Under the pieces are notes generated by a model. That model ran no database searches, was not told the origin of the DNA, and was given only the letters and a program-made list of their open reading frames with translations. This document shows, one piece after another, positions 1 through 49,191 of a stretch of DNA of 49,191 nt. Position numbers and translations under genes: made by a program. This DNA is from a virus: the IMG/VR virus record IMGVR_UViG_3300043331_001141, positions 1-49,191 of that record; one strand, 5' to 3'. How positions within the stretch are numbered: position 1 is the stretch's first letter; each line of letters opens with the position of its first letter.

Positions 1-197
1 TTAGGAAGAGATCACTAGAGGAGCTTCGAGGCTGTTTTCCTAAGGACCCAGCGCTGCTGGACTCTGGTCCACCTCTTTATTGGGCGCCTTTTTCCATCAG
101 GGAAATTCCGGAGGTTCGCGGAACTATAACAATAGACGAGTTTTTTACAAACACGTACACGGTAGTAGGAGATCATGATGAGTTTGTTGGGGCTGTA
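1..197. repeat. Terminal overlap (left copy)
   Basis: Bases 1-197 match 48995-49191 except at one position (A at 99, C at 49093). The difference is synonymous (AGG versus CGG, both Arg) in the gene that runs through it. The overlap lies inside an open reading frame, which argues for circular or permuted assembly overlap rather than a T7-style non-coding terminal repeat. Confidence 0.95.
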
Positions 198-464
198 TTA
201 TTTCCTCCGGCAGATGAGGCTCTGAAGCTAGAAGTTCAGGGGCTATTTTATCACACAAAACTGATCGCTGACGATGACGAGAACTTCTGGTCAGAGTATC
301 ATACTATGACTCTCGTTCTTGCATCCCTTCGGGCGCTGGAGGTTACTTATCGGAATCGTGATGGTGTTCGGGATTGGGAAGAAGCTATTTCCTCTGAACT
401 GATTACAGAGGAGTTTGATCAGGTAGAAGAAGAAATAGCAGAGATTACCGAGCTGGAGGGTTGA
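1..464 (+). CDS. Head-tail adaptor-like protein, C-terminal part
   Basis: This is the 3' part of the gene that begins at 48730. Reading is open from base 3 (first two bases complete the preceding codon) to TGA at 462-464. Joined across the circle the product is 242 aa. No motif is diagnostic, but position right after the major capsid gene and before the tail genes is where podovirus-type phages carry the head-tail connector or adaptor. The C-terminal region is acidic and helical, ending in a Glu-rich stretch (EEEIAEITELEG). The assignment is by synteny, so the exact role in the connector is an inference. Confidence 0.6.
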   Translation, partial: RKRSLEELRGCFPKDPALLDSGPPLYWAPFSIREIPEVRGTITIDEFFTNTYTVVGDHDEFVGAVLFPPADEALKLEVQGLFYHTKLIADDDENFWSEYHTMTLVLASLRALEVTYRNRDGVRDWEEAISSELITEEFDQVEEEIAEITELEG

Positions 465-467
465 AGC

Positions 468-782
468 GTGCCACCACTAAGGGTAGTTAAGGGAAAAACT
501 GTCCAAGAACAAATTGCATCAATAGATGTGATTTTAAGCAGGATAACTGAGCAAGCAACGAAAGAGATTGCTCGATTGAGGAAACAAAACTTTACTCTTC
601 GACGACTAGTCGATGGCTTGGAGGAATATCGTGCCCTATCGGATGCGGAGAGTCAAGGGGGGATATCGGGTGACGAGCCCGAGTGGAGTGAAGGCGAAGC
701 GCACGACGAAACGCAAGGCACTGAGGCAGCTGCGATTGCTCCGCGCAATCAAGCACGGATTCAGGCCCCGAAGGAGACGTAG
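468..782 (+). CDS. Hypothetical coiled-coil protein
   Basis: A 104-aa product from a GTG start 3 bp after the preceding stop, with GGAGG shortly upstream. Residues about 10-55 form a charged amphipathic helix (heptad-like I/L spacing), a likely coiled coil. The last about 50 residues are acidic and low in complexity, and the same DNA encodes a very basic protein in the +1 frame (631-789). Only the N-terminal half therefore looks selected in this frame. It sits between the adaptor and tail genes, so a small head-completion or tail role is possible. I do not recognise the family. Confidence 0.6.
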   Translation: MPPLRVVKGKTVQEQIASIDVILSRITEQATKEIARLRKQNFTLRRLVDGLEEYRALSDAESQGGISGDEPEWSEGEAHDETQGTEAAAIAPRNQARIQAPKET

Positions 783-789
783 ACGGTGA
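631..789 (+). CDS. Small very basic protein in overlapping +1 frame
   Basis: A 52-aa ORF from GTG 631, preceded by GGAGG at 620-624 (spacing 6). It ends at TGA 787-789, overlapping the next GTG start as GTGA, a translational-coupling pattern. The N-terminal part contains KGGYRVTSPSGVKAKRTTKR, and the protein ends in a run of nine residues in which eight are Arg. KGGYRV-type small basic proteins are, from memory, common among phage head/tail genes. It lies wholly inside the preceding gene and its reading frame has better protein character than the host frame there. It could bind nucleic acid; that is inference. Confidence 0.65.
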   Translation: MPYRMRRVKGGYRVTSPSGVKAKRTTKRKALRQLRLLRAIKHGFRPRRRRRR

Positions 790-1304
790 GAGAGTTCGGG
801 ATACCTTTTATAGACGCGTTCAAGAAAGGCCTAAGGCGATTTCCTATCAGCCACCCGGATGAGCAGTGGCTAGTTCAGTGCTATAATCTGATGCCTTCTG
901 ACGAAGGACTAGTCTCGCACGATACGATACAAGGGATAGGAATATCGTACTTATTCTATGAGTTCCTATTTATCCTTGACCAGTCTGGAGGCTTGTGGAT
1001 ATGGACTGCTGGGAGGGATGGAGCGATTGAGATAAGTCTAGGTACTCCTATGGTTGAGAATAGTCTAGAACCTGTAAATATTACACCCGATCCAATTCCT
1101 TCGTGGATCGAGCTCCTCGATACAAACGGTAACATATGGTATATATTTCCTGATGAGTTGTCTGGTCAAGTAGCTCTTAGCGCCGAACAGCCAGTAGTAG
1201 GTGTCGGACTAGCTGACTTTGTTATTATGGGGAAAACCTTTCAGGAATGGCAATACGAAGTTGACCCAGTTATTCCTACTTTTTATCCTAAGGAGATAGT
1301 ATGA
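786..1304 (+). CDS. Putative tail tube / DNA-stabilisation protein, N-terminal-type segment
   Basis: A 172-aa product from GTG 786, with AAGGAG upstream. Its opening (FPISHPDEQWLVQCYNLMPS followed by DEGL) resembles the start of podovirus tail-tube or packaged-DNA-stabilisation proteins, where an NLxPxEyGL-type line occurs near the N terminus. The protein is short for that role. The gene at 3412 begins with a segment that normally follows it, so the two may be pieces of one ancestral gene separated by the spike gene. The stop overlaps the next ATG (ATGA). The assignment rests on pattern memory and context, not on a catalytic motif. Confidence 0.45.
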   Translation: MREFGIPFIDAFKKGLRRFPISHPDEQWLVQCYNLMPSDEGLVSHDTIQGIGISYLFYEFLFILDQSGGLWIWTAGRDGAIEISLGTPMVENSLEPVNITPDPIPSWIELLDTNGNIWYIFPDELSGQVALSAEQPVVGVGLADFVIMGKTFQEWQYEVDPVIPTFYPKEIV

Positions 1305-3403
1305 AAAAATTCCTTATTATTCTAGCGATATTGATTCCAATAGTTTTTATTGCAGCATTTCCCAATGATACTAGGACTTTGATAGAAGATCACCTCGGCT
1401 GGTTTAATGTTCGTCGTTGTGGAGGAGACTATAATCAAGACACTATTAATTCATGTATATCGACCATAGGAATATTTAGTAGGGTTCTATATCTGGCCAA
1501 GGACCCTCTGCAGAACGTAACCTATTGGGACACTAATACAGATATCGTCTTTCCTTCTAGTATTATCACAGAGATTCCATTCGGTGTGCAGCTTCGTCCT
1601 GCTTTAGGTTCTTCTATTACATTTGGCGCATGTCCAAAAGCCGGCGGATACAGAATATTCGTTGCTGACGAAGTTACTACTGGAACCATTCTAGGTCTGG
1701 AGTCTGTATGCTCTGTAGTTGATGCTAGATGGTTCGGAGTCGTCGCAGATGGAGTAACTGATAATACACTGAATCTGAAGACTGCGATAAAACGTTCTGC
1801 GGGTAGTGCTCATCTAATTCTTCCACCAGGTACAATTATGATCTCCGGCGCGCTTAATCCTCCAGACAATATGTACGTTAAAGGGCAAGGAATGGGGCGC
1901 ACGACTATCAAATCAGCAGATGTCTCTTCAGGCTACGTTTTCTTTAGCAATGATGGAAGTGGGATACTTCGTAACTTCGTAATCGAGCATCTAACTATTG
2001 ATCCTAATGCGGCCGTCAACGATGGTCTAGCAGCGTTCGGAGCTATTCAACCAGGAATTGGAATAGGTGGCCGAGTAAGCTATGTTGAAATCCTTAGTGG
2101 TTTCGGCGGTCACATAGTTTTATTCTCGGGAATTGGAGAAGGTGGCGATAATGCTAGTCATGATAACTTAATAGAGAAATCGTTCATCTATGCTAATGAT
2201 GATTCAGTGCCACTTTTTTATTTCAAAGGCTCTTATGATAATCGAGCGGAAGAAGTAACTATTCATCAAGCAGGTAAGGGCCCTTGCTGTGGAGCGGATG
2301 ACTGGTCTACAGAAGGTCCATCATACGCTACAGAGAATATTACTTTCGATAAAATCATGTGTAAGAAGACGAGTACTGAAGCTGGTATCGCACCTCAGGG
2401 CTGTGGAACTACCGGAGGAAGAGGCATCAAAATTATTAATAGCACTTTTGATTTTAGAGAGACTACAAACTTTAATGGTACCGTAATAACTGTGCTAGAA
2501 GGTGCTCCTGGAACAAATGCTAGAGAAAATATTGAAGCGCGAAATGTTATAGTAAAAGGAAATACTATTCTTCTTCCAGAAGAAGTCGGGAACGGAGTTC
2601 AGGTTACAGGATTTTTTAATGAAGTGGTCAATAATACCATAACTGGTGGAAATTTTGGAATACTAAGTACTTTTCCTAATGATGAAAGATATGGTCTTAT
2701 AATCTGTAATAATATATTAGAAGATCAACTTACTAATGGCTTGTTCATGAACGGTGGTGATTCTATTATCATATGTGAGAATGAAATTTTCGGCTCTGGA
2801 GATGCTTGCGTTAGATTCGACGCAGATGATGAGGACATAAATCTAGTAACTCTTAGAGGAAACAAGCTTGATGGATGTTCGCAACAAGCTGTGGTGATTA
2901 CTGAAACGGCAGCTAATGTGACAGCGCTAAGAATTGTAGAGAATGATATAGGCAACGTGCAGATTGCAGATGCAGGTGCAGGATGTGGAATAGAAACTCT
3001 TGTAGGTGATTTAACTATTAATGTAGAAAGAAATTTGTTTGAATTTGCATCTGTTCCAGAGACTCTTGTATGTACCGGCTCTACTCAGTCTTATGTCCAT
3101 GGGAACCATCGGAATGGTAGAGGTCCAGATGTGCTAGATTTAGCAGACGTAGCAACACCTAACATCACTACAGGTGAGATGTTCCTCACAAACGGTACTA
3201 CAGCAATTACTGAATTTACTGGGTGTCAGGCAGGAAAAACATTTAAGATAAACGCAGATAGCACTAGAACTATTGACGACGTCGGAAATGGAAAATTAGT
3301 TATCGGAGCAGATTTTACCATGAACGCTGGAGACTCCGCTACTTTTACCTGCTATACTGGCGGAGTCGCAACCCTGGACTTCTTCAAAGATAATTCACCT
3401 TAG
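1301..3403 (+). CDS. Tail spike, pectate-lyase-like beta-helix
   Basis: A 700-aa protein. Residues about 140-200 carry the pectate-lyase-superfamily entry: WFGVVADGVTDNTLNLKTAI, then ILPPGTIMISG and a conserved G-x-G-x-G-RTTI segment. A long region rich in short N/G/I strands follows, typical of a right-handed parallel beta-helix found in tail spikes that bind or cut surface polysaccharide. Unusually, the first about 20 residues (MKKFLIILAILIPIVFIAAF) look like a signal peptide or membrane anchor. It overlaps the upstream stop by 4 bp and lies inside the tail gene cluster. Enzymatic activity cannot be judged from sequence alone. Confidence 0.8.
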   Translation: MKKFLIILAILIPIVFIAAFPNDTRTLIEDHLGWFNVRRCGGDYNQDTINSCISTIGIFSRVLYLAKDPLQNVTYWDTNTDIVFPSSIITEIPFGVQLRPALGSSITFGACPKAGGYRIFVADEVTTGTILGLESVCSVVDARWFGVVADGVTDNTLNLKTAIKRSAGSAHLILPPGTIMISGALNPPDNMYVKGQGMGRTTIKSADVSSGYVFFSNDGSGILRNFVIEHLTIDPNAAVNDGLAAFGAIQPGIGIGGRVSYVEILSGFGGHIVLFSGIGEGGDNASHDNLIEKSFIYANDDSVPLFYFKGSYDNRAEEVTIHQAGKGPCCGADDWSTEGPSYATENITFDKIMCKKTSTEAGIAPQGCGTTGGRGIKIINSTFDFRETTNFNGTVITVLEGAPGTNARENIEARNVIVKGNTILLPEEVGNGVQVTGFFNEVVNNTITGGNFGILSTFPNDERYGLIICNNILEDQLTNGLFMNGGDSIIICENEIFGSGDACVRFDADDEDINLVTLRGNKLDGCSQQAVVITETAANVTALRIVENDIGNVQIADAGAGCGIETLVGDLTINVERNLFEFASVPETLVCTGSTQSYVHGNHRNGRGPDVLDLADVATPNITTGEMFLTNGTTAITEFTGCQAGKTFKINADSTRTIDDVGNGKLVIGADFTMNAGDSATFTCYTGGVATLDFFKDNSP

Positions 3404-3411
3404 GAGTTCTT

Positions 3412-4728
3412 ATGCCTGATATTAATTCATGGCCTTGGCCTAGGCTATTTCCGACAAAAAGACGATGCTTCTTTCTCACTGCTCAGCCAAATGGAGACTT
3501 GCTAGTTTCTAGTATGTATTTTCAAGGAACTAAATGGCTAATAACTCCAATAGGCTCGATTGGCCAGTGGGAAAGTATTCCTCAGGTAGAGATAGTAGAT
3601 TTTGGAGAATACTATGTGATCACTGGAGTAGCTACTAGTGGGCCACTAACGTACGAGCCAGAGAGCAGCGCTCTAGTTCTAAAGGAAGATTTCTCAGCAG
3701 GAACTAGCTGCAACTTTCGTCAACAACATGTACTAGGAAACATACTGTCATCTCAATTTCCTTGGAGTTCCCTAGGAAAAAACTCTATCATCTGGGGCAA
3801 GATTGGTGATGCTATATATGATCCTTCCTTAGATCGCACTATAGGAATGAAGAGTTTATTAGTCGGTGGCGTCTCGTCGGACAAGCTGATGGTCTGGCGA
3901 CTTCTCGCTAATCGAGATGAAGTAATGGCTTATACCAATGCAGGAATAATGATTCTCCGTCCATCATCTGTCGGCGGATTATTCACTTATGGCGACTACT
4001 ATGTTGAAGGTCTTGGAGTCAGTTCTGGCAATCATGTAGCTGGAGATGATTTCATCCACGGCTGTATTGATTTGAGAGGAGATTTCTACACTATCGAGCC
4101 TGGTGGGAGAATAGAAAAGCTCGGTTATCGAGAATACATCTCTCCAATGCTGACCGATGTTGGATACTCTGGCGATTACGCTCATGATTACGTCGGTGCT
4201 AACTCTCATGTCATTGTTAGCTACTATCCTAAAGATCGTCGATTCTATATCAGCGATGGAAACACTTGCGTAATCGTTAATCGTTTCGGCGCCTATACTG
4301 CATTTCAACGTCCTAGCTCAGTTATTCAAGGATGGAATGGGCAACTCTATGGCACCTTCAGTGAGTCCCCTGATCAATCAGCAGTTGCTGTTCTCGATAC
4401 GCAGGATTTTGGAACACGTGATTTCAAAAACTTGGAGTCCGTCGTTGCAGGAGTTCGTTGCAGTTCTGGAGCTTCTATTGAATTCTCAACGTACTGGAGA
4501 AGCAGCGCTTCTGGTGAGTTTCGACAAAGCGAGTGGAAGCCTGGTGGTCCAACTGGAGAGGCTACCATCCAGGTTGCAAGCGCGGAAATGAAACCAGCTG
4601 TCCGGATCAGTTCTTACGAAGGAGCAGAACTGACTTATCTCATAGCGAATATAAAATTTACAGGGCGCAAATTTCGTCGTGGTCTTGCGCCTGGTACAAC
4701 TAGGGGACAAGGAGCAGTACAATTATGA
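3412..4728 (+). CDS. Putative tail tube / DNA-stabilisation protein
   Basis: A 438-aa product with SD TAGGAG, 8 bp after the spike gene. It begins PWPRLFPTKRRCFFL and is built of beta-rich repeats with many Gly/Tyr. It ends with a FTGRKFRRG-type basic tail typical of tail-tube or P22 gp10-like stabilisation proteins. Its size is smaller than a full tail-tube protein, and the gene at 786 may supply the missing N-terminal part. It would form part of the short tail, sealing DNA in the capsid. The family call is tentative. Confidence 0.5.
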   Translation: MPDINSWPWPRLFPTKRRCFFLTAQPNGDLLVSSMYFQGTKWLITPIGSIGQWESIPQVEIVDFGEYYVITGVATSGPLTYEPESSALVLKEDFSAGTSCNFRQQHVLGNILSSQFPWSSLGKNSIIWGKIGDAIYDPSLDRTIGMKSLLVGGVSSDKLMVWRLLANRDEVMAYTNAGIMILRPSSVGGLFTYGDYYVEGLGVSSGNHVAGDDFIHGCIDLRGDFYTIEPGGRIEKLGYREYISPMLTDVGYSGDYAHDYVGANSHVIVSYYPKDRRFYISDGNTCVIVNRFGAYTAFQRPSSVIQGWNGQLYGTFSESPDQSAVAVLDTQDFGTRDFKNLESVVAGVRCSSGASIEFSTYWRSSASGEFRQSEWKPGGPTGEATIQVASAEMKPAVRISSYEGAELTYLIANIKFTGRKFRRGLAPGTTRGQGAVQL

Positions 4729-5165
4729 AGTATTATTTCATTCGTATGTTGCCAGATCAGATAATGAATTACTGGTATGAAATCAAGCCTTATATCGAGG
4801 AAGCACTACCGGAGGATGAAAGAGAAGGAATACTACAGGTACAAGAAAAAATACTTATTGATCGACTCCAGTGCTGGCTACTACTTTACGAAGATGGTGA
4901 AACTCATGGTGCTAAAGCAGTCGTAACTACTTCTATTATCACAGATGAGTTTACAGGGGCGAAGAGATTGCTAATATACACTATTAGTAGAATTAATCAA
5001 TTTCCTATCGAATGTTGGGACTTGTGTTATGAGAAGCTACTAAAATATGCCAGTGCTAATGGATGTAATAGAATGGTAGCTTTCTCCGAGATTCCATACG
5101 TGTTGAAGAAGGCTGAAAGTCTTGGTGCTAATATTAATCAGCACCTAATTCAATTCTTTGTTTAA
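4725..5165 (+). CDS. GNAT-fold-like protein in the virion cluster
   Basis: A 146-aa product whose ATG overlaps the previous stop (ATGA). The layout of an N-terminal helix pair, central strands (TTSIITDEF, LLIYTISRI) and a C-terminal LGAN..QHLIQFFV segment resembles the GNAT acetyltransferase fold. Phages often encode such proteins among internal virion genes (T7 gp13 occupies this position). No acetyl-CoA loop is convincing. The stop codon lies within a copy of the dispersed palindrome (5156-5178). Confidence 0.5.
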   Translation: MKYYFIRMLPDQIMNYWYEIKPYIEEALPEDEREGILQVQEKILIDRLQCWLLLYEDGETHGAKAVVTTSIITDEFTGAKRLLIYTISRINQFPIECWDLCYEKLLKYASANGCNRMVAFSEIPYVLKKAESLGANINQHLIQFFV

Positions 5166-5178
5166 AATTTAAACAGAG
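5156..5178. repeat. Dispersed palindrome, copy 1
   Basis: Core TGTTTAAAATTTAAACA is a perfect 17-bp match to the family consensus. It contains the TAA stop of the gene ending at 5165 and is followed by the GAGG SD of the gene at 5188. Confidence 0.9.
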
Positions 5179-5187
5179 GTAATTTGT

Positions 5188-6120
5188 ATGGGCGGAAGTG
5201 GCGGAGGAAGTGCAGGACAAACTAGTTGGCCTGATTATCTTCAGGATGCACATGAGCAGTGGTTGAATAATGCTGGAACTGATACTCTTACTCTGTCTGT
5301 CGTAGACGCAATGAATGCGGCGCATGGAGATAGTCCTTATCTCGGAGTTCTAGCATACGACCCCGATGCTGATATAGCACTTATGGGTGCTGCAGTAAAC
5401 AACTATGCCGCCCATATTGGTACTCTTGGCACAACTACTACACATGACGAAATATTCGAGGCAGCAAAAAATAGGCTCGATGGAATTTCTGATGAAAGTA
5501 GAATCGCAGAAGAGGTTTCTTCTTATAGCGCTATATTAGAAGATCAATTAATTAACGAAACTCTTCCGGCGTTCAAGGCCGGAATGCTAAATATCGGCGC
5601 TGTTAACTCTTCCAGCTTCGCAATAGGTGAGGCAATAATTAGAGGTTTCAAAGACAGAGATGTAGCAAAGTTTGCTGCAGAGATACAGCTGAAAAGCCAT
5701 TTACAAACTAAGGAATTGATAGTTAGAGAAACTTTAGAAGGGCTACAGCATCTTAGGGGAATAACTTCAGCTAGACACTCTCTTGCTACTCTAGCTACAG
5801 AAGTACGAAGACTAGTGATAGTTGCAAAGAAGGAAGAGCTGACAGAACAGCTCGAGATAGACGCTCATGATAGAACGTGGGATTTGGAAGTCTACCAATA
5901 CGGGGCTAATCTAATCGCTTCGATCAGCGGAGGTATTGGCCCGAAGGGACCGAAAGGACCTAGTAAGGCGACTAGTGCGATTGGGGGCGCTCTTAGCGGA
6001 GCTGCTGCTGGTGCAACAGTTGGCCTCGCTGCAGCTGGTGGAACATTTGGAACTAGTGTAATAATTGGTGCTGTTGCGGGCGCTGCTATTGGAGCAGGCG
6101 CTGGATACGCGTCTGCATAG
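5188..6120 (+). CDS. Putative internal virion (ejection) protein with glycine-zipper tail
   Basis: A 310-aa product. The N terminus is Gly/Ser-rich. The middle (about 90-230) is a long helical region. The C-terminal about 60 residues are Gly/Ala-rich (GGALSGAAAGATVGLAAAG), forming a membrane-active glycine zipper. Podovirus inner-core proteins that enter the host envelope during DNA ejection commonly have this composition. It is the first of three consecutive candidate core genes. SD GAGG lies at the edge of the palindrome repeat. The role is inferred from position and composition. Confidence 0.55.
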   Translation: MGGSGGGSAGQTSWPDYLQDAHEQWLNNAGTDTLTLSVVDAMNAAHGDSPYLGVLAYDPDADIALMGAAVNNYAAHIGTLGTTTTHDEIFEAAKNRLDGISDESRIAEEVSSYSAILEDQLINETLPAFKAGMLNIGAVNSSSFAIGEAIIRGFKDRDVAKFAAEIQLKSHLQTKELIVRETLEGLQHLRGITSARHSLATLATEVRRLVIVAKKEELTEQLEIDAHDRTWDLEVYQYGANLIASISGGIGPKGPKGPSKATSAIGGALSGAAAGATVGLAAAGGTFGTSVIIGAVAGAAIGAGAGYASA

Positions 6121-6128
6121 GAGGCTTT

Positions 6129-6533
6129 ATGGGCGAGACTAACAATGCCGCTACTCTCTTCTCTAATCCTAACTTCCTGGCGCTTCTTGCAGGCATAGGT
6201 ACGCAAGTTGATCCTCAGGGTGTAGGAGGACAAATCGGGCGTCCAACAACTCAGTACATTCAGAACGTTGCTGCGCAGGAAGCAATAGAGAAGCAGGAAC
6301 AAGAACGACGAAGATACAACGAGCAACTTATCGGACTTATAGGAGGCCTGACGCCAAAAGGAGTTACTGGTCCAAGCCAGGTAACTATTAATCCTGAAGG
6401 GTACACCGCTAAGGTTGAGCTTCCTGGTGGCGGTGCTGCTGTTGCGGATTTGCCTAATAGAGATGATAGGACATCTCTTTCCCGCGCTGGGCAGAAGCAA
6501 CTTCAGCTCAGTGATATCGTCCCTTTCTACTAA
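6129..6533 (+). CDS. Unshifted 134-aa product of the frameshift gene
   Basis: This is the product made when ribosomes do not slip. It shares 133 residues with the fusion and ends ...IVPFY. It has an N-terminal NPNFLALLAGIGTQ segment, a charged helix (EAIEKQEQERRRYNEQ) and Gly/Pro-rich linkers. A short and a long version from one gene is a common arrangement when two amounts of a structural protein are needed. Confidence 0.6.
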   Translation: MGETNNAATLFSNPNFLALLAGIGTQVDPQGVGGQIGRPTTQYIQNVAAQEAIEKQEQERRRYNEQLIGLIGGLTPKGVTGPSQVTINPEGYTAKVELPGGGAAVADLPNRDDRTSLSRAGQKQLQLSDIVPFY

Positions 6534-7570
6534 GCCCCGGAGGATTTTCTCCTGGTAGTCTCCGAGGGCTGACAGCGGACCAGGTAGTTGCAATAGGAGG
6601 ATTAGACGCACAGAGGGAAGCACTTCGTTCTCGCAGCGTTGGCAACGTTATCGAAGCAACGGAGCGAGGAGCACTACTGCCGTTCCAACAGGAAAGAATA
6701 GCTGCGGATAGCGATCTTGCTCGTGCTACTTCAGAGCGACTGCGTGCATTGACTGGATTGGAAGGACAGAATCTTAAGGCGAGGACGTTGGAAACTCTCA
6801 GCCTAATCAAGCCTAGAGTCGATGCGATATATTCAGGAATAGGAGTAAACGAGGCACAGATCAGAGAGATAGATACTCTCCTTGGACCGAAGATCGCGAG
6901 TCTCATCGCGAGTACTGGGTTGACTAATGCTCAGGCGCAGCAGGTTCTTGCGATAACTCCTGAAGAAGTAAACAGACTAAGGGCAACTGTAGGCCTTACA
7001 GACGCACAGATCAATGCTCTTCAACAACGACTGGGTCCAGATATAGCGCAGACCTACGCACAAACAAGGTTGCTGAATACTCAGTCTATGCTACAGGACA
7101 TGCTCGCTGGAGAGTACATAAACGTACCGAGCGGAATTCCAGGCCAGACTGGTAGAATGAGAATTAAAGATTTTGCTGATTTCCTCGCTGGAGCGGGTCG
7201 AGGAAGTGGGCGAGACGCTAGGACTCAGCTGGCATTCGATAAGTACCAGACTGCCTTGGGCGAGGCCGAAGAAGCTCGCCTGGCAAAGGCGAAGACTGCT
7301 GAGGCGGAGATTCATAAGCTTAGGGGAGGTGGAGAATCGTTTACCTTTGCAGACGACTTCAACCTACGCAGCGCTGATACGTATGTCTATCTGAGTGCTG
7401 AGCCTGGAGCCAGGGTAAAGAAGTATGATATTCCTGAAATCGCTGGAGTGAGAAAGACCGCTCGCGAACTGTACAGGGAAGCTCTTGCTAATCGTATGTC
7501 TCTTAGCGATTATCTCAGAGAACAGCTAGCTCGACTAGGCATGACTCTAGAAGATATTGAGGAGGAATAA
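6129..7570 (+). CDS. Internal virion protein made by predicted -1 frameshift
   Basis: Zero-frame translation from ATG 6129 ends at TAA 6531-6533 (134 aa). The -1 frame is open from 6515 to 7570 and encodes coherent protein from 6527 (LLSPGGFSPGSLRGL), but no ATG, GTG or TTG occurs in it until a TTG at 6749 that lacks an SD. A slippery C CCT TTC at 6521-6527 is in the correct register, so a -1 slip yields a 480-aa fusion. The downstream part is long, helical and Gln/Ala/Leu-rich, like inner-core proteins. A sequencing deletion is the alternative, but the perfect heptamer makes programmed shifting more likely. Confidence 0.65.
6521..6527 (+). promoter_or_regulatory. Slippery heptamer C CCT TTC
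   Basis: The heptamer has X XXY YYZ form, with zero-frame codons GTC CCT TTC TAC TAA. The stop follows one codon later. A hairpin GGAGG..TCTCC lies at 6539-6552, about 11 nt downstream of the heptamer, as expected for a stimulator. Confidence 0.65.
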
Positions 7571-10500
7571 GTGGCTACTACACCTTTCGACCTGATGTCT
7601 TTAGCAGGAGCTACACAACCCGAAGAAGGACAGAACGTTGACCTTCTCTCGATACTATCACAGAAGTACTCTGGCTCCCCCTCTGTTCAAAATTTAACCA
7701 CAGGACAGAGACCGTCCTCACTCTCTGACCTAGTTACTCAGCAGCTAGCACAAACTCCTCCTGGGCAGGCTCCAATGAAGGTGGAGCGTAAGCCTACTCT
7801 TGTAGACCAAGTTCGTCAGGCTGCGAACGACAATCCAGTTCTTCGTACCAATAATGCTATTATGGATGCAGGACTTAGTATCCTGTCAGGCTTTGGCGCT
7901 ATGGCAGTGTCGGGAGTAGAAACTACAGGTTTAGTTCTTAACGAAGTAATGCAGGGAATTGCAAAGGACTTCCTTCAAACTCCTCGTGATCCAGACTTCT
8001 GGCGCCACATGACAGAAAGAGTTGAAGCCAGGAAAGAACAGCTGACTTATATTCCTCGAACACCAGAAGGTAAAACCATTGTCGATGTAGTAAGTCTTCC
8101 TTTCCTCATCACGGACAAGCTGACTAAAGGAATTTCTGACGTTGGGCGGAAGATGGGATTACCTCCGGAAGATGTTGGAGTTATTGCTGGGGCGGTAGAA
8201 GTGCTTAGTTTTTATCTGGGTGATAGAGGAATCCGAGCAGCTGCAGGTAAACTAGCAGGACCTGCGGCAAGATTTCGTAAATCTGTGACTAGTAAAATGC
8301 TGAACGATCCAGAGGTTCTTCGGCATGCTCAGGAGCTACGAGGGGTAGCAGATGTAGAACCAGCGATTATAGCAAAGAGAGCGCAGCAGGCCGAGTTGTT
8401 CGAGTCACAGCCGGAGTTATTTCAAAGATCACAGGTGGAAAGTCGCGCACCAGTGCAAGCACCTAGAGCTGGAGAACAGCTTCCTTTAATTCCAGATGAG
8501 CAGATTCCGAGAAGTGGTCCTGAGATTCAGCCAGGTCTTTTCGAACCACGAGAAGCTAGACCAGTTCCAGGCGCACAAATGCCTATTCGTGGGCAGGAAG
8601 TTCAGGCAGGAATTCCTAACACGGTAGAAACAAGGATTAGTCTAAGCAATATTCCTGATTATGTCAGAGAGGCAATAGATAGGAATATTGCCATTGCTGA
8701 TAATCTTAATCTAACAGGTGAAATTACTCAGTTAGCAAGATCAGGCAGAACTGCTCATGAAATATCCCAAATATTACATGGGCGCTTCCCAAGGAATATT
8801 ACAAACTCTGAGCAGCGAGATATCATTAGATCAGTTCGTACAGGCTATGGAATTCCAAGCGTCGAGGAGATGCGAGTACTGCCGGAGCGCCTTCCAACTG
8901 CTGAAACTCCCCTAGCAGCAGGAGTCCCAGGGCCTACTCCGGCAGTTCGTAAACTAATTGATGATTCCCTTCTTGGGGATCGTAATGCGATGAGAGACTT
9001 GAAAGGTCAAGCACGAGGTCTTACTGTTGGGGGACAGCCACTAGAAGTAGGTCTTCAAACGCTTGGTGCTAATCCTGCAGAAATCGCAGAGCTTACTCCG
9101 AAGCTAAAAGGCGTACGGGCAAGAGTGCAGCCGAAAGAGAAACCCTCCGCTCCAGAAGCAACAGCTCCTGCCCGTACGGCTGAAGAAGGCAGACTGCCTG
9201 CTACGGAAGAGCTATCACTTGAGCAGTTTCTGAAGGATGAAGCAGCGGTAGGAGCGTTATTAGATGAAACAACTCCGGTTAAGAAGTCATCTGCTAGAAG
9301 AACGAGAAAAACTCCAGAGGAACAAGCTGCGAGATTAGAAGAAGTTAGGAGAGAGGAAGGACTTCCGCCTAAGGCTACAGTAGAGGAAGAACAGATAGCT
9401 AGTGTTGCCAATCAAGTAGATCAACCAGATGCTCCTGCGATTGATCCTGATTCTATCGAGGGACGACTATTGACTGCACGGAGAAGGGCAGATGAGAGAG
9501 TAGCTTCTGAGCAACGAGTAGTAATGGAATATATAGAAGAGCAGAAAAGGAAATTGAACGAGAATCCCTTGGTACCAGACGATACCCTAACTGCAGAAGG
9601 TCGTGCTGCGGTAATCGACGATGCTAAGAAGCCACTAGGGCTAGTAACTATAGAAGAAATAGAGAACGCTATGGAGACAGGAAATAAGGCTATTCTGGAA
9701 AGAGTTCCTGGAGAAATAGCCGACACTCTCGATGATGCGATATCGAAAGGAAGAAAGACTCTCGAATCAACTGAGCGTAGAAGATTCTCAGATATTCTTG
9801 CTGATATTAGAACGCTAATTACAGATGAGAGTGGACAAGTTAGTTTCCTAGGAAACGAAGGACTAAGTAGTAGCCAAAAACAAGCTGCACAAAGACTCCA
9901 GGCTGATGCTCAGAGACTAGGGGTTGAAGTGACTGAGCTTATGAAAAGCTTAGGATTCGGTGATGCAGAGAACTACTTGTATTCTTCTTATCTAGCTGGA
10001 CTGAGTAATCCTGTTCCTCCTCCAGTAGTCCAGCCAAGAGGTATGACTCTTGATCCTCAGGCAGTGGCTAGGGGTGACAAGGTAGTAGTTCAGAACAAGA
10101 ATGGATCGCTGAATAAAGCACCTATCTATAATACAGAGCGATCGGTGCTGCAACAGGCGAAGGATATAAAGCAGTCTTTCTTTCCTTTCCTGGAAAGTCC
10201 TCTCAGACTTTTTGAGGAGGCAGGATTGAAAGAGCTAATATATTATCCTTATAGAAGTGCAGAGAGGGCGTATAGAACAGCGAGACAAGCATTGACACAA
10301 GAGCTGTATGCATTAAGTAAGAACTTAACTCGCGAGCAAAGAGAAGCAATTACCGCTCATGCTTATTCCCTCGATCCAGCAGGACAGAAGATTAATCAGT
10401 TCAATAACAAAGCTCCTAGAGCCTTGACGGATAATGAAAAAGTGGTATATGATACTCTCAGAAATGCATACGACGAATTGTTCAAGAGAATTAATGAAGT

Positions 10501-12124
10501 TCGAAAAGCTATAGGACAAGAGCCACTAGATAAAATTCCTAACTACTTCACATTCGTCCGTGCATTTTCTATGGCAGAGGAGCTAGGTCTTGCACCTAAT
10601 CCATTGCTGAGCCCGAAGAATGTTGTAGCAGCTACTTATGCTAAGTACAGCTCCGTTCCATTTGCTCATGCTAAGAAAAGAACGGGCGCAGCTTACAAGG
10701 CTGACCTAGATGCATTCAGTATATTCTCTCAGTATGGCCAGAGAGCACTGAAGTATATTAACTTGACCCCATTCACAGCAAAGGTTAAAGAGCTTATCAG
10801 CTCCGACTTGCCTGATCCAAAGACGGGAAAATTGAACTGGAAACTTGAAGACAACCTGCCGCAGACGTACAAGTTCTTGAGCGAGTGGAATAACTTTGTT
10901 TCGCACGGGTATCAGTCAAGTCTAGGAAGAGTAGTAGATAGAGGAATAAACATGCTGAATAAGAATCTAGCTTTCTCTCTTCTCAGTGCTAATCTTCGAT
11001 CAGGACTTATTCAGCCAACCGCGATTAGAAATACTTATACAGAAATAGGTGCTAAATACACAGCTGAAGGAATCAAGATGTCAATAGAGGACATTTATCA
11101 AGGAGGAAAGAATAGAGAGTTTGCGATGAAGAACTCGCAGGTGCTTGATACGAGACAGATGGCGGACGTGTATGATAGTGTTTATGACTCGATAAAAAAG
11201 TTGAGAGGAAGCGAAATAGCTCAGGATATTAAGGCTCAGCCAGTGGCAGGAACGATTAGGAGTCTTGGAGCTGCCAGAGACATGTTGGGCTCGGCAGGGT
11301 TTAAGTTGTTGAAGATAGGCGATTTTGAGACTGCTCTAGCAACGTGGAATGGTTCGTATAAGTTTGCGACAGAGAAGCTAGGATATTCAGGAAAGCAAGC
11401 ATTTAACTATGCTGACGATGTAGTGACAAGAACACAGGCAAGTTCCCTTCCAGGTGATCTAGCGCCTATTCAGCGAAGTATGTTAGGTCGAGCTCTGACT
11501 ATGTTTCAGACATTCGTGATTAATGACTGGAATTTCCTAACTCGTGATGTTTTAGGACTGAAGTCTGGACAAGGACTGACAAAGGACGTAGCGATTAAGG
11601 GCGCTAGAATGATAGCAGCTACAACTATTCTCAATATGTTTCTTGAGGATGCACTAGGACTGAATAGCCCGTTTCCCCGTCCGATTAAGGAACTAGTCGG
11701 GCAGATTAGAGAAGGTGAGAATTTCGAGAACATTGCTTCTAAAGTAGGACTAGAGCTAGTCGAGCCAGTGCCAATTCTTAGTGGGACAAGGTATGGAAGA
11801 GCACCAGGAGGTCCTATTCTAGAAATGATAGGAGATGCGGCGGAGAAACTTCGTGGTGGCGCGTATGCGAATAAGAAGAAAGGTATGATCACCGAGATAA
11901 GAGAGGAGGGCTTGACTAGTGGAAATCTTGCCGATGTCTTCTCTCACCCTGTGACAAAGCTAGGTGGTGTGCCTGGCGCAGCGCAGTTTACAAAGACCTT
12001 CAGGGCGATGGAGAGGGGAGAAAGCCCCTGGACAGCCATGACCGGGTGGTACGATCCTAACGCCAGGGAGAAGGAAAGCGAGAAAGGTGCGAATGAGAGA
12101 TTAGGGGGAAGGCTTAGTCGGTAA
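7571..12124 (+). CDS. Giant internal virion protein, 1,517 aa
   Basis: Starts at GTG directly after the preceding TAA, with GAGGA upstream. The first about 80 residues are polar. A hydrophobic helix occurs near 105-130 (LSGFGAMAVSGVETTGLVLN). A Pro/Glu-rich linker zone spans about 280-640 (repeated Q/P/E-rich phrases). The C-terminal about 750 residues are dense helices with many conserved-looking aromatic residues. Size, last position in the virion operon and composition fit the large podovirus core/ejection protein. I find no lysozyme or transglycosylase motif and no RNA-polymerase motif. It is the last rightward gene and meets the leftward arm 8 bp later. Confidence 0.65.
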   Translation: MATTPFDLMSLAGATQPEEGQNVDLLSILSQKYSGSPSVQNLTTGQRPSSLSDLVTQQLAQTPPGQAPMKVERKPTLVDQVRQAANDNPVLRTNNAIMDAGLSILSGFGAMAVSGVETTGLVLNEVMQGIAKDFLQTPRDPDFWRHMTERVEARKEQLTYIPRTPEGKTIVDVVSLPFLITDKLTKGISDVGRKMGLPPEDVGVIAGAVEVLSFYLGDRGIRAAAGKLAGPAARFRKSVTSKMLNDPEVLRHAQELRGVADVEPAIIAKRAQQAELFESQPELFQRSQVESRAPVQAPRAGEQLPLIPDEQIPRSGPEIQPGLFEPREARPVPGAQMPIRGQEVQAGIPNTVETRISLSNIPDYVREAIDRNIAIADNLNLTGEITQLARSGRTAHEISQILHGRFPRNITNSEQRDIIRSVRTGYGIPSVEEMRVLPERLPTAETPLAAGVPGPTPAVRKLIDDSLLGDRNAMRDLKGQARGLTVGGQPLEVGLQTLGANPAEIAELTPKLKGVRARVQPKEKPSAPEATAPARTAEEGRLPATEELSLEQFLKDEAAVGALLDETTPVKKSSARRTRKTPEEQAARLEEVRREEGLPPKATVEEEQIASVANQVDQPDAPAIDPDSIEGRLLTARRRADERVASEQRVVMEYIEEQKRKLNENPLVPDDTLTAEGRAAVIDDAKKPLGLVTIEEIENAMETGNKAILERVPGEIADTLDDAISKGRKTLESTERRRFSDILADIRTLITDESGQVSFLGNEGLSSSQKQAAQRLQADAQRLGVEVTELMKSLGFGDAENYLYSSYLAGLSNPVPPPVVQPRGMTLDPQAVARGDKVVVQNKNGSLNKAPIYNTERSVLQQAKDIKQSFFPFLESPLRLFEEAGLKELIYYPYRSAERAYRTARQALTQELYALSKNLTREQREAITAHAYSLDPAGQKINQFNNKAPRALTDNEKVVYDTLRNAYDELFKRINEVRKAIGQEPLDKIPNYFTFVRAFSMAEELGLAPNPLLSPKNVVAATYAKYSSVPFAHAKKRTGAAYKADLDAFSIFSQYGQRALKYINLTPFTAKVKELISSDLPDPKTGKLNWKLEDNLPQTYKFLSEWNNFVSHGYQSSLGRVVDRGINMLNKNLAFSLLSANLRSGLIQPTAIRNTYTEIGAKYTAEGIKMSIEDIYQGGKNREFAMKNSQVLDTRQMADVYDSVYDSIKKLRGSEIAQDIKAQPVAGTIRSLGAARDMLGSAGFKLLKIGDFETALATWNGSYKFATEKLGYSGKQAFNYADDVVTRTQASSLPGDLAPIQRSMLGRALTMFQTFVINDWNFLTRDVLGLKSGQGLTKDVAIKGARMIAATTILNMFLEDALGLNSPFPRPIKELVGQIREGENFENIASKVGLELVEPVPILSGTRYGRAPGGPILEMIGDAAEKLRGGAYANKKKGMITEIREEGLTSGNLADVFSHPVTKLGGVPGAAQFTKTFRAMERGESPWTAMTGWYDPNAREKESEKGANERLGGRLSR
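7681..7703. repeat. Degenerate palindrome copy inside coding sequence
   Basis: TGTTCAAAATTTAACCA with the outer C and G at the standard distance differs from consensus at two core positions. It is the only copy found within a gene and may be chance. Confidence 0.4.
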
Positions 12125-12132
12125 GAGTTCTG

Positions 12133-13314
12133 CTATTTTCCTTTCTTATGAAACTCTCTATTATAAACTACTCGCTTAGTATTTGGAAGATAAGTACAGA
12201 ATCCCATGGCCTCTAGCGTCTCTAGCATTTTGTCCAGTTCCCACTTCTGGATATCGTGTTTGAATAGTCGCATTAGCTGCGCAATAGTACACGTTCCTTT
12301 CGCCGCAACCTCTGTCATCATCATGTTTAGGGTGGTTACGTTGGCGTTCTTCCCCAAGCTTCCCAGCGCCATCGGCATGAGAGCTTCTGCCTCGGTCAGG
12401 AAAGATATCGCTTTAATCATATCCTTGCTTTCGATTACTAGATCGTTTGACCTTGCAGCACTTAATATCATTGATAGTTTCAAAATAAACACCGGACGAG
12501 TTTTGAAGTATCCAGTAAATCGTAAGTCTTCAAAAGGTCTCTCGTCTGCTGTATCATATCGCCACGAAATCCAGTCCTTTACAAACTCCTCTGTACATCT
12601 GAATGTTCCAGAGAGTAGAGAGATGTCTTCTATATCACTGACTAGCTTCTTATGCAAAGCTAGAGTTTCTTCTGTCTCATAAGGAATCGGAACTATTTTG
12701 TCCTCCGATTGATAGATGAATAGAAGACGACGAAGAAGTCCACTCCCAGCGGTTTCTAGGGGAACAGCGGCCTGAAGAAGTGAAGGAGTCGTCGCAGCTA
12801 TCAGATTTACCCAGACGTTGGTGATTCTATCTGTGCCGGCGTGCTTTGTACGATACTCGAAAATTCTAGGACAGTCAAACCAGTCTATTAGATTCGTCAT
12901 CAAGTCGATATTTTGGTAGCCTAGGAAAACGGTTAGCTCACCATTAAATATCGTCATTGACGCATGACTGATATGGTCACCTTCAGGAGTTATTATGAAA
13001 TCGCTGGACTCTGCAAGGTATCGGATTAGAGCTTCTCTACTTGTTGCGTTGGGGGCAAGCTTTACATTTAGAGTTGGCTCCATCAGGATATTTAGGATAG
13101 GTTCCATCGCGGTACCTTTCTTGTACCCAGGTGGAGCGATCAGCACGATGTAGAGATTAGGATAGACTCTCAGTCGACCTAGTTGAAACAAGCACTTTCT
13201 TTGTAAAGCCGCGGCGATACATCCTATCGCGACCCACTTACGAAACATAGGAGCAGGTTCGGTATCCTCGCTGTACGTCAGGTATGAATCGATCCAGTCA
13301 GGTAGTTGTCTCAT
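12133..13314 (-). CDS. DUF3987-type helicase/ATPase
   Basis: A 393-aa protein. The opening PDWIDSYLTYSEDTEPAPMF followed by WVAIGCIAAALQRK is typical of the DUF3987 phage helicase family. The Walker A line is APPGYKKGTA (about 60-69), an acidic Walker B candidate is TIFNGELTVF, a sensor-like stretch is NLIAATTPSLL, and an arginine pair is in GLLRRLLFIY. It would unwind DNA next to the polymerase encoded upstream. The last about 70 residues look like a winged helix (TTLNMMMTEVAAKGTCTIAQ). No primase gene is recognisable nearby. It is the final leftward gene. Confidence 0.75.
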   Translation of the reverse strand: MRQLPDWIDSYLTYSEDTEPAPMFRKWVAIGCIAAALQRKCLFQLGRLRVYPNLYIVLIAPPGYKKGTAMEPILNILMEPTLNVKLAPNATSREALIRYLAESSDFIITPEGDHISHASMTIFNGELTVFLGYQNIDLMTNLIDWFDCPRIFEYRTKHAGTDRITNVWVNLIAATTPSLLQAAVPLETAGSGLLRRLLFIYQSEDKIVPIPYETEETLALHKKLVSDIEDISLLSGTFRCTEEFVKDWISWRYDTADERPFEDLRFTGYFKTRPVFILKLSMILSAARSNDLVIESKDMIKAISFLTEAEALMPMALGSLGKNANVTTLNMMMTEVAAKGTCTIAQLMRLFKHDIQKWELDKMLETLEAMGFCTYLPNTKRVVYNREFHKKGK

Positions 13315-13316
13315 TT

Positions 13317-13385
13317 TTATCTCTGTCTCATTGCAATACAGATGAGAATGATGAGGAGTAATAAAACTATTGCATATGTGTCCAT
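13317..13385 (-). CDS. 22-aa single-pass membrane peptide
   Basis: ATG at 13385, preceded by GAGGAATAATC just after the palindrome copy, and stop at 13317, 2 bp before the helicase ATG. The peptide is MDTYAIVLLLLIILICIAMR plus two residues: almost entirely one membrane helix with a basic end. Too short for standard gene callers. The tight fit between repeat, SD and the next gene supports translation. Confidence 0.55.
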   Translation of the reverse strand: MDTYAIVLLLLIILICIAMRQR

Positions 13386-13393
13386 GATTATTC

Positions 13394-13416
13394 CTCTGTT
13401 TAAATTTTAAACAAAG
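13394..13416. repeat. Dispersed palindrome, copy 2
   Basis: Core TGTTTAAATTTTAAACA. It contains the DNA polymerase stop (13407-13409 on the minus strand) and precedes the SD of the 22-aa peptide. Confidence 0.9.
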
Positions 13417-15899
13417 AGACTTCCCTGAAGTACATTTATTATTCCGTCTAATTCCTTCTCTAATTCGTCCACGTTGTATGGGAACTTACTTCCTTTCAAA
13501 TCTATTCCATCATCCTTGTTCATAGTAAAGCTTATAGATAAATCGGCCGGTGGTACGAACTCTCGACTTCTAAACTGCAGAGGTTTCTCTAGACTTTTCC
13601 GCATATCCAGGATTATTCGTGCGTGCTCTCTGATAGGAAGACTTAAAGGAATCTGAAAACCTATATCATCGTGGATTTGTATGAGAAGTTCTACAGGCGC
13701 AAACATTTGTTGATTGTAGTAGGTATAAATTAGCCCCCTTTCATTTATCAAGTCTCCACAAGTTGATTGCGGGATACAAGAGTATGCTTCATTCAGCATG
13801 TTTGTATTCCACTGACCAAGAAATTGGTGCTTTCTTCCTAGTAAGTTCGTCAGAGTTCTATCTCGTTGCAGCTCCTGCTGAACGAAAGTCCAATATGAAT
13901 TTTTTATCCCTGGATAGACTGCGTGGTAAGCATCGTAAACTATCTTCCCTTCCCTATCCGTTATTCCATAATCGAGAGCGAAGGCTCGATAGCCACGACC
14001 ATAGCCGAAGGAATGATTTCCACGCTTCCCATCCTGGCGCAGTTCTAATCCTACTTCTTCATAAGGAACATGGTAGCCTAGAATATGCTTGGACATTAGA
14101 GAGCCGGTAAGGCGATGAGTGTCTAGGCCATTCTCGAAGGCTTCGATCAGAGGACGAATATTACCGACGTATGCGACCACGCGATTTTCGAACTGACTCA
14201 TGTCAAGACGATAAATGACATAGCCAGAATCGGCAACGAGAATGCTTAGTAGCTCATGTGGCCAGTTCTGTAAATTCGTGCCTCTTCCAAATATGTTCTC
14301 ACTACTAGAAATTCTAGAAAACTTTGTTCCAGAAGGATTGAACTGGCATCGGATACGTCCATCAGGGTCGAATTTCTTATCTGTTAGATACGTCGTTAGG
14401 CGTTTATTGTGGTGCCTGAGTTCTAGAATCAGCTGAGCTTCAGGAAAACCTTTCCTCGCAATTCTCTTCAGGGCGTCTTCGTCTACTGTAATAGCGTCAG
14501 TTTTAGGGTTGATATAAGGAGGTAATCTTTTCTCAATATAAAAGTATTCTTGTAGCTGCTGAGAGCTGTTCAGATTTATCTCTTTCCCCATGAGGGAATA
14601 TATCTGGTCCTCTAATTCTTCTATCTTCTCCGTAGATATGGCTCGTAGTTCCTTGAGCTTATTATAATCTACCTTTATTCCTCTCTCCATCATGTAGACG
14701 AGAGGTTCGATTAGTTTGACTTGTCTCTCATACGCGGCTAGATTTGCTTTCGTTTTCAGTGCGTTGATTTGCTTAGGATGTGCAACTGCACAGCTGATGG
14801 AGTCTAGACAGTTGTATTGCCAGCCTTGCTCCCAGGAGCCTGAGCCTTCTAGCCAAATCTTCCCGTCTCTTTTATAATAAGGAAGATTAGTCCACATACT
14901 TGTAATGAAGTCTAGACCTTTGGGGAAGTCAGGATAAAGGATGCCCTGTGCGACAAAAGTATCGCGGAGATTGTGGGTAGGAATTCCATATTTGTGAAGA
15001 AGAAAGTGAGAATCGAAGACTATGTATTGGCCCCCCTTGCTTACCTTCTCGTCGTGGAGGAGGTAGGAAAGTCCTCGCATGATGGTGGCTTCTTGCTCAG
15101 GAGACCAGGTATCACCGCTGGCGTCGATAAAAGGAATACAGAATGCGTAAGCGGTACCGTCTGATTTGTATCCGAGGCTGATACAGGAAAGTTCCTGACT
15201 CGAAGTTTCCAGTTCTATATCCCAGTAAATTATATCGCCTCCTAGTCCCCTCTCGTGCATCTCTCTTATTATATCCAGGACGTCATAGTAAGAATGTAAT
15301 ACTTCTGTATGAATTTTCTCCCCGATTATATCGGGAAATTTACTTTCTCTCAATGCTTTCTTTAGATCGAAGCCGACCAAGTACTTGTCAAAGTATGCCT
15401 TAGGATTCTTCCGTAATTTTTCCCACGTCCAGTTAGCAGGGTGAAGAGTTGCTAGAACTTTTCTGCCTGGGAGTAGAGTCGATTCTAGGACTGAGCCTCG
15501 CCAGGAATGAATGCCCCAGCGCTCGCAGAGTGCCCAGAGAGCAACGTTTCCGCAAACGACTATGACATTAGACGAGCAATCATTCAGCTCTGATTCTAGG
15601 TAGTCTAGATAGAACTGGCCTTTCTCAGTCCAGGAAGCAGAAGGAGGCTTTCTCTTAGTTCCCCTAGTACTTACGATATAGTGATCTAAAGAATGGTCAA
15701 GGTCTTTGATCACATTTGTGAAGTAGCAGAGACTACTGCTAATCCCAGCGGTGTGAAGACACTCATGGAGATTTTCGCCGGCAGGTCCAACGAATGGACG
15801 CTGTTGAACTACTTCTTGATTTCCAGGCTGCTCTCCGACAATTGCGATCGGCGCATTCGGAGAGCCCCAGGAACCAACGAAAGTCGGGCTGAGGCTCAT
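13407..15899 (-). CDS. DNA polymerase A with N-terminal uracil-DNA-glycosylase-like domain
   Basis: An 830-aa protein. Residues 1-about 190 resemble family-4/5 uracil-DNA glycosylase: GEQPGNQEVVQQRPFVGPAG, the VVCGNVALWAL strand and LHPANW. Next is a 3'-5' exonuclease with DIE (Exo I), a FDSHFL Exo II-like line and YNCLDS (Exo III). The polymerase domain has motif A DMSQFENR, motif B with RQDGKRGNHSFGYG and motif C QIHDDIGF. It replicates the phage genome; the glycosylase part could remove or bind uracil. Such fusions are known for some phages (for example SPO1). It lies directly upstream of the helicase. Confidence 0.9.
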   Translation of the reverse strand: MSLSPTFVGSWGSPNAPIAIVGEQPGNQEVVQQRPFVGPAGENLHECLHTAGISSSLCYFTNVIKDLDHSLDHYIVSTRGTKRKPPSASWTEKGQFYLDYLESELNDCSSNVIVVCGNVALWALCERWGIHSWRGSVLESTLLPGRKVLATLHPANWTWEKLRKNPKAYFDKYLVGFDLKKALRESKFPDIIGEKIHTEVLHSYYDVLDIIREMHERGLGGDIIYWDIELETSSQELSCISLGYKSDGTAYAFCIPFIDASGDTWSPEQEATIMRGLSYLLHDEKVSKGGQYIVFDSHFLLHKYGIPTHNLRDTFVAQGILYPDFPKGLDFITSMWTNLPYYKRDGKIWLEGSGSWEQGWQYNCLDSISCAVAHPKQINALKTKANLAAYERQVKLIEPLVYMMERGIKVDYNKLKELRAISTEKIEELEDQIYSLMGKEINLNSSQQLQEYFYIEKRLPPYINPKTDAITVDEDALKRIARKGFPEAQLILELRHHNKRLTTYLTDKKFDPDGRIRCQFNPSGTKFSRISSSENIFGRGTNLQNWPHELLSILVADSGYVIYRLDMSQFENRVVAYVGNIRPLIEAFENGLDTHRLTGSLMSKHILGYHVPYEEVGLELRQDGKRGNHSFGYGRGYRAFALDYGITDREGKIVYDAYHAVYPGIKNSYWTFVQQELQRDRTLTNLLGRKHQFLGQWNTNMLNEAYSCIPQSTCGDLINERGLIYTYYNQQMFAPVELLIQIHDDIGFQIPLSLPIREHARIILDMRKSLEKPLQFRSREFVPPADLSISFTMNKDDGIDLKGSKFPYNVDELEKELDGIINVLQGSLFV

Positions 15900-15926
15900 G
15901 AGGAGTTTATCCTTTCAGTTTTATAT

Positions 15927-16325
15927 TTAAGACACTTCTTTTATATAGGAAAGGAACGCATCTATGTCTATAAAAGGATTATAGAGACTGTGAAATATGT
16001 TCGTGCGTTCTCCTATAATAATTATTTCTCTATTTAGCGCCATTGCTATTCCGAGCTCCGTGTCTTTTCCTCCTCTCGCAGGCTGGTCAGGACCATCGGA
16101 AAAGAAAATTAGCACATCACAATTTACCACATCACGCCAGTCCCGAGATGCGTGGTGTTTTGCTACTGACCCTGAGAATCTCTCCTCAACTACTTGTGCA
16201 TCAATAGCTGCATTGGCAATGTTATGCCATGATGAAACTATCTCGTGTCCTAGTGTTCTTAGTTCTGCTGCGATCTTGTTCATCTCGGCAAAGCGGGAGT
16301 ATTTTGCTGCAAGATATATTTTCAC
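15927..16325 (-). CDS. Nucleoside 2-deoxyribosyltransferase-like protein
   Basis: A 132-aa protein of typical family length. It starts KIYLAAKYSRFAEM, has the nucleotide-binding-type strand CDVLIFFSDG and the GGKDTELGIAMALNREIIII segment, with the Glu expected to act as nucleophile. The family exchanges or hydrolyses bases on deoxynucleosides, here probably in nucleotide salvage or host DNA turnover. It overlaps the previous gene by 4 bp and sits between the MazG-like gene and the polymerase. Confidence 0.75.
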   Translation of the reverse strand: MKIYLAAKYSRFAEMNKIAAELRTLGHEIVSSWHNIANAAIDAQVVEERFSGSVAKHHASRDWRDVVNCDVLIFFSDGPDQPARGGKDTELGIAMALNREIIIIGERTNIFHSLYNPFIDIDAFLSYIKEVS

Positions 16326-16522
16326 GGCTTCTCCTTTCCTAGCTGGATGAACCAGTAGCGAGAGAGATCAGGGTAGTGTTCCTTCTTTACAAATCGAGGT
16401 AGCTTTTTGTGATCGGTAATTAGGAAGCACTGACCGTGTACAGGCTCAAACTTGTTACCGATCCTGATTGTTACTTCGATTCCTTTAGGCGCCTTCGTGA
16501 CTTTTCTGATCTTTACTATCAT
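16322..16522 (-). CDS. Small basic hypothetical protein
   Basis: The start is set at ATG 16522 (SD GGAAG, spacing about 8), giving 66 aa and a 38-bp overlap with the MazG-like gene. A longer reading would begin at 16564. It opens MIVKIRKVTKAPKGIEVTIR and is beta-rich and basic. It is translationally linked at both ends (ATGA overlap downstream). No family recognised. Confidence 0.6.
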   Translation of the reverse strand: MIVKIRKVTKAPKGIEVTIRIGNKFEPVHGQCFLITDHKKLPRFVKKEHYPDLSRYWFIQLGKEKP

Positions 16523-16949
16523 GCTGATTTCTTCCACGGAACACCTCCTGTTCTTTGTTAACATCTCTTAGCATAGCTTCCAGATTGCTATATCTCTCTG
16601 GATAGCGAATTCGTAACTTCTCAATATTCTGGTCCATGACGAGATCGAGGGTGTGCCCGATCGCTGTTGTAGCGGTGGCAACGTACCATAAGTGATCTCC
16701 TAGCTCCTCCCTTAAATGTGGAATATCTAGGTCTGCTGAGTAGAAAATATATCTCTTTAGCACATCTGCAATCTCGCCCAGTTCTGTCATCATTCCGATT
16801 ACTGCGTGGAGTAGACGAAGAACTGGTATTGGTTGTAGGTTTTGTCTGATAGCAACGAAGTCTACTTTCTCACTTCGTTCTACCAATTGTTGGTAGTTTC
16901 CTGAGTGTGTGGTGAAGTGATGTGGATGTATAGTTATTTCTGCAGACAC
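16485..16949 (-). CDS. MazG-like nucleotide pyrophosphohydrolase
   Basis: A 154-aa protein from GTG 16949, with SD AAAGGAGG immediately downstream of a palindrome copy. It carries the four-helix MazG signature: MMTELGEIADVLKRY, then LREELGDHLWYVATA and EKLRIRYPERYS. The acidic residues (E-x2-E and E-x2-D) would bind Mg2+. The family hydrolyses NTPs or ppGpp-like molecules; phages use it to adjust nucleotide pools or the stringent response. It is in the nucleotide-metabolism group with the next gene. Confidence 0.8.
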   Translation of the reverse strand: MSAEITIHPHHFTTHSGNYQQLVERSEKVDFVAIRQNLQPIPVLRLLHAVIGMMTELGEIADVLKRYIFYSADLDIPHLREELGDHLWYVATATTAIGHTLDLVMDQNIEKLRIRYPERYSNLEAMLRDVNKEQEVFRGRNQHDSKDQKSHEGA

Positions 16950-16961
16950 TAGTTTTTCCTC

Positions 16962-16984
16962 CTTTGTTTAAAATTTAAACACAG
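16962..16984. repeat. Dispersed palindrome, copy 3
   Basis: Core TGTTTAAAATTTAAACA, between the methyltransferase stop and the SD of the MazG-like gene. Confidence 0.9.
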
Positions 16985-16990
16985 AATGAG

Positions 16991-18304
16991 CTAAGTGTAT
17001 TCCCAACCCTGCCCGATCTTCCTGATAAAGTTTCTCCTGTACTCCTCTGAGTTATCAAAGCCGATCGCTGTAGCGCCCATTAGATACGCTGCCCAGAGAG
17101 TTACTCCAGAACCTGCTAGTGGAACTAGAATATCGGCACCCTTCCAAGTAAAAGTCTCCAGAAGTTCACTCATTAGACTCAGGGGTCTTTCGGTAGGATG
17201 AACTTTCTTACTAGGAAAGACAGGAGGAAAATCGAAGATGTTTGAACGACCAAGCTTCCTAAGCTTCGGTGAGCCTTTTCTAGCATAGAGGCAAGTCTCG
17301 TATGCGTGAGCTAGATAAGTGTCTGGTTGGTTAGTTTGTCCTGGTGATCCTCCCTTTTTCCAAATGAGTGGAATAGGACTGCAGACGAAACCTTGTGCAG
17401 TTATTGCGTTTAGCACTGTTCCATAGTGCTCATGGCCAAACCACCAGAGAAGCCACGAATTGTCTTCGGCTAAGTTCCAGCAGAGGCTTGATAGGCGACC
17501 ACAGAACTCGCTATAAGAGCCTCTTTCTACCTCAGTATAGCTACTCATACCCGTTTTTCGAGCTTGTCGGATATTTACCAGGTCGATTCCATAAGGCGGA
17601 TCGAGTTCTATTAGATCGAATCGAGTATCGGAAGAGAGTAATTTCTCCAGTTCTTCGAATACATCCCCGACTCCATACCAGTCCTTAATCGAATTCTCCT
17701 CTTTCTCATCAGTTCCTGGGTCAGATACTTCTAGCATGTGAGATAATCGTCGCATAGTTTTCATCGCGTGAGACTTGTTCTTCATTTTGTCAAGTCCTAG
17801 CTCCGGAAACTTTTTCATTGCGTCGGCTAGCTGTTTATCCATTGTTACAGAAGCAGGACTTTTTCCGATAAGTTTTGCAGTGTCACGACTTGAGTGCCCT
17901 GGTGCATCAGGAGAACGGGTGACTTTTGTTCCATAGAGGTCTTTCAAAGTCTCATCGAGCTGCGCGATTAGCGCGCACTCTTCAGAGTACAGGAGATTCT
18001 TTCTGTGAATGTTTTCGAATAGCTCTAGTGCACGAAGCTCTTTTTCCGAAAGCTCTTCCTCGTATACTCTACACGATACCAGGTCATCTTCGGAGATCGA
18101 AAGCTTCTTGCAGGCTTCTAGTCTGCGACCCCCGGCAACAAGTTGATATTCCTGCCCGGTCCAGTGAACAACGATAGGCTGCATCAGGCCGTGCTTCTTG
18201 ATTGAATCGGCGAGTTTGTCTATATCACCGTAGACCTTGCGAGCACGCTCACCAACTACTATTGAAGAAAGGGGAAGAACTTCCAGTCGACCTAGATTCA
18301 GCAC
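16991..18304 (-). CDS. ParB-domain / DNA methyltransferase fusion
   Basis: A 437-aa protein from GTG 18304 with SD GGAGG. Residues about 1-100 are a ParB-type domain (DIDKLADSIKKHGLMQPIVV, then VAGGRRLEACKKL). A helical linker with an HTH-like portion (SSRDTAKLIGKSPASVTMDK) follows. The catalytic motif IV is DPPYGI at 235-240 and the SAM-binding motif I (VPLAGSGVTLWAA) is near the C terminus, the order of beta-class amino-methyltransferases. It likely methylates adenine or cytosine amino groups in phage DNA against restriction, with the ParB part guiding DNA binding. No partner nuclease is present. Confidence 0.85.
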   Translation of the reverse strand: MLNLGRLEVLPLSSIVVGERARKVYGDIDKLADSIKKHGLMQPIVVHWTGQEYQLVAGGRRLEACKKLSISEDDLVSCRVYEEELSEKELRALELFENIHRKNLLYSEECALIAQLDETLKDLYGTKVTRSPDAPGHSSRDTAKLIGKSPASVTMDKQLADAMKKFPELGLDKMKNKSHAMKTMRRLSHMLEVSDPGTDEKEENSIKDWYGVGDVFEELEKLLSSDTRFDLIELDPPYGIDLVNIRQARKTGMSSYTEVERGSYSEFCGRLSSLCWNLAEDNSWLLWWFGHEHYGTVLNAITAQGFVCSPIPLIWKKGGSPGQTNQPDTYLAHAYETCLYARKGSPKLRKLGRSNIFDFPPVFPSKKVHPTERPLSLMSELLETFTWKGADILVPLAGSGVTLWAAYLMGATAIGFDNSEEYRRNFIRKIGQGWEYT

Positions 18305-18305
18305 T

Positions 18306-18554
18306 TTATGCCTCCTTCAATTTGTTCATCAGAATAGCTAGTTGCTCAGGAGTCAGGTTCTTTGCGATCTCGAAAACTTTATCAGTAACGTTCGTCCTCT
18401 CCTTCTTCCTGGAAGTCTTCATCGGACGTTCTTTCAGAGCCTTCTTCTCCTTCCTTCCAACTGTGCGGCGGCGAAAGCGTATCTGCATTATCAGAGCTAT
18501 CTGTTGGTCCTCTGAAAGCAGATGGTAGATAGGATTGATTTGGTCTATGGTCAT
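18306..18554 (-). CDS. Small basic protein in overlapping +1 frame
   Basis: An 82-aa product from ATG 18554 with AAAGGA SD (spacing 6), so initiation looks independent. It overlaps the upstream gene by 173 bp in another frame. The middle is strongly basic (RFRRRTVGRKEKKALKERPM) and the end is a helix, NLTPEQLAILMNKL, resembling C-termini of several other small proteins here. Its stop is 1 bp before the ParB-methyltransferase start, whose SD lies inside it. Unknown function; perhaps nucleic-acid binding. Confidence 0.6.
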   Translation of the reverse strand: MTIDQINPIYHLLSEDQQIALIMQIRFRRRTVGRKEKKALKERPMKTSRKKERTNVTDKVFEIAKNLTPEQLAILMNKLKEA

Positions 18555-18765
18555 GTAGTTCCTTTGTGTAAAGGTCAGTTACTCTCATGTGCTTAGCCAA
18601 GAGCATCATTAGGAGATCAATTCCGAAGCGATCGAGAGCTTCGATCAGGTCGTCGATTAGGACTTGAAAGACTCGCCTCTGGTAGCCACGATCGAGATGA
18701 CGGCGAAGGCCATTGTACTGGGCCTCAGTGATGTCAACTGTCAGGCGGTGAGTTTTTGTTTCCAT
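18382..18765 (-). CDS. Ribbon-helix-helix-like protein with acidic tail
   Basis: A 127-aa ORF with SD AGGAGC. The first about 70 residues (HRLTVDITEAQYNGLRRHLD onward) give a strand plus two helices, like a ribbon-helix-helix DNA-binding domain. From about residue 72 the protein is acidic and Ser-rich, and that DNA also encodes the basic protein 18306-18554. The tail may therefore be mostly a by-product of the second gene. A regulatory role is possible but unproven. Confidence 0.55.
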   Translation of the reverse strand: METKTHRLTVDITEAQYNGLRRHLDRGYQRRVFQVLIDDLIEALDRFGIDLLMMLLAKHMRVTDLYTKELHDHRPNQSYLPSAFRGPTDSSDNADTLSPPHSWKEGEEGSERTSDEDFQEEGEDERY

Positions 18766-18811
18766 ATAAGTTAGCTCCTATTCCTAGATTGCGGAAATTT
18801 TCTTTAGTCAT
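18734..18811 (-). CDS. 25-aa leader-like peptide
   Basis: ATG 18811 with AAAGGAG (spacing 8). It ends 32 bp inside the next gene and its reading passes over that gene's SD, so it could couple translation. The polar peptide begins MTKENFRNLGIGANLYGN. Short and weakly supported. Confidence 0.35.
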   Translation of the reverse strand: MTKENFRNLGIGANLYGNKNSPPDS

Positions 18812-18826
18812 CTGCTTTCTCCTTTC

Positions 18827-19027
18827 TCAGTACCTAATTTTATACTCAGGACGGCCGCAGATAAGGCAGTATCTCTTTGCTACAAATGTCCAGTTAGGAA
18901 ACTTTGAATAACCAAACTTATATGCTTCTTCCCTGGTCGCACAGTACCATGTGTTATCGTACTGGTGCTTGTGGAAACGTTTGATTATCTTAGCTTTTAT
19001 TAGAGATACTGCCTTAAGTATGGTCAT
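18827..19027 (-). CDS. Small CxxC hypothetical protein
   Basis: A 66-aa product whose ATG overlaps the previous stop (TAATG). It is basic and aromatic and ends with YCLICGRPEY, a single CxxC knuckle, with His and Cys residues earlier (HKHQYDNTWYCATREEAYKF). A small zinc-binding fold is plausible. Function unknown. Confidence 0.6.
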   Translation of the reverse strand: MTILKAVSLIKAKIIKRFHKHQYDNTWYCATREEAYKFGYSKFPNWTFVAKRYCLICGRPEYKIRY

Positions 19028-19245
19028 TACGCGTCGGCTCCCTCAAACCACCACCTACGTCCACAGCCGCGGCAGTGATACTCGATGTCTTTGAAGTCTT
19101 GACAATCGCAGGGGCGATACCAGACGTTGTCGCTACCACACTTACGACAGACGAACGCTGGATTTTCTAGCTTTGTTGGTTTCCATTCCGTTTTGGCATC
19201 TCCTTTTGGATAGATATACGGAAGCGGATTCGTTGAGTCTGTCAC
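19027..19245 (-). CDS. Zinc-ribbon protein
   Basis: The start is set at GTG 19245, with AAGGA upstream and GTGA overlap with the preceding small ORF, giving 72 aa. The frame is open further to 19323, but that longer start has no SD. Two knuckles, CRKCGSDNVW and CRGCGRRWW, are separated by PCDC, a zinc-ribbon arrangement. It may bind nucleic acid or a protein partner. It is one of about eight small Cys-cluster proteins on this arm. Confidence 0.65.
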   Translation of the reverse strand: MTDSTNPLPYIYPKGDAKTEWKPTKLENPAFVCRKCGSDNVWYRPCDCQDFKDIEYHCRGCGRRWWFEGADA

Positions 19246-19334
19246 CGCAACGTTCCTTTCTTGTGCCACCGGAGTGGGATGCGACGCCAGCAGCCACAGG
19301 ACACTTGCCATTCGATGTGCCAAAGTAGTTTCAT
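19242..19334 (-). CDS. 30-aa basic Trp-rich peptide
   Basis: ATG 19334 follows a strong AAAGGAG (spacing 8) and the stop overlaps the next GTG as GTGA. It begins MKLLWHIEWQVSCGWWRRIP. The SD strongly favours this start over the longer frame of the zinc-ribbon gene at the same place. Function unknown. Confidence 0.4.
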   Translation of the reverse strand: MKLLWHIEWQVSCGCWRRIPLRWHKKGTLR

Positions 19335-19361
19335 CGGAGTACTCCTTTATTTGAATCTTTC

Positions 19362-19832
19362 CTACGGCAGCACCTCAATGCTCACAAAGCCTGCTACACC
19401 ACCGCAGACAGTTCCTGGACCTACCTTTTGATCAAGGTCAAAAACGAGACGGTCAGAAGGATTAATCTGCGTCTTCGCCTTTCCGCCCCTCGTCCTCCAG
19501 ACTACATCGACAATTTGGCGCAGGCCGGGGAAAGCAATGCCTCGCCCTCGTGAGACGCGTGTGCAGACAACGCGCCGTCTGCCTACGTTGACACGGGTCA
19601 TCGAACAGTCCCCTTGTTCATTCTCCAGTGCCAATGGCTCTAGATAAGCTGGGTCATATACCAAATCAAACCCCACTTTGTTGAACTTTGCTGGAGGCTG
19701 ACTCACAATCACTGAAGTACTTACAGATGACCCTAGGGTAGCTATGCTTCCTACAACGAAGATGTTACAGGCTGCTTCAACTGCAGCAACCCAACCGCAC
19801 AACACTACTACTGTCGCTATAGCCTTTTTCAT
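19362..19832 (-). CDS. Secreted cohesin-like domain protein
   Basis: Start chosen at ATG 19832 (SD GGAGA), giving 156 aa with a clear signal peptide: MKKAIATVVVLCGWVAAVEA. The mature part reads like a cohesin or bacterial carbohydrate-binding beta-sandwich: KVGFDLVYDPAYLEPLAL near the start, then GIAFPGLRQIVDVVWRTRG, and a Cys-containing end. Such modules mediate protein-protein or glycan contacts outside the cell. Its place among early genes suggests a role in altering the infected cell surface, not virion assembly; that is inference. Confidence 0.6.
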   Translation of the reverse strand: MKKAIATVVVLCGWVAAVEAACNIFVVGSIATLGSSVSTSVIVSQPPAKFNKVGFDLVYDPAYLEPLALENEQGDCSMTRVNVGRRRVVCTRVSRGRGIAFPGLRQIVDVVWRTRGGKAKTQINPSDRLVFDLDQKVGPGTVCGGVAGFVSIEVLP

Positions 19833-19843
19833 CGTGAATCTCC

Positions 19844-19909
19844 TTACATTGTCCAGAGAAACCATATAACCGCCAGTATCGAACCGAACAGAACTAGTTC
19901 TTTTATCAT
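19844..19909 (-). CDS. 21-aa membrane peptide
   Basis: ATG 19909 overlaps the preceding stop (ATGA) and has a perfect AGGAGG upstream. The peptide is one hydrophobic helix (MIKELVLFGSILAVIWFLWT plus Met). The stop lies 11 bp before the cohesin-like gene, so the two probably act together at the envelope. Confidence 0.55.
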   Translation of the reverse strand: MIKELVLFGSILAVIWFLWTM

Positions 19910-20160
19910 TCCTTCCTCCTAATTCGATAGAATATTTTCTCCCTCTCTGTTACCAGAGCTCTGATATACGCATCGACTTGAGGACTTCTCACGTCTATAT
20001 ATGGACCCTCTTCTCCGATATACACGATTTCGTCATAGTTTGCAGGAAAGCCAAAAAGCTCCATCACATCACGGTAAGCAATTATTACTTCCTCATCCGT
20101 GACTGAAGGAAACTGGACTATTCCGTAATGATCTGTATTTACTGCATGCCCTCGCTCCAC
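19906..20160 (-). CDS. Small acidic hypothetical protein
   Basis: An 84-aa frame from GTG 20160; no good SD is seen, so the start is uncertain. It contains SVTDEEVIIAYRDVMELFGF, GEEGPYIDVRSPQVDAYIRA and a basic end (YRIRRKE). Mixed alpha/beta, no family recognised. It overlaps the 21-aa membrane peptide by 4 bp. Confidence 0.55.
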   Translation of the reverse strand: MERGHAVNTDHYGIVQFPSVTDEEVIIAYRDVMELFGFPANYDEIVYIGEEGPYIDVRSPQVDAYIRALVTEREKIFYRIRRKE

Positions 20161-20178
20161 GAGGATGATACCGACAGG

Positions 20179-20280
20179 TCAGAGATGCACTTTATCATCC
20201 TTATCTTTGTAACCAAGTCTCTCCCAGCTGTAATCATCGGCCATCTCTAGCGCTTTTATCTCAGATTGCGATAGTGACAT
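20179..20280 (-). CDS. 33-aa hypothetical peptide
   Basis: ATG 20280 preceded by AGAAGGAG (spacing 9). It begins MSLSQSEIKALEMADDYSWE and is acidic and helical. Fills the gap between the SSB-like gene and the next. Unknown function. Confidence 0.5.
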   Translation of the reverse strand: MSLSQSEIKALEMADDYSWERLGYKDKDDKVHL

Positions 20281-20347
20281 TGTCTATGCTCCTTCTAGTC
20301 CCGAGGTACCGAAACGCCAGTACCCCGAGACGATTAGAGGTTAATTA

Positions 20348-20887
20348 TTATCGCCGAACGATAAACTTCTTCACCGAGTTCTGATTGCCGTATTCTTCGG
20401 AAGTTTCCGCCCTCAGAATCACCCAGCCCCGACGGCGCGGCCATGCGATGGCAGGATTGAATGGGCCGCTCATCTCAATGCTGAAACACTGGACGAAGTC
20501 TCGGAGCTTAAGTCTCGCTTCGTTCAGCTGCTTCGCGTCCATAATACGAGGATTGGGTAGGCGAATGAAGATCGTAACTTCCTTTGAGTATGGCTCATTG
20601 ACGATCTCGGTGCGAACGCGCCAATACTCTTCCTTATTCTTGTCAACGGCCTTTGTAACAGTGAGGATTTCCAGCTGGCACTCGGTACCGTCAGGCATTG
20701 CGTAGGTATCATGCGCGTCGTCCAGTCCCCAGGAAGTAGGATCGAGCATGTCGCCGAGGTCAGTCTCATCGCCTAGAAGAGGATCGGTCGGAGGCCACTC
20801 ATCTTCGACTGAGTTCCCGTCAGTGTCATCTACTGTATCACCACGGAAGTTCTCTTCGTCTGTCAATCTGCGAGTCCTGTTAGCCAT
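20348..20887 (-). CDS. SSB-like / DUF669-like protein
   Basis: A 179-aa protein. Residues 1-55 are acidic and disordered. A beta-barrel-like region follows (CQLEILTVTKAVDKNKEEYW, then EVTIFIRLPNPRIMD), and a C-terminal RRRGWVILRAETSEEYGNQN segment. Its position next to the Sak4-like ATPase and near the nuclease matches the single-strand-binding partner commonly found in such recombination operons. SD and start lie just after a palindrome copy. The family call is by context and fold pattern. Confidence 0.5.
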   Translation of the reverse strand: MANRTRRLTDEENFRGDTVDDTDGNSVEDEWPPTDPLLGDETDLGDMLDPTSWGLDDAHDTYAMPDGTECQLEILTVTKAVDKNKEEYWRVRTEIVNEPYSKEVTIFIRLPNPRIMDAKQLNEARLKLRDFVQCFSIEMSGPFNPAIAWPRRRGWVILRAETSEEYGNQNSVKKFIVRR

Positions 20888-20896
20888 TGACGGCTC

Positions 20897-20919
20897 CTTT
20901 GTTTAAATTTTGAACACAG
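20897..20919. repeat. Dispersed palindrome, copy 4
   Basis: Core TGTTTAAATTTTGAACA (one change from consensus), between the Sak4-like stop and the SSB-like start. Confidence 0.88.
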
Positions 20920-20941
20920 AGATGGGAAACAGCTATCCAGT

Positions 20942-21799
20942 CTACTTGCTCTTCTTTGCACCTCCTTCGAATAAAGGTTCTTTATCTCTCGCACTGTCAG
21001 CCCAGCCTGCTTTTTTCAGCAGCGCTTTGAAGTCGGCTTTCTCAAACTGCTCAAACCGCCCACGCCCGATGCGAGTGCCAGCTTCGTGGTACTGCCAGCG
21101 TGAGGTTAGGATACAGTATTCTAATCCACTTCGATTAGTATCAGTTGGCGGCACGTCACGTGTTAGAGTTATCCAGTGCTCATCGAAGAGCAGGGGAATT
21201 AGCACATCGCCTTGCCCAGTGGTCATGTACTTGTAACCGACGAGGCGACGAATTACTTCCTTATTAACTACTCTCTCTTCGTACTCTGGCCGCAGGTGAC
21301 CTGTCACGATTACATGACAAGGTAAGTTCTGCATCTGGCGTATGCCATTGCGAATGTAAGTTTTCTGCGGAACATAATCGTGATTGCGCCTGGGTGCCTC
21401 CCCAGGCATTCCCCCCTTCGCCATGATCGCGTTCATAATAGCATCGGCCCAGGTCGTGCTGCTATCGAGGATATAAGTTCCGATGCTTTCGAAGTACTTT
21501 CCACTGAGACGTTGCTTGAAATTCCACTCCCATTTTGTTATCGCGGTTGGGGCGAGAGGGTCCTCCAGTTCATACTGAGTATCTGCGATTATGTCGCCCC
21601 GCTCGATTAGATCGACTAGACCTTTGGTACCTCCAGGATCGAATGAGTCGATGTGGACAGGGCGAGGACAGGTTAGAGCTAGTGAAGTCTTACCAGTCTT
21701 CGACTCGCCTAGGAGAAGAACCTTCAAATAGCCCTGGGTTTGAGAGCCCTTGTACATCTGGCGAAGCTTTTCTGCTTCTACTCTAGCATCGAGTGGCAT
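20942..21799 (-). CDS. Sak4-like RecA-fold ATPase
   Basis: A 285-aa protein with Walker A GESKTGKTS at 31-39, a Walker B candidate TYILDSSTTW, and the segment PCHVIVTGHLRPEYEERVVN. This is the layout of phage Sak4/AAA_24 ATPases, which promote strand annealing with an SSB-like partner. The C terminus is Lys-rich. It would act with the neighbouring SSB-like protein and the PD-(D/E)XK nuclease in recombination or replication restart. Confidence 0.8.
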   Translation of the reverse strand: MPLDARVEAEKLRQMYKGSQTQGYLKVLLLGESKTGKTSLALTCPRPVHIDSFDPGGTKGLVDLIERGDIIADTQYELEDPLAPTAITKWEWNFKQRLSGKYFESIGTYILDSSTTWADAIMNAIMAKGGMPGEAPRRNHDYVPQKTYIRNGIRQMQNLPCHVIVTGHLRPEYEERVVNKEVIRRLVGYKYMTTGQGDVLIPLLFDEHWITLTRDVPPTDTNRSGLEYCILTSRWQYHEAGTRIGRGRFEQFEKADFKALLKKAGWADSARDKEPLFEGGAKKSK

Positions 21800-21801
21800 A
21801 G

Positions 21802-22077
21802 CTACATTCCTATGAGGCGCAGTATACGCTCTAATGTATCTGCTGTTTGTCTTTGGTGGTAGTTGAATAGTAATATTCTGTTTACTAACGGATATGGTGT
21901 GCTATCTGGCTCCGCTCTATCGGTTTTAGGCATACCTTCTGGAAGTATTTCTCTTAGCCGATCCTCTAACACTTCTATCAGATCATACACCAGCATATGT
22001 GTTTTTTCTAATTCTGTCAGAGCATCCCACAGGTTTGGCGTTGGCGCTGGCGGTGGTATTTGTTCGATATGATTCAT
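21802..22077 (-). CDS. Helical hypothetical protein
   Basis: A 91-aa protein with a Pro-rich start followed by long helices (LTELEKTHMLVYDLIEVLED and later NRILLFNYHQRQTADTLERI). The helices could dimerise. The start follows a palindrome copy and the stop is 2 bp before the Sak4-like gene, so the pair is co-translated. No family recognised. Confidence 0.6.
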   Translation of the reverse strand: MNHIEQIPPPAPTPNLWDALTELEKTHMLVYDLIEVLEDRLREILPEGMPKTDRAEPDSTPYPLVNRILLFNYHQRQTADTLERILRLIGM

Positions 22078-22090
22078 AAGCTATTCCTTT

Positions 22091-22113
22091 CTGTGTTTAA
22101 AATTTAAACAAAG
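22091..22113. repeat. Dispersed palindrome, copy 5
   Basis: Core TGTTTAAAATTTAAACA, between genes ending at 22116 and starting at 22077 on the minus strand. Confidence 0.9.
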
Positions 22114-22115
22114 GA

Positions 22116-22301
22116 TTAGATCATTCCGAATCTCTCGGCCAGGCCCAGAATCCAGTCTCTCTGCTTGGGAGTAAAGTATTTCTTCTCACCCTCTATAGCC
22201 TCCATCGCGAACCTGTGGAAATTTTCTCCTCCTTTCTCGGTTAGCCCTAGCGCCTCCATCTCTTCCAGGATTTCTAGCAGTTCCTCATCCGAGTATTCCA
22301 T
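22116..22301 (-). CDS. Small acidic helical protein
   Basis: The ATG at 22301 (SD GAGGAAG, spacing 6) is preferred over an upstream GTG at 22316. It yields 61 aa: MEYSDEELLEILEEMEALGL, then a YFTPKQRDWILGLAERFGM segment. The ending, in which a PKQRDWILGL helix follows a glycine-rich turn, recalls small phage proteins seen beside nucleases. Function unknown. Confidence 0.6.
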   Translation of the reverse strand: MEYSDEELLEILEEMEALGLTEKGGENFHRFAMEAIEGEKKYFTPKQRDWILGLAERFGMI

Positions 22302-22302
22302 A

Positions 22303-22545
22303 CTAGTCTTCCTCACTCCTTTCTTTCTTAAGAGCCCGCTCTGCGTTGTACTGCGCTAGTATTCCGTAGCAGATTCCTTTGATAATTCCTGCCTGGGCAT
22401 TAACGTGCTCTGCTGCGACAGTGCGGCGCATTCCCCGCGTGGTCTCCTGGATTATCGCTGCTGTCTCGAAGATTATCTCTAGTGCTTCGACAACTGACGC
22501 TCCTGCTATCTGCTTCCTAGCTTCTGGGCTAATCTCCATCGACAT
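22303..22545 (-). CDS. Helical hypothetical protein
   Basis: The start is set at ATG 22545 (SD AGGAGA), giving 80 aa. The sequence is a set of amphipathic helices (SVVEALEIIFETAAIIQETT) with a charged C terminus. It overlaps the upstream gene and abuts the downstream ATG, so all these small genes are one operon. Unknown function. Confidence 0.6.
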   Translation of the reverse strand: MSMEISPEARKQIAGASVVEALEIIFETAAIIQETTRGMRRTVAAEHVNAQAGIIKGICYGILAQYNAERALKKERSEED

Positions 22546-22735
22546 TAGCTCGTCTCCTCGCCTCTTCATTGTATGAGACTTCTAGTGAAGCTTTATCGTA
22601 CCCCTTTTGATACCCGTCATTATATCCGTCAGTTCTCCCATCTCTTACCCCAGCGACGTAGCCAGCGGTGTGTCCAATACCGTGAACAAACTTCATCATG
22701 GTTAATAGTACTTCGATAAAAGTATCTTTCCTCAA
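22529..22735 (-). CDS. Small Gly/Asp-Tyr repeat protein
   Basis: A 68-aa frame from TTG 22735 with AAGGAGAT upstream; an internal ATG pair at about residue 13 is an alternative. The core GVRDGRTDGYNDGYQKGYDK shows a period-4 D/N-G-Y pattern. Function unknown; the repeat may form a charged helix face or bind metal. Confidence 0.5.
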   Translation of the reverse strand: MRKDTFIEVLLTMMKFVHGIGHTAGYVAGVRDGRTDGYNDGYQKGYDKASLEVSYNEEARRRANVDGD

Positions 22736-22749
22736 TGTGATCTCCTTCC

Positions 22750-22944
22750 TTATCCTTCGCTACCTTTGCTCTTAGGAACCATCGCTGCGTCTCGCCACTC
22801 TCCGCACCACTCGTCACTATCTACCTTTGGCCACTCTGTGAGTGGATAGTCGTTTAGTATGACAACTACTGGAGGATATCTTCGACATTCTCCTCCGCTT
22901 TGCTTTCCAAAAGAAAAGTATTTGCAGCCACTACACGTTTCCAA
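22750..22944 (-). CDS. Small four-cysteine protein
   Basis: A 64-aa product starting at TTG 22944 (SD AGAGGAGAT), overlapping the nuclease gene. Pattern CSGCKYF, then GECRRYPP, then DEWCGEW: this C-x2-C...CRRYPP...WCGEW arrangement is familiar from small phage and prophage proteins and probably binds zinc or an Fe-S centre. Function unknown. Confidence 0.65.
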   Translation of the reverse strand: METCSGCKYFSFGKQSGGECRRYPPVVVILNDYPLTEWPKVDSDEWCGEWRDAAMVPKSKGSEG

Positions 22945-23881
22945 TACTAATCTCCTCTTTCAATGGAAGGTCGCGGGGGTCGAAGAACTCCTGCTTAAAT
23001 CCTAGCGGAACAATGTCCGCACGCCGGAGTGGATTCGGCCAGGCTTCGCAGAAGTCCAGGAAGGCACAACCGTAGTACTTCGTACAGCTCTCTGTGTTCT
23101 TAGGAAAACATCGGAGAATAACGTCGGAATCCTTGCAGTTCTTCAAGTACTCTACGTCCATGAGGAGCCTCCAGTACCACGTCTGTGCACTGTAGAGGAA
23201 ATCCTCCATCTTCTCGGGAGTCTTCTCTATTGTCCCTTCCTCGAAGACGTTAGGCTGGGCTTTGTAGAAGAAGTTCTTCCTGATCTTCGCCCCGAGAATA
23301 CTTTCGGGATTCTCTAGGCAGTAGAGTACGTGAAGGTAGGTCATGATTTGGAGTGACTGGAGATACTCATTCAACCAGTGCGCAGATTTCCTCTGCGCCG
23401 TCTTTTCATCGCGAAGGAAAATCTTTCCGCTCTTAACATCGCGAAGGATTGCGTCTAGGCGGACATGAATAGGCATGTTTTCGCCGAGAAGAACAATTCC
23501 ACCTATTTCAACATGGAGGACTTCGTAGTCGTACTTGTCGGTGGAGTAGTGGCGGAAGTATGCTTCCAGGCCGCGGAGGCCATTCTCGAGGGTCTTTGGC
23601 TCGTACAGAGTGTCGAGTTCCTCGGGAATTTCCTCTCGATAGGCACGGGCGAAAATATAGAGCGCTTCTTCTAGGTTTCCGGTTGTCAGCAAGCGCTCGA
23701 TCGCCATATGCCAGGCCTGACCGAAAACTAAGTGAACATTCGGCCTGTCGTGTGTCCAGCCAAGGATATGACGAAAGAAATACTGGCGTGGACAGTCGAG
23801 GTAAGTCTGAAGCTTTGTCGGACTTACCGAGATTTGGGCAGGGTGCTGCCCGATTATGTCGAAGGCCGCTGCTGAGGTCAT
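22931..23881 (-). CDS. PD-(D/E)XK nuclease, RecB/Cas4-like
   Basis: A 316-aa protein. Opening SPTKLQTYLDCPRQYFFRHI carries a first Cys (C30). FGQAWHMAIE supplies the conserved His. The catalytic core is RLDAIL (D143) and LRDEKTA (E159, K161 region), followed by QIMTYLHVL. The C terminus has CTKYYGCAFLDFC, which with C30 gives the four cysteines of a Cas4/AddB-type Fe-S cluster. It probably processes DNA ends with the Sak4-like ATPase and SSB-like protein. Confidence 0.85.
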   Translation of the reverse strand: MTSAAAFDIIGQHPAQISVSPTKLQTYLDCPRQYFFRHILGWTHDRPNVHLVFGQAWHMAIERLLTTGNLEEALYIFARAYREEIPEELDTLYEPKTLENGLRGLEAYFRHYSTDKYDYEVLHVEIGGIVLLGENMPIHVRLDAILRDVKSGKIFLRDEKTAQRKSAHWLNEYLQSLQIMTYLHVLYCLENPESILGAKIRKNFFYKAQPNVFEEGTIEKTPEKMEDFLYSAQTWYWRLLMDVEYLKNCKDSDVILRCFPKNTESCTKYYGCAFLDFCEAWPNPLRRADIVPLGFKQEFFDPRDLPLKEEISIGNV

Positions 23882-24201
23882 ATCTGCTCTCCTAGAAAAA
23901 GAGTTCTTTGACGATAATCGCCTCCGGTGGTCGCAGAGTTTACATGAATTAGCATGTTTACCTGGTCATGTAGCCTTGACATGGCCAGTGCTGCACAAAC
24001 ACAGAATACAGTCATACCGCTGATTAGAAGGAAGTCACCAGGTTCTGACTCCTTCCCAAGCACTTCTTCGCATGCTCTCATCATACCGCCGACATCGAGC
24101 TTACCCAACCCTTCATTGGAAATGTACTTGATTTCTCCAAAGCGTTTGGCCTTAGAGATATCGTGGAATGTAGGTCCTGTAACCCAAACAGTTGGTTTCA
24201 T
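23878..24201 (-). CDS. Hypothetical protein with Rossmann-like core
   Basis: A 107-aa product. It begins KPTVWVTGPTFHDISKAKRF and has a FLLISGMTVFCVCAALAMSR strand-helix unit, suggesting a small alpha/beta fold. I recall similar WVTGPTFHD-type proteins as conserved unknowns in phages, without function. It overlaps the nuclease ATG by 4 bp. Confidence 0.65.
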   Translation of the reverse strand: MKPTVWVTGPTFHDISKAKRFGEIKYISNEGLGKLDVGGMMRACEEVLGKESEPGDFLLISGMTVFCVCAALAMSRLHDQVNMLIHVNSATTGGDYRQRTLFLGEQI

Positions 24202-24238
24202 GCTTTCTCCTCTGGGCGCTAGGCACTGATCGCCACTA

Positions 24239-24346
24239 TTACGAATCTAAGAAACATTGTTCTGAGCAATCATCACAACAGTTGCATGTACTGTTATCTC
24301 CATACTTACATTGTGCAAACGAGCATGGATGAGGATTATTCTCCAT
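24239..24346 (-). CDS. 35-aa cysteine-rich peptide
   Basis: ATG 24346, preceded by AAGGAACTAAGAGGAG. Seven cysteines in 35 residues (C-x4-C, C-x-C-C-x2-C-x3-C), for example NSTCNCCDDCSEQCF. It fills an otherwise empty gap. Likely metal-binding; function unknown. Confidence 0.55.
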   Translation of the reverse strand: MENNPHPCSFAQCKYGDNSTCNCCDDCSEQCFLDS

Positions 24347-24352
24347 CTCCTC

Positions 24353-24562
24353 TTAGTTCCTTCCTAACTCACATATAACCCCATGACAGACTATTTCGTT
24401 AAAGGACTTCTCCTGCACTCCTTCTTTCCTTATCAACCCGATTACTGCGGCAGTGGCTATCGTGTGAATATCTCTCGGGTCCCCGTACACAAATAGCCTT
24501 GTGATCGTGGTAGTTCCAGCAACACTAAACTCGATTATCCCCGCGTGAATTTTTTCTGGCAT
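24353..24562 (-). CDS. Small hypothetical protein
   Basis: A 69-aa product with GAAAGGTACTC upstream of ATG. It is beta-rich (HAGIIEFSVAGTTTITRLFV) followed by a helix with TIATAAVIGLI. No family recognised. Confidence 0.5.
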   Translation of the reverse strand: MPEKIHAGIIEFSVAGTTTITRLFVYGDPRDIHTIATAAVIGLIRKEGVQEKSFNEIVCHGVICELGRN

Positions 24563-24627
24563 TGAGTACCTTTCTGAAAGAAGGAACTCGGGGAGTTCCC
24601 CGAGCCCTTCTATCGGGTTATTCTGGC

Positions 24628-25041
24628 CTAGGCGCTTGCGCGCTGGCGACGAGAGTTCCCAGTCCGCTCGGCAAAGAACGCATTGAGTTCTGCGAGCTTC
24701 TCAGGCGACAACTTGTCGAGGTTCTGGAGCAGGTAAGCCACTGGGTCTGGTGGCGGAGTCGCTGCACGAGCTACTTTGTCGCCAGGTTTCCAGTCTGCGA
24801 GAAGCGCAGTGATTTCCTCGGCCGATTTGCCCTCTTCGAGCAGGACTCGAGCGCGGGCCTGGACTCGAACTACGAGTTGGCCAAGGAAAGTTTTGAATAC
24901 GTTTTCGTCACCGTAGCGATTGATCGCGTCGGCGAGATCGTTAGGTAGGTCGAACTGGAAACTGACACCAGGACGAGATTTCTTTCCGTCTTCGCCGACT
25001 ACAGGAGTACCACTAGAGACTTTGATTGGTTTCACTGGCAT
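24628..25041 (-). CDS. Paralogue A of an early phage protein family
   Basis: A 137-aa product. Residues about 30-90 (FDLPNDLADAINRYGDENVF to EITALLADWKPG) align closely with the protein at 31365-31754, which indicates gene duplication. A Pro-rich linker and a C-terminal LSPEKLAELNAFF helix and basic tail follow. The helix pair before LADWKPG could be a dimerisation unit. I do not recognise the family. It follows a palindrome copy and hairpin. Confidence 0.7.
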   Translation of the reverse strand: MPVKPIKVSSGTPVVGEDGKKSRPGVSFQFDLPNDLADAINRYGDENVFKTFLGQLVVRVQARARVLLEEGKSAEEITALLADWKPGDKVARAATPPPDPVAYLLQNLDKLSPEKLAELNAFFAERTGNSRRQRASA

Positions 25042-25074
25042 TGGATGATCCTTTCAAATTGAGGAATTGAGATT

Positions 25075-25097
25075 CTGTGTTTAAAATTTAAACATAG
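25075..25097. repeat. Dispersed palindrome, copy 6
   Basis: Core TGTTTAAAATTTAAACA, immediately downstream (minus strand) of the hairpin at 25099-25115. Confidence 0.9.
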
Positions 25098-25098
25098 T

Positions 25099-25115
25099 AC
25101 AGGGCATTGCCCTGT
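25099..25115 (-). terminator. Hairpin after the gene ending at 25123
   Basis: Perfect 6-bp stem ACAGGG/CCCTGT with 5-nt loop. On the minus strand it is followed by ACTATG and then the T/A-rich palindrome, so it may be a weak terminator or attenuator. Confidence 0.45.
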
Positions 25116-25122
25116 TCGAGAA

Positions 25123-25350
25123 TTAGTCCATAAGTGTCTCCTTAATAAGTTCTTCTATAGCTATTCGCAACACAAACAGTACCGACTCTTCCTGAGGCTC
25201 AGGAAATTGTGCTGCAATGGTCCACTTTACCCTGTCCGAATCAGTGTATTCTACTACGATCGCTTTGTTGTCGATTATCTTTGTTTCTGCTCCTTTCTCT
25301 CTGCGCTCGAATGAAGAATAGATTTGGAGTTTACTCTTATCTACTTCCAT
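25123..25350 (-). CDS. Small hypothetical protein
   Basis: ATG 25350 is preferred (AAAGG upstream, 10-bp overlap with the DUF4326-like gene); 75 aa. It starts MEVDKSKLQIYSSFERREKG and shows two strands (AIVVEYTDS, KWTIAAQFPEP) and a terminal helix. Unknown function. Confidence 0.6.
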   Translation of the reverse strand: MEVDKSKLQIYSSFERREKGAETKIIDNKAIVVEYTDSDRVKWTIAAQFPEPQEESVLFVLRIAIEELIKETLMD

Positions 25351-25703
25351 TCCTTTTCCCTTTCCTTCCTCAACCATTCGGCAGCTCTTGCTATTACCTC
25401 TGCATGACACGGCTCAGGAGCACACCAGCAGATGAGAGTCGTTTCAGGACCGATTTTCAGCAGAGTTAGTTTCGTTCTCCTATCATGTTCCTGTAGCTTC
25501 TGCCACAAGAGTTTTCTAAACTTCTCTATCGCCTCGCTTCTGTCGTCATCGATGAAGGGATTCGCAAGGTAGCTTTTCTCCAGCCCAAACTTCTTTATCC
25601 TGGTGCGACCGCAGTAGAACCAATCGTTTCCGAACTCCGACTCTAGTGAATCGAGATGCATGAAGTTCCTGAGATTGATTATCCTGCGATCACTCTGAGT
25701 CAC
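25341..25703 (-). CDS. DUF4326-like protein
   Basis: A 120-aa protein whose signature is the C-terminal ICWCAPEPCHAEVIARAAEW, diagnostic of DUF4326, together with the WFYCGRT line and the ANPFIDDDR segment. Family function is unknown; the Cys/His cluster suggests metal or base recognition. It overlaps both neighbours by a few bases. Confidence 0.8.
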   Translation of the reverse strand: MTQSDRRIINLRNFMHLDSLESEFGNDWFYCGRTRIKKFGLEKSYLANPFIDDDRSEAIEKFRKLLWQKLQEHDRRTKLTLLKIGPETTLICWCAPEPCHAEVIARAAEWLRKEREKEWK

Positions 25704-26080
25704 TTTGGGTCCTCCGAGAAAAATCCTCGATCTAGTAGAAGCCCGAAAAGTTCTTCCAGCTGATCAGGGGACAAATCTTCTAGTCGAAAAGTCACAGATG
25801 CTTTCTGCTTCTTCTGTACTGGTTTTGTAGGTTTAGGTTCTTTCTCCTTCTCTACACTCCTCCCATTGTCCATCGGTCTTGGCTCATTCAGGAGCCAGAG
25901 CTGTCGTTCTTTGTGAGCGACCCGGATGTGCTCTTCATGGCATCCCTTGCATCGCCACTCGTTGCAGCAACGATACTTCCTGGCGCGAGAGCAGTCGTGG
26001 GAGTAGGTGACGATACGGATGACCCGAGCGAGTTCGGAATCGCCGACTAGTTCTCTCAATTCTTTCAGCTCTTCTTCCAT
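25700..26080 (-). CDS. Cys/His-cluster protein
   Basis: A 126-aa protein. Residues 25-60 carry a dense metal-type cluster (SHDCSRARKYRCCNEWRCKG followed by CHEEH). A basic linker (KPVQKKQKAS) and a C-terminal LEDLSPDQLEELFGLLLDRG helix follow. It overlaps the DUF4326-like ATG by 4 bp. Function unknown. Confidence 0.65.
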   Translation of the reverse strand: MEEELKELRELVGDSELARVIRIVTYSHDCSRARKYRCCNEWRCKGCHEEHIRVAHKERQLWLLNEPRPMDNGRSVEKEKEPKPTKPVQKKQKASVTFRLEDLSPDQLEELFGLLLDRGFFSEDPK

Positions 26081-26141
26081 CTGCTTTCTCCTGCGTAGGG
26101 GTGCGAGGACACCCCCGAGATATGGTTGAGTTGATTATCCT

Positions 26142-26534
26142 CTATGCTTCTTTCAGACCTGCCAAGAACCCCTGAAGAAATCCTTCCTTCCACTTCCGTG
26201 CATCAGGTCCGACGATGGTAAGGGTCGGTTCGTAACCGCCATCTGGTGTCAGGCGGAGGGCTAGGTTTGAGTCTAAGTATCCTTCCTCGATCGCCTGGGT
26301 GAGGCATTTGAGGCCGGTCTGAAGATCGGGAACTATCTGGAAGGCCCACTCGGCGTAGGTGCTTGGAGCTTCCTGAGGTGTTGGCTGAGTATTTAGCATC
26401 GCTCCTTCTCGAGGCTTTGCTGTGTCGCGGAGAATATCTTCTAACACCTCACGCAGCACTTGATCCCTCTTTACCGCATACTTGAAATCTCTCGTCGAGA
26501 GAATCTCCGTGTACGATTTGCCTTCTTCTATCAT
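26142..26534 (-). CDS. Hypothetical protein
   Basis: A 130-aa product; the first gene after the promoter at 26593-26621. Helical N terminus (VLREVLEDILRDTAKPREGA), a Pro/Gln-rich linker and an alpha/beta C-terminal part (LRLTPDGGYEPTLTIVGPDA, then WKEGFLQGFLAGL). No family recognised. Codon 1 is preceded by GAGGAGA. Confidence 0.65.
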   Translation of the reverse strand: MIEEGKSYTEILSTRDFKYAVKRDQVLREVLEDILRDTAKPREGAMLNTQPTPQEAPSTYAEWAFQIVPDLQTGLKCLTQAIEEGYLDSNLALRLTPDGGYEPTLTIVGPDARKWKEGFLQGFLAGLKEA

Positions 26535-26592
26535 ATCTAATCTCCTCTAAGATAACTACCAGGAGTACCTGAGCACTCCATCCATTGTGAAG

Positions 26593-26621
26593 ATTATAAC
26601 ACATTTTTGTGGGCATGTCAA
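26593..26621 (-). promoter_or_regulatory. Sigma-70-type promoter
   Basis: On the minus strand TTGACA (26616-26621), 17-bp spacer, TATAAT (26593-26598): a perfect consensus pair. It lies about 60 bp upstream of the gene at 26534 and shares flanking bases (CAGGYATTGACAT and ACAATGGA) with the promoter at 30384-30412. Confidence 0.9.
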
Positions 26622-26650
26622 TGCCTGAAATTATTTTTAGGTCTTTCCTC

Positions 26651-26673
26651 CTATGTTTAAAATTTGAACAGAG
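26651..26673. repeat. Dispersed palindrome, copy 7
   Basis: Core TGTTTAAAATTTGAACA, between a hairpin terminator and the promoter at 26593-26621. Confidence 0.88.
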
Positions 26674-26695
26674 GAGAGAAATCTGTCCTCTCCTC
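26671..26695 (-). terminator. Hairpin terminator-like element
   Basis: Perfect 8-bp stem GAGGAGAG/CTCTCCTC with 9-nt loop, followed on the minus strand by TGTTCAAATTTT. It lies after the gene ending at 26712 and just before a new promoter, as a real terminator should. Confidence 0.6.
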
Positions 26696-26711
26696 CGTTG
26701 GAGTGAATCAC

Positions 26712-26858
26712 TCACGAGGTGCTCAGAGCTCTTAGAACTGCCTCCAAGATCAGGAGACCCGACCAGAGCAGGGTGATTAGCCAGAACTGAATCTTTCTTC
26801 TCATCTCAGGCGAGTAATCGTCTGGGAGGAGATACTTTCGCCCCCTTTCTTCTTTCAC
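26712..26858 (-). CDS. 48-aa single-pass membrane protein
   Basis: GTG 26858 overlaps the preceding stop (GTGA). Charged N terminus (MKEERGRKYLLPDDYSPEMR) and one membrane helix FWLITLLWSGLLILEAVL. Its downstream hairpin and the next promoter define it as the end of a transcript. Confidence 0.6.
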   Translation of the reverse strand: MKEERGRKYLLPDDYSPEMRRKIQFWLITLLWSGLLILEAVLRALSTS

Positions 26859-27616
26859 TGAGTCACCTCTTGCATGATTGCGAGAAGTTGATCAGCGATA
26901 TATTCATACGTTGCTATCCATGTTGCCTCTGCTAAATCTGCTGTCCCGCCTCCAGCTTCCGTCGCTGCTCGTGCTGCCCAGACTACTGCTCGTAAGGCGA
27001 ATTCTGGGTATCTTTCCTCATCCTGCGCCGCCCGTAATGCCGCTCGTGCTGCCCACGTCGCAGCGCGTATGGCTCGAGCTTCTAGCGCTACTCCAAGTGC
27101 TACCGCTCGTGCGGCCCAGACTGACCACTCCGACTCTACTGCCTGTGCGGTGGCAGCAGCTTCTGTGGCTTCTCGTTTCCAATCGCCTGACATTATGTCA
27201 TCTCTCTGCCACAGCGCTATAACACGCTCAACGACTGCATGTACGTCTGGAAATCTCGCGTGATCGAATGTATCGAGCACTTTGTTCAGTAGCATAATGG
27301 AGAAATGAGCCTTGACTGCTGTGTTAAACTTCTCTGTAGTGAGCCCGACAGGCATAGCACTGATGAACAGTCTCGGCCATTGCTTCATCTTCGATGGAGG
27401 TAGCCCCTCGTGGATTACGTCAGCTACCTGGTATAGCCACTCAGGGACGCCAGTCGCTTGGGCCAGCGCCTTGTGTGGAGAGTCGTTAGTGTGAGCCAAA
27501 CAACCAACGCAGCAACCTTTCTTTCCATCCCAGTACTGCCCCTGCACAATTTCATCATTCAGCTGATGCTGAACAGCGCGAACTACATACAAATTTTTTA
27601 CTTCTTGTGTCAACAT
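26855..27616 (-). CDS. Alanine-repeat helical protein with N-terminal Cys motif
   Basis: A 253-aa protein. Residues 30-60 carry KKGCCVGCLAHTNDSPHKAL, a cysteine/histidine motif. From about residue 145 the chain is repeated Ala-rich helices (WAARAVALGVALEARAIRAA, WAARAALRAAQ), which resembles the Imm-5-like alpha-helical family. Several unrelated phages carry unknown proteins with this GCCVGC..HT plus Ala-helix layout, as I recall it. Toxin-immunity activity is not demonstrated. It is followed by the 48-aa membrane protein. Confidence 0.6.
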   Translation of the reverse strand: MLTQEVKNLYVVRAVQHQLNDEIVQGQYWDGKKGCCVGCLAHTNDSPHKALAQATGVPEWLYQVADVIHEGLPPSKMKQWPRLFISAMPVGLTTEKFNTAVKAHFSIMLLNKVLDTFDHARFPDVHAVVERVIALWQRDDIMSGDWKREATEAAATAQAVESEWSVWAARAVALGVALEARAIRAATWAARAALRAAQDEERYPEFALRAVVWAARAATEAGGGTADLAEATWIATYEYIADQLLAIMQEVTQ

Positions 27617-27834
27617 TACTTGATCCTCACTATAATAGCCTTCTTCAGCGGCCGTAGTACCGCCGCAATTGCCCTATCCTGACGCATTGCACACGCTCCG
27701 CAAACCTCCTTCTCTACATCTGTCGCGATTCGACACCGAACGATAAGACGCCCGCAAAACGTGTAGAGAACATTGCGAGCAATATAGTACTGGACTTTCT
27801 TTCCACTCTTGAATGTTCTAAATTTCTCTGCCAT
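27616..27834 (-). CDS. Small basic hypothetical protein
   Basis: A 72-aa product with AAGGAG upstream. It is basic (MAEKFRTFKSGKKVQYYIAR) with Cys at FCGR, RCR and VCGACAM, so a metal site is possible. Its last base is shared with the next gene's start. Unknown function. Confidence 0.6.
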   Translation of the reverse strand: MAEKFRTFKSGKKVQYYIARNVLYTFCGRLIVRCRIATDVEKEVCGACAMRQDRAIAAVLRPLKKAIIVRIK

Positions 27835-27852
27835 GGAGAAAGCTCCTTTCTC

Positions 27853-28101
27853 TCAGTCGCTAGAAGTACTCTGTTCTGACTTCCAGGAGCGAGACATTAA
27901 AGTAGCCCGAAATTGGTCGGGACTGAGTTCCTCCCTGAAAATATACCTTCGTACTTCCTGCCCAACGAATGTCGTCGCAACCTTTGCGATCAGACAGCTC
28001 TCGTTATCTTTCTCCAAAATCAGCCATAGAGAGGAAGTCATTCCTCTCCCTTCCTGTACCTTGCACAGACCGTTGGAGATAAAATTAATCTCGTGGGCCA
28101 T
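27853..28101 (-). CDS. Small hypothetical protein
   Basis: An 82-aa product from ATG 28101 with GAGAGGAG. It begins MAHEINFISNGLCKVQEGRG. A beta-rich body is followed by EELSPDQFRATLM, resembling the C-terminal helix of other small proteins here. It overlaps the 54-aa zinc-type gene by 17 bp. Confidence 0.6.
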   Translation of the reverse strand: MAHEINFISNGLCKVQEGRGMTSSLWLILEKDNESCLIAKVATTFVGQEVRRYIFREELSPDQFRATLMSRSWKSEQSTSSD

Positions 28102-28249
28102 AGTTGTTCTCCTCTCTCACATCCGATGCGCAATGAACACAGTAAGGTACTTCATCACTTAGAGTCTCGCACTTCCCTGCTATCTTACAGCACAAGGGTG
28201 TGTCCCAGGACTCGCATTTCTCACAGAATGGAAACTTCTCCTTTTCCAT
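28085..28249 (-). CDS. 54-aa zinc-type protein
   Basis: ATG 28249 with GGAG (spacing 8). Seven cysteines including FCEKCESW, PLCCK, GKCE and YCVHCAS, a two-knuckle pattern. It fills the gap between 28101 and 28314, and its last bases overlap the next ATG. Confidence 0.65.
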   Translation of the reverse strand: MEKEKFPFCEKCESWDTPLCCKIAGKCETLSDEVPYCVHCASDVREENNYGPRD

Positions 28250-28313
28250 ACCTAGTCTCCGCGTGATAGGATTGACTACTGTTTTGCGTTCAGAAGAACG
28301 CTGGAGAATATTG

Positions 28314-28598
28314 TCAGGGCTTCTTGTACTCCTTAACTATCCTCGAAATCGCTTCCGGCATTGACATACCTTCAATAACCCACAGGTACATCTGGCCGCC
28401 TGATACAGAGACTTTCCCTCTCAAATAAACATATCCTTCATGATATTCCACGCTCGCCTCCTCCTGCGGTCCTCCCTCTGTTGGTACTTCTTCGGACAGT
28501 AGAACATTTAGGGTACACAGCCCGCTGTCATTTACCCACACTCCATCGAGTGGACCGCCAATACAGAGAATCTTTTGCTTCGCTGGACTATCGTGCAT
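28314..28598 (-). CDS. GGPxDG-family protein, paralogue 1
   Basis: A 94-aa product with ILCIGGPLDGVW near the start and WVIEGMSMPEAISRIVKEYK at the end. It aligns with the next upstream gene (28655-28945) at both ends, a tandem duplication. Small proteins with a GGPxDG line are frequent in phages; function is not known to me. Start follows an SD after a palindrome copy. Confidence 0.65.
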   Translation of the reverse strand: MHDSPAKQKILCIGGPLDGVWVNDSGLCTLNVLLSEEVPTEGGPQEEASVEYHEGYVYLRGKVSVSGGQMYLWVIEGMSMPEAISRIVKEYKKP

Positions 28599-28607
28599 AC
28601 TAATCTC

Positions 28608-28630
28608 CTTCGTTTAAAATTTGAACATAG
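28608..28630. repeat. Dispersed palindrome, copy 8
   Basis: Core CGTTTAAAATTTGAACA, between the two tandem paralogues. Confidence 0.85.
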
Positions 28631-28654
28631 GGGTGGTAGAATCGCCTTGAGAAC

Positions 28655-28945
28655 TTAGTACCTCGTATACGCTCGAATTATTTCCGAGATCACTTCTGCC
28701 ATTGACATACCTTCAATAACCCAGATCACTATAACATGATCTGAAATGATAAGCTCTTTCCTCCTATAAATATATCGAGTCGGTCCTTTTATCTCCGTTG
28801 TCCTTTCGTTTACTCTTCCCTCGCTGTTTGGCTCCATCTTCCAAGCCACCAGCGTATCTCTTCCATTATCCTCCGTCCACCTGCCGTCCATCGGACCACC
28901 AATACAGAGGATTCTTGCTGATTCAGGTTTGAGCTTCTCATTCAT
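28655..28945 (-). CDS. GGPxDG-family protein, paralogue 2
   Basis: The start is set at ATG 28945 (SD AGAGGAAG), giving 96 aa. It shares ILCIGGPMDGRW and WVIEGMSMAEVISEIIRAYT with the downstream gene. The middle diverges. Duplication with an intervening palindrome suggests the repeat took part in the event. Function unknown. Confidence 0.65.
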   Translation of the reverse strand: MNEKLKPESARILCIGGPMDGRWTEDNGRDTLVAWKMEPNSEGRVNERTTEIKGPTRYIYRRKELIISDHVIVIWVIEGMSMAEVISEIIRAYTRY

Positions 28946-28956
28946 TCTGCTTCCTC

Positions 28957-29523
28957 TCACAGGTTCCACTCTTCCGCTTCTTCCCTTGTCAGGAAGAAGT
29001 GAATCCCATGCGTACACGCCACCCTGATGTCGTCGTCATAGTAGTCAGGATAGATTATCATCCCATCCTGATAAAGGGTATACATCGCATTCTCGTCGAC
29101 TATCTTCGAGTGCACCCTCCCGTCTGTGTTGTAAACCTTAATAACTTCCACCTCCTCTGCTCTGCATTTCCTTCCTATCAAACATCCCGTTCGTCTTGCC
29201 CACGCCGGGACTTGCATCTCCACCAACGTCCCTCCTTTCTTCCCCCAGACTCTCAGCGAGCCCTCCTGAGGGATTTGGAAGTGTGGCAACTTCGCATTGG
29301 TCAGGTTTGCGCCGCTCAAATTCGCACCGGAGAGGATTGCATACCTCAGATCAGCTCCGATCAGCTTCGCGTTCCTCAGACACGCATCTATCAAGATTGC
29401 GTATCGAAGGTCAGCGTAGCTTAAGTCCGCTCCACTCAAATCTTTCTGCCTCAGGTCCGCTGATATCAGCACTGCGTACTTCATGTCACTTCCGCTCAAG
29501 CCTTTATCACTCGTCTCTTCCAT
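28957..29523 (-). CDS. Pentapeptide-repeat protein
   Basis: A 188-aa product. Residues about 10-80 are pentapeptide repeats (A-[DN]-L-x-x: SGADLSYADLRYAILIDACL). A C-terminal domain with GRKCRAEEVEVIKVYNTDG and CTHGIHFFLTREEAEEW resembles DUF5758. Right-handed quadrilateral helices of this sort are found in DNA mimics and in unknown phage proteins. SD AAGGAG. Function unknown. Confidence 0.8.
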   Translation of the reverse strand: MEETSDKGLSGSDMKYAVLISADLRQKDLSGADLSYADLRYAILIDACLRNAKLIGADLRYAILSGANLSGANLTNAKLPHFQIPQEGSLRVWGKKGGTLVEMQVPAWARRTGCLIGRKCRAEEVEVIKVYNTDGRVHSKIVDENAMYTLYQDGMIIYPDYYDDDIRVACTHGIHFFLTREEAEEWNL

Positions 29524-29533
29524 CTTCTTCCTC

Positions 29534-30070
29534 CTAATTTCCTATCTCATCCAGTATTGAGTCAATGTCTTCCTCCAGTCTCGTCGCATCGAACTCTCGC
29601 CCTCCAAGCTTCTCCTCCAGGCTCCTCCTCCTTTCCTCGATTTGTTCTCTGGATAGCGGCTCGCCCTTTATCCCTATCGCCTGCATCTGCCTTTTCGCAT
29701 CGTTAGCGACCTGCTCCCAATCTCTTCGATTATTCTGTCCAGTACTCAGTCTTTCGTCTATCCTTCTCGCAACTGGGTCTCTCCCATACTCCTCTTCTTG
29801 TAAATTGTTGAAATTATACCCTCTTACCTGTCCGATACTAAAATCGCACGCATCGAGGAACTCATTCGCCTCGCTTTGTGTTATCTCAGTTCCCTGCGCT
29901 GCAATTATATCTATGCAGATTCGCACTACTTCACTAAGCGACATCCTCCCAGGGACAAAAAGTCCTTGCCCTTGCAGCCATCGTGCTGCCTGCGCTAGAG
30001 TTACAGAGCTTGTCCTTACACTTTGTACTAAGTCGTTCTTCCTTCCTCTGCGTGGCATTCCTCCCCTCAT
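29534..30070 (-). CDS. Hypothetical protein
   Basis: A 178-aa product whose ATG overlaps the preceding stop (ATGA). Its N-terminal basic stretch (MPRRGRKNDL) is followed by helices (SLSEVVRICIDIIAAQGTEI) and a long charged C-terminal helix (SREQIEERRRSLEEKLGGRE). It may oligomerise. No family recognised. Confidence 0.6.
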   Translation of the reverse strand: MRGGMPRRGRKNDLVQSVRTSSVTLAQAARWLQGQGLFVPGRMSLSEVVRICIDIIAAQGTEITQSEANEFLDACDFSIGQVRGYNFNNLQEEEYGRDPVARRIDERLSTGQNNRRDWEQVANDAKRQMQAIGIKGEPLSREQIEERRRSLEEKLGGREFDATRLEEDIDSILDEIGN

Positions 30071-30297
30071 ATTCCTTCTCCTTTCTCAAATTCTACATGA
30101 AGCCCTATGAGTGGATCATCAACGGTCGTGTATTCTAGCTCTCTGGCCACAGCTCGACACTCTGCGTTCCCATTTCTCCCTGGTCTCCTATTAGATAAAT
30201 ATACTATCTCTCCTATCTCCAAGTCCTCCAACGCTGCATACTTTTCTTCAAGATACTTGCTCCGCTGAACTGCAATAATTCTCGCTCTCTTGCCCAT
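30067..30297 (-). CDS. Small basic hypothetical protein
   Basis: A 76-aa product and the first gene behind the promoter at 30384-30412 (leader about 85 nt). It begins MGKRARIIAVQRSKYLEEKY. No family recognised. SD for ATG is AAGGAACG. Confidence 0.6.
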   Translation of the reverse strand: MGKRARIIAVQRSKYLEEKYAALEDLEIGEIVYLSNRRPGRNGNAECRAVARELEYTTVDDPLIGLHVEFEKGEGI

Positions 30298-30383
30298 TTT
30301 TGGCGTTCCTTATTCTTTTCTTCCTGGACTTTCATTCAGTTTCCATCGCTGAGACGTCCTGGGCGCCCCGCGTGTCCATTGTA

Positions 30384-30412
30384 ATCATATCACACAATGC
30401 ATCCAATGTCAA
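30384..30412 (-). promoter_or_regulatory. Sigma-70-type promoter
   Basis: On the minus strand TTGACA (30407-30412), 17-bp spacer, TATGAT (30384-30389) with an extended -10 TG. Flanks match the promoter at 26593-26621. Confidence 0.88.
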
Positions 30413-30561
30413 TACCTGTAATCATTTCGCCTACCTCGTAACGTAGGCACTGTACGTACCTTTCAGTTGCCAGGGTATCCTATCTCTGTCCCACCCTTTT
30501 CAACTTCCTTTCTTCCAGCTTTCCTTTCCTCCTTCACTTCTTCCCACATTCTTTCCTCTTT

Positions 30562-30586
30562 CTATTTAAAAAATTTTTTTACATAG
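30562..30586. repeat. Dispersed palindrome, degenerate copy 9
   Basis: A 25-bp variant of the family with the outer CTA..TAG, at the centre of the purine/pyrimidine switch. Confidence 0.5.
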
Positions 30587-30606
30587 AGAGAAAAAGAGGT
30601 GGGAAA

Positions 30607-30765
30607 ATGTTGGAAGGAAAAAGAGGAGAGGAAAATGAGTGGAAAATGTTGGCATACATCTATGGTACCCCGGCAATCGTTAGATACACACAATACCTAC
30701 AATACATTGATTACAATGTAATTGAAATCTTTCCATGGATATTTGATTACCTTCCTTTCCTCTAG
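30607..30765 (+). CDS. Possible 52-aa protein on the opposite strand
   Basis: ATG 30607 follows GAGGTGGGAAA and lies 21 bp after a palindrome copy, the same spacing as real genes. The N terminus is charged and the C-terminal half aromatic (YIDYNVIEIFPWIFDYLPFL). It is an isolated rightward ORF in a leftward block, so doubtful. Confidence 0.3.
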   Translation: MLEGKRGEENEWKMLAYIYGTPAIVRYTQYLQYIDYNVIEIFPWIFDYLPFL

Positions 30766-30793
30766 GGAAAACCCAAACCCCTTTTTCTCCTTC

Positions 30794-30816
30794 CTTCGTT
30801 TAAAAAATAAACAAAG
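30794..30816. repeat. Dispersed palindrome, copy 10
   Basis: Core CGTTTAAAAAATAAACA, adjacent to a strong hairpin terminator. Confidence 0.75.
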
Positions 30817-30837
30817 GGGGAAGATTGCTCCTCCCCC
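30816..30837 (-). terminator. Intrinsic terminator after gene 30847
   Basis: On the minus strand GGGGGAGGA-GCAA-TCTTCCCCC forms a 9-bp stem with a GNRA loop, then TTTGTTTATTTTTT. The palindrome repeat supplies the T tract. Confidence 0.75.
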
Positions 30838-30846
30838 TCTGCTCGA

Positions 30847-31032
30847 TCAAATTCCTTGATTTGCTGCAGCGTCAAAAACCTTGCTGAAGAACTCCCTGAA
30901 TGTCTGATGCGTTGCAGGTGCATTCTCAACACATGAGAGAATCATCTGCCCGTGATCTTCCAAAATCCAAGCAAGTGTTGCCATCTCAGACAGAGAAAGC
31001 TCTGTTGTCCCCGCGCTCAAATCTACAACCAT
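30847..31032 (-). CDS. Small acidic helical protein
   Basis: A 61-aa product (AGAAGAG SD). Helical with an ALSLSEMATLAWILEDH-like stretch and a terminal helix FREFFSKVFDAAANQ. It is the last gene before a strong terminator. Function unknown. Confidence 0.6.
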   Translation of the reverse strand: MVVDLSAGTTELSLSEMATLAWILEDHGQMILSCVENAPATHQTFREFFSKVFDAAANQGI

Positions 31033-31047
31033 CTCTTCTCCTTTTTT

Positions 31048-31080
31048 GGGAGGAAGGAAGCACGAGCTTCCCTCCCCTCC
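31048..31080 (-). terminator. Large purine/pyrimidine hairpin
   Basis: Arms of about 14 bp with a 4-nt loop (GGAAGC/GCTTCC at the tip) between a palindrome copy and the SD of gene 31032. It is followed by AAAAAA on the minus strand and by TTCGTTTAAATTTT on the + strand, so its direction of action is uncertain. Confidence 0.45.
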
Positions 31081-31102
31081 TTCGTTTAAATTTTAAACAT
31101 AG
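31080..31102. repeat. Dispersed palindrome, copy 11
   Basis: Core CGTTTAAATTTTAAACA; it includes the stop of the gene ending at 31093. Confidence 0.88.
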
Positions 31103-31293
31103 TCCCAGCCCTGAGGGCGTGCTTTCATCTCCTCCTTTTCCAGCTCTGTCTGCACTTCCATAATCTGCTTGGCACAGTCGAGCGCGCAAGGCCAGCAGAG
31201 ATAAACCCCAGGCACGATCTGGTAGAAGTGGTCGCAGGTCGCGACCGCGGCCCGACAGATTCTACAATGGCCCTGGAATATTTTCCTCTTCAT
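31093..31293 (-). CDS. Small zinc-type protein
   Basis: A 66-aa product. CRICRAAVATCDHF and VYLCWPCALDC give two Cys knuckles, a probable zinc finger, followed by a charged helix. It is the second leftward gene from the divergent promoter. Function unknown; early position suggests a host-takeover protein. Confidence 0.65.
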   Translation of the reverse strand: MKRKIFQGHCRICRAAVATCDHFYQIVPGVYLCWPCALDCAKQIMEVQTELEKEEMKARPQGWDYV

Positions 31294-31302
31294 TCTTCCC
31301 CC

Positions 31303-31325
31303 CTTTGTTCAAATTTTAAACAGAG
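31303..31325. repeat. Dispersed palindrome, copy 12
   Basis: Core TGTTCAAATTTTAAACA, between gene 31365 and the SD of gene 31293. Confidence 0.88.
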
Positions 31326-31331
31326 GAAGGA

Positions 31332-31347
31332 AGGGCTAGGTCGCCCT
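31332..31347 (-). terminator. Hairpin after gene 31365
   Basis: Stem AGGGC/GCCCT with 6-nt loop, then CTTCCTTCCTCTGTTT on the minus strand. Perhaps an attenuator, as no new promoter follows before gene 31293. Confidence 0.4.
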
Positions 31348-31364
31348 CCCCTCAGTCCTTTCGT

Positions 31365-31754
31365 CTACTTTCCGTCCAGGAGCTTACGCATCGCAGCCTT
31401 CTGCTCCGCGGTAAGCTCTGTCTTCCCAGTCAGCACCATTTCGAGCGCCTTATCTACAGTCAGAGCTTGCTTCTCCAACCTCACGCCAGGCTTCCATTCC
31501 GCCAAGGTCGCCTGAATCTCCGCGGCTGTCTTTCCTTCCTCCATCATCGGCCGCATCAAGGCCTGAACCATGATGCGAACCTGTTTCATAAATATCCCGA
31601 AAACGACCGCCTCGCCCGCCCATTTCAGGGCGTCCGCCAGGTTTTCAGGCAATCTCAATTCGATCGTGGCGTTGAGGGTCGCAACCCTCTTCTCCACACC
31701 ATCGACCATCTTCTTCACGAACCCTGCCTGCGCGGGAATCTTCTGGAGTTTCAT
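31365..31754 (-). CDS. First early gene; paralogue B of 24628-25041
   Basis: The start is set at ATG 31754, with SD GGAGGT; 129 aa. Residues 34-92 (LRLPENLADALKWAGEAVVF to TLAEWKPG) align with the protein at 24628-25041. It ends in TELTAEQKAAMRKLL. It is the first gene from the leftward promoter, so probably made in large amounts early. Function unknown. Confidence 0.7.
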   Translation of the reverse strand: MKLQKIPAQAGFVKKMVDGVEKRVATLNATIELRLPENLADALKWAGEAVVFGIFMKQVRIMVQALMRPMMEEGKTAAEIQATLAEWKPGVRLEKQALTVDKALEMVLTGKTELTAEQKAAMRKLLDGK

Positions 31755-31787
31755 GGGACACCTCCCCCAGTCTATTGTAAAGAACAT

Positions 31788-31803
31788 CTGGACGCTTGTC
31801 CAG
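31788..31803. promoter_or_regulatory. Perfect operator-like palindrome
   Basis: CTGGAC-GCTT-GTCCAG lies in the leader between the leftward promoter and gene 31754, and CTGGAC recurs within the promoter spacer. It may be a binding site for a regulator. Confidence 0.5.
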
Positions 31804-31833
31804 CTGGGCAGCCTCGCCGCCCTTTCACCATTC

Positions 31834-31861
31834 AATATACCCCTTTTGTCCAGAATGTCAA
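31834..31861 (-). promoter_or_regulatory. Leftward early promoter
   Basis: On the minus strand TTGACA (31856-31861), 16-bp spacer, TATATT (31834-31839). It drives the early arm, about 80 bp upstream of ATG 31754. Confidence 0.8.
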
Positions 31862-31981
31862 GACCCAATCGGGCATGCTGCTCGTTTCCTTCCCCAAGCT
31901 TTCTCACCAGGGGGCCTTGGGGGGTCTGGGTCGCGCGCGGGAGGGGAGAGCACTCCCTACCATCCGTCCGATTTTTTCCTT

Positions 31982-32034
31982 CCCACATTAGTGTGTGCAT
32001 GCAATAAGGTTGCACGAAGAAACATTAATGTGGG
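31982..32034. promoter_or_regulatory. Inverted repeat upstream of the rightward promoter
   Basis: CCCACATTA (31982-31990) and TAATGTGGG (32026-32034) flank an inner TGCAA..TTGCA palindrome (32000-32014). Directly before the -35 box, it may be an operator. Confidence 0.55.
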
Positions 32035-32036
32035 CC

Positions 32037-32065
32037 TTGACATGGGCGAGGCTTGGTGATATAAT
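32037..32065 (+). promoter_or_regulatory. Rightward promoter for the late arm
   Basis: TTGACA (32037-32042), 17-bp spacer, TATAAT (32060-32065) with extended -10 TG. It is the only strong rightward promoter seen and lies 62 bp upstream of ATG 32127. Confidence 0.88.
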
Positions 32066-32126
32066 CAAGGGGATTGAAAGGAAGAGCGAAGGTGGAGGCC
32101 GCGCTCAGCGATCGGGAGGAGGGGAG

Positions 32127-32660
32127 ATGGAGGAGAGAAGGGACAGGCGGTTTAAGGAGCCGGGGATGCCTCGGCAGTGGGAGACGAAGCAGCTGTGGGA
32201 CCATCATAAGGAGATTCTCCGGCGCCTGGCGATGGGGCAGAGGAGCGAGTCGATAGCGGCGGACCTGGGGATTACGACTCAGACGGTGAGCAATACCAGG
32301 AATTCTGCCCTAGGGCGAGCGAAGGTGACAGAGCTGCAGAGTGCCCGAGACGCGGAGGCGACCGAGATTGCGAAGAGGATTGAAGAGTTCGCCCCTGTGT
32401 GCCTGGATTTGCTAGAAGATGTTATTCAGGGTAGAGCGATGAGGACTGGAAGGGGTGAGCCGATTGATATGCCGATGAGTTCTAGAGTTCGGGTCGCTGA
32501 GAGGCACTTGAGCCGCGCTGGACATGGGGAGATAAAGAGGCGGTTTAGCGTGACAAAGCGGCTGACTGACGAAGAGATCGAAGGGATTAAGTCGAGATCA
32601 GTCGCAGCAATGAAAGAAGCTGGGGTGATAAACGCCCAGTTTGAGAGGATTGAGGAATAA
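32127..32660 (+). CDS. Putative terminase small subunit
   Basis: The start is set at ATG 32127, with GGGAGGAGGGGAG upstream; 177 aa. A helix-turn-helix (SESIAADLGITTQTVSNTRN) is followed by helices and a C-terminal RHLSRAGHGEIKRRF stretch. This HTH-plus-oligomerisation layout fits a small terminase that recognises phage DNA for packaging. The large subunit is at 41554, about 9 kb away, separated by the lysis and receptor-binding genes. A transcription regulator is the alternative. First late gene. Confidence 0.55.
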   Translation: MEERRDRRFKEPGMPRQWETKQLWDHHKEILRRLAMGQRSESIAADLGITTQTVSNTRNSALGRAKVTELQSARDAEATEIAKRIEEFAPVCLDLLEDVIQGRAMRTGRGEPIDMPMSSRVRVAERHLSRAGHGEIKRRFSVTKRLTDEEIEGIKSRSVAAMKEAGVINAQFERIEE

Positions 32661-32668
32661 GCGCGCCA

Positions 32669-32696
32669 GTGTTCTCCCGAACACAAAACAGCTATC
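32669..32696 (+). repeat. Hairpin element, copy 1
   Basis: GTGTTC-TCCC-GAACAC followed by AAAACAGCTATC. First of three related hairpins (see also 32844 and 33909). Confidence 0.7.
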
Positions 32697-32711
32697 GAGG
32701 ATATCAGAGCT

Positions 32712-32903
32712 ATGGAGTTTTACATGCCTGAAACAAGGGTTGACGAGCAGCTTAGGCTAGCACAAGAATCACTCAGGGCATTGGCTGAATGGCTGGAGTG
32801 GGTGGGGAAAGAGCTGGCGAAGAATAGCTCAAATAACTCATCAGTGTCTTCCCAGACACAGGACGGCTGTCAGGTGCGCAGTTCGGAGAGACATCATGAC
32901 TAA
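32712..32903 (+). CDS. Small helical protein
   Basis: A 63-aa frame from ATG 32712 (GAGGA upstream); an alternative ATG is at 32724. The helix LRLAQESLRALAEWLEWVGK is convincing. The C-terminal third overlaps hairpin element 2, so the frame may end early in function. Function unknown. Confidence 0.45.
   Translation: MEFYMPETRVDEQLRLAQESLRALAEWLEWVGKELAKNSSNNSSVSSQTQDGCQVRSSERHHD
32844..32871 (+). repeat. Hairpin element, copy 2
   Basis: GTGTCT-TCCC-AGACAC followed by AGGACGGCTGTC. Stem bases differ from copy 1 but pairing is kept. Confidence 0.7.
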
Positions 32904-33009
32904 TTTATTGTCGTGGCTAATCGGTGTTCCTCATATTCTGGCTCTGGCGTGGATCGTGTGTGTAGCGTTGCGCCTGCGAGCTGAGAGGAAGAGAGGAGGA
33001 AGATTTTGA
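32896..33009 (+). CDS. 37-aa membrane protein
   Basis: ATG 32896 with GGAGAG. One hydrophobic helix (LIGVPHILALAWIVCVAL) and a basic tail (RAERKRGGR). The first of a chain of tiny membrane proteins; possible holin or lysis accessory. Confidence 0.6.
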   Translation: MTNLLSWLIGVPHILALAWIVCVALRLRAERKRGGRF

Positions 33010-33122
33010 CTAAAGCGTGGCAGTGGCTCGTTGTGATCCCTCCAGCTCTGCTCGTGGTAGGCATTATCTACCTGGTAGTGGTGAGATGGGTAGGAAGGTG
33101 GGGCGGGAGATTACCACGATGA
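33006..33122 (+). CDS. 38-aa membrane protein
   Basis: TTG 33006 overlaps the preceding TGA and has GAGGAGGAAG upstream. One helix (LVVIPPALLVVGIIYLVVV) and a basic end. It stops within the next ATG (ATGA). The coupled overlaps favour translation. Confidence 0.55.
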   Translation: MTKAWQWLVVIPPALLVVGIIYLVVVRWVGRWGGRLPR

Positions 33123-33379
33123 CTAAGTGGTTTGAGCGACTTTTTGATCGTCTTGGCATTGACACTCTGCATGAGTTCATGCTGCCCTCACTCAGTTTTC
33201 TCATCTTCTGGTTCTACGTAGCAGTTTGCATTTATATTTTCCAACTCGACGCGATCAAGCCCGAGCACATGATCATCTTTGGATCGGCGAGTGCAATGGT
33301 AGGTATTGTTATCGGCTACTGGTTCAAGGCAGACTCAGTCATTGCGAGTAAGAAGAACGAGGTAGAGAAAGAGGAGTAA
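33119..33379 (+). CDS. Holin-like protein
   Basis: The start is set at ATG 33119 (ATGA overlap), giving 86 aa. Two membrane helices (SLSFLIFWFYVAVCIYIF and FGSASAMVGIVIGYWF) and a charged C terminus with many Lys/Glu. Size and topology are those of a class II/III holin. It sits in a membrane-protein cluster before the tail fibre, as a lysis gene might. The family assignment is by topology only. Confidence 0.55.
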   Translation: MTKWFERLFDRLGIDTLHEFMLPSLSFLIFWFYVAVCIYIFQLDAIKPEHMIIFGSASAMVGIVIGYWFKADSVIASKKNEVEKEE

Positions 33380-33380
33380 C

Positions 33381-33533
33381 ATGTGCCACCTGAAACGTTA
33401 CCTCTCTGGTTATATACTCTACGCGCTATTCTTGGCGTGCTCGCTGCTATTGCTCTGTGTTACGGCTGGTACAAGGGTGTGCAGTTTCTTCAGCGGAGGA
33501 AAGGGAAGAAGGTGTTTCAAATACCGTGGCTGA
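33381..33533 (+). CDS. Alternative-frame 50-aa membrane ORF
   Basis: ATG 33381 lies two bases before GTG 33383 of the other frame and shares its GAGGAG SD. The product has a hydrophobic helix with a Cys (YALFLACSLLLLCVTAG) and a basic end. It is nested in the 55-aa ORF. Confidence 0.3.
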   Translation: MCHLKRYLSGYILYALFLACSLLLLCVTAGTRVCSFFSGGKGRRCFKYRG

Positions 33534-33550
33534 GTCGGTGGATCGGTTAG
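33383..33550 (+). CDS. 55-aa membrane protein
   Basis: GTG 33383 with GAGGAG at a suitable distance. One helix (AILGVLAAIALCYGWYKG) then a basic RRKGKKVFQI region. Of two overlapping frames here this reads more like a protein. Possible spanin-like or accessory lysis role; unproven. Confidence 0.45.
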   Translation: MPPETLPLWLYTLRAILGVLAAIALCYGWYKGVQFLQRRKGKKVFQIPWLSRWIG

Positions 33551-33556
33551 TACCTT

Positions 33557-33868
33557 ATGGAGAAGCTAATCCTTGATCATACTTGCAATTATATGTGTGC
33601 TGCTTCCTGTCACGTCGATGTCGTTCCAGCAGAAGAGTGGTTAGATGAGTCAACTATAATGCAACATAGATCGATTAAGTTTATTGAAAATACCTACGAA
33701 ATACATATTCTCAGATTTCAAAGAGCTCGCGAAATGACGATAGAAGCAGATACGAAATGGGGTATAAGAACACATTTTGATGACGAAGGGAATATAGTAG
33801 ATTCAAATGAGTTAGTCGATATAAGTCGTATCTCCTGGTGGCTGATGTTTTTTGAGTTCGTAAATTAG
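33557..33868 (+). CDS. Hypothetical protein
   Basis: A 103-aa product; no strong SD before ATG 33557. It starts MEKLILDHTCNYMCAASCHV, has a strand-rich middle and ends in an aromatic WWLMFFEF. Lies between membrane genes and the tail fibre. Not recognised as an endolysin. Confidence 0.5.
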   Translation: MEKLILDHTCNYMCAASCHVDVVPAEEWLDESTIMQHRSIKFIENTYEIHILRFQRAREMTIEADTKWGIRTHFDDEGNIVDSNELVDISRISWWLMFFEFVN

Positions 33869-33878
33869 GAATATTTCA

Positions 33879-36680
33879 ATGCTATGTTCAAATTTTAAAC
33901 ATAGTCAACGTTTTCCCAAACGCAAAACGGCTGTCATTCCTTCGCTCATACCTTCACTAGTTCTCTTGCTCATTGTTCTGCTCGCAGCCAGCGTCGCGGC
34001 GATGGACCTGAAGACGCGGACGCGGACAGGGGTGACGACAGGCAACCTTCTCTGTGCCAACGGTACGTTGCTCTGCGATTATCAGGTAGATGATAATTTC
34101 CTAAACCTTCTCGATGGCTTCTCCTACCGTGGCCCAGTTCAGGCCCTTGCCGCGGCTAATCAGGTCAACCCTGAAGGTGCTAGAGTAATCCCTCTAGTCG
34201 GAATAGGCGGTGCGGTTCAGCTCACTTCTAATCCACAAATTCTACCACCTCTTCTGACGAACTCAAACCTAATCAGAGAAATAATTCTTCTAGGTACTTC
34301 TGACGTCAACACTGTTACTTTCAGCGACGGTAACGGCTTGGACCTCGAGGGACCTTGGGTTGGAAACAACTCTTCTGCGCTAGCTCTTCACTGGACAGGC
34401 TCATTGTGGAAGGAAAATTCTAGACGCCTTCCTAGCAGTGGCGCAGGTGCCGATGATCAAATCGCCTCCGAGGTTCCTTTCACTCCTGCCGCTACAATCT
34501 CAGCTATCAATGTTCAGCTCGGTTTGGAAGAACTCTCTGCAGAGAAAGCAGAAGCGTCCGCTCTTAGCGCGCACACAAGTGCAACTACCAGCGTTCATGG
34601 AATCGCCAATACAGCGGCATTACTATCTCGTGGCTCTCTAACGGATACAAAGCTTTGCACGTACGATCTAGCTGCGGACGAGATCGATTGTATCTCTGAT
34701 CCTTCCGCCGTTGGTCCAGATTCTATCGGAACTAGTGAACTCGACGACGGCGGTGATACTCCTGGGAGCGGCGAGTATCTCCGTGCTGATACTGTCGATC
34801 AGGCAGGTATCGAGTATCGTACCGCTGCGGAGACTCGTGCGGACATTGGAGCGGACAATGCTAGTAATCTTATATCAGGCACTATCCCTGCTGCTCGTAT
34901 AGGTAGTACCTCTATTGATAATACTAAAATGGCTGCTATGTCACAGAATGTTATAAAAGGTCGTATCTCGACCGGCTCAGGTAATCCAGAAGACCTTAGT
35001 GCAGCACAAACTCGAACTATAATCCTCTCCGTTCCATTTGACCTACTAGACCCAGGACCGACCAATGTAATCCCTGCTTGGGATGATGTAGAGAACGAAG
35101 TTGATTGGCTCAGTCCTTCCTCCTATCGCAGTCTTACTGGTTCTGACAACGCATCTAATCTTACTTCAGGTACTCTTCCTGGTGATCGTATAGGAGCTAG
35201 CTCTATTGTTAATTCTAAGCTAGCCAATATGAATGAAGGCACTATTAAATGTAGAAATTCTTCTGGCGCTGGCAGTCCCGAAGATTGCACACCTACTCAA
35301 GTAGCAGCAAGGATTGCGCCTGTACTTCCTGCTAATACTATCGACGCTTTAACTGACATTGCGACGGCACTTCGCACCGGCTCGCAAGGAATATTAACCT
35401 TACTTTGTAGCGCAACGACTGCTGACCCTACCGTTGACGATGACAGTGGCGATGGGTATGCGGTTGGCTGTCTGTGGGTCAACACCACGACAGGGAAAAC
35501 ATTTATTGCTCGCGATGTGAGCGTGGGCACAGCGGATTGGGTCGCTCTGGGGCCAACGGTTATCACTGCAGCAACGCAATATGATGGCAACAGTAACGCC
35601 GATTTTGCCATACATGGAACACTCTTTAAGAACACCTCGCAAGTTGTTGATGACGATACAGATACTATAGACCCTGGCACCGTCATCTATGCGTACCACA
35701 TTCACACGCTCAATACAGGGAGTGCCGGGGCTGTCAACTTGGTGTCTGACCCACAGATCACCAATGGCACCAATGGCCAAATGGTCTGGTTTTGCGGGGA
35801 CTCTGACACCAACTATCCCATCCTAGAAGATGGGGATGGGTTGGTCTTACGTTCAGCGATTAATCTTCAAGACCAAATCTGTCTTGAAGCTCAGTACATT
35901 ACGGGCACAGGATGGATTGAGCGTGATCGAACCCCGACAGCGACCATCGGGGGTACAGACACCCAGGTTGTCTTTATTGATGGAACCACGCCAAAAGGTA
36001 ATAGCGGGTTGACATTTAACAAGACAACTAAGGTGCTCACAGCGACCGGAGGCTTTGTCTCGTCGTGCGATGCAGCTACTCAGGAGTGTGGACCCTATGT
36101 CGGCGGGTCGGTCGAGACGGCTGACCCAGTAGATACGACAGATTCAGGCACAGGCACAGTGATTCTTCGTGCTGGTGTCGGTTTACAGTCGCGTGAGGGC
36201 AATGGGCCTGTCGTGACCGCTGTGTCGAATCTCGGCGGCGCGATTCTCTCAGGGACGGGGCCAACGGTTAATGCCGCCGGTGAGATAGCCGTTGACACGT
36301 CCGCTGACCAACTTGTTTATTATGGCTCTGCCGAGCAGGTCATTAGCGCAGTAAAAACAGCAGATATCATGATTGAATCCCCGGTATCTGGTCAGACGAG
36401 GATGTTTTTTAAGCATCCACGAGCCATTACAATTGATTCGATGAACTGTATATCAGAAGACGCAACAAGTGCAGTAATGACGCTGCAAGAATGCGATGCT
36501 GATGGCAATAGTTGTGGAACAGTAGAAGCGATCACCTGTGCAACGACAAACACTAATGACAATGGGATTGATGATGCTTCCATAGCGGCTGGAGCGAGGC
36601 TTCGCATACTGATGGGAACAGTCACGGGCACACCAGGACACGTCCATGTGCATTTTAACTATAAGGAGACACGACAATAA
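33879..36680 (+). CDS. Tail fibre with signal-peptide-like start
   Basis: A 933-aa protein. ATG 33879 has TTAGGA upstream and the start overlaps a palindrome copy. Residues about 15-42 look like a signal peptide (KRKTAV then LLLIVLLAASVAAM). The middle has repeated GTIPAARIGSTSIDNTKMA / TLPGDRIGASSIVNSKLA units and STGSGNPEDL / SGAGSPEDC phrases, typical of phage tail-fibre repeats. From about base 35400 the codon style changes, so the C-terminal receptor-binding half appears to have been acquired. The end is beta-rich. Confidence 0.75.
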   Translation: MLCSNFKHSQRFPKRKTAVIPSLIPSLVLLLIVLLAASVAAMDLKTRTRTGVTTGNLLCANGTLLCDYQVDDNFLNLLDGFSYRGPVQALAAANQVNPEGARVIPLVGIGGAVQLTSNPQILPPLLTNSNLIREIILLGTSDVNTVTFSDGNGLDLEGPWVGNNSSALALHWTGSLWKENSRRLPSSGAGADDQIASEVPFTPAATISAINVQLGLEELSAEKAEASALSAHTSATTSVHGIANTAALLSRGSLTDTKLCTYDLAADEIDCISDPSAVGPDSIGTSELDDGGDTPGSGEYLRADTVDQAGIEYRTAAETRADIGADNASNLISGTIPAARIGSTSIDNTKMAAMSQNVIKGRISTGSGNPEDLSAAQTRTIILSVPFDLLDPGPTNVIPAWDDVENEVDWLSPSSYRSLTGSDNASNLTSGTLPGDRIGASSIVNSKLANMNEGTIKCRNSSGAGSPEDCTPTQVAARIAPVLPANTIDALTDIATALRTGSQGILTLLCSATTADPTVDDDSGDGYAVGCLWVNTTTGKTFIARDVSVGTADWVALGPTVITAATQYDGNSNADFAIHGTLFKNTSQVVDDDTDTIDPGTVIYAYHIHTLNTGSAGAVNLVSDPQITNGTNGQMVWFCGDSDTNYPILEDGDGLVLRSAINLQDQICLEAQYITGTGWIERDRTPTATIGGTDTQVVFIDGTTPKGNSGLTFNKTTKVLTATGGFVSSCDAATQECGPYVGGSVETADPVDTTDSGTGTVILRAGVGLQSREGNGPVVTAVSNLGGAILSGTGPTVNAAGEIAVDTSADQLVYYGSAEQVISAVKTADIMIESPVSGQTRMFFKHPRAITIDSMNCISEDATSAVMTLQECDADGNSCGTVEAITCATTNTNDNGIDDASIAAGARLRILMGTVTGTPGHVHVHFNYKETRQ
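33882..33904. repeat. Dispersed palindrome, copy 13
   Basis: Core TGTTCAAATTTTAAACA, at the left edge of the host-recognition cassette and within the predicted first codons of the tail fibre. Confidence 0.85.
33909..33935 (+). repeat. Hairpin element, copy 3
   Basis: CGTTT-TCCC-AAACG, then CAAAACGGCTGTC. It keeps the loop and the 3' tail of copies 1 and 2 while changing the stem. Confidence 0.65.
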
Positions 36681-37777
36681 TGAAAAAGCTCTGGCTTGTT
36701 GTCCTTGCGTTGTCTCTGCATACAGGCGTATATGCTCAAACGCTGTTGCTCTGCCCCTATGAACGCATGGACGATGTGGCTGGGGTTGGGCGACAGCTTA
36801 CACTAAACCGTCTTGCTCCGCTCGATGTACAGGAACGTGAGGTCGAGGGGAATCAAGCAGTTGTTGTCCTAAGAGCCAGATCGGAAATCATCACGCAGGT
36901 TCTTAGTGCACCCTATAATTGTAGTCTTATTGATCGGGCCACCGCACGCATGCATATAAGCAACGGGCGGCTTAAGCCTCGATACAATGCCAGTACCGAT
37001 ACAATTGAGTTTCCTGTTCCTGCTGCCGGGGGAATGCGCATAACCTATGGTAATCCAGAACGGGAAATTCAAAAGCTAGAAGAAACGAGAGTGCGTGGGC
37101 AGCAATCTCTGTTGTATCGCGTGCTGCATCGAGTCATTGCTTGGATAACTCCGACGAACGCTCTTGCCCAGATTATAAATAGCGTGCTCGATGATTTTAA
37201 CCGTGCGAATGAGAATCCGTTAGATGGCGCAACAGATGTTGAATGGACAGGGCCTGTCAGAGCGTCAGAAACTCCGCAAATGCAGATTGTCAGCGATGAT
37301 GTCTTTCGCGCGACGGGGAGTGGAAATGGGTCAAGCTACTGGACTGTTTCAACCTTTGCGAATCCAGAAGTGTTTAGTACAACTGCCGATGCAACAGGGA
37401 ATACCAATGAGAATCATATCTGGTGGATCGTGTACGCCGGGGTGGGGACATCTGGGGCAGACGGCTATGCATTAATCGTGACGCAAGCGGCAACGGATAC
37501 CTGGTCACTCAGGCGTATGGACGATGACACGACGCTGACAACGCTGGGGACAAACCAAAACCAAAATATTGCTGCGGGCAATATCGTCAGATTGGCTCAC
37601 AGTGCTGCTGGCCCAGTTGCACAACTCTGTACCCCCACGTGTGCAAACGTTCATACCCACACGGATGTTACATATACAGGAAGCGCGCATATCGGTATAG
37701 GCATGAACAATGCCAATATGACCCATGACGACTTTGGGGGCGGGGCAGCAAGGAGAGGGATATGGGTCGTGCAGTAG
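36680..37777 (+). CDS. Secreted lectin-like protein
   Basis: A 365-aa protein with a clear signal peptide (KLWLVVLALSLHTGVYAQ). The C-terminal half begins DDFNRANENPL and reads like a concanavalin-type jelly roll (NHIWWIVYAGVGTSGADGYA). Its ATG overlaps the fibre stop (TAATG). It may bind surface glycan as part of the fibre or be exported. Base composition differs from the core genome. Confidence 0.65.
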   Translation: MKKLWLVVLALSLHTGVYAQTLLLCPYERMDDVAGVGRQLTLNRLAPLDVQEREVEGNQAVVVLRARSEIITQVLSAPYNCSLIDRATARMHISNGRLKPRYNASTDTIEFPVPAAGGMRITYGNPEREIQKLEETRVRGQQSLLYRVLHRVIAWITPTNALAQIINSVLDDFNRANENPLDGATDVEWTGPVRASETPQMQIVSDDVFRATGSGNGSSYWTVSTFANPEVFSTTADATGNTNENHIWWIVYAGVGTSGADGYALIVTQAATDTWSLRRMDDDTTLTTLGTNQNQNIAAGNIVRLAHSAAGPVAQLCTPTCANVHTHTDVTYTGSAHIGIGMNNANMTHDDFGGGAARRGIWVVQ

Positions 37778-39798
37778 GCTTACTTCTCGTGCTGCTGGTT
37801 GTTCATTCTTACGGAAGAGCTGCCGATTTATATTATGATTCCGTGGCAGGGAGCGATGGAAACCCGTGTACGCTGGCTGAGCCGTGCCAGACGTATACAA
37901 AATTAAGCGCAGATTTTGCTGCTGCCACGTGCGGGGATGCGTTGTTTCTCAAACGTGGTTCTACCTGGACAGCAAGTACCAGCTCCCATGGGTTGAATCG
38001 TTCTGATCTTGCCTGTACATCAGACAACAGGCTCACTGTTCAGGCATATAGTACCGGAGACAGGCCCATCCTCAACAACAGTGCAAGCGGCCTGGCTAAT
38101 GTGTTGGGGTTATTTAATGTGTCCTGGGTAGATGTATCGGGCCTTCACTTGATAGGAAAAACACGGAACCTCCTGGTTGGTGGAGGAAGTAATATTACTT
38201 TTGATGACATGGAGCTGGAGGACGCTGTACAAGAGTGCGTACACTTCCGCCGCAGAACCACCAATGCGGCCAGCACTATTGCAGAAAACATCACGTTGAC
38301 CGACTCCATTATCCATGATTGCGTGGATGGGGAGTTGGTTTATATAGGAGTAGACCCTGCACAGAACGGCGGGGTACCGGACACCTCAAAAAATATCACG
38401 ATATCCAACAATGAACTGTATGGGGGGATACGTGAATGCATTGAGATGAAAAGTGGTACGCAGAACGTGACGGTTGAGTATAACTATATTCACGATACAA
38501 CCAGGTCCTCTGCACAGAACGGGTGTCTTTTTTCATCTCGGGCGAGTGGCATTCCTGCGGGAAATCATATCATTCGGAGGAACATAATTAGCCGCAGTGC
38601 AGGAACGGGCGGGTACGCTATTCGCATTCGCAACGATGCAACGATTACAGAAAATATCATCATTGACAGTTCACAACATGGCATCTTGATGGAAGACCCG
38701 AACAACCTAGACTATGTGAGAGTTGTGCAGAATAACACGCTGTACAGCAATGCTGGCACAGGGGTGAGCCATGTGGCAGGGGATAATGACACGATAACAG
38801 GCAACATCGCCTGGGCCAATGGCTCGGGGAATGATGCCAGCGACCCATTATTTGTAAGTGCAACCGACAATGGGGCGGACGATGACAACTTGCGGTTGCA
38901 GGCAGGGTCTCCTGTCCCCACAAATGGGGCGCTGGTCTTTATGAGCATGGGAACGTTTACGATTGCGGGCAGTGGGACATCTGTTGTCCTGACAACAGTT
39001 CCTAAAGTGTCTCCTATCCTGGACTGTAGCGCGCAAGGAACAGCGCTGACCCTGACATGCTCTGGGTCTGGAACGGTGCAGAGTAGCGTATGCAGTGCAT
39101 CAGGAACTGATGTGACTTTTGGACTACCGTCTGCTATTCAACAGGGAGAAACCTGTACAGCAGACCTCACTGCCACAGTATTGCTTGACAGTGCTAATAT
39201 CGGGGGAACAGCATTTACTGGTGTGAAGAACGGGACAAACTTTGTCCTTGATGATCAAGCCATGGCAAATGGTTCGACGCAAGGAGAGACTGCTGAGAAT
39301 CTACTGACCTTGAGTAATCATGTAGATGACAGCGATAACTTTCATACTCCTAGTCGAGGGTGGGAAAACTTGCTTGACCCGTTGCCCATCGCAGACGAAA
39401 CAGACTCTGCATATACACAGGAAACGACTTTTTTTGTGGAGCATTGTGCGGAAACTGGGACATGGGATGTGGGCAACTTGCAGGTATATCCCGATGACGA
39501 TGGGAATGCCGTATGCTTGACGCTCGATGTTCAGACACGGACAGAGATAGCTGGAGCGTTGACGTTGCAAGTGGATGATGCGAATTGCAACTTTGACAGA
39601 CTTAATCCCCAAACCTATGCTATTGATGAATTGGGCATTAAGTGTGTCAAAATCACCTACACAGGGAATGTGTCTGGAGGTGTACAGGTGTCTCGTCATA
39701 GCCTGTTTAGAACGCCACAGGTGCTACCTTCTCCTGGCCCACGCTTGGTAACTATGCGTGGTGGTACTATGCGCGGTGGGTGTGTGGGAGGATGTTGA
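37762..39798 (+). CDS. Secreted right-handed beta-helix protein
   Basis: A 678-aa protein with a signal peptide (GLLLVLLVVHSYGRAADL) and then YYDSVAGSDGNPCTLAEPCQ, the usual opening of secreted parallel beta-helix proteins. Repeated N-x-I strands (NITLTDSIIHDC, NITISNNELYGG) follow to about 350. The rest is beta-sandwich-like. It may be a spike or glycan-active protein. Overlaps the upstream stop by 16 bp. The signal peptide is unusual for a virion protein. Confidence 0.7.
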   Translation: MGRAVGLLLVLLVVHSYGRAADLYYDSVAGSDGNPCTLAEPCQTYTKLSADFAAATCGDALFLKRGSTWTASTSSHGLNRSDLACTSDNRLTVQAYSTGDRPILNNSASGLANVLGLFNVSWVDVSGLHLIGKTRNLLVGGGSNITFDDMELEDAVQECVHFRRRTTNAASTIAENITLTDSIIHDCVDGELVYIGVDPAQNGGVPDTSKNITISNNELYGGIRECIEMKSGTQNVTVEYNYIHDTTRSSAQNGCLFSSRASGIPAGNHIIRRNIISRSAGTGGYAIRIRNDATITENIIIDSSQHGILMEDPNNLDYVRVVQNNTLYSNAGTGVSHVAGDNDTITGNIAWANGSGNDASDPLFVSATDNGADDDNLRLQAGSPVPTNGALVFMSMGTFTIAGSGTSVVLTTVPKVSPILDCSAQGTALTLTCSGSGTVQSSVCSASGTDVTFGLPSAIQQGETCTADLTATVLLDSANIGGTAFTGVKNGTNFVLDDQAMANGSTQGETAENLLTLSNHVDDSDNFHTPSRGWENLLDPLPIADETDSAYTQETTFFVEHCAETGTWDVGNLQVYPDDDGNAVCLTLDVQTRTEIAGALTLQVDDANCNFDRLNPQTYAIDELGIKCVKITYTGNVSGGVQVSRHSLFRTPQVLPSPGPRLVTMRGGTMRGGCVGGC

Positions 39799-40073
39799 GT
39801 AAGTTAATAGAGATGCTTATAGAAAGTGGTGGGAAGGGAATAGGAATTTTAATAATAGTCAGCCTTGTTAATTTTGGTATTGGCACATGGGCTTACTTAG
39901 AGATTACGAAGATTAATATAGAGAATGCACAGGAGGAGTATCTAATTGATGTCATAAAGGAACTTAAAAAAGCTGAGATGCATCATCAGGAACAGATCAA
40001 TGCCTTGAGGGATAGAGTCAGAGAACTGGAGATAAGGTTTGCTTTTAAAGGCATTCATCTCCCTGAGTTTTAA
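39792..40073 (+). CDS. Membrane-anchored coiled-coil protein 1
   Basis: ATG 39792 (or TTG 39795) just after GGGAGG; about 93 aa. One membrane helix (GIGILIIVSLVNFGIGTWAY) and a charged helix (EQINALRDRVRELEIRF). The same topology recurs at 41088-41510, flanking the protease gene. Confidence 0.55.
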   Translation: MLSKLIEMLIESGGKGIGILIIVSLVNFGIGTWAYLEITKINIENAQEEYLIDVIKELKKAEMHHQEQINALRDRVRELEIRFAFKGIHLPEF

Positions 40074-40088
40074 CAGGAGGGGTACATA

Positions 40089-41072
40089 GTGGCTGTTGTG
40101 AATATCCTTGTTGAGAGTAATATTTTTTGTGATATTGCAGATGAGATTAATCTGTATGTTGATGATTTGAGAAATCGGGGATATGATATAAAGATATACC
40201 CTATACGAAGAAATATGAGTGTTGCAGATATGAAAGAGTGGTTACGTGACCACTACCCTTTTGACGGGTTAGTGTTAGTTGGGAATATAGTTGCTCCCTG
40301 GTTTAAGATCGAAGCTGAAACATTTCCGTGTGATTTGTTTTATATGATGCCAATGAGTGATTGGATTGATGTAGATGGAGATGGTATTTTCGAGAGGGTT
40401 GAGAATGAGCAGGTGACTAATTGGGTTGGAAGGATTAAGGTTCCTACTACCGTAAATGAAAGTGGTATGTTGAATGATTACTTCAAGAGAGTGAGGGAGT
40501 ATAGAATAACTCAGAGATTGCGTAATGCGGTAAGCTTTGTTGATGATGACTGGAGTTATTTAACTGACTATGGGTTGTCGTTTGCTTTTGATGATGTTAG
40601 GATTATAAATAATGTTAGTGAAAGCACTCTTGAGACATATAAGGAGGTGCTGAAAGCTCCAACTCAGTGGCTACATGCATCAATCCACTCTACACCTTCT
40701 TCGCATGTTATCAGAGAGGCTAAGGGGAATGTATATCTACGGTATGACTATTTGAGAGATAATCCTTCACAGGTACGATTTTATGAGGTGTTTGGGTGTA
40801 ATGCTGGACGGTTTACGAGTGGGAATTATATTGCAGGGTGGTATATGTTTGATGCATTAGGAATTGGAAGGTGTAAGGGGTTAGGAGGTATTTTTAGTAC
40901 AAAGATTGGAGGGATGTTCTTTCCTGAGAGGTTTTATAGACTACTTCCAGGAAAGACTTTAGGGGATGCGTATCTAGAATGGTGGAAGGGATTTACAAAT
41001 CATAGTGCTAGTATGCGAACATGGACGTATGGGTTAGTGCTGTTAGGTGACCCAACGTTGCTTTGTAGCTAG
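40089..41072 (+). CDS. Gingipain-like (peptidase C25) cysteine protease
   Basis: A 327-aa protein from GTG 40089 with AGGAGG. Early strands (DGLVLVGNIVAPW) and a VDGDGIFERV segment lead to LHASIHSTPSSH (catalytic-His candidate H200) and FGCNAGRF (catalytic-Cys candidate C237), then GKTLGDAYLEWW and YGLVLLGDPTLL. This order matches the C25/caspase-like clan. There is no signal peptide, propeptide or Ig domain. It lies in the foreign-composition cassette; AT-rich. It might mature fibre proteins, attack host proteins or aid lysis. Confidence 0.75.
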   Translation: MAVVNILVESNIFCDIADEINLYVDDLRNRGYDIKIYPIRRNMSVADMKEWLRDHYPFDGLVLVGNIVAPWFKIEAETFPCDLFYMMPMSDWIDVDGDGIFERVENEQVTNWVGRIKVPTTVNESGMLNDYFKRVREYRITQRLRNAVSFVDDDWSYLTDYGLSFAFDDVRIINNVSESTLETYKEVLKAPTQWLHASIHSTPSSHVIREAKGNVYLRYDYLRDNPSQVRFYEVFGCNAGRFTSGNYIAGWYMFDALGIGRCKGLGGIFSTKIGGMFFPERFYRLLPGKTLGDAYLEWWKGFTNHSASMRTWTYGLVLLGDPTLLCS

Positions 41073-41087
41073 AGATGAGGCTCCGAG

Positions 41088-41510
41088 GTGGAAGAGGGAA
41101 AAAGGCTCTGCAATGTAAAGGATCGGATGCAGAAGGTTAAACATGGAAGTGTGATGTTTAGAAACAGATTATCGAAAGCTATTGAGAAATGGTTTGCGGA
41201 GCATCCGGGGGCGACAGTACTGAGTATTGCAGGGATGATTATTATTCCTTTGGTATTGTTCATCTTTAATAATTCTTCTGCTGATATGGGCGAACTAAAA
41301 AAAGTCTCAGCGTTGCATACGCAAATACTGTTTGAAATAAAGCTTTTATCTGGTCAGACTTCAGAAAAGGTTGAGAATTTTAGATTCACTATTATGGAGC
41401 TGCAAACATTATATCGAGAACATGAGATGAGACTTATTGAAGTTGAAAAAGATAACATTGTTATAAGGACAATATTAGAGGAGCGAGTACCTAGAGCTGA
41501 GGTAAGATAG
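41088..41510 (+). CDS. Membrane-anchored coiled-coil protein 2
   Basis: A 140-aa frame from GTG 41088; the start is uncertain (later Met codons exist). One helix (VLSIAGMIIIPLVLFIF) and a long charged helical tail (FRFTIMELQTLYREHEMRLI). It parallels 39792-40073. Perhaps anchors or times the protease; that is inference. Confidence 0.5.
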   Translation: MEEGKRLCNVKDRMQKVKHGSVMFRNRLSKAIEKWFAEHPGATVLSIAGMIIIPLVLFIFNNSSADMGELKKVSALHTQILFEIKLLSGQTSEKVENFRFTIMELQTLYREHEMRLIEVEKDNIVIRTILEERVPRAEVR

Positions 41511-41522
41511 GCGCAATAATTC

Positions 41523-41545
41523 CTTTGTTTAAAATTTAAACAATG
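41523..41545. repeat. Dispersed palindrome, copy 14
   Basis: Core TGTTTAAAATTTAAACA, at the right edge of the cassette, just before the TerL SD. Confidence 0.9.
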
Positions 41546-41553
41546 GAGAATAT

Positions 41554-43065
41554 ATGAGCTTGGTAATTCCTGAGCTACGCGATACTCTTTCACTCTGCTA
41601 TCAAAGCACAGGGGTATTTGGAAAGACTTTTGATCCTGAGGCATTTCCTACGCAGTTCGAGGACTTGCACAGAGACATACTCAGAGTTATTGACTCTCCT
41701 TCGAAGAAGAAAGCTATAGCAGCACCTAGAGGAACAGGGAAAACTACTATCATCCGTCAACTGTGTAAAAAAGCTATATTATTTCACGAGTGTAAATTCA
41801 TTGTCTACGTTATGAATGAGCATGACATTGCCGCTATGCAAACAGAGGCAATAAAACGTGATCTTCTGACTAATCCAGAGATAAAGAAGATTTTTGGTTC
41901 TATCAGCATAGACACTGATGATCCAGAGTTTGATGAAACCTTTTCCAAAAAAGCTTGGGCAGCCTGGGGAGATATACTAGTGCTTCCTCGTGGAGCACAT
42001 CAGCAAATCCGAGGTCTGATATATAAGAATCACAGGCCAGGATTGATAGTCATTGATGACTTGGAAAAGAAAGAGCTTTTAGAAAATCCTGAAAATAGAA
42101 AGAAGCTAAAGAACTGGTACCGTTCTGACTTAGAAAAGTGCATAGATCGTTATTCAAACGATTGGAGAATAGTCTACATTGACACAGTAAAACATAGTGA
42201 TAGTCTAATGGAAGACCTCCTCGCTGATCCTGATTATGAGTCCGTCAGATTAGAGCTGTGTGATGACTCCCTACATAGCAATGTTCCTGCGATGTTTTCT
42301 GACAACGAAATAAAGGCTGAGTATGAATCTCACAGGAATCGTGGCGAGCTCGATATCTTCTATATGGAATATCGTAATCAGCCAATTGCAGCAGAAGATA
42401 GAGGATTTAAGCAAGATTATTTCAAATACTACGAAGAAAGCGAAATTGACAAGAAAAACATTGAGTCCTTCATCATCGGCGATCCCGCAAAGACTGTCAA
42501 CATGCGTTCTGCAGATAGCGCTGTTGCGTGTATCGGCATAGATTATACTAAAGGTTGTGTATACGTTCGTGATCTAGTCTGTGAGAAAATGCATCCTGAC
42601 GAGTTCTACGAAACTATCTTCTCTATGCGACGTCGAATGGGCGCACGCGTGGTGGGAATTGAAGTAACAGGCCTAGACGAGTTTATTCGCCAACCTTTCA
42701 TGAACGAAATGGTAAAGAGAAAAGAAGTCTTCGACATAGTCTGGCTGAAGGCCCGAGCAGGTACTGAGGATGAAAAAGGAAAAGTTAAAAGAATTGGCTC
42801 GCTTGTCCCTTATTATCGCCTTGGCTATATGTATCATAATAGGGGCTGTTGTACAAAGCTGGAAAATCAGCTCATTCCGTGGCCGCGCGGAAAGTTAGTC
42901 GATGCTGCCGACTGTGTTGCATACTTCATCGAACTGACGGAAATTGGAGAACGCTTCTTCAATGGCTCTGTCAATGACGATCAGCAAGAGCATCCAGAAG
43001 ATGACGAGGAAATATACGCAAGTATTGACTACGATGAACCACTAGATGGCTGGCAGGTGATATAA
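41554..43065 (+). CDS. terL: Terminase large subunit
   Basis: A 503-aa protein. Walker A AAPRGTGKTT (about 57-66), Walker B LIVIDDLEKKE, then the RNase-H-like nuclease: FIIGDPAKTVNMRSADSAVA (first Asp), GIEVTGLDEF and VDAADCVAYF. It powers DNA translocation and cuts genome ends. SD GGAG follows the palindrome. It heads the packaging and capsid genes. Confidence 0.9.
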   Translation: MSLVIPELRDTLSLCYQSTGVFGKTFDPEAFPTQFEDLHRDILRVIDSPSKKKAIAAPRGTGKTTIIRQLCKKAILFHECKFIVYVMNEHDIAAMQTEAIKRDLLTNPEIKKIFGSISIDTDDPEFDETFSKKAWAAWGDILVLPRGAHQQIRGLIYKNHRPGLIVIDDLEKKELLENPENRKKLKNWYRSDLEKCIDRYSNDWRIVYIDTVKHSDSLMEDLLADPDYESVRLELCDDSLHSNVPAMFSDNEIKAEYESHRNRGELDIFYMEYRNQPIAAEDRGFKQDYFKYYEESEIDKKNIESFIIGDPAKTVNMRSADSAVACIGIDYTKGCVYVRDLVCEKMHPDEFYETIFSMRRRMGARVVGIEVTGLDEFIRQPFMNEMVKRKEVFDIVWLKARAGTEDEKGKVKRIGSLVPYYRLGYMYHNRGCCTKLENQLIPWPRGKLVDAADCVAYFIELTEIGERFFNGSVNDDQQEHPEDDEEIYASIDYDEPLDGWQVI

Positions 43066-43070
43066 CGACT

Positions 43071-43496
43071 ATGGCAACTAGGAAAACATACGTAGGCCCT
43101 ATCGGTCCTCTCCTTCATGATGATCTACTTCCTATCGACGATGTGGATGGAGAGTTTCCTGGACAAGACAGAAGAGGTATAGTCACAAATTGCGGTATCG
43201 TCTGCGCTGGCTTGAACGTAGATGGAGCAGATATATCTCCTAGTATGCAGCACGATCAGAACACTGACACTATTCTGGACGATGGTGGTGCTAACGAAGT
43301 CAGCGCGGCAGAAATTCGTTCTCATATTGATCAGCCTCTGGTGCCAGTAGGTGGTCTTCCAACTCCTACAGCTGGGCTTCGTGGTGCGATAGTCGTCTTA
43401 GATCAGGGTGCAGGAGTTGAGGACGAAGTATACATCTGTGTCAAATCTGCGGCTGATACTTACGAGTGGGTACTCATAGTTGCGGGGACTCCATAA
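43071..43496 (+). CDS. Hypothetical capsid-region protein
   Basis: A 141-aa product. Gly/Pro/Asp-rich, beta-type, for example GIVCAGLNVDGADISPSMQH and a C-terminal RGAIVVLDQGAG..EVYICV. Its stop overlaps the portal ATG (TAATG). Perhaps a decoration or fibre-knob protein. Confidence 0.5.
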   Translation: MATRKTYVGPIGPLLHDDLLPIDDVDGEFPGQDRRGIVTNCGIVCAGLNVDGADISPSMQHDQNTDTILDDGGANEVSAAEIRSHIDQPLVPVGGLPTPTAGLRGAIVVLDQGAGVEDEVYICVKSAADTYEWVLIVAGTP

Positions 43497-45466
43497 TGCC
43501 AGCTACAATCGGAGCGGGAACAAGTAACGGTATCTATTCTCCTAGAAAGAAGTTCGACTACCATTATCCAGAGGGTCTCGATCTCTACCCTCATAGCCAG
43601 CAGCATCAAAAACTTCTTTCTCATATTCTACAACGGGCTATTGCTAGCGATTCAGTAATGAGTCCTCGGAGAAGAGAGTGGAATGAGGTAGACGAGAAAC
43701 TCACTGCGTACATTCCACTAAACGAAAAAGAACGATTAATAAAAGACAAGGATAGACGAAAGCCGGTATCTATCGTATTTCCTTACTCCTTCGCAATTAT
43801 GGAAACAGTCCTGGCATACATGGTAGCGGCTTTTCTTCCCGAGCCAATATTCCGCTATGAAGGCGTCAGCCCGGATGATATAGTCGGAGCGGCTCTCATG
43901 GAGCGCCTGATAAACAAACAGTGCAATTACTTCAAAGTCCCGATCGCCCTACACACATTCTTCCGTGATGCTTGTGTATACGGATTCGGCGCGGTATCTC
44001 CTACTTGGGAAGAGCGCCGCGGTAACAAAATGGTAAATCAACCAATAGAATCATTTGATGCATTTGGTAATTCTAGTACTTCAGGAACTGAAAGAATTCG
44101 CCTAGAGAATCAGCTTTTGTTCGAAGGTAATTCTCTAGAGTCAGTCGATCCTTATCGCTACCTTCCTGATCCAAATGTCGCAATTCAGAATGTGCAAAAA
44201 GGCGAGTTCGTAGCCTGGGTTGATTCAACGAACCAGTTGAATCTTCTAGAAGAAGAACAGTATGATGAAGAACTCTTCAACGTCAAGTACATCGGGACAG
44301 AGCACAAGAACTCTAAAATAACTGCGTATGATTATTCGAGACGTACATTCAGAACAGATGGAGGAGTAGGACGAAGAGCGGGTGACACACTGACTCACGT
44401 AACTCAACCTGTTGACCTTCTTCATATGTACGCGAAGATAGTCCCAGCCAGCTGGGACATGGGATCGTCTAAGCGACCTGAACGCTGGCTTTTCACAGTA
44501 GCACAGGATGCTGTGATAATTAGGGCAAAGAGACTCGACTTCAACCACGGGCTTTTTCCTATCTGCGTAACAGCGCCTGATTTCGATGGTCATTCGCCTA
44601 TTGCATATTCGCGCCTGGAAATTCTTTCTGGAATGCAGACTGTTATTGACTGGTTATTCAACTCACATATTGCAAACGTGAGAAAGGCAGTCAATGACAA
44701 ACTCATCGTTGATCCGTTTATGGTAAACGTAAAAGACCTAGTCAGTGATGAGCCTGGTGGGCTTATTCGTCTTCGCCGACCTGCATTCGGAAAAGGTGTT
44801 AAAGACTATATCATGCAGCTGGGAATAACCGATATCACTCGCGCGAATATTCAAGACGTTCTGTTCATCATCCAGTACATGCAGCAGATTGGTGGCACTG
44901 ACAATGCCGTCATGGGTTCTCTACGTCGTGGAGGACCTGAACGACTAAGCGCTAGAGAATTTCAAGGCACAGCACAGGGCGCAGTCAGTCGTATGGAGAG
45001 AATAGCTAAAATCGTTGGCTGGCAAGGGATGCAGGATATCGGCTATATGTTTGCCTGCAATGCTCAGCAGCTGATGACGCAGGAAACATGGGTGCGCGTT
45101 CTTGATACCTGGCCTCAGAGAATGCTATCTAATATTGGAGCTCGTGATGGAAGAGCCAGAATAGGACCTAAAGATATTATCGTTGATTACGATCTCTTCG
45201 TCCGCGACGGCTCAGTTCCTGGAGGTAATTTTCTCGATACCTGGGTACAGTTATTCCAAACTATTGCTGGAAGTGAAACTCTTCAGCAACGCTTCGATGT
45301 CGTTCGTATCTTCAAGCACATCGCGCAAGAATCTGGGGCTAAGAACGTTGATGACTTCGAGCTGCGTCAAGTACCTCCAATTCAAGCCAGCGTCCAGCCT
45401 GACGAGGATGTACAAGAGCAGTTTGACAGAGGCGAATTAGTTAGACTTCTAGGGGAGGGAGCATAA
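43496..45466 (+). CDS. Portal protein
   Basis: The start is set at ATG 43496, giving 656 aa. Length, position between TerL and scaffold and the helical N-terminal half with FPYSFAIMETVLAYMVAAFL and later MQQIGGTDNAVMGSLRRGGP are those of a podovirus-type portal. It forms the 12-mer DNA gate and packaging motor base. The end is acidic. No other gene in the cluster can fill this role. Confidence 0.8.
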   Translation: MPATIGAGTSNGIYSPRKKFDYHYPEGLDLYPHSQQHQKLLSHILQRAIASDSVMSPRRREWNEVDEKLTAYIPLNEKERLIKDKDRRKPVSIVFPYSFAIMETVLAYMVAAFLPEPIFRYEGVSPDDIVGAALMERLINKQCNYFKVPIALHTFFRDACVYGFGAVSPTWEERRGNKMVNQPIESFDAFGNSSTSGTERIRLENQLLFEGNSLESVDPYRYLPDPNVAIQNVQKGEFVAWVDSTNQLNLLEEEQYDEELFNVKYIGTEHKNSKITAYDYSRRTFRTDGGVGRRAGDTLTHVTQPVDLLHMYAKIVPASWDMGSSKRPERWLFTVAQDAVIIRAKRLDFNHGLFPICVTAPDFDGHSPIAYSRLEILSGMQTVIDWLFNSHIANVRKAVNDKLIVDPFMVNVKDLVSDEPGGLIRLRRPAFGKGVKDYIMQLGITDITRANIQDVLFIIQYMQQIGGTDNAVMGSLRRGGPERLSAREFQGTAQGAVSRMERIAKIVGWQGMQDIGYMFACNAQQLMTQETWVRVLDTWPQRMLSNIGARDGRARIGPKDIIVDYDLFVRDGSVPGGNFLDTWVQLFQTIAGSETLQQRFDVVRIFKHIAQESGAKNVDDFELRQVPPIQASVQPDEDVQEQFDRGELVRLLGEGA

Positions 45467-45729
45467 TGGAAGAGCCATTAGAAGAGGTGCAGTTGAGGAG
45501 TACTTATGTACAGTTTAAGGACTTTCTAGAATCTAATATCTGGTTTGATATGAGCGCGCAAATCAGAGACTGGCTGACAACAATTAGGAATCAGCTCGAA
45601 GTTTGCGAGTCAGATGAACTGGGCATATTACAAGGAGGTGCAAGGAGGTGTAGAGATTTTCTAAACCTTCCACAGTCTATCGTGGATGCGTTTGAAGAAT
45701 CATTTGAAATGAAAAAGCATCTAGATTAA
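45466..45729 (+). CDS. Small acidic protein
   Basis: An 87-aa product overlapping the portal stop (TAATG). Helical and acidic (SAQIRDWLTTIRNQLEVCES). Followed by a palindrome copy. Possible scaffold helper. Confidence 0.5.
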   Translation: MEEPLEEVQLRSTYVQFKDFLESNIWFDMSAQIRDWLTTIRNQLEVCESDELGILQGGARRCRDFLNLPQSIVDAFEESFEMKKHLD

Positions 45730-45731
45730 TC

Positions 45732-45754
45732 CTTTGTTTAATTTTTAACCATAG
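45732..45754. repeat. Dispersed palindrome, copy 15
   Basis: Core TGTTTAATTTTTAACCA, directly before AGGAGGG of the scaffold gene. Confidence 0.8.
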
Positions 45755-45763
45755 GAGGGAGAT

Positions 45764-46576
45764 ATGGACAAGGAAAATTTACTGGAACAAGAACTAGCTG
45801 ATATGCTAGAAGTACAAGGATTCGATCATGCCCAGGAAACGGAAGAGCCGAAAGAGGAAGCGCCAGTACTAGAAGAGCCACCGGCAGAGACACCAGCGGA
45901 AGTGAAGAGCGAAGAACCACCGGCAGAAGCTGCTGATGATGAAAAGAAGGAGGAAGAGACTCCCGAGCAATTAATGCAGCATTATCTTTCAGAGATCGAT
46001 CGCCTGAATGGTCAAGTCCTACAGCTTAGCAAAGGAGCGTCCAAGGAAGCTGAGCCTGCCACAGAGACTCCACCGAAAGAAGATGAGATCGACTTCCTCT
46101 CTGATCTTGACATGGATGATGTAGTAGGAGACAGAGCTACACTTAATAAAGTCCTGCGAAGCGTGTATCAAAGAGGACTGAAGGATGCCCAGACTAAATT
46201 GCGAGAGTGGACTTTACAGCAGATTCCACAGGCCACTCTTAGCTACGTTAATAACTATATGACTATGAAGGAGAAAGTAGACGAATTTTATTCTAGCAAC
46301 AAAGATTTGCTACCATTCAGAAAAGTAATGGCTGCTGTTTCCAACGATGTATCTGCAGCGGAGCCAGGCTTGACTATCTCAGAAGTACTGAAGAAATCCG
46401 GCGATCGTGTCCGGGCCAGTCTAAAGATCAAGCCTGTAACTCCTAGTGACAACCAAAAGAAGAAGAAGGACCCTGGATTCCCTCGTAGTTCCGGAGCGCG
46501 ATCAGCTGCTGGTACAACCACTCTCGATCCATTAGCAGCTGAAATAGCTGAAATGAACGATGCTTTGAACTCGTAG
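45764..46576 (+). CDS. Capsid scaffolding protein
   Basis: A 270-aa product. Very acidic Glu/Pro-rich N-terminal half (EEPKEEAPVLEEPPAETPAE), helical centre and basic C-terminal end (SDNQKKKKDP), a classic scaffolding composition. It immediately precedes the coat genes. It would shape the procapsid and then leave it. Confidence 0.75.
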   Translation: MDKENLLEQELADMLEVQGFDHAQETEEPKEEAPVLEEPPAETPAEVKSEEPPAEAADDEKKEEETPEQLMQHYLSEIDRLNGQVLQLSKGASKEAEPATETPPKEDEIDFLSDLDMDDVVGDRATLNKVLRSVYQRGLKDAQTKLREWTLQQIPQATLSYVNNYMTMKEKVDEFYSSNKDLLPFRKVMAAVSNDVSAAEPGLTISEVLKKSGDRVRASLKIKPVTPSDNQKKKKDPGFPRSSGARSAAGTTTLDPLAAEIAEMNDALNS

Positions 46577-46588
46577 AAAGGATTAGTT

Positions 46589-47374
46589 ATGAGCACTATC
46601 TCGAGACAAGATCGTATTCTTCAGGAACAGTTGATCGAACTGGGCGAACCAGTTGCTGTAAGCAAGTATCTGTTTGAGAACTGGTCTCGACCATTCGTCA
46701 TTACCGGCGCTGATGGCTTAGCTCCGGCTGCCACAGGTAAGCATATGATGCTGTGTGGGTCAGGTAATATGTTTACCTACTATCCGATCGTCGGGCAAAC
46801 TCTTGGCATGGTATGGAACGACCCGGGCCTAAATATTGCAGGTGATCAGAACGCCGATGATGGCTGGGAGCTGATCGCGGGGATGCTCGGTGCCTCGAAT
46901 CCTTATCGGTTCATCGTCGGTACTGATCCGGCGTTCTTCATGCGAGTCAAGTTCTCTATCGCTGATGTTAGTGGCTCTGACGATTGCTCTGTTGGCTTCC
47001 GAAAGCTGGAAGCCCACCAGGCCGCTATCGACAATTACGATGAAATGGCTACTCTCAACGTGATCTCGGGGGCCATTTACACTGAAACTATTAAGAACAA
47101 CGCCGCAACGGTAGCGACTGACACTACCGAAACCTGGGCAGACTTGGCCACTCACACACTCGAGGTCCGAGTCAGCGCGGCTGGCGTAGTAACTTATCGT
47201 GTCGACAATGACGTTCCTGGCACCGTTGTCGCATATTCCTTCGACGCTGGGGAAGTAGTCATCCCGTTCCTTTCCATGCTCCAGGCTACCGACTTGTCTG
47301 GCGCAGTAGTAATTCAGGAATTCGAATCCGGCTACCTCACCGAACGTGGTATCGGTGCCAATTCCTGGAAGTAA
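46589..47374 (+). CDS. Putative head decoration protein
   Basis: A 261-aa beta-rich product with many Gly/Thr (FMRVKFSIADVSGSDDCSVG, DTTETWADLATHTLEVRVSA). It resembles a jelly-roll lectin or head-fibre domain and lies between scaffold and coat, so a capsid-surface role is plausible. No family recognised. Confidence 0.5.
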   Translation: MSTISRQDRILQEQLIELGEPVAVSKYLFENWSRPFVITGADGLAPAATGKHMMLCGSGNMFTYYPIVGQTLGMVWNDPGLNIAGDQNADDGWELIAGMLGASNPYRFIVGTDPAFFMRVKFSIADVSGSDDCSVGFRKLEAHQAAIDNYDEMATLNVISGAIYTETIKNNAATVATDTTETWADLATHTLEVRVSAAGVVTYRVDNDVPGTVVAYSFDAGEVVIPFLSMLQATDLSGAVVIQEFESGYLTERGIGANSWK

Positions 47375-47409
47375 CTTAACATTCAACACTATCCATTTAG
47401 GAGAACATC

Positions 47410-49191: not shown

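Follow-up and report, generated by a model that had tools for sequence, protein, structure and literature searches.

Does an apparent break in a phage gene reflect a programmed shift of the reading frame, a sequencing error, a decaying gene, or two separately started genes? The question is raised by a locus in a virus record of 49,191 bases, the whole of which is hereafter called the window (Table 1). A first-pass annotation of this DNA had proposed a programmed -1 frameshift in an internal-virion gene. Its description of the frames was confirmed: the zero frame ends at 6531 and the -1 frame, which opens after a TGA (6512-6514), runs on to 7570. The lengths of the two products that it predicted from one gene, 134 and 480 amino acids, were also recovered from the sequence, the longer being the trans-frame product.

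Table 1. Features of the split locus and its flanking genes in the window
Feature	Position	Strand	Basis or remark
Upstream gene, 310 aa, Gly/Ala-rich C-terminus	5188..6120	+	Conserved neighbour used for finding relatives
GGAGG ribosome-binding site of the zero-frame gene	6120..6124	+	Read directly from sequence
Zero-frame ORF, N-domain protein, 134 aa	6129..6533	+	ATG at 6129
-1 open frame, C domain read from 6527 after the predicted slip	6515..7570	+	ORF and homology
Slippery heptamer C CCT TTC, X XXY YYZ register	6521..6527	+	Read from sequence
Zero-frame stop TAA	6531..6533	+	One codon (TAC) between heptamer and stop
Predicted stimulatory hairpin, stem beginning 5 nt past the heptamer	6533..6570	+	Folding and arm covariation, 50 loci
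Downstream gene, 1517 aa, giant internal-virion/ejection-type protein	7571..12124	+	gp16-like by position

The in-register heptamer one codon ahead of the stop and the hairpin downstream of it, both pointed out in that annotation, are present. The two frames overlap by 19 nt, or about five codon positions. Coding sequence has a measured background of 127 heptamers in 49,862 positions, which gives a probability of 1.3% that one falls in the overlap by chance. The hairpin has a folding energy of -19.4 kcal/mol, though its z-score is only -1.89; 10 of 200 shuffled sequences fold equally well, as do 6.8% of random windows near the hairpin. No start codon was found in the -1 frame close to the slip site, the earliest ATG, GTG or TTG being the TTG at 6749, as previously noted. 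No Shine-Dalgarno (SD)-like stimulator was detected upstream of the heptamer by anti-SD pairing. The window by itself is suggestive of a frameshift signal, not conclusive. Its hairpin alone is modest; the conclusion rests on the relatives.

Relatives found through neighbouring genes

A direct search of IMG/VR and of named phages with the -1 frame protein returned no relative, and relatives were therefore sought through the neighbouring genes. The giant neighbour found a locus, L002, with 34% identity. The L002 gene at the same place is split alike, with C CCT TTA one codon ahead of its stop. The 310-aa neighbour retrieved 42 and 80 IMG/VR loci (many on shared contigs, which were counted once) and two genome contigs. 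This first set comprised 95 entries, including the window and a Desulfofustis phage. Twenty split loci served to build profiles of the N and the C part, which matched 72 of the 95 and gave no match in 23. The matched loci consist of 21 split genes with a canonical heptamer, four genes split otherwise (L024, L030, L025 and L098), five two-gene arrangements, 33 genes fused in a single frame, and nine others matched by one part only. A later scan with another subfamily gave 80 loci, 30 of them on new contigs: 12 without a match, two matched in the N part only, three in the C part only, five split and eight fused. Overall, 35 of 125 loci had no match to the profiles of the gene. Homologs in many uncultured phage contigs adjoin the same neighbours.

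Several other candidates were discarded. Loci L003-L005, found via the terminase, were uninformative, the long ORF of L005 not being homologous. The named phages Kuura, Mel-JY34, VS-ABTNL-3, Tiera and P5, which have related portals, gave no match to the N or C profile at the locus; a short neighbouring gene in Mel-JY34 resembled a split but had no heptamer and no profile match. Vibrio phage 1.185.O has a different layout.

Homology extends across the frame junction of the window. The N part of the 134-aa protein is 42% identical to the single-ORF homolog L023 over 88 residues (E 2e-20), and L023 aligns with the trans-frame product from residue 8 to 469, spanning the junction (E 2e-39). To avoid circularity, a further profile was made from 27 fused proteins with the window excluded; it scored the trans-frame product of the window at 9e-15.

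The first set contained 28 loci split into the -1 frame, L098 counted. Four of them (L054, L055, L079 and L097), set aside only after inspection, lack a heptamer and have an SD sequence with an ATG at the N stop. An in-register heptamer lies within the overlap in 21 of the remaining 24, where 1.0 was expected (P ~1e-27, with loci treated as independent). A stem 2-7 nt past the heptamer, with an arm duplex of -14 kcal/mol or better, is found in all 21, against 52 of 5250 random windows. Three of the five later splits also have a heptamer (AAATTTT in L162, CCCTTTT in L164, CCCTTTC in L213); the other two, L150 and L215, have an SD plus ATG restart. The comparison of the heptamer among relatives thus supports the programmed -1 frameshift of the first-pass annotation, with heptamers in 21 of the 24 split -1 loci without evident restart.

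If the break in the window were an assembly error or the mark of a decaying gene, the heptamer would be a coincidence, and the existence of a single-ORF relative such as L023, together with the 1.3% probability that the overlap contains a heptamer by chance, leaves some room for this. It is strongly disfavoured and extremely improbable, as the same break with an in-register heptamer and a stem occurs in 23 other contigs (20 in the first set and three in the later one). On the basis of the relatives, the break is not a sequencing error.

In seven two-gene members (L016, L054, L055, L079, L097, L150 and L215), the C part is restarted by an SD sequence and an ATG at, or overlapping, the N stop. 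A fused product is therefore not needed everywhere. These seven also provide a model for making the C part by re-initiation at its own start codon, without any slipping. This is very unlikely to apply to the window, where the -1 frame offers no start codon before 6749 and none near the site. Several other split sites do have start codons in the C frame, but mostly with weak SD energy, and the strong G-rich stretch upstream of a TTG in L108, L110 and L118 is also a hairpin arm.

Some splits depart from the canonical site. L024, L030 and L098 are split into the -1 frame at the non-canonical sequences C CCC TGG TAG or C CCT TAA; their hairpins or arms are strong, and inverted repeats directly follow the site (L024:9463, L030:9464, L098:5233). 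Slipping of the P-site tRNA alone is possible in these three. L025 is split into the +1/-2 frame: its junction (L025:9583-9605) has C CCT CTT, with the C part in the +1/-2 frame and a strong hairpin. The junctions of L013 and L023, read by eye, also have C CCT CTT, with a +1/-2 stop soon after. These three loci possibly use -2 slipping. Separately, AAATTTT with a strong hairpin occurs in a locus without a match to the profiles of the gene (L102:5555), where one region contains two -1 overlaps in succession.

The same cassette in fused genes

In the first-pass annotation, relatives that lack a heptamer and have a single continuous frame had been named as evidence that would refute frameshifting. 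Continuous frames do exist. Of 33 single-frame homologs, six (L013, L014, L015, L023, L053 and L129) lack a canonical heptamer and 27 have one in register at the same domain junction; the latter count is not blind, as the list of fused sites was chosen by eye. In L014 and L015, the sequence is C CCT AGT, and a -1 slip would meet TAG at once. The fused heptamers are mostly A AAC CCT, with some C CCT TTY; where two heptamers overlap in one locus (AAACCCTTTC), the site was counted as C CCT TTC. A stem lies within 8 nt of the heptamer at 26 of the 27 fused sites, compared with 52 of 1620 random windows.

At these fused sites, the -1 frame stops after 0-8 codons (median 2). The distance to the stop is at most three codons in 24 of 27, as it is for 45% of all positions in these ORFs (p 4e-4). 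A slip there would thus cut the protein short after its N domain. Codon choice is biased as well: A AAC CCT encodes 21 of the 24 Asn-Pro pairs near the junction but only seven of 378 elsewhere (p 8e-34). Among the eight later fused genes, a heptamer was found in five by a fixed rule and in seven after re-anchoring by eye at the motif; L160 has no canonical heptamer, and the hairpin of L165 is weaker (-11.1). In L199, matched in its C part only, AAATTTT is followed by a -1 stop after two codons. Altogether the cassette is carried by 59 contigs, 24 split and 35 fused (27 from the first set and eight from later contigs), which form 52 clusters at 60% identity.

A structure model of the fused homolog L062 (pLDDT 71.7, pTM 0.32) has an N part made of helices and a pair of strands, followed by the C part; residues 77-125, in the region of the slip site, are modelled with low confidence. 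A fold search of the PDB with this model gave no match, which is weak evidence because the confidence of the model is moderate.

The junction lies in a linker predicted with low confidence, which is a plausible place for a folding pause. In the fused relatives, the combination of heptamer, hairpin and SD-like sequence might only pause ribosomes between the two domains, slipping being of consequence in the split members alone. A perfect in-register heptamer is unnecessary for pausing, however, and neither the strong bias in Asn-Pro codons nor the -1 stop within three codons in 24 of 27 sites is accounted for in this way, which makes a mere pause unlikely. One observation counts against the frameshift reading: among the fused heptamers, A AAC CCT occurs most often despite its CCN A-site codon. 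In E. coli, CCN codons in the A-site promote shifting less readily, on average, than do UUN or AAN, according to an excerpt of PMC4066793.

Covariation of the hairpin arms and other stimulators

The arms of the hairpin covary. Paired with its own partner, an arm gives a mean of -17.9 kcal/mol, compared with -11.5 kcal/mol when arms are swapped between loci, and none of 20,000 permutations was as good. The arms were placed by the heptamer and a protein motif only, without reference to folding, in 50 of the 59 loci; L162 and L088, in which no motif was found, and seven near-duplicates were left out. This fold-blind placement replaced a first arm-swap test that was biased because the arms had been chosen by folding. 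The 3' arm coincides with the codons that encode a conserved LAGL-type motif, and the 5' arm therefore appears to follow it. The stem begins 2-8 nt past the heptamer, as measured from MFE folds. The first comparison of hairpins between split and fused loci was meant as a control and led to the heptamers of the fused genes; its anchor misplaced several loci.

An SD-like sequence (duplex of -5 or lower) lies upstream of 67% of the split and 63% of the fused sites, against 24% in the background; the window has none. Transcriptional slippage was set aside as there is no long homopolymer at the site.

The anatomy, its conservation, the covarying hairpin and the homology across the frames are observed; the slipping itself and its rate are inferred. 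Ribosomes starting at 6129 would reach C CCT TTC (6521-6527), where the hairpin from 6533 would delay them. Some would shift back onto CCC TTT and continue to 7570, yielding the protein of 480 aa; those that do not slip would stop at 6531, yielding that of 134 aa. In split members the slip would thus produce N+C, and in fused members N plus a few residues. That the frameshift is real and programmed is very likely. The full reading, that of programmed, dnaX-like -1 frameshifting in an internal-virion gene with a cassette kept in both polarities, is highly probable as judged from sequence comparison.

Phage type, known systems and reversal of polarity

The frameshifted gene sits directly before the giant gp16-like gene, as T7-type ejection proteins would. 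The profile of the giant protein, built with its homolog from L002, matches lytic transglycosylases, and T7-type gp16 weakly, in its N-terminal part. The portal matches PHROG 332, a head-tail adaptor, which we take to be the T7-type head-tail adaptor/portal family. It also matches the solved chain "portal gp5" (window 43466-45466; 8zkk, E 6e-72), and the major capsid protein matches the chain "major capsid of VP1" (window 47410-48690; 9in6, E 7e-67). On the minus strand, the window encodes a DNA polymerase A with a uracil-DNA glycosylase superfamily domain fused N-terminally (13407-15899; PF03167, E 4e-19) and an N6/N4 DNA methyltransferase fused to a ParB N-terminal domain (16991-18304).

Neither part of the frameshifted protein matched Pfam or PHROG, and no homology to any solved chain, gp14 and gp15 included, was detected. 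The "ejection-type" label of the first-pass annotation rests on the position before the gp16-like giant and on the neighbours, and not on homology of the frameshifted protein itself. From its position, this protein may serve the ejection apparatus. The cassette lies at a domain junction, and its likely role, again judging by position, would be to fix the ratio between two forms of an internal-virion protein belonging to the DNA-ejection apparatus.

The internal virion genes of T7 are ordered gp14-gp15-gp16, a gene order like that found here, and the profile of the giant neighbour matches gp16 chains in its transglycosylase part. Unlike the T7 internal virion proteins, the frameshifted protein has no detectable homology to a solved chain or fold. 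We know of no frameshifting in T7 gp15. Literature searches for frameshifting in an ejection or internal-virion gene found no paper within the library searched.

Known phage frameshifting is mostly in tail chaperones. As with the G/GT chaperones of lambda, a -1 frameshift is predicted here in a gene of the structural module upstream of a very long protein gene. The locus could then encode a tail-assembly-chaperone pair, the giant protein being a tape measure: two -1 frameshift products directly upstream of a very long protein are in the textbook position (excerpt of PMC5009743), and a tape-measure chain is among the PDB matches of the giant profile, in the lytic transglycosylase part. The gene set, however, resembles that of a short-tailed phage, with the T7-type head-tail adaptor/portal family and no tail-tube or tape-measure PHROG among the 27 proteins scanned with PHROGs. 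No chaperone family in PHROG or Pfam matched either part and, unlike G/GT, to which there is no sequence match, the family includes single-frame members of reversed polarity. These would produce the long form without any slip, which agrees poorly with the ratio of about 30:1 given for lambda in the same excerpt of PMC5009743. A chaperone pair is accordingly improbable.

The mechanism itself is already known from dnaX. The heptamer of dnaX is A AAA AAG, and in E. coli the gene has an upstream SD stimulator. The latter is also implied in the excerpt of PMC5009743, which describes bacterial dnaX (tau/gamma) as having, as is predicted for the present gene, a short and a long product that share the N part, a shift site with a downstream stem-loop, and, in one polarity, a stop right after the slip. 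Reversed polarity of dnaX is reported there for a few bacteria. Here, by comparison, the gene is a phage virion gene and not a polymerase subunit, the heptamers are C CCT TTN and A AAC CCT, and polarity has changed at least nine times on one tree. The same excerpt of PMC5009743 provides two further likenesses, both in unrelated cellular genes: the carboxysome gene cso2, with 50% efficient -1 frameshifting and a 3' stem-loop, and the copper pump gene copA, in which the slip gives a short N-terminal product.

The figure of at least nine changes between split and fused comes from a tree of the upstream protein with 59 rows (five near-duplicates left out), in which many branches are weak and the place of the window itself is unsure. 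The closest split and fused pair over a long alignment, L101 and L008, is 54% identical in the C part. The two products, N and N+C, appear to have been kept while the coding polarity flipped. A near-even slip rate, as for dnaX, is the simplest reading: at such a rate, either polarity would give a similar product ratio, and an indel could flip the polarity. We lean slightly towards a history in which the output of N and N+C at a near-even ratio was selected, polarity was free and flipped many times, and some lineages came to have two separately started genes. If this is true, the selected trait would be virion stoichiometry and not the identity of the shifted product.

What is new is the place of the frameshift in an internal-virion gene, of which there is no report in the literature searched, along with repeated switches of polarity in which both products seem to have been retained. 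In all, 59 phage contigs have a predicted frameshift signal, and the gene would otherwise be annotated in them as two genes or as one, with a product missed either way. The repeated reversal of polarity leads to a testable claim, that the slip rate should be near 50%. With its fused, shifted and two-gene versions, the family offers a natural experiment on why an ejection-type protein is needed by phages in two forms.

Follow-up and report, generated by a model that had tools for sequence, protein, structure and literature searches.

The window analysed in this work, the whole 49,191-base stretch of DNA, is the record of a complete phage genome, with a 197-bp overlap, 99.5% identical, between its two ends. 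Its genes run on the + strand over 1-12124, on the - strand over 12133-31757 and again on the + strand from 32127, and they code for a UDG-PolA DNA polymerase fusion, a DUF3987 primase, a ParB-methyltransferase fusion, Sak4- and exonuclease-type recombination proteins, TerL, a portal/head-tail protein and a major capsid protein. Of the named relatives, Desulfofustis phage LS06-2018-MD01 is closest (TerL 46% and DNA polymerase 41% identical), while the TerL of the nearest IMG/VR contigs is 57% identical to that of the window; the DNA polymerase relatives were recovered with an alignment query, a direct query with the single sequence having found none. The features with which we are concerned here lie in the leftward operon and in the second rightward one:

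28085..28249, - strand: 54-aa cysteine-rich ORF, downstream of hairpin copy 4
28274..28303, - strand: hairpin copy 4, CA-GCGTTC-TTCT-GAACGC-AAAACAGTAGTC, found by weight-matrix scan (covariance model 43.3 bits)
32037..32065, + strand: perfect sigma-70 promoter (TTGACA-N17-TATAAT) upstream of TerS, heading the rightward operon with copies 1-3
32127..32660, + strand: small terminase subunit TerS, with an N-terminal helix-turn-helix (TerS comparisons; Pfam GerE HTH match)
32667..32696, + strand: hairpin copy 1, CA-GTGTTC-TCCC-GAACAC-AAAACAGCTATC (covariance model 46.1 bits)
32842..32871, + strand: hairpin copy 2, CA-GTGTCT-TCCC-AGACAC-AGGACGGCTGTC (covariance model 43.7 bits)
33882..33904, no strand assigned: phage-specific palindrome CTATGTTCAAATTTTAAACATAG abutting copy 3, one of 16 near-consensus sites in the window
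33906..33935, + strand: hairpin copy 3, CA-ACGTTT-TCCC-AAACGC-AAAACGGCTGTC, outer pair A.C (covariance model 44.5 bits)

The sequence-only reading had reported three hairpins with a TCCC loop and a shared downstream line, and all three are present where it placed them. A fourth, which it missed, lies on the - strand and reads CAGCGTTC-TTCT-GAACGC-AAAACAGTAGTC from 28303 to 28274; its weight-matrix score of 26.5 stands against 8.7 for the next-best site in the window. The covariance-model search that had been proposed thus gave a mixed outcome against its refuting condition, turning up one more copy of intact pairing in this genome and nothing in relatives; in the window it returned exactly four copies at 43-46 bits, the next-best site scoring 13.1 bits. 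The TCCC loop and the downstream line as first read hold for copies 1-3 and fail in copy 4, whose TTCT loop and box ending in AGTAGTC relax the consensus to a YYCY loop and the box ARRACRGYWRTC. The 30-nt unit accordingly opens with CA, followed by a stem of 6 bp that encloses a tetraloop of pyrimidines (UCCC or UUCU), and closes with ARRACRGYWRTC, a 12-nt box, conserved and single-stranded, 3′ of the hairpin. The four copies align as CAGTGTTCTCCCGAACACAAAACAGCTATC, CAGTGTCTTCCCAGACACAGGACGGCTGTC, CAACGTTTTCCCAAACGCAAAACGGCTGTC and CAGCGTTCTTCTGAACGCAAAACAGTAGTC, and beyond these 30 nt their flanks share nothing alignable. This four-copy element is real and lineage-specific.

Maintained pairing through covarying stem bases, the central claim made earlier for the hairpins, is supported. 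In three of the six stem pairs both partners change, two pairs are invariant and one contains the single mispair, the outermost A.C of copy 3, whose stem is therefore of five pairs; overall, 23 of the 24 possible pairs are Watson-Crick (95.8% of cells). The observed covariation was matched by 2 of 500 column shuffles and was destroyed when partner columns were slid by 1-3 positions, and in whole-arm permutation the true pairing alone, one of 24 permutations, gave 23 of 24 pairs. In 30 Markov-resampled windows subjected to the same hairpin-family search the largest family had two members, versus the four observed. When folded as single strands, copies 1, 2 and 4 form the 16-nt hairpin and copy 3 a weaker one. 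Given that there are four copies and that nearly all their differences are transitions (14 of the 15 variable columns), these results support pairing short of proof; the evidence is good, not overwhelming.

The match of the arms could also have a cause other than selection, namely template switching between them, and quasi-palindrome correction can mimic covariation. We counted this for an account in which the copies are a short repeat spread by mobility or duplication, or mark the boundary of a cassette, and in which template switching, not selection, keeps the inverted repeats perfect. The near-restriction to transitions agrees with such an origin, as does the location of all copies in gene regions that, TerS excepted, lack homologues in relatives: tblastn at the cut-off used found none in the relatives' loci for the genes beside the copies, TerS having been matched to relatives separately. 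However, the unpaired loop and box are conserved too although the flanks share nothing, orientation and spacing track gene starts, and family scans of the window gave no transposase- or integrase-like match, all of which make this account improbable.

Each copy has a distinctive gene setting. Copy 1 lies between the stop codon of TerS and the Shine-Dalgarno sequence and ATG (32712) of a 63-aa ORF; its placement after the small terminase gene, as first read, was corroborated, the helix-turn-helix gene before it having, across 86% of its length, 30% identity to the TerS annotated in Desulfofustis phage LS06-2018-MD01 and being clearly of the same family as the TerS genes adjoining TerL in relatives. 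Copy 2 shares bases with the 3′-terminal part of the 63-aa ORF, and 24 nt separate it from the start (ATG 32896) of an ORF for a 37-aa membrane protein; the intergenic copy 4 likewise stands 24 nt before the ATG (28249) of the 54-aa cysteine-rich ORF. Copy 3 lies where a 933-aa tail-fibre-like ORF begins, the start codon of which is disputed (33879, or one further on, as at ATG 34002); it follows the phage-specific palindrome directly and is the exception to the rule that the copies lie 15-24 nt before a start codon (3 of 4). All four are in the sense orientation with their own operon. Since the rightward operon is headed by a perfect sigma-70 promoter and the leftward one has 11/12 sigma-70 matches upstream at 31861 and 30412, the copies are expected to lie inside longer mRNAs. 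The box downstream of the hairpin is not a Shine-Dalgarno sequence, and the hairpins do not resemble intrinsic terminators, which join a G+C-rich hairpin to a T-run: all four are followed by ARRACRG... without a T-run.

An open frame is common to all copies (QCSPEHKTAI, QCLPRHRTAV, QRFPKRKTAV and QRSSERKTVV), in frame with the downstream start. Conservation at the protein level was nevertheless rejected, because the variable columns are spread 5/5/5 over the codon positions; as copy 1 also lacks a preceding start codon and has a stop in this frame, we treat the shared frame as a coincidence (about 1 in 27).

The earlier reading had offered either a packaging or a regulatory element. For sites of the pac/cos kind or sites bound by the small terminase there is the position of copy 1 directly 3′ of TerS. 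Against them, the copies are spaced by 175 bp, 1.06 kb and 4.4 kb, spread over 5.7 kb and both strands with one on the other strand, and track gene starts, and no such sites were found near TerS in relatives with a homologous TerS; spacing, strand and this absence render a packaging role scarcely credible. A regulatory role, on the other hand, appears from sequence to be the more plausible class.

Among regulatory accounts, the copies could be double-stranded DNA sites to which a transcription factor of the phage or host binds. Each would be an operator with dyad symmetry, or an element associated with a promoter, in which GTGTTC-N4-GAACAC half-sites carry an asymmetric extension. A second repeat family in the same genome bears on this. 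Nearly every genome examined carries about 9-16 copies of its own genome-specific 23-bp near-palindrome, TGTTTAA-N3-TTAAACA in the window, TGTCCCA-N3-TGGGACA in the Desulfofustis phage and TGGTTAA-N3-TTAACCA in the nearest relatives, and many of these are centred 20-28 nt before a start codon. Over the whole family the mispairs on the mRNA strand are evenly split (C.A 35, G.U 32, other 34), so the near-palindromes behave like double-stranded operators and not like hairpins, much as argued for the ESAS repeats (PMC3203893). Selection for a template-strand hairpin in the palindromes was considered and dropped, as the strand bias of a few sites was gone over the whole family. For the hairpin copies, the DNA-site account draws on this operator-like behaviour of palindromes at gene starts in the same phage, on copy 3 abutting one of them and on the likeness of the stems to half-sites (NYGTYY). 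Independent half-sites, however, would not match copy by copy (p of about 0.007 in the column shuffle; 1/24 in the arm permutation), neither the loop nor the 12-nt box is symmetric between the strands, and the three elements ending 15-24 nt before start codons are too near for an upstream activator site. We regard the DNA site as unlikely, though a serious contender.

A further account takes the copies as hairpin promoters for a phage RNA polymerase. In the N4 virion RNA polymerase pattern, the promoter is a template-strand hairpin with a stem of ~5 bp and a 3-nt loop with a central purine on the template strand, the start site lying about 11 nt downstream (PMC3715699, PMC6027278). Like those promoters, the window's copies are few short hairpins just upstream of genes, with a purine loop (GGGA, AGAA) on the template strand, where, moreover, the sole mispair, A.C in the mRNA of copy 3, becomes a G.T wobble. 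Unlike them, they have a tetraloop on a 6-bp stem rather than a 3-nt loop, and lie inside operons with perfect host-type sigma-70 promoters. Family scans (Pfam/PHROGs) recognised no RNA polymerase in the complete genome; the only large candidate, a 1517-aa virion-module protein, has no PDB profile match and a structural model that is almost all-helical and of low confidence. With no polymerase recognised, N4-type promoters are very unlikely, subject to the low confidence of that model.

We tentatively favour, at a little under an even chance, the reading of the element as an RNA hairpin that acts in cis between the cistrons of polycistronic phage mRNAs; judged on sequence features, it is most likely an mRNA control element, of translation or mRNA processing, that marks about four genes. 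A trans-acting RNA-binding factor of phage or host, or an endoribonuclease, would recognise the loop and box, and this recognition would set either the translation or the 5′-end processing and stability of the approximately four downstream genes. We favour this mRNA-level element over a DNA site on account of the one-sided box, the strand-specific loop, the copy-by-copy coupling of the arms, the sense orientation, the start-proximal position and the operons with host-type promoters; a symmetric DNA site needs neither the strand-specific pyrimidine loop nor the one-sided box. Also in its favour are the exactly four strong model matches in a complete genome, the compensatory stem changes, the even spread of variable columns over the codon positions, the consensus sigma-70 promoters upstream together with the lack of a recognised phage RNA polymerase, and the presence of analogous covarying hairpins in relatives (see below). 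Against it, there are only four copies and no homologue of the exact element in any relative, the stems swap T-A to C-G without G-U intermediates, and the copy 3 mispair is A.C in the mRNA and G.T in the template strand. Nor was any candidate RNA-binding protein identified; the box, as noted, is no Shine-Dalgarno sequence, and the relatives' hairpins are analogous in architecture only.

Several known systems offer comparisons for an RNA element of this kind. The lambda-type boxB (nut) site is a short transcribed hairpin with a conserved loop, oriented with the operon and present once per early operon. The window's hairpin is likewise short, has a conserved loop, shares the orientation of its operon and is expected to be transcribed; unlike boxB, its four copies lie inside operons at gene starts, and no boxA-like sequence was noticed by eye. 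Phages also have hairpins of the T4 or MS2 kind that serve as RNA operators or in processing (for T4, see the review PMC3014915). As with such operators, we have a small hairpin near a ribosome-binding site that a protein could recognise; in contrast to them, it is repeated before four unrelated genes of one genome and has no known protein partner. The SAS of cluster K mycobacteriophages is an asymmetric 13-bp sequence, GGGATAGGAGCCC, found at start codons in 11-19 copies, and imperfect inverted repeats of 17 bp accompany half of them (PMC3203893), and the departures from symmetry in the ESAS arms do not support RNA pairing (PMC3203893, PMC12699233). The window's element resembles SAS/ESAS in being a short strand-oriented repeat at the translation starts of a subset of genes, with clade-specific inverted repeats and an unproven function (PMC3203893, PMC12699233), although the four copies as read showed no sequence similarity to SAS/ESAS; ESAS is closer to the window's palindromic family than to the hairpin element. 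Multi-copy start-associated phage repeats are already known in SAS/ESAS, which give no sign of RNA pairing; unlike ESAS, the four window copies change in compensating pairs, so that here pairing is kept as the stem changes.

Beyond the window, no copies of the element were found in about 130 relatives' loci, in 37 whole records with up to 3 mismatches, or in 50 loci with the covariance model. Two pattern scans of IMG/VR gave one chance-like match with the first pattern and none with the second; that match (L005) was rejected as a homologue, since it lies inside a reverse-strand ORF and its stem is not fully paired. A host-derived repeat was likewise discarded, a GTDB genome scan having given 7 single matches where roughly 7 are expected by chance. 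Rfam has no family above the gathering threshold, a CRISPR-repeat match in another part of the region falling below it. With only four copies and no homologue in any relative, the element cannot be shown to have been conserved in evolution. Two versions of an automatic search of 41 record sets for similar start-proximal hairpin sets returned the window's set and otherwise chance-like groups only; as its thresholds miss the GATGAGNA set described next, this result is not evidence of absence.

In the nearest relatives (TerL about 57% identical) there is another hairpin set, analogous but different, of the form stem-GATGAGNA-stem, with 2-4 members per genome and stems of 5-8 bp, on the same strand as the leftward early genes and near the start codons of small early genes. 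Often AAAGGAA and then ATG follow directly 3′, while in some copies the start codon is more distant, with a TTGACG-like sequence between. Six of the eight pairs of this set covary, 98% of cells are paired, 0 of 500 shuffles match, and the standard pairs on the sense strand that are not Watson-Crick are G-U. The window lacks this hairpin class, its best score with the corresponding model (R2) being 12.3 bits against 19-41 for the relatives' copies; the analogy between the two sets is one of architecture and not homology. By this analogy, the two sets suggest that such phages may commonly carry hairpin sets and swap the recognition sequence. A bolder extension, which we think rather unlikely, is that each lineage of this phage family has its own small RNA regulon of 2-4 start-proximal hairpins with covarying stems and a shared loop/box code read by a lineage-specific factor, the code having been swapped (YYCY plus ARRACRGYWRTC here; GATGAGNA in relatives), beside a separate family of operator palindromes. 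As one phage family holds a set in which pairing is kept beside a set in which it is not specially kept, the distinction between an RNA element and a DNA operator is directly testable in it.

Besides the hairpins of the window, we found 16 sites near the 23-bp palindrome CTnTGTTTAAAWTTTAAACAnAG, nearly all of them intergenic (first base of the 17-bp core at 5159, 7684, 13397, 16965, 20900, 22094, 25078, 26654, 28611, 30797, 31083, 31306, 33885, 41526, 45735 and 48697). Most relatives have their own version of this palindrome, in 9-16 copies with a differing core, and the mispair statistics point to a putative double-stranded operator with phage-specific recognition.

The nearest relatives additionally possess a second hairpin family with the architecture stem-GATGAGNA-stem, situated close to the sites where translation of small early genes starts and displaying strong compensatory covariation (6/8 pairs). 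Its members, all on the minus strand, lie at these positions, in the coordinates of each related phage locus:

L007 4826-5674
L009 7520-8411
L014 2552-2917
L012 5538-5561
L013 8214 and 8473
L021 7086
L184 2976-3340

Their loop region contains a GGA, which is reminiscent of CsrA sites.

The small and large terminase subunit genes are ~9 kb apart in the window (32127-41510), and the genes between them had no homologues among the relatives searched; in several of the nearest relatives TerS directly adjoins TerL. A 1517-aa protein (7571-12124) is conserved in the phage family, with about 32-36% identity to the nearer relatives in its C-terminal half; a profile search of PDB gave no match for it, and its structure model, nearly all-helical, is unclear and of low confidence. 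The record ends share a 197-bp repeat (1-197 and 48995-49191; 99.5% identity, a single mismatch), which fits a complete genome.

The following tail-fibre or pectate-lyase-like proteins of the window start with hydrophobic stretches that resemble signal peptides or transmembrane segments, an uncommon feature in tail proteins:

1301-3403
33879-36680
36680-37777

Follow-up and report, generated by a model that had tools for sequence, protein, structure and literature searches.

Organisation of the locus

The window (49,191 bases, the entire virus record) carries a protease gene enclosed by two genes for small membrane proteins, in the slot that ends downstream at the terminase large subunit gene (TerL, 41554..43065, + strand). 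The interval 39792-41510, in which the initial annotation had placed these three genes, is indeed filled by three + strand reading frames. The first (39780..40073) encodes a helical protein with a transmembrane (TM) segment, of 97 residues when read as the longest frame from the GTG at 39780 and of 93 residues from the alternative ATG at 39792, the latter overlapping the stop codon of the upstream fibre gene. The second (40089..41072) encodes a C25-related caspase-clan cysteine protease of 327 residues with the dyad H200/C237 and a C-terminal GDPTL, and the third (41088..41510) another TM-containing helical protein, of 140 residues. The protease gene is separated from each neighbour by 15 bp, has a strong ribosome-binding site (ACAGGAGGGGTACATAGTG) and is probably co-transcribed with both TM-helical genes.

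The two flanking products had been described as membrane coiled-coil proteins. One TM segment is predicted in each, which agrees with the first part of this description; the coiled coil is only probable, with a crude heptad score of 0.75 for each protein, because the AlphaFold2 model of the 140-residue protein, all-helical throughout, is of low confidence (pLDDT 50). Searched against PHROG, the first flank gave a very weak match to an Rz-like spanin (E 0.014) and the 140-residue flank a very weak match to a hemolysin (E 0.0017).

Further upstream on the + strand lie a small-terminase-like gene (31995..32660), which is adjacent to TerL in the closest relatives, and a gene whose product has two predicted TM segments and is holin-like by size and topology only (33017..33379). 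These are followed by the genes of a large fibre-like protein with an N-terminal TM or signal sequence (33879..36680), a fibre-like protein with an apparent signal peptide (36680..37777) and, directly upstream of the trio, a beta-helix fibre-like protein also with an apparent signal peptide (37762..39798). Apparent Sec signal peptides are thus present on the beta-helix/fibre-like proteins encoded at 33879-36680, 36680-37777 and 37762-39798, as well as at 1301-3403, and the same export-signal fibre type recurs in the phage group (L096, L118, L110, L161).

Bases 1-197 recur at 48995-49191 as a direct terminal overlap of 197 bp that differs at one position only (99, A/C), so the genome of this uncultivated phage is very probably complete. 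Pfam and PHROG searches together with a survey of the reading frames showed that it encodes, besides the terminase large subunit, an SU10-type portal, DNA polymerase, primase and recombination genes, and one gene sits where the major capsid protein is usually encoded. The GC content is 46.8% for the genome and 37-39% for the genes of the trio, which look by composition as if they had been gained together; the difference would likewise suit an accessory cassette acquired recently.

The palindrome GTTTAAAWTTTAAAC occurs in 16 genome copies at no more than two mismatches, against 0.12 expected, at positions 5160, 7685, 13398, 16966, 20901, 22095, 25079, 26655, 28612, 30798, 31084, 31307, 33886, 41527, 45736 and 48698. 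Many of the copies are intergenic, and the palindrome is therefore a candidate phage promoter or operator. One of them (GTTTAAAATTTAAAC, 41527..41541, + strand) lies between the trio and TerL.

Fold and family of the protease

H200, C237 and the signature YGLVLLGDPTLL were located where the initial annotation had placed them. The structure prediction that it had proposed as a check on the dyad gave a caspase-type alpha/beta fold with a mean pLDDT of 95.5, in which H200 directly follows the strand 192-198 and C237 directly follows the strand 229-235, as in caspases. The best fold matches in the PDB were the SAVED-CHAT protein 8tl0 (E 2e-6) and Csx29 7y9x (E 2e-5); among viral protein structures no fold match was obtained at E ≤ 0.001. 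The assignment of the fold and of the catalytic dyad is well supported.

Used alone as a query, the protease gave no sequence match in Pfam, PHROG or PDB, and PF01364 (Peptidase_C25) was not matched by the phage protein itself at E ≤ 1; patterns from the single sequence in IMG/VR and tblastn against phages were no more productive. A protein from a Salipiger plasmid did match it (25.5% identity over 99%, E 6e-20), and the two-row alignment with this protein served as the seed of a family search, which yielded 154 relatives from the genomes of bacteria and archaea. The plasmid protein (L002 19815-23072, 1085 residues) contains, besides the family domain, a C39-like peptidase domain and RTX repeats.

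Conservation was counted in an alignment of 50 rows, the phage protein and 49 others. Of the 50 rows, 44 match PF01364, several of the relatives exceeding the curated cut-off. H200, H206, C81, D82 and D154 are invariant. The position of C237 is cysteine in 48 of the 50 rows and serine in two, both from Porphyromonadaceae (L033 and L062), and to judge from this substitution the latter are possibly inactive forms. With H200 invariant and C237 conserved to this degree, the H200/C237 motif is far beyond chance. The phage protein retains all the invariants of the catalytic region and deviates at six otherwise conserved columns, e.g. D87 to M.

For a profile comparison (hhalign) with family C25, 11 canonical C25 domains were drawn from the same set of environmental genomes; they aligned over 305 columns with 97% probability and an E-value of 4e-11. 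H200 was paired with the invariant histidine of the canonical GHG motif and C237 with the invariant catalytic cysteine, and the C-terminal GDPTL of the phage protein was aligned with the GDPAL of canonical C25. The GHG motif itself is absent: the phage protein has IHS, and in the subfamily HS is found in 46 of the 50 rows and HG in three. No signal peptide, TM segment or hydrophobic N-terminus was detected in the protease, whose conserved domain begins at residue 4, and none of the signal peptide, propeptide and C-terminal secretion domain of the gingipain type was found in the 327-residue protein. Since GHG is missing, the Pfam model is not reached and the secretion domains are absent, the protein is classed by its sequence as a member of a C25-related subfamily and not as a gingipain. 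The earlier designation as a phage-encoded, gingipain-like protease of the caspase clan is thus borne out by homologues, profile comparison and model as far as the C25 homology and the catalytic positions of the dyad are concerned; the name gingipain in the strict sense would not apply. The proteolytic activity of the enzyme is inferred.

In the maximum-likelihood tree the phage protein was placed, on a long branch of 2.06 changes per site, within a clade of proteins of about 550 residues (support 99/98), the nearest of which are 35-39% identical to it. This branch is devoid of signal peptides and includes Nitrospirota, Desulfobacterota, Chloroflexota, Bacteroidota and others. The phage gene was probably derived from this apparently cytosolic bacterial branch, only the catalytic domain being retained. 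A conserved bacterial operon was sought in the neighbourhoods of the 550-residue relatives and none was found; genes of metacaspase-like proteins (L007 4743-5567, L008 9248-10153, L026 2431-3222) and of papain-like proteins (L014 7716-8594, L018 4252-5316, L025 4272-5084) occur near some of them.

Distribution among phages

The initial annotation regarded such proteases as rare in phages, and the searches agree with this, a single phage with the gene being known across all the collections covered. No relatives of the protease were found in 50,697 phage genome records, in IMG/VR by a scan with a profile pattern, in 64 related phage loci by profile, or in 35 whole related phage records. The pattern used for IMG/VR is present in all 49 other aligned sequences, a figure that is partly circular, since similar patterns had served to find them; the profile applied to the 64 loci recovered the gene of the window at 1e-99 as a control. 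The idea of a three-gene unit conserved among phages had to be abandoned: the trio was found in no other phage, homologues of the 140-residue flank being absent from IMG/VR and those of either flank from the related phages. Literature searches on phage-encoded C25 or caspase-type proteases returned nothing relevant. The clan and the related family are known; within the scope of these searches, it is new to find such an enzyme in a phage and in this slot.

The corresponding slot in related phages

The locus was compared with those of 60 phages with related portals and of four obtained by terminase searches. In many of these relatives a lysis module, consisting of small TM-helical proteins adjoining one wall enzyme, is situated between the fibres and TerL or directly after the fibres. 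Upstream of TerL, single-TM helical proteins account for 18 of 110 small reading frames, compared with 23 of 448 in other positions, an enrichment with P 3e-4 when near-duplicate loci are counted too. In the phage represented by L100 and L165, whose TerL is 57% identical, the order is fibre, TM-helical protein, OmpA lipoprotein and GH24 lysozyme, the OmpA-family lipoprotein-like gene (L165 2866-3474, - strand) lying between the TM protein and the lysozyme. According to Pfam the slot contains a GH108 enzyme in L098, L133 and L142, an M15_4 peptidase in L139 and a DUF5675 protein in L118, L135 and L146, and M15-like proteins were recognised there by motif only in L004, L096 and L143; relatives with no recognisable lysis enzyme in the slot also exist. 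Response-regulator-receiver-like proteins, recognised by motif, are encoded beside two of the GH108 lysozymes (L098 6490-6933, L133 2316-2735), and a ClpP-family protease with an N-terminal membrane or signal segment (L004 1643-2233) lies beside an M15-like enzyme as another protease in the slot.

In the window the protease, with one TM protein on each side, makes up this slot; Pfam, PHROGs and other scans of the entire genome detected no muralytic enzyme. The protease has the location of an endolysin, in the lysis slot and with TM proteins adjoining. Pfam and PHROGs revealed no peptidoglycan-degrading domain in it, and in view of the lack of a known muralytic domain it is not classed as an endolysin; caspase-clan enzymes are not known to be muralytic.

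Possible role of the protease

Prokaryotic proteases with the caspase fold are known mainly as secreted digestive or virulence enzymes, together with effectors of defence systems. Among the roles suggested by the initial annotation, activity at lysis is the best positional fit. We tentatively propose, with a probability of roughly 0.4, that the caspase-clan protease works in the lysis module by cleaving envelope proteins, alongside a muralytic endolysin or in place of one. We infer the lysis role from position only: the slot is one that holds an enzyme in relatives, the genes are tightly packed, and no muralytic enzyme was recognised. Against it count the occurrence in one phage only, and hence the lack of any repeated gene linkage, and the missing signal peptide. 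The protease would most likely accumulate in the cytosol late in infection; permeabilisation of the membrane by the flanking TM proteins, or by the two-TM protein at 33017, would then allow it to reach the envelope, where cutting of envelope proteins would finish or accelerate the breakdown of the host. The stronger form of the proposal, namely that the protease is the main lysis enzyme, replaces a peptidoglycan hydrolase and is released or activated by two membrane-anchored helical partners, appears improbable, and an unrecognised endolysin is possible, e.g. at 33557-33868 or as part of the 1517-residue virion protein.

The absence of a signal peptide and of TM segments would also fit an enzyme that stays in the cytosol and cleaves regulatory or defence proteins of the host, its gene being an accessory (moron) gene on the fibre side. 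The closest bacterial relatives of about 550 residues appear cytosolic as well, in the PDB the fold is matched best by CHAT proteases from CRISPR and CBASS-type defence, and the low GC content and the absence from all related phages would suit an accessory gene. However, the gene is located in the late structural operon and not in an early region, and a cytosolic effector would not be expected to have TM proteins as neighbours; host takeover or counter-defence is accordingly a doubtful alternative, though the one that survives best.

Maturation of virion proteins, either of the signal-peptide-bearing fibres encoded just upstream or of capsid and other virion components, is suggested by the three immediately adjoining fibre-like genes and by the overlap of the first-flank ATG with the stop of the last of them. 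The fibres, however, would be exported and the protease cytosolic, and the protease is missing from relatives that have homologous portals and beta-helix fibres of a similar kind, likewise with signal peptides, which makes this explanation unlikely. Least probable is that the gene, bacterial in type, is a chance passenger or is decaying and plays no part in the phage cycle: the long branch and the six deviating columns would be in keeping with it, but the frame is intact, the ribosome-binding site strong, the operon spacing tight, the catalytic-region invariants are all retained and the fold is predicted with high confidence.

If the proposed role of the protease in lysis is true, phages can dismantle the host envelope by proteolysis, and the enzyme represents a new class of lysis proteins.

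Comparison with known systems

Profile comparison shows peptidase family C25 (PF01364), the gingipain family of clan CD, to be homologous to the phage protein along the entire domain; the catalytic His and Cys columns and the C-terminal GDP motif coincide. The phage protein differs in that it is not itself matched by PF01364, has IHS instead of GHG and carries no secretion signal or accessory domains, and its subfamily has FPCDL and DDDW motifs of its own. With the C25-like proteins of about 550 residues it shares a clade and 35-39% identity to the nearest members; these proteins bear extra regions of about 110 residues at both ends, whereas the phage protein, on its long branch, consists of the catalytic domain only. 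The CHAT proteases (SAVED-CHAT 8tl0 and Csx29 7y9x) have the caspase fold in common with the phage protein, which is only about 10% identical to them and is devoid of the TPR or SAVED part and of a CRISPR or nucleotide-sensor partner. The lysis modules of related podovirus-like phages occupy the same position between fibre and TerL and likewise combine small TM-helical proteins with one enzyme; the flanking proteins of the window have no sequence homology to those of the relatives, and the enzyme, a muramidase or an M15 peptidase in the relatives, is in the window a caspase-clan protease.
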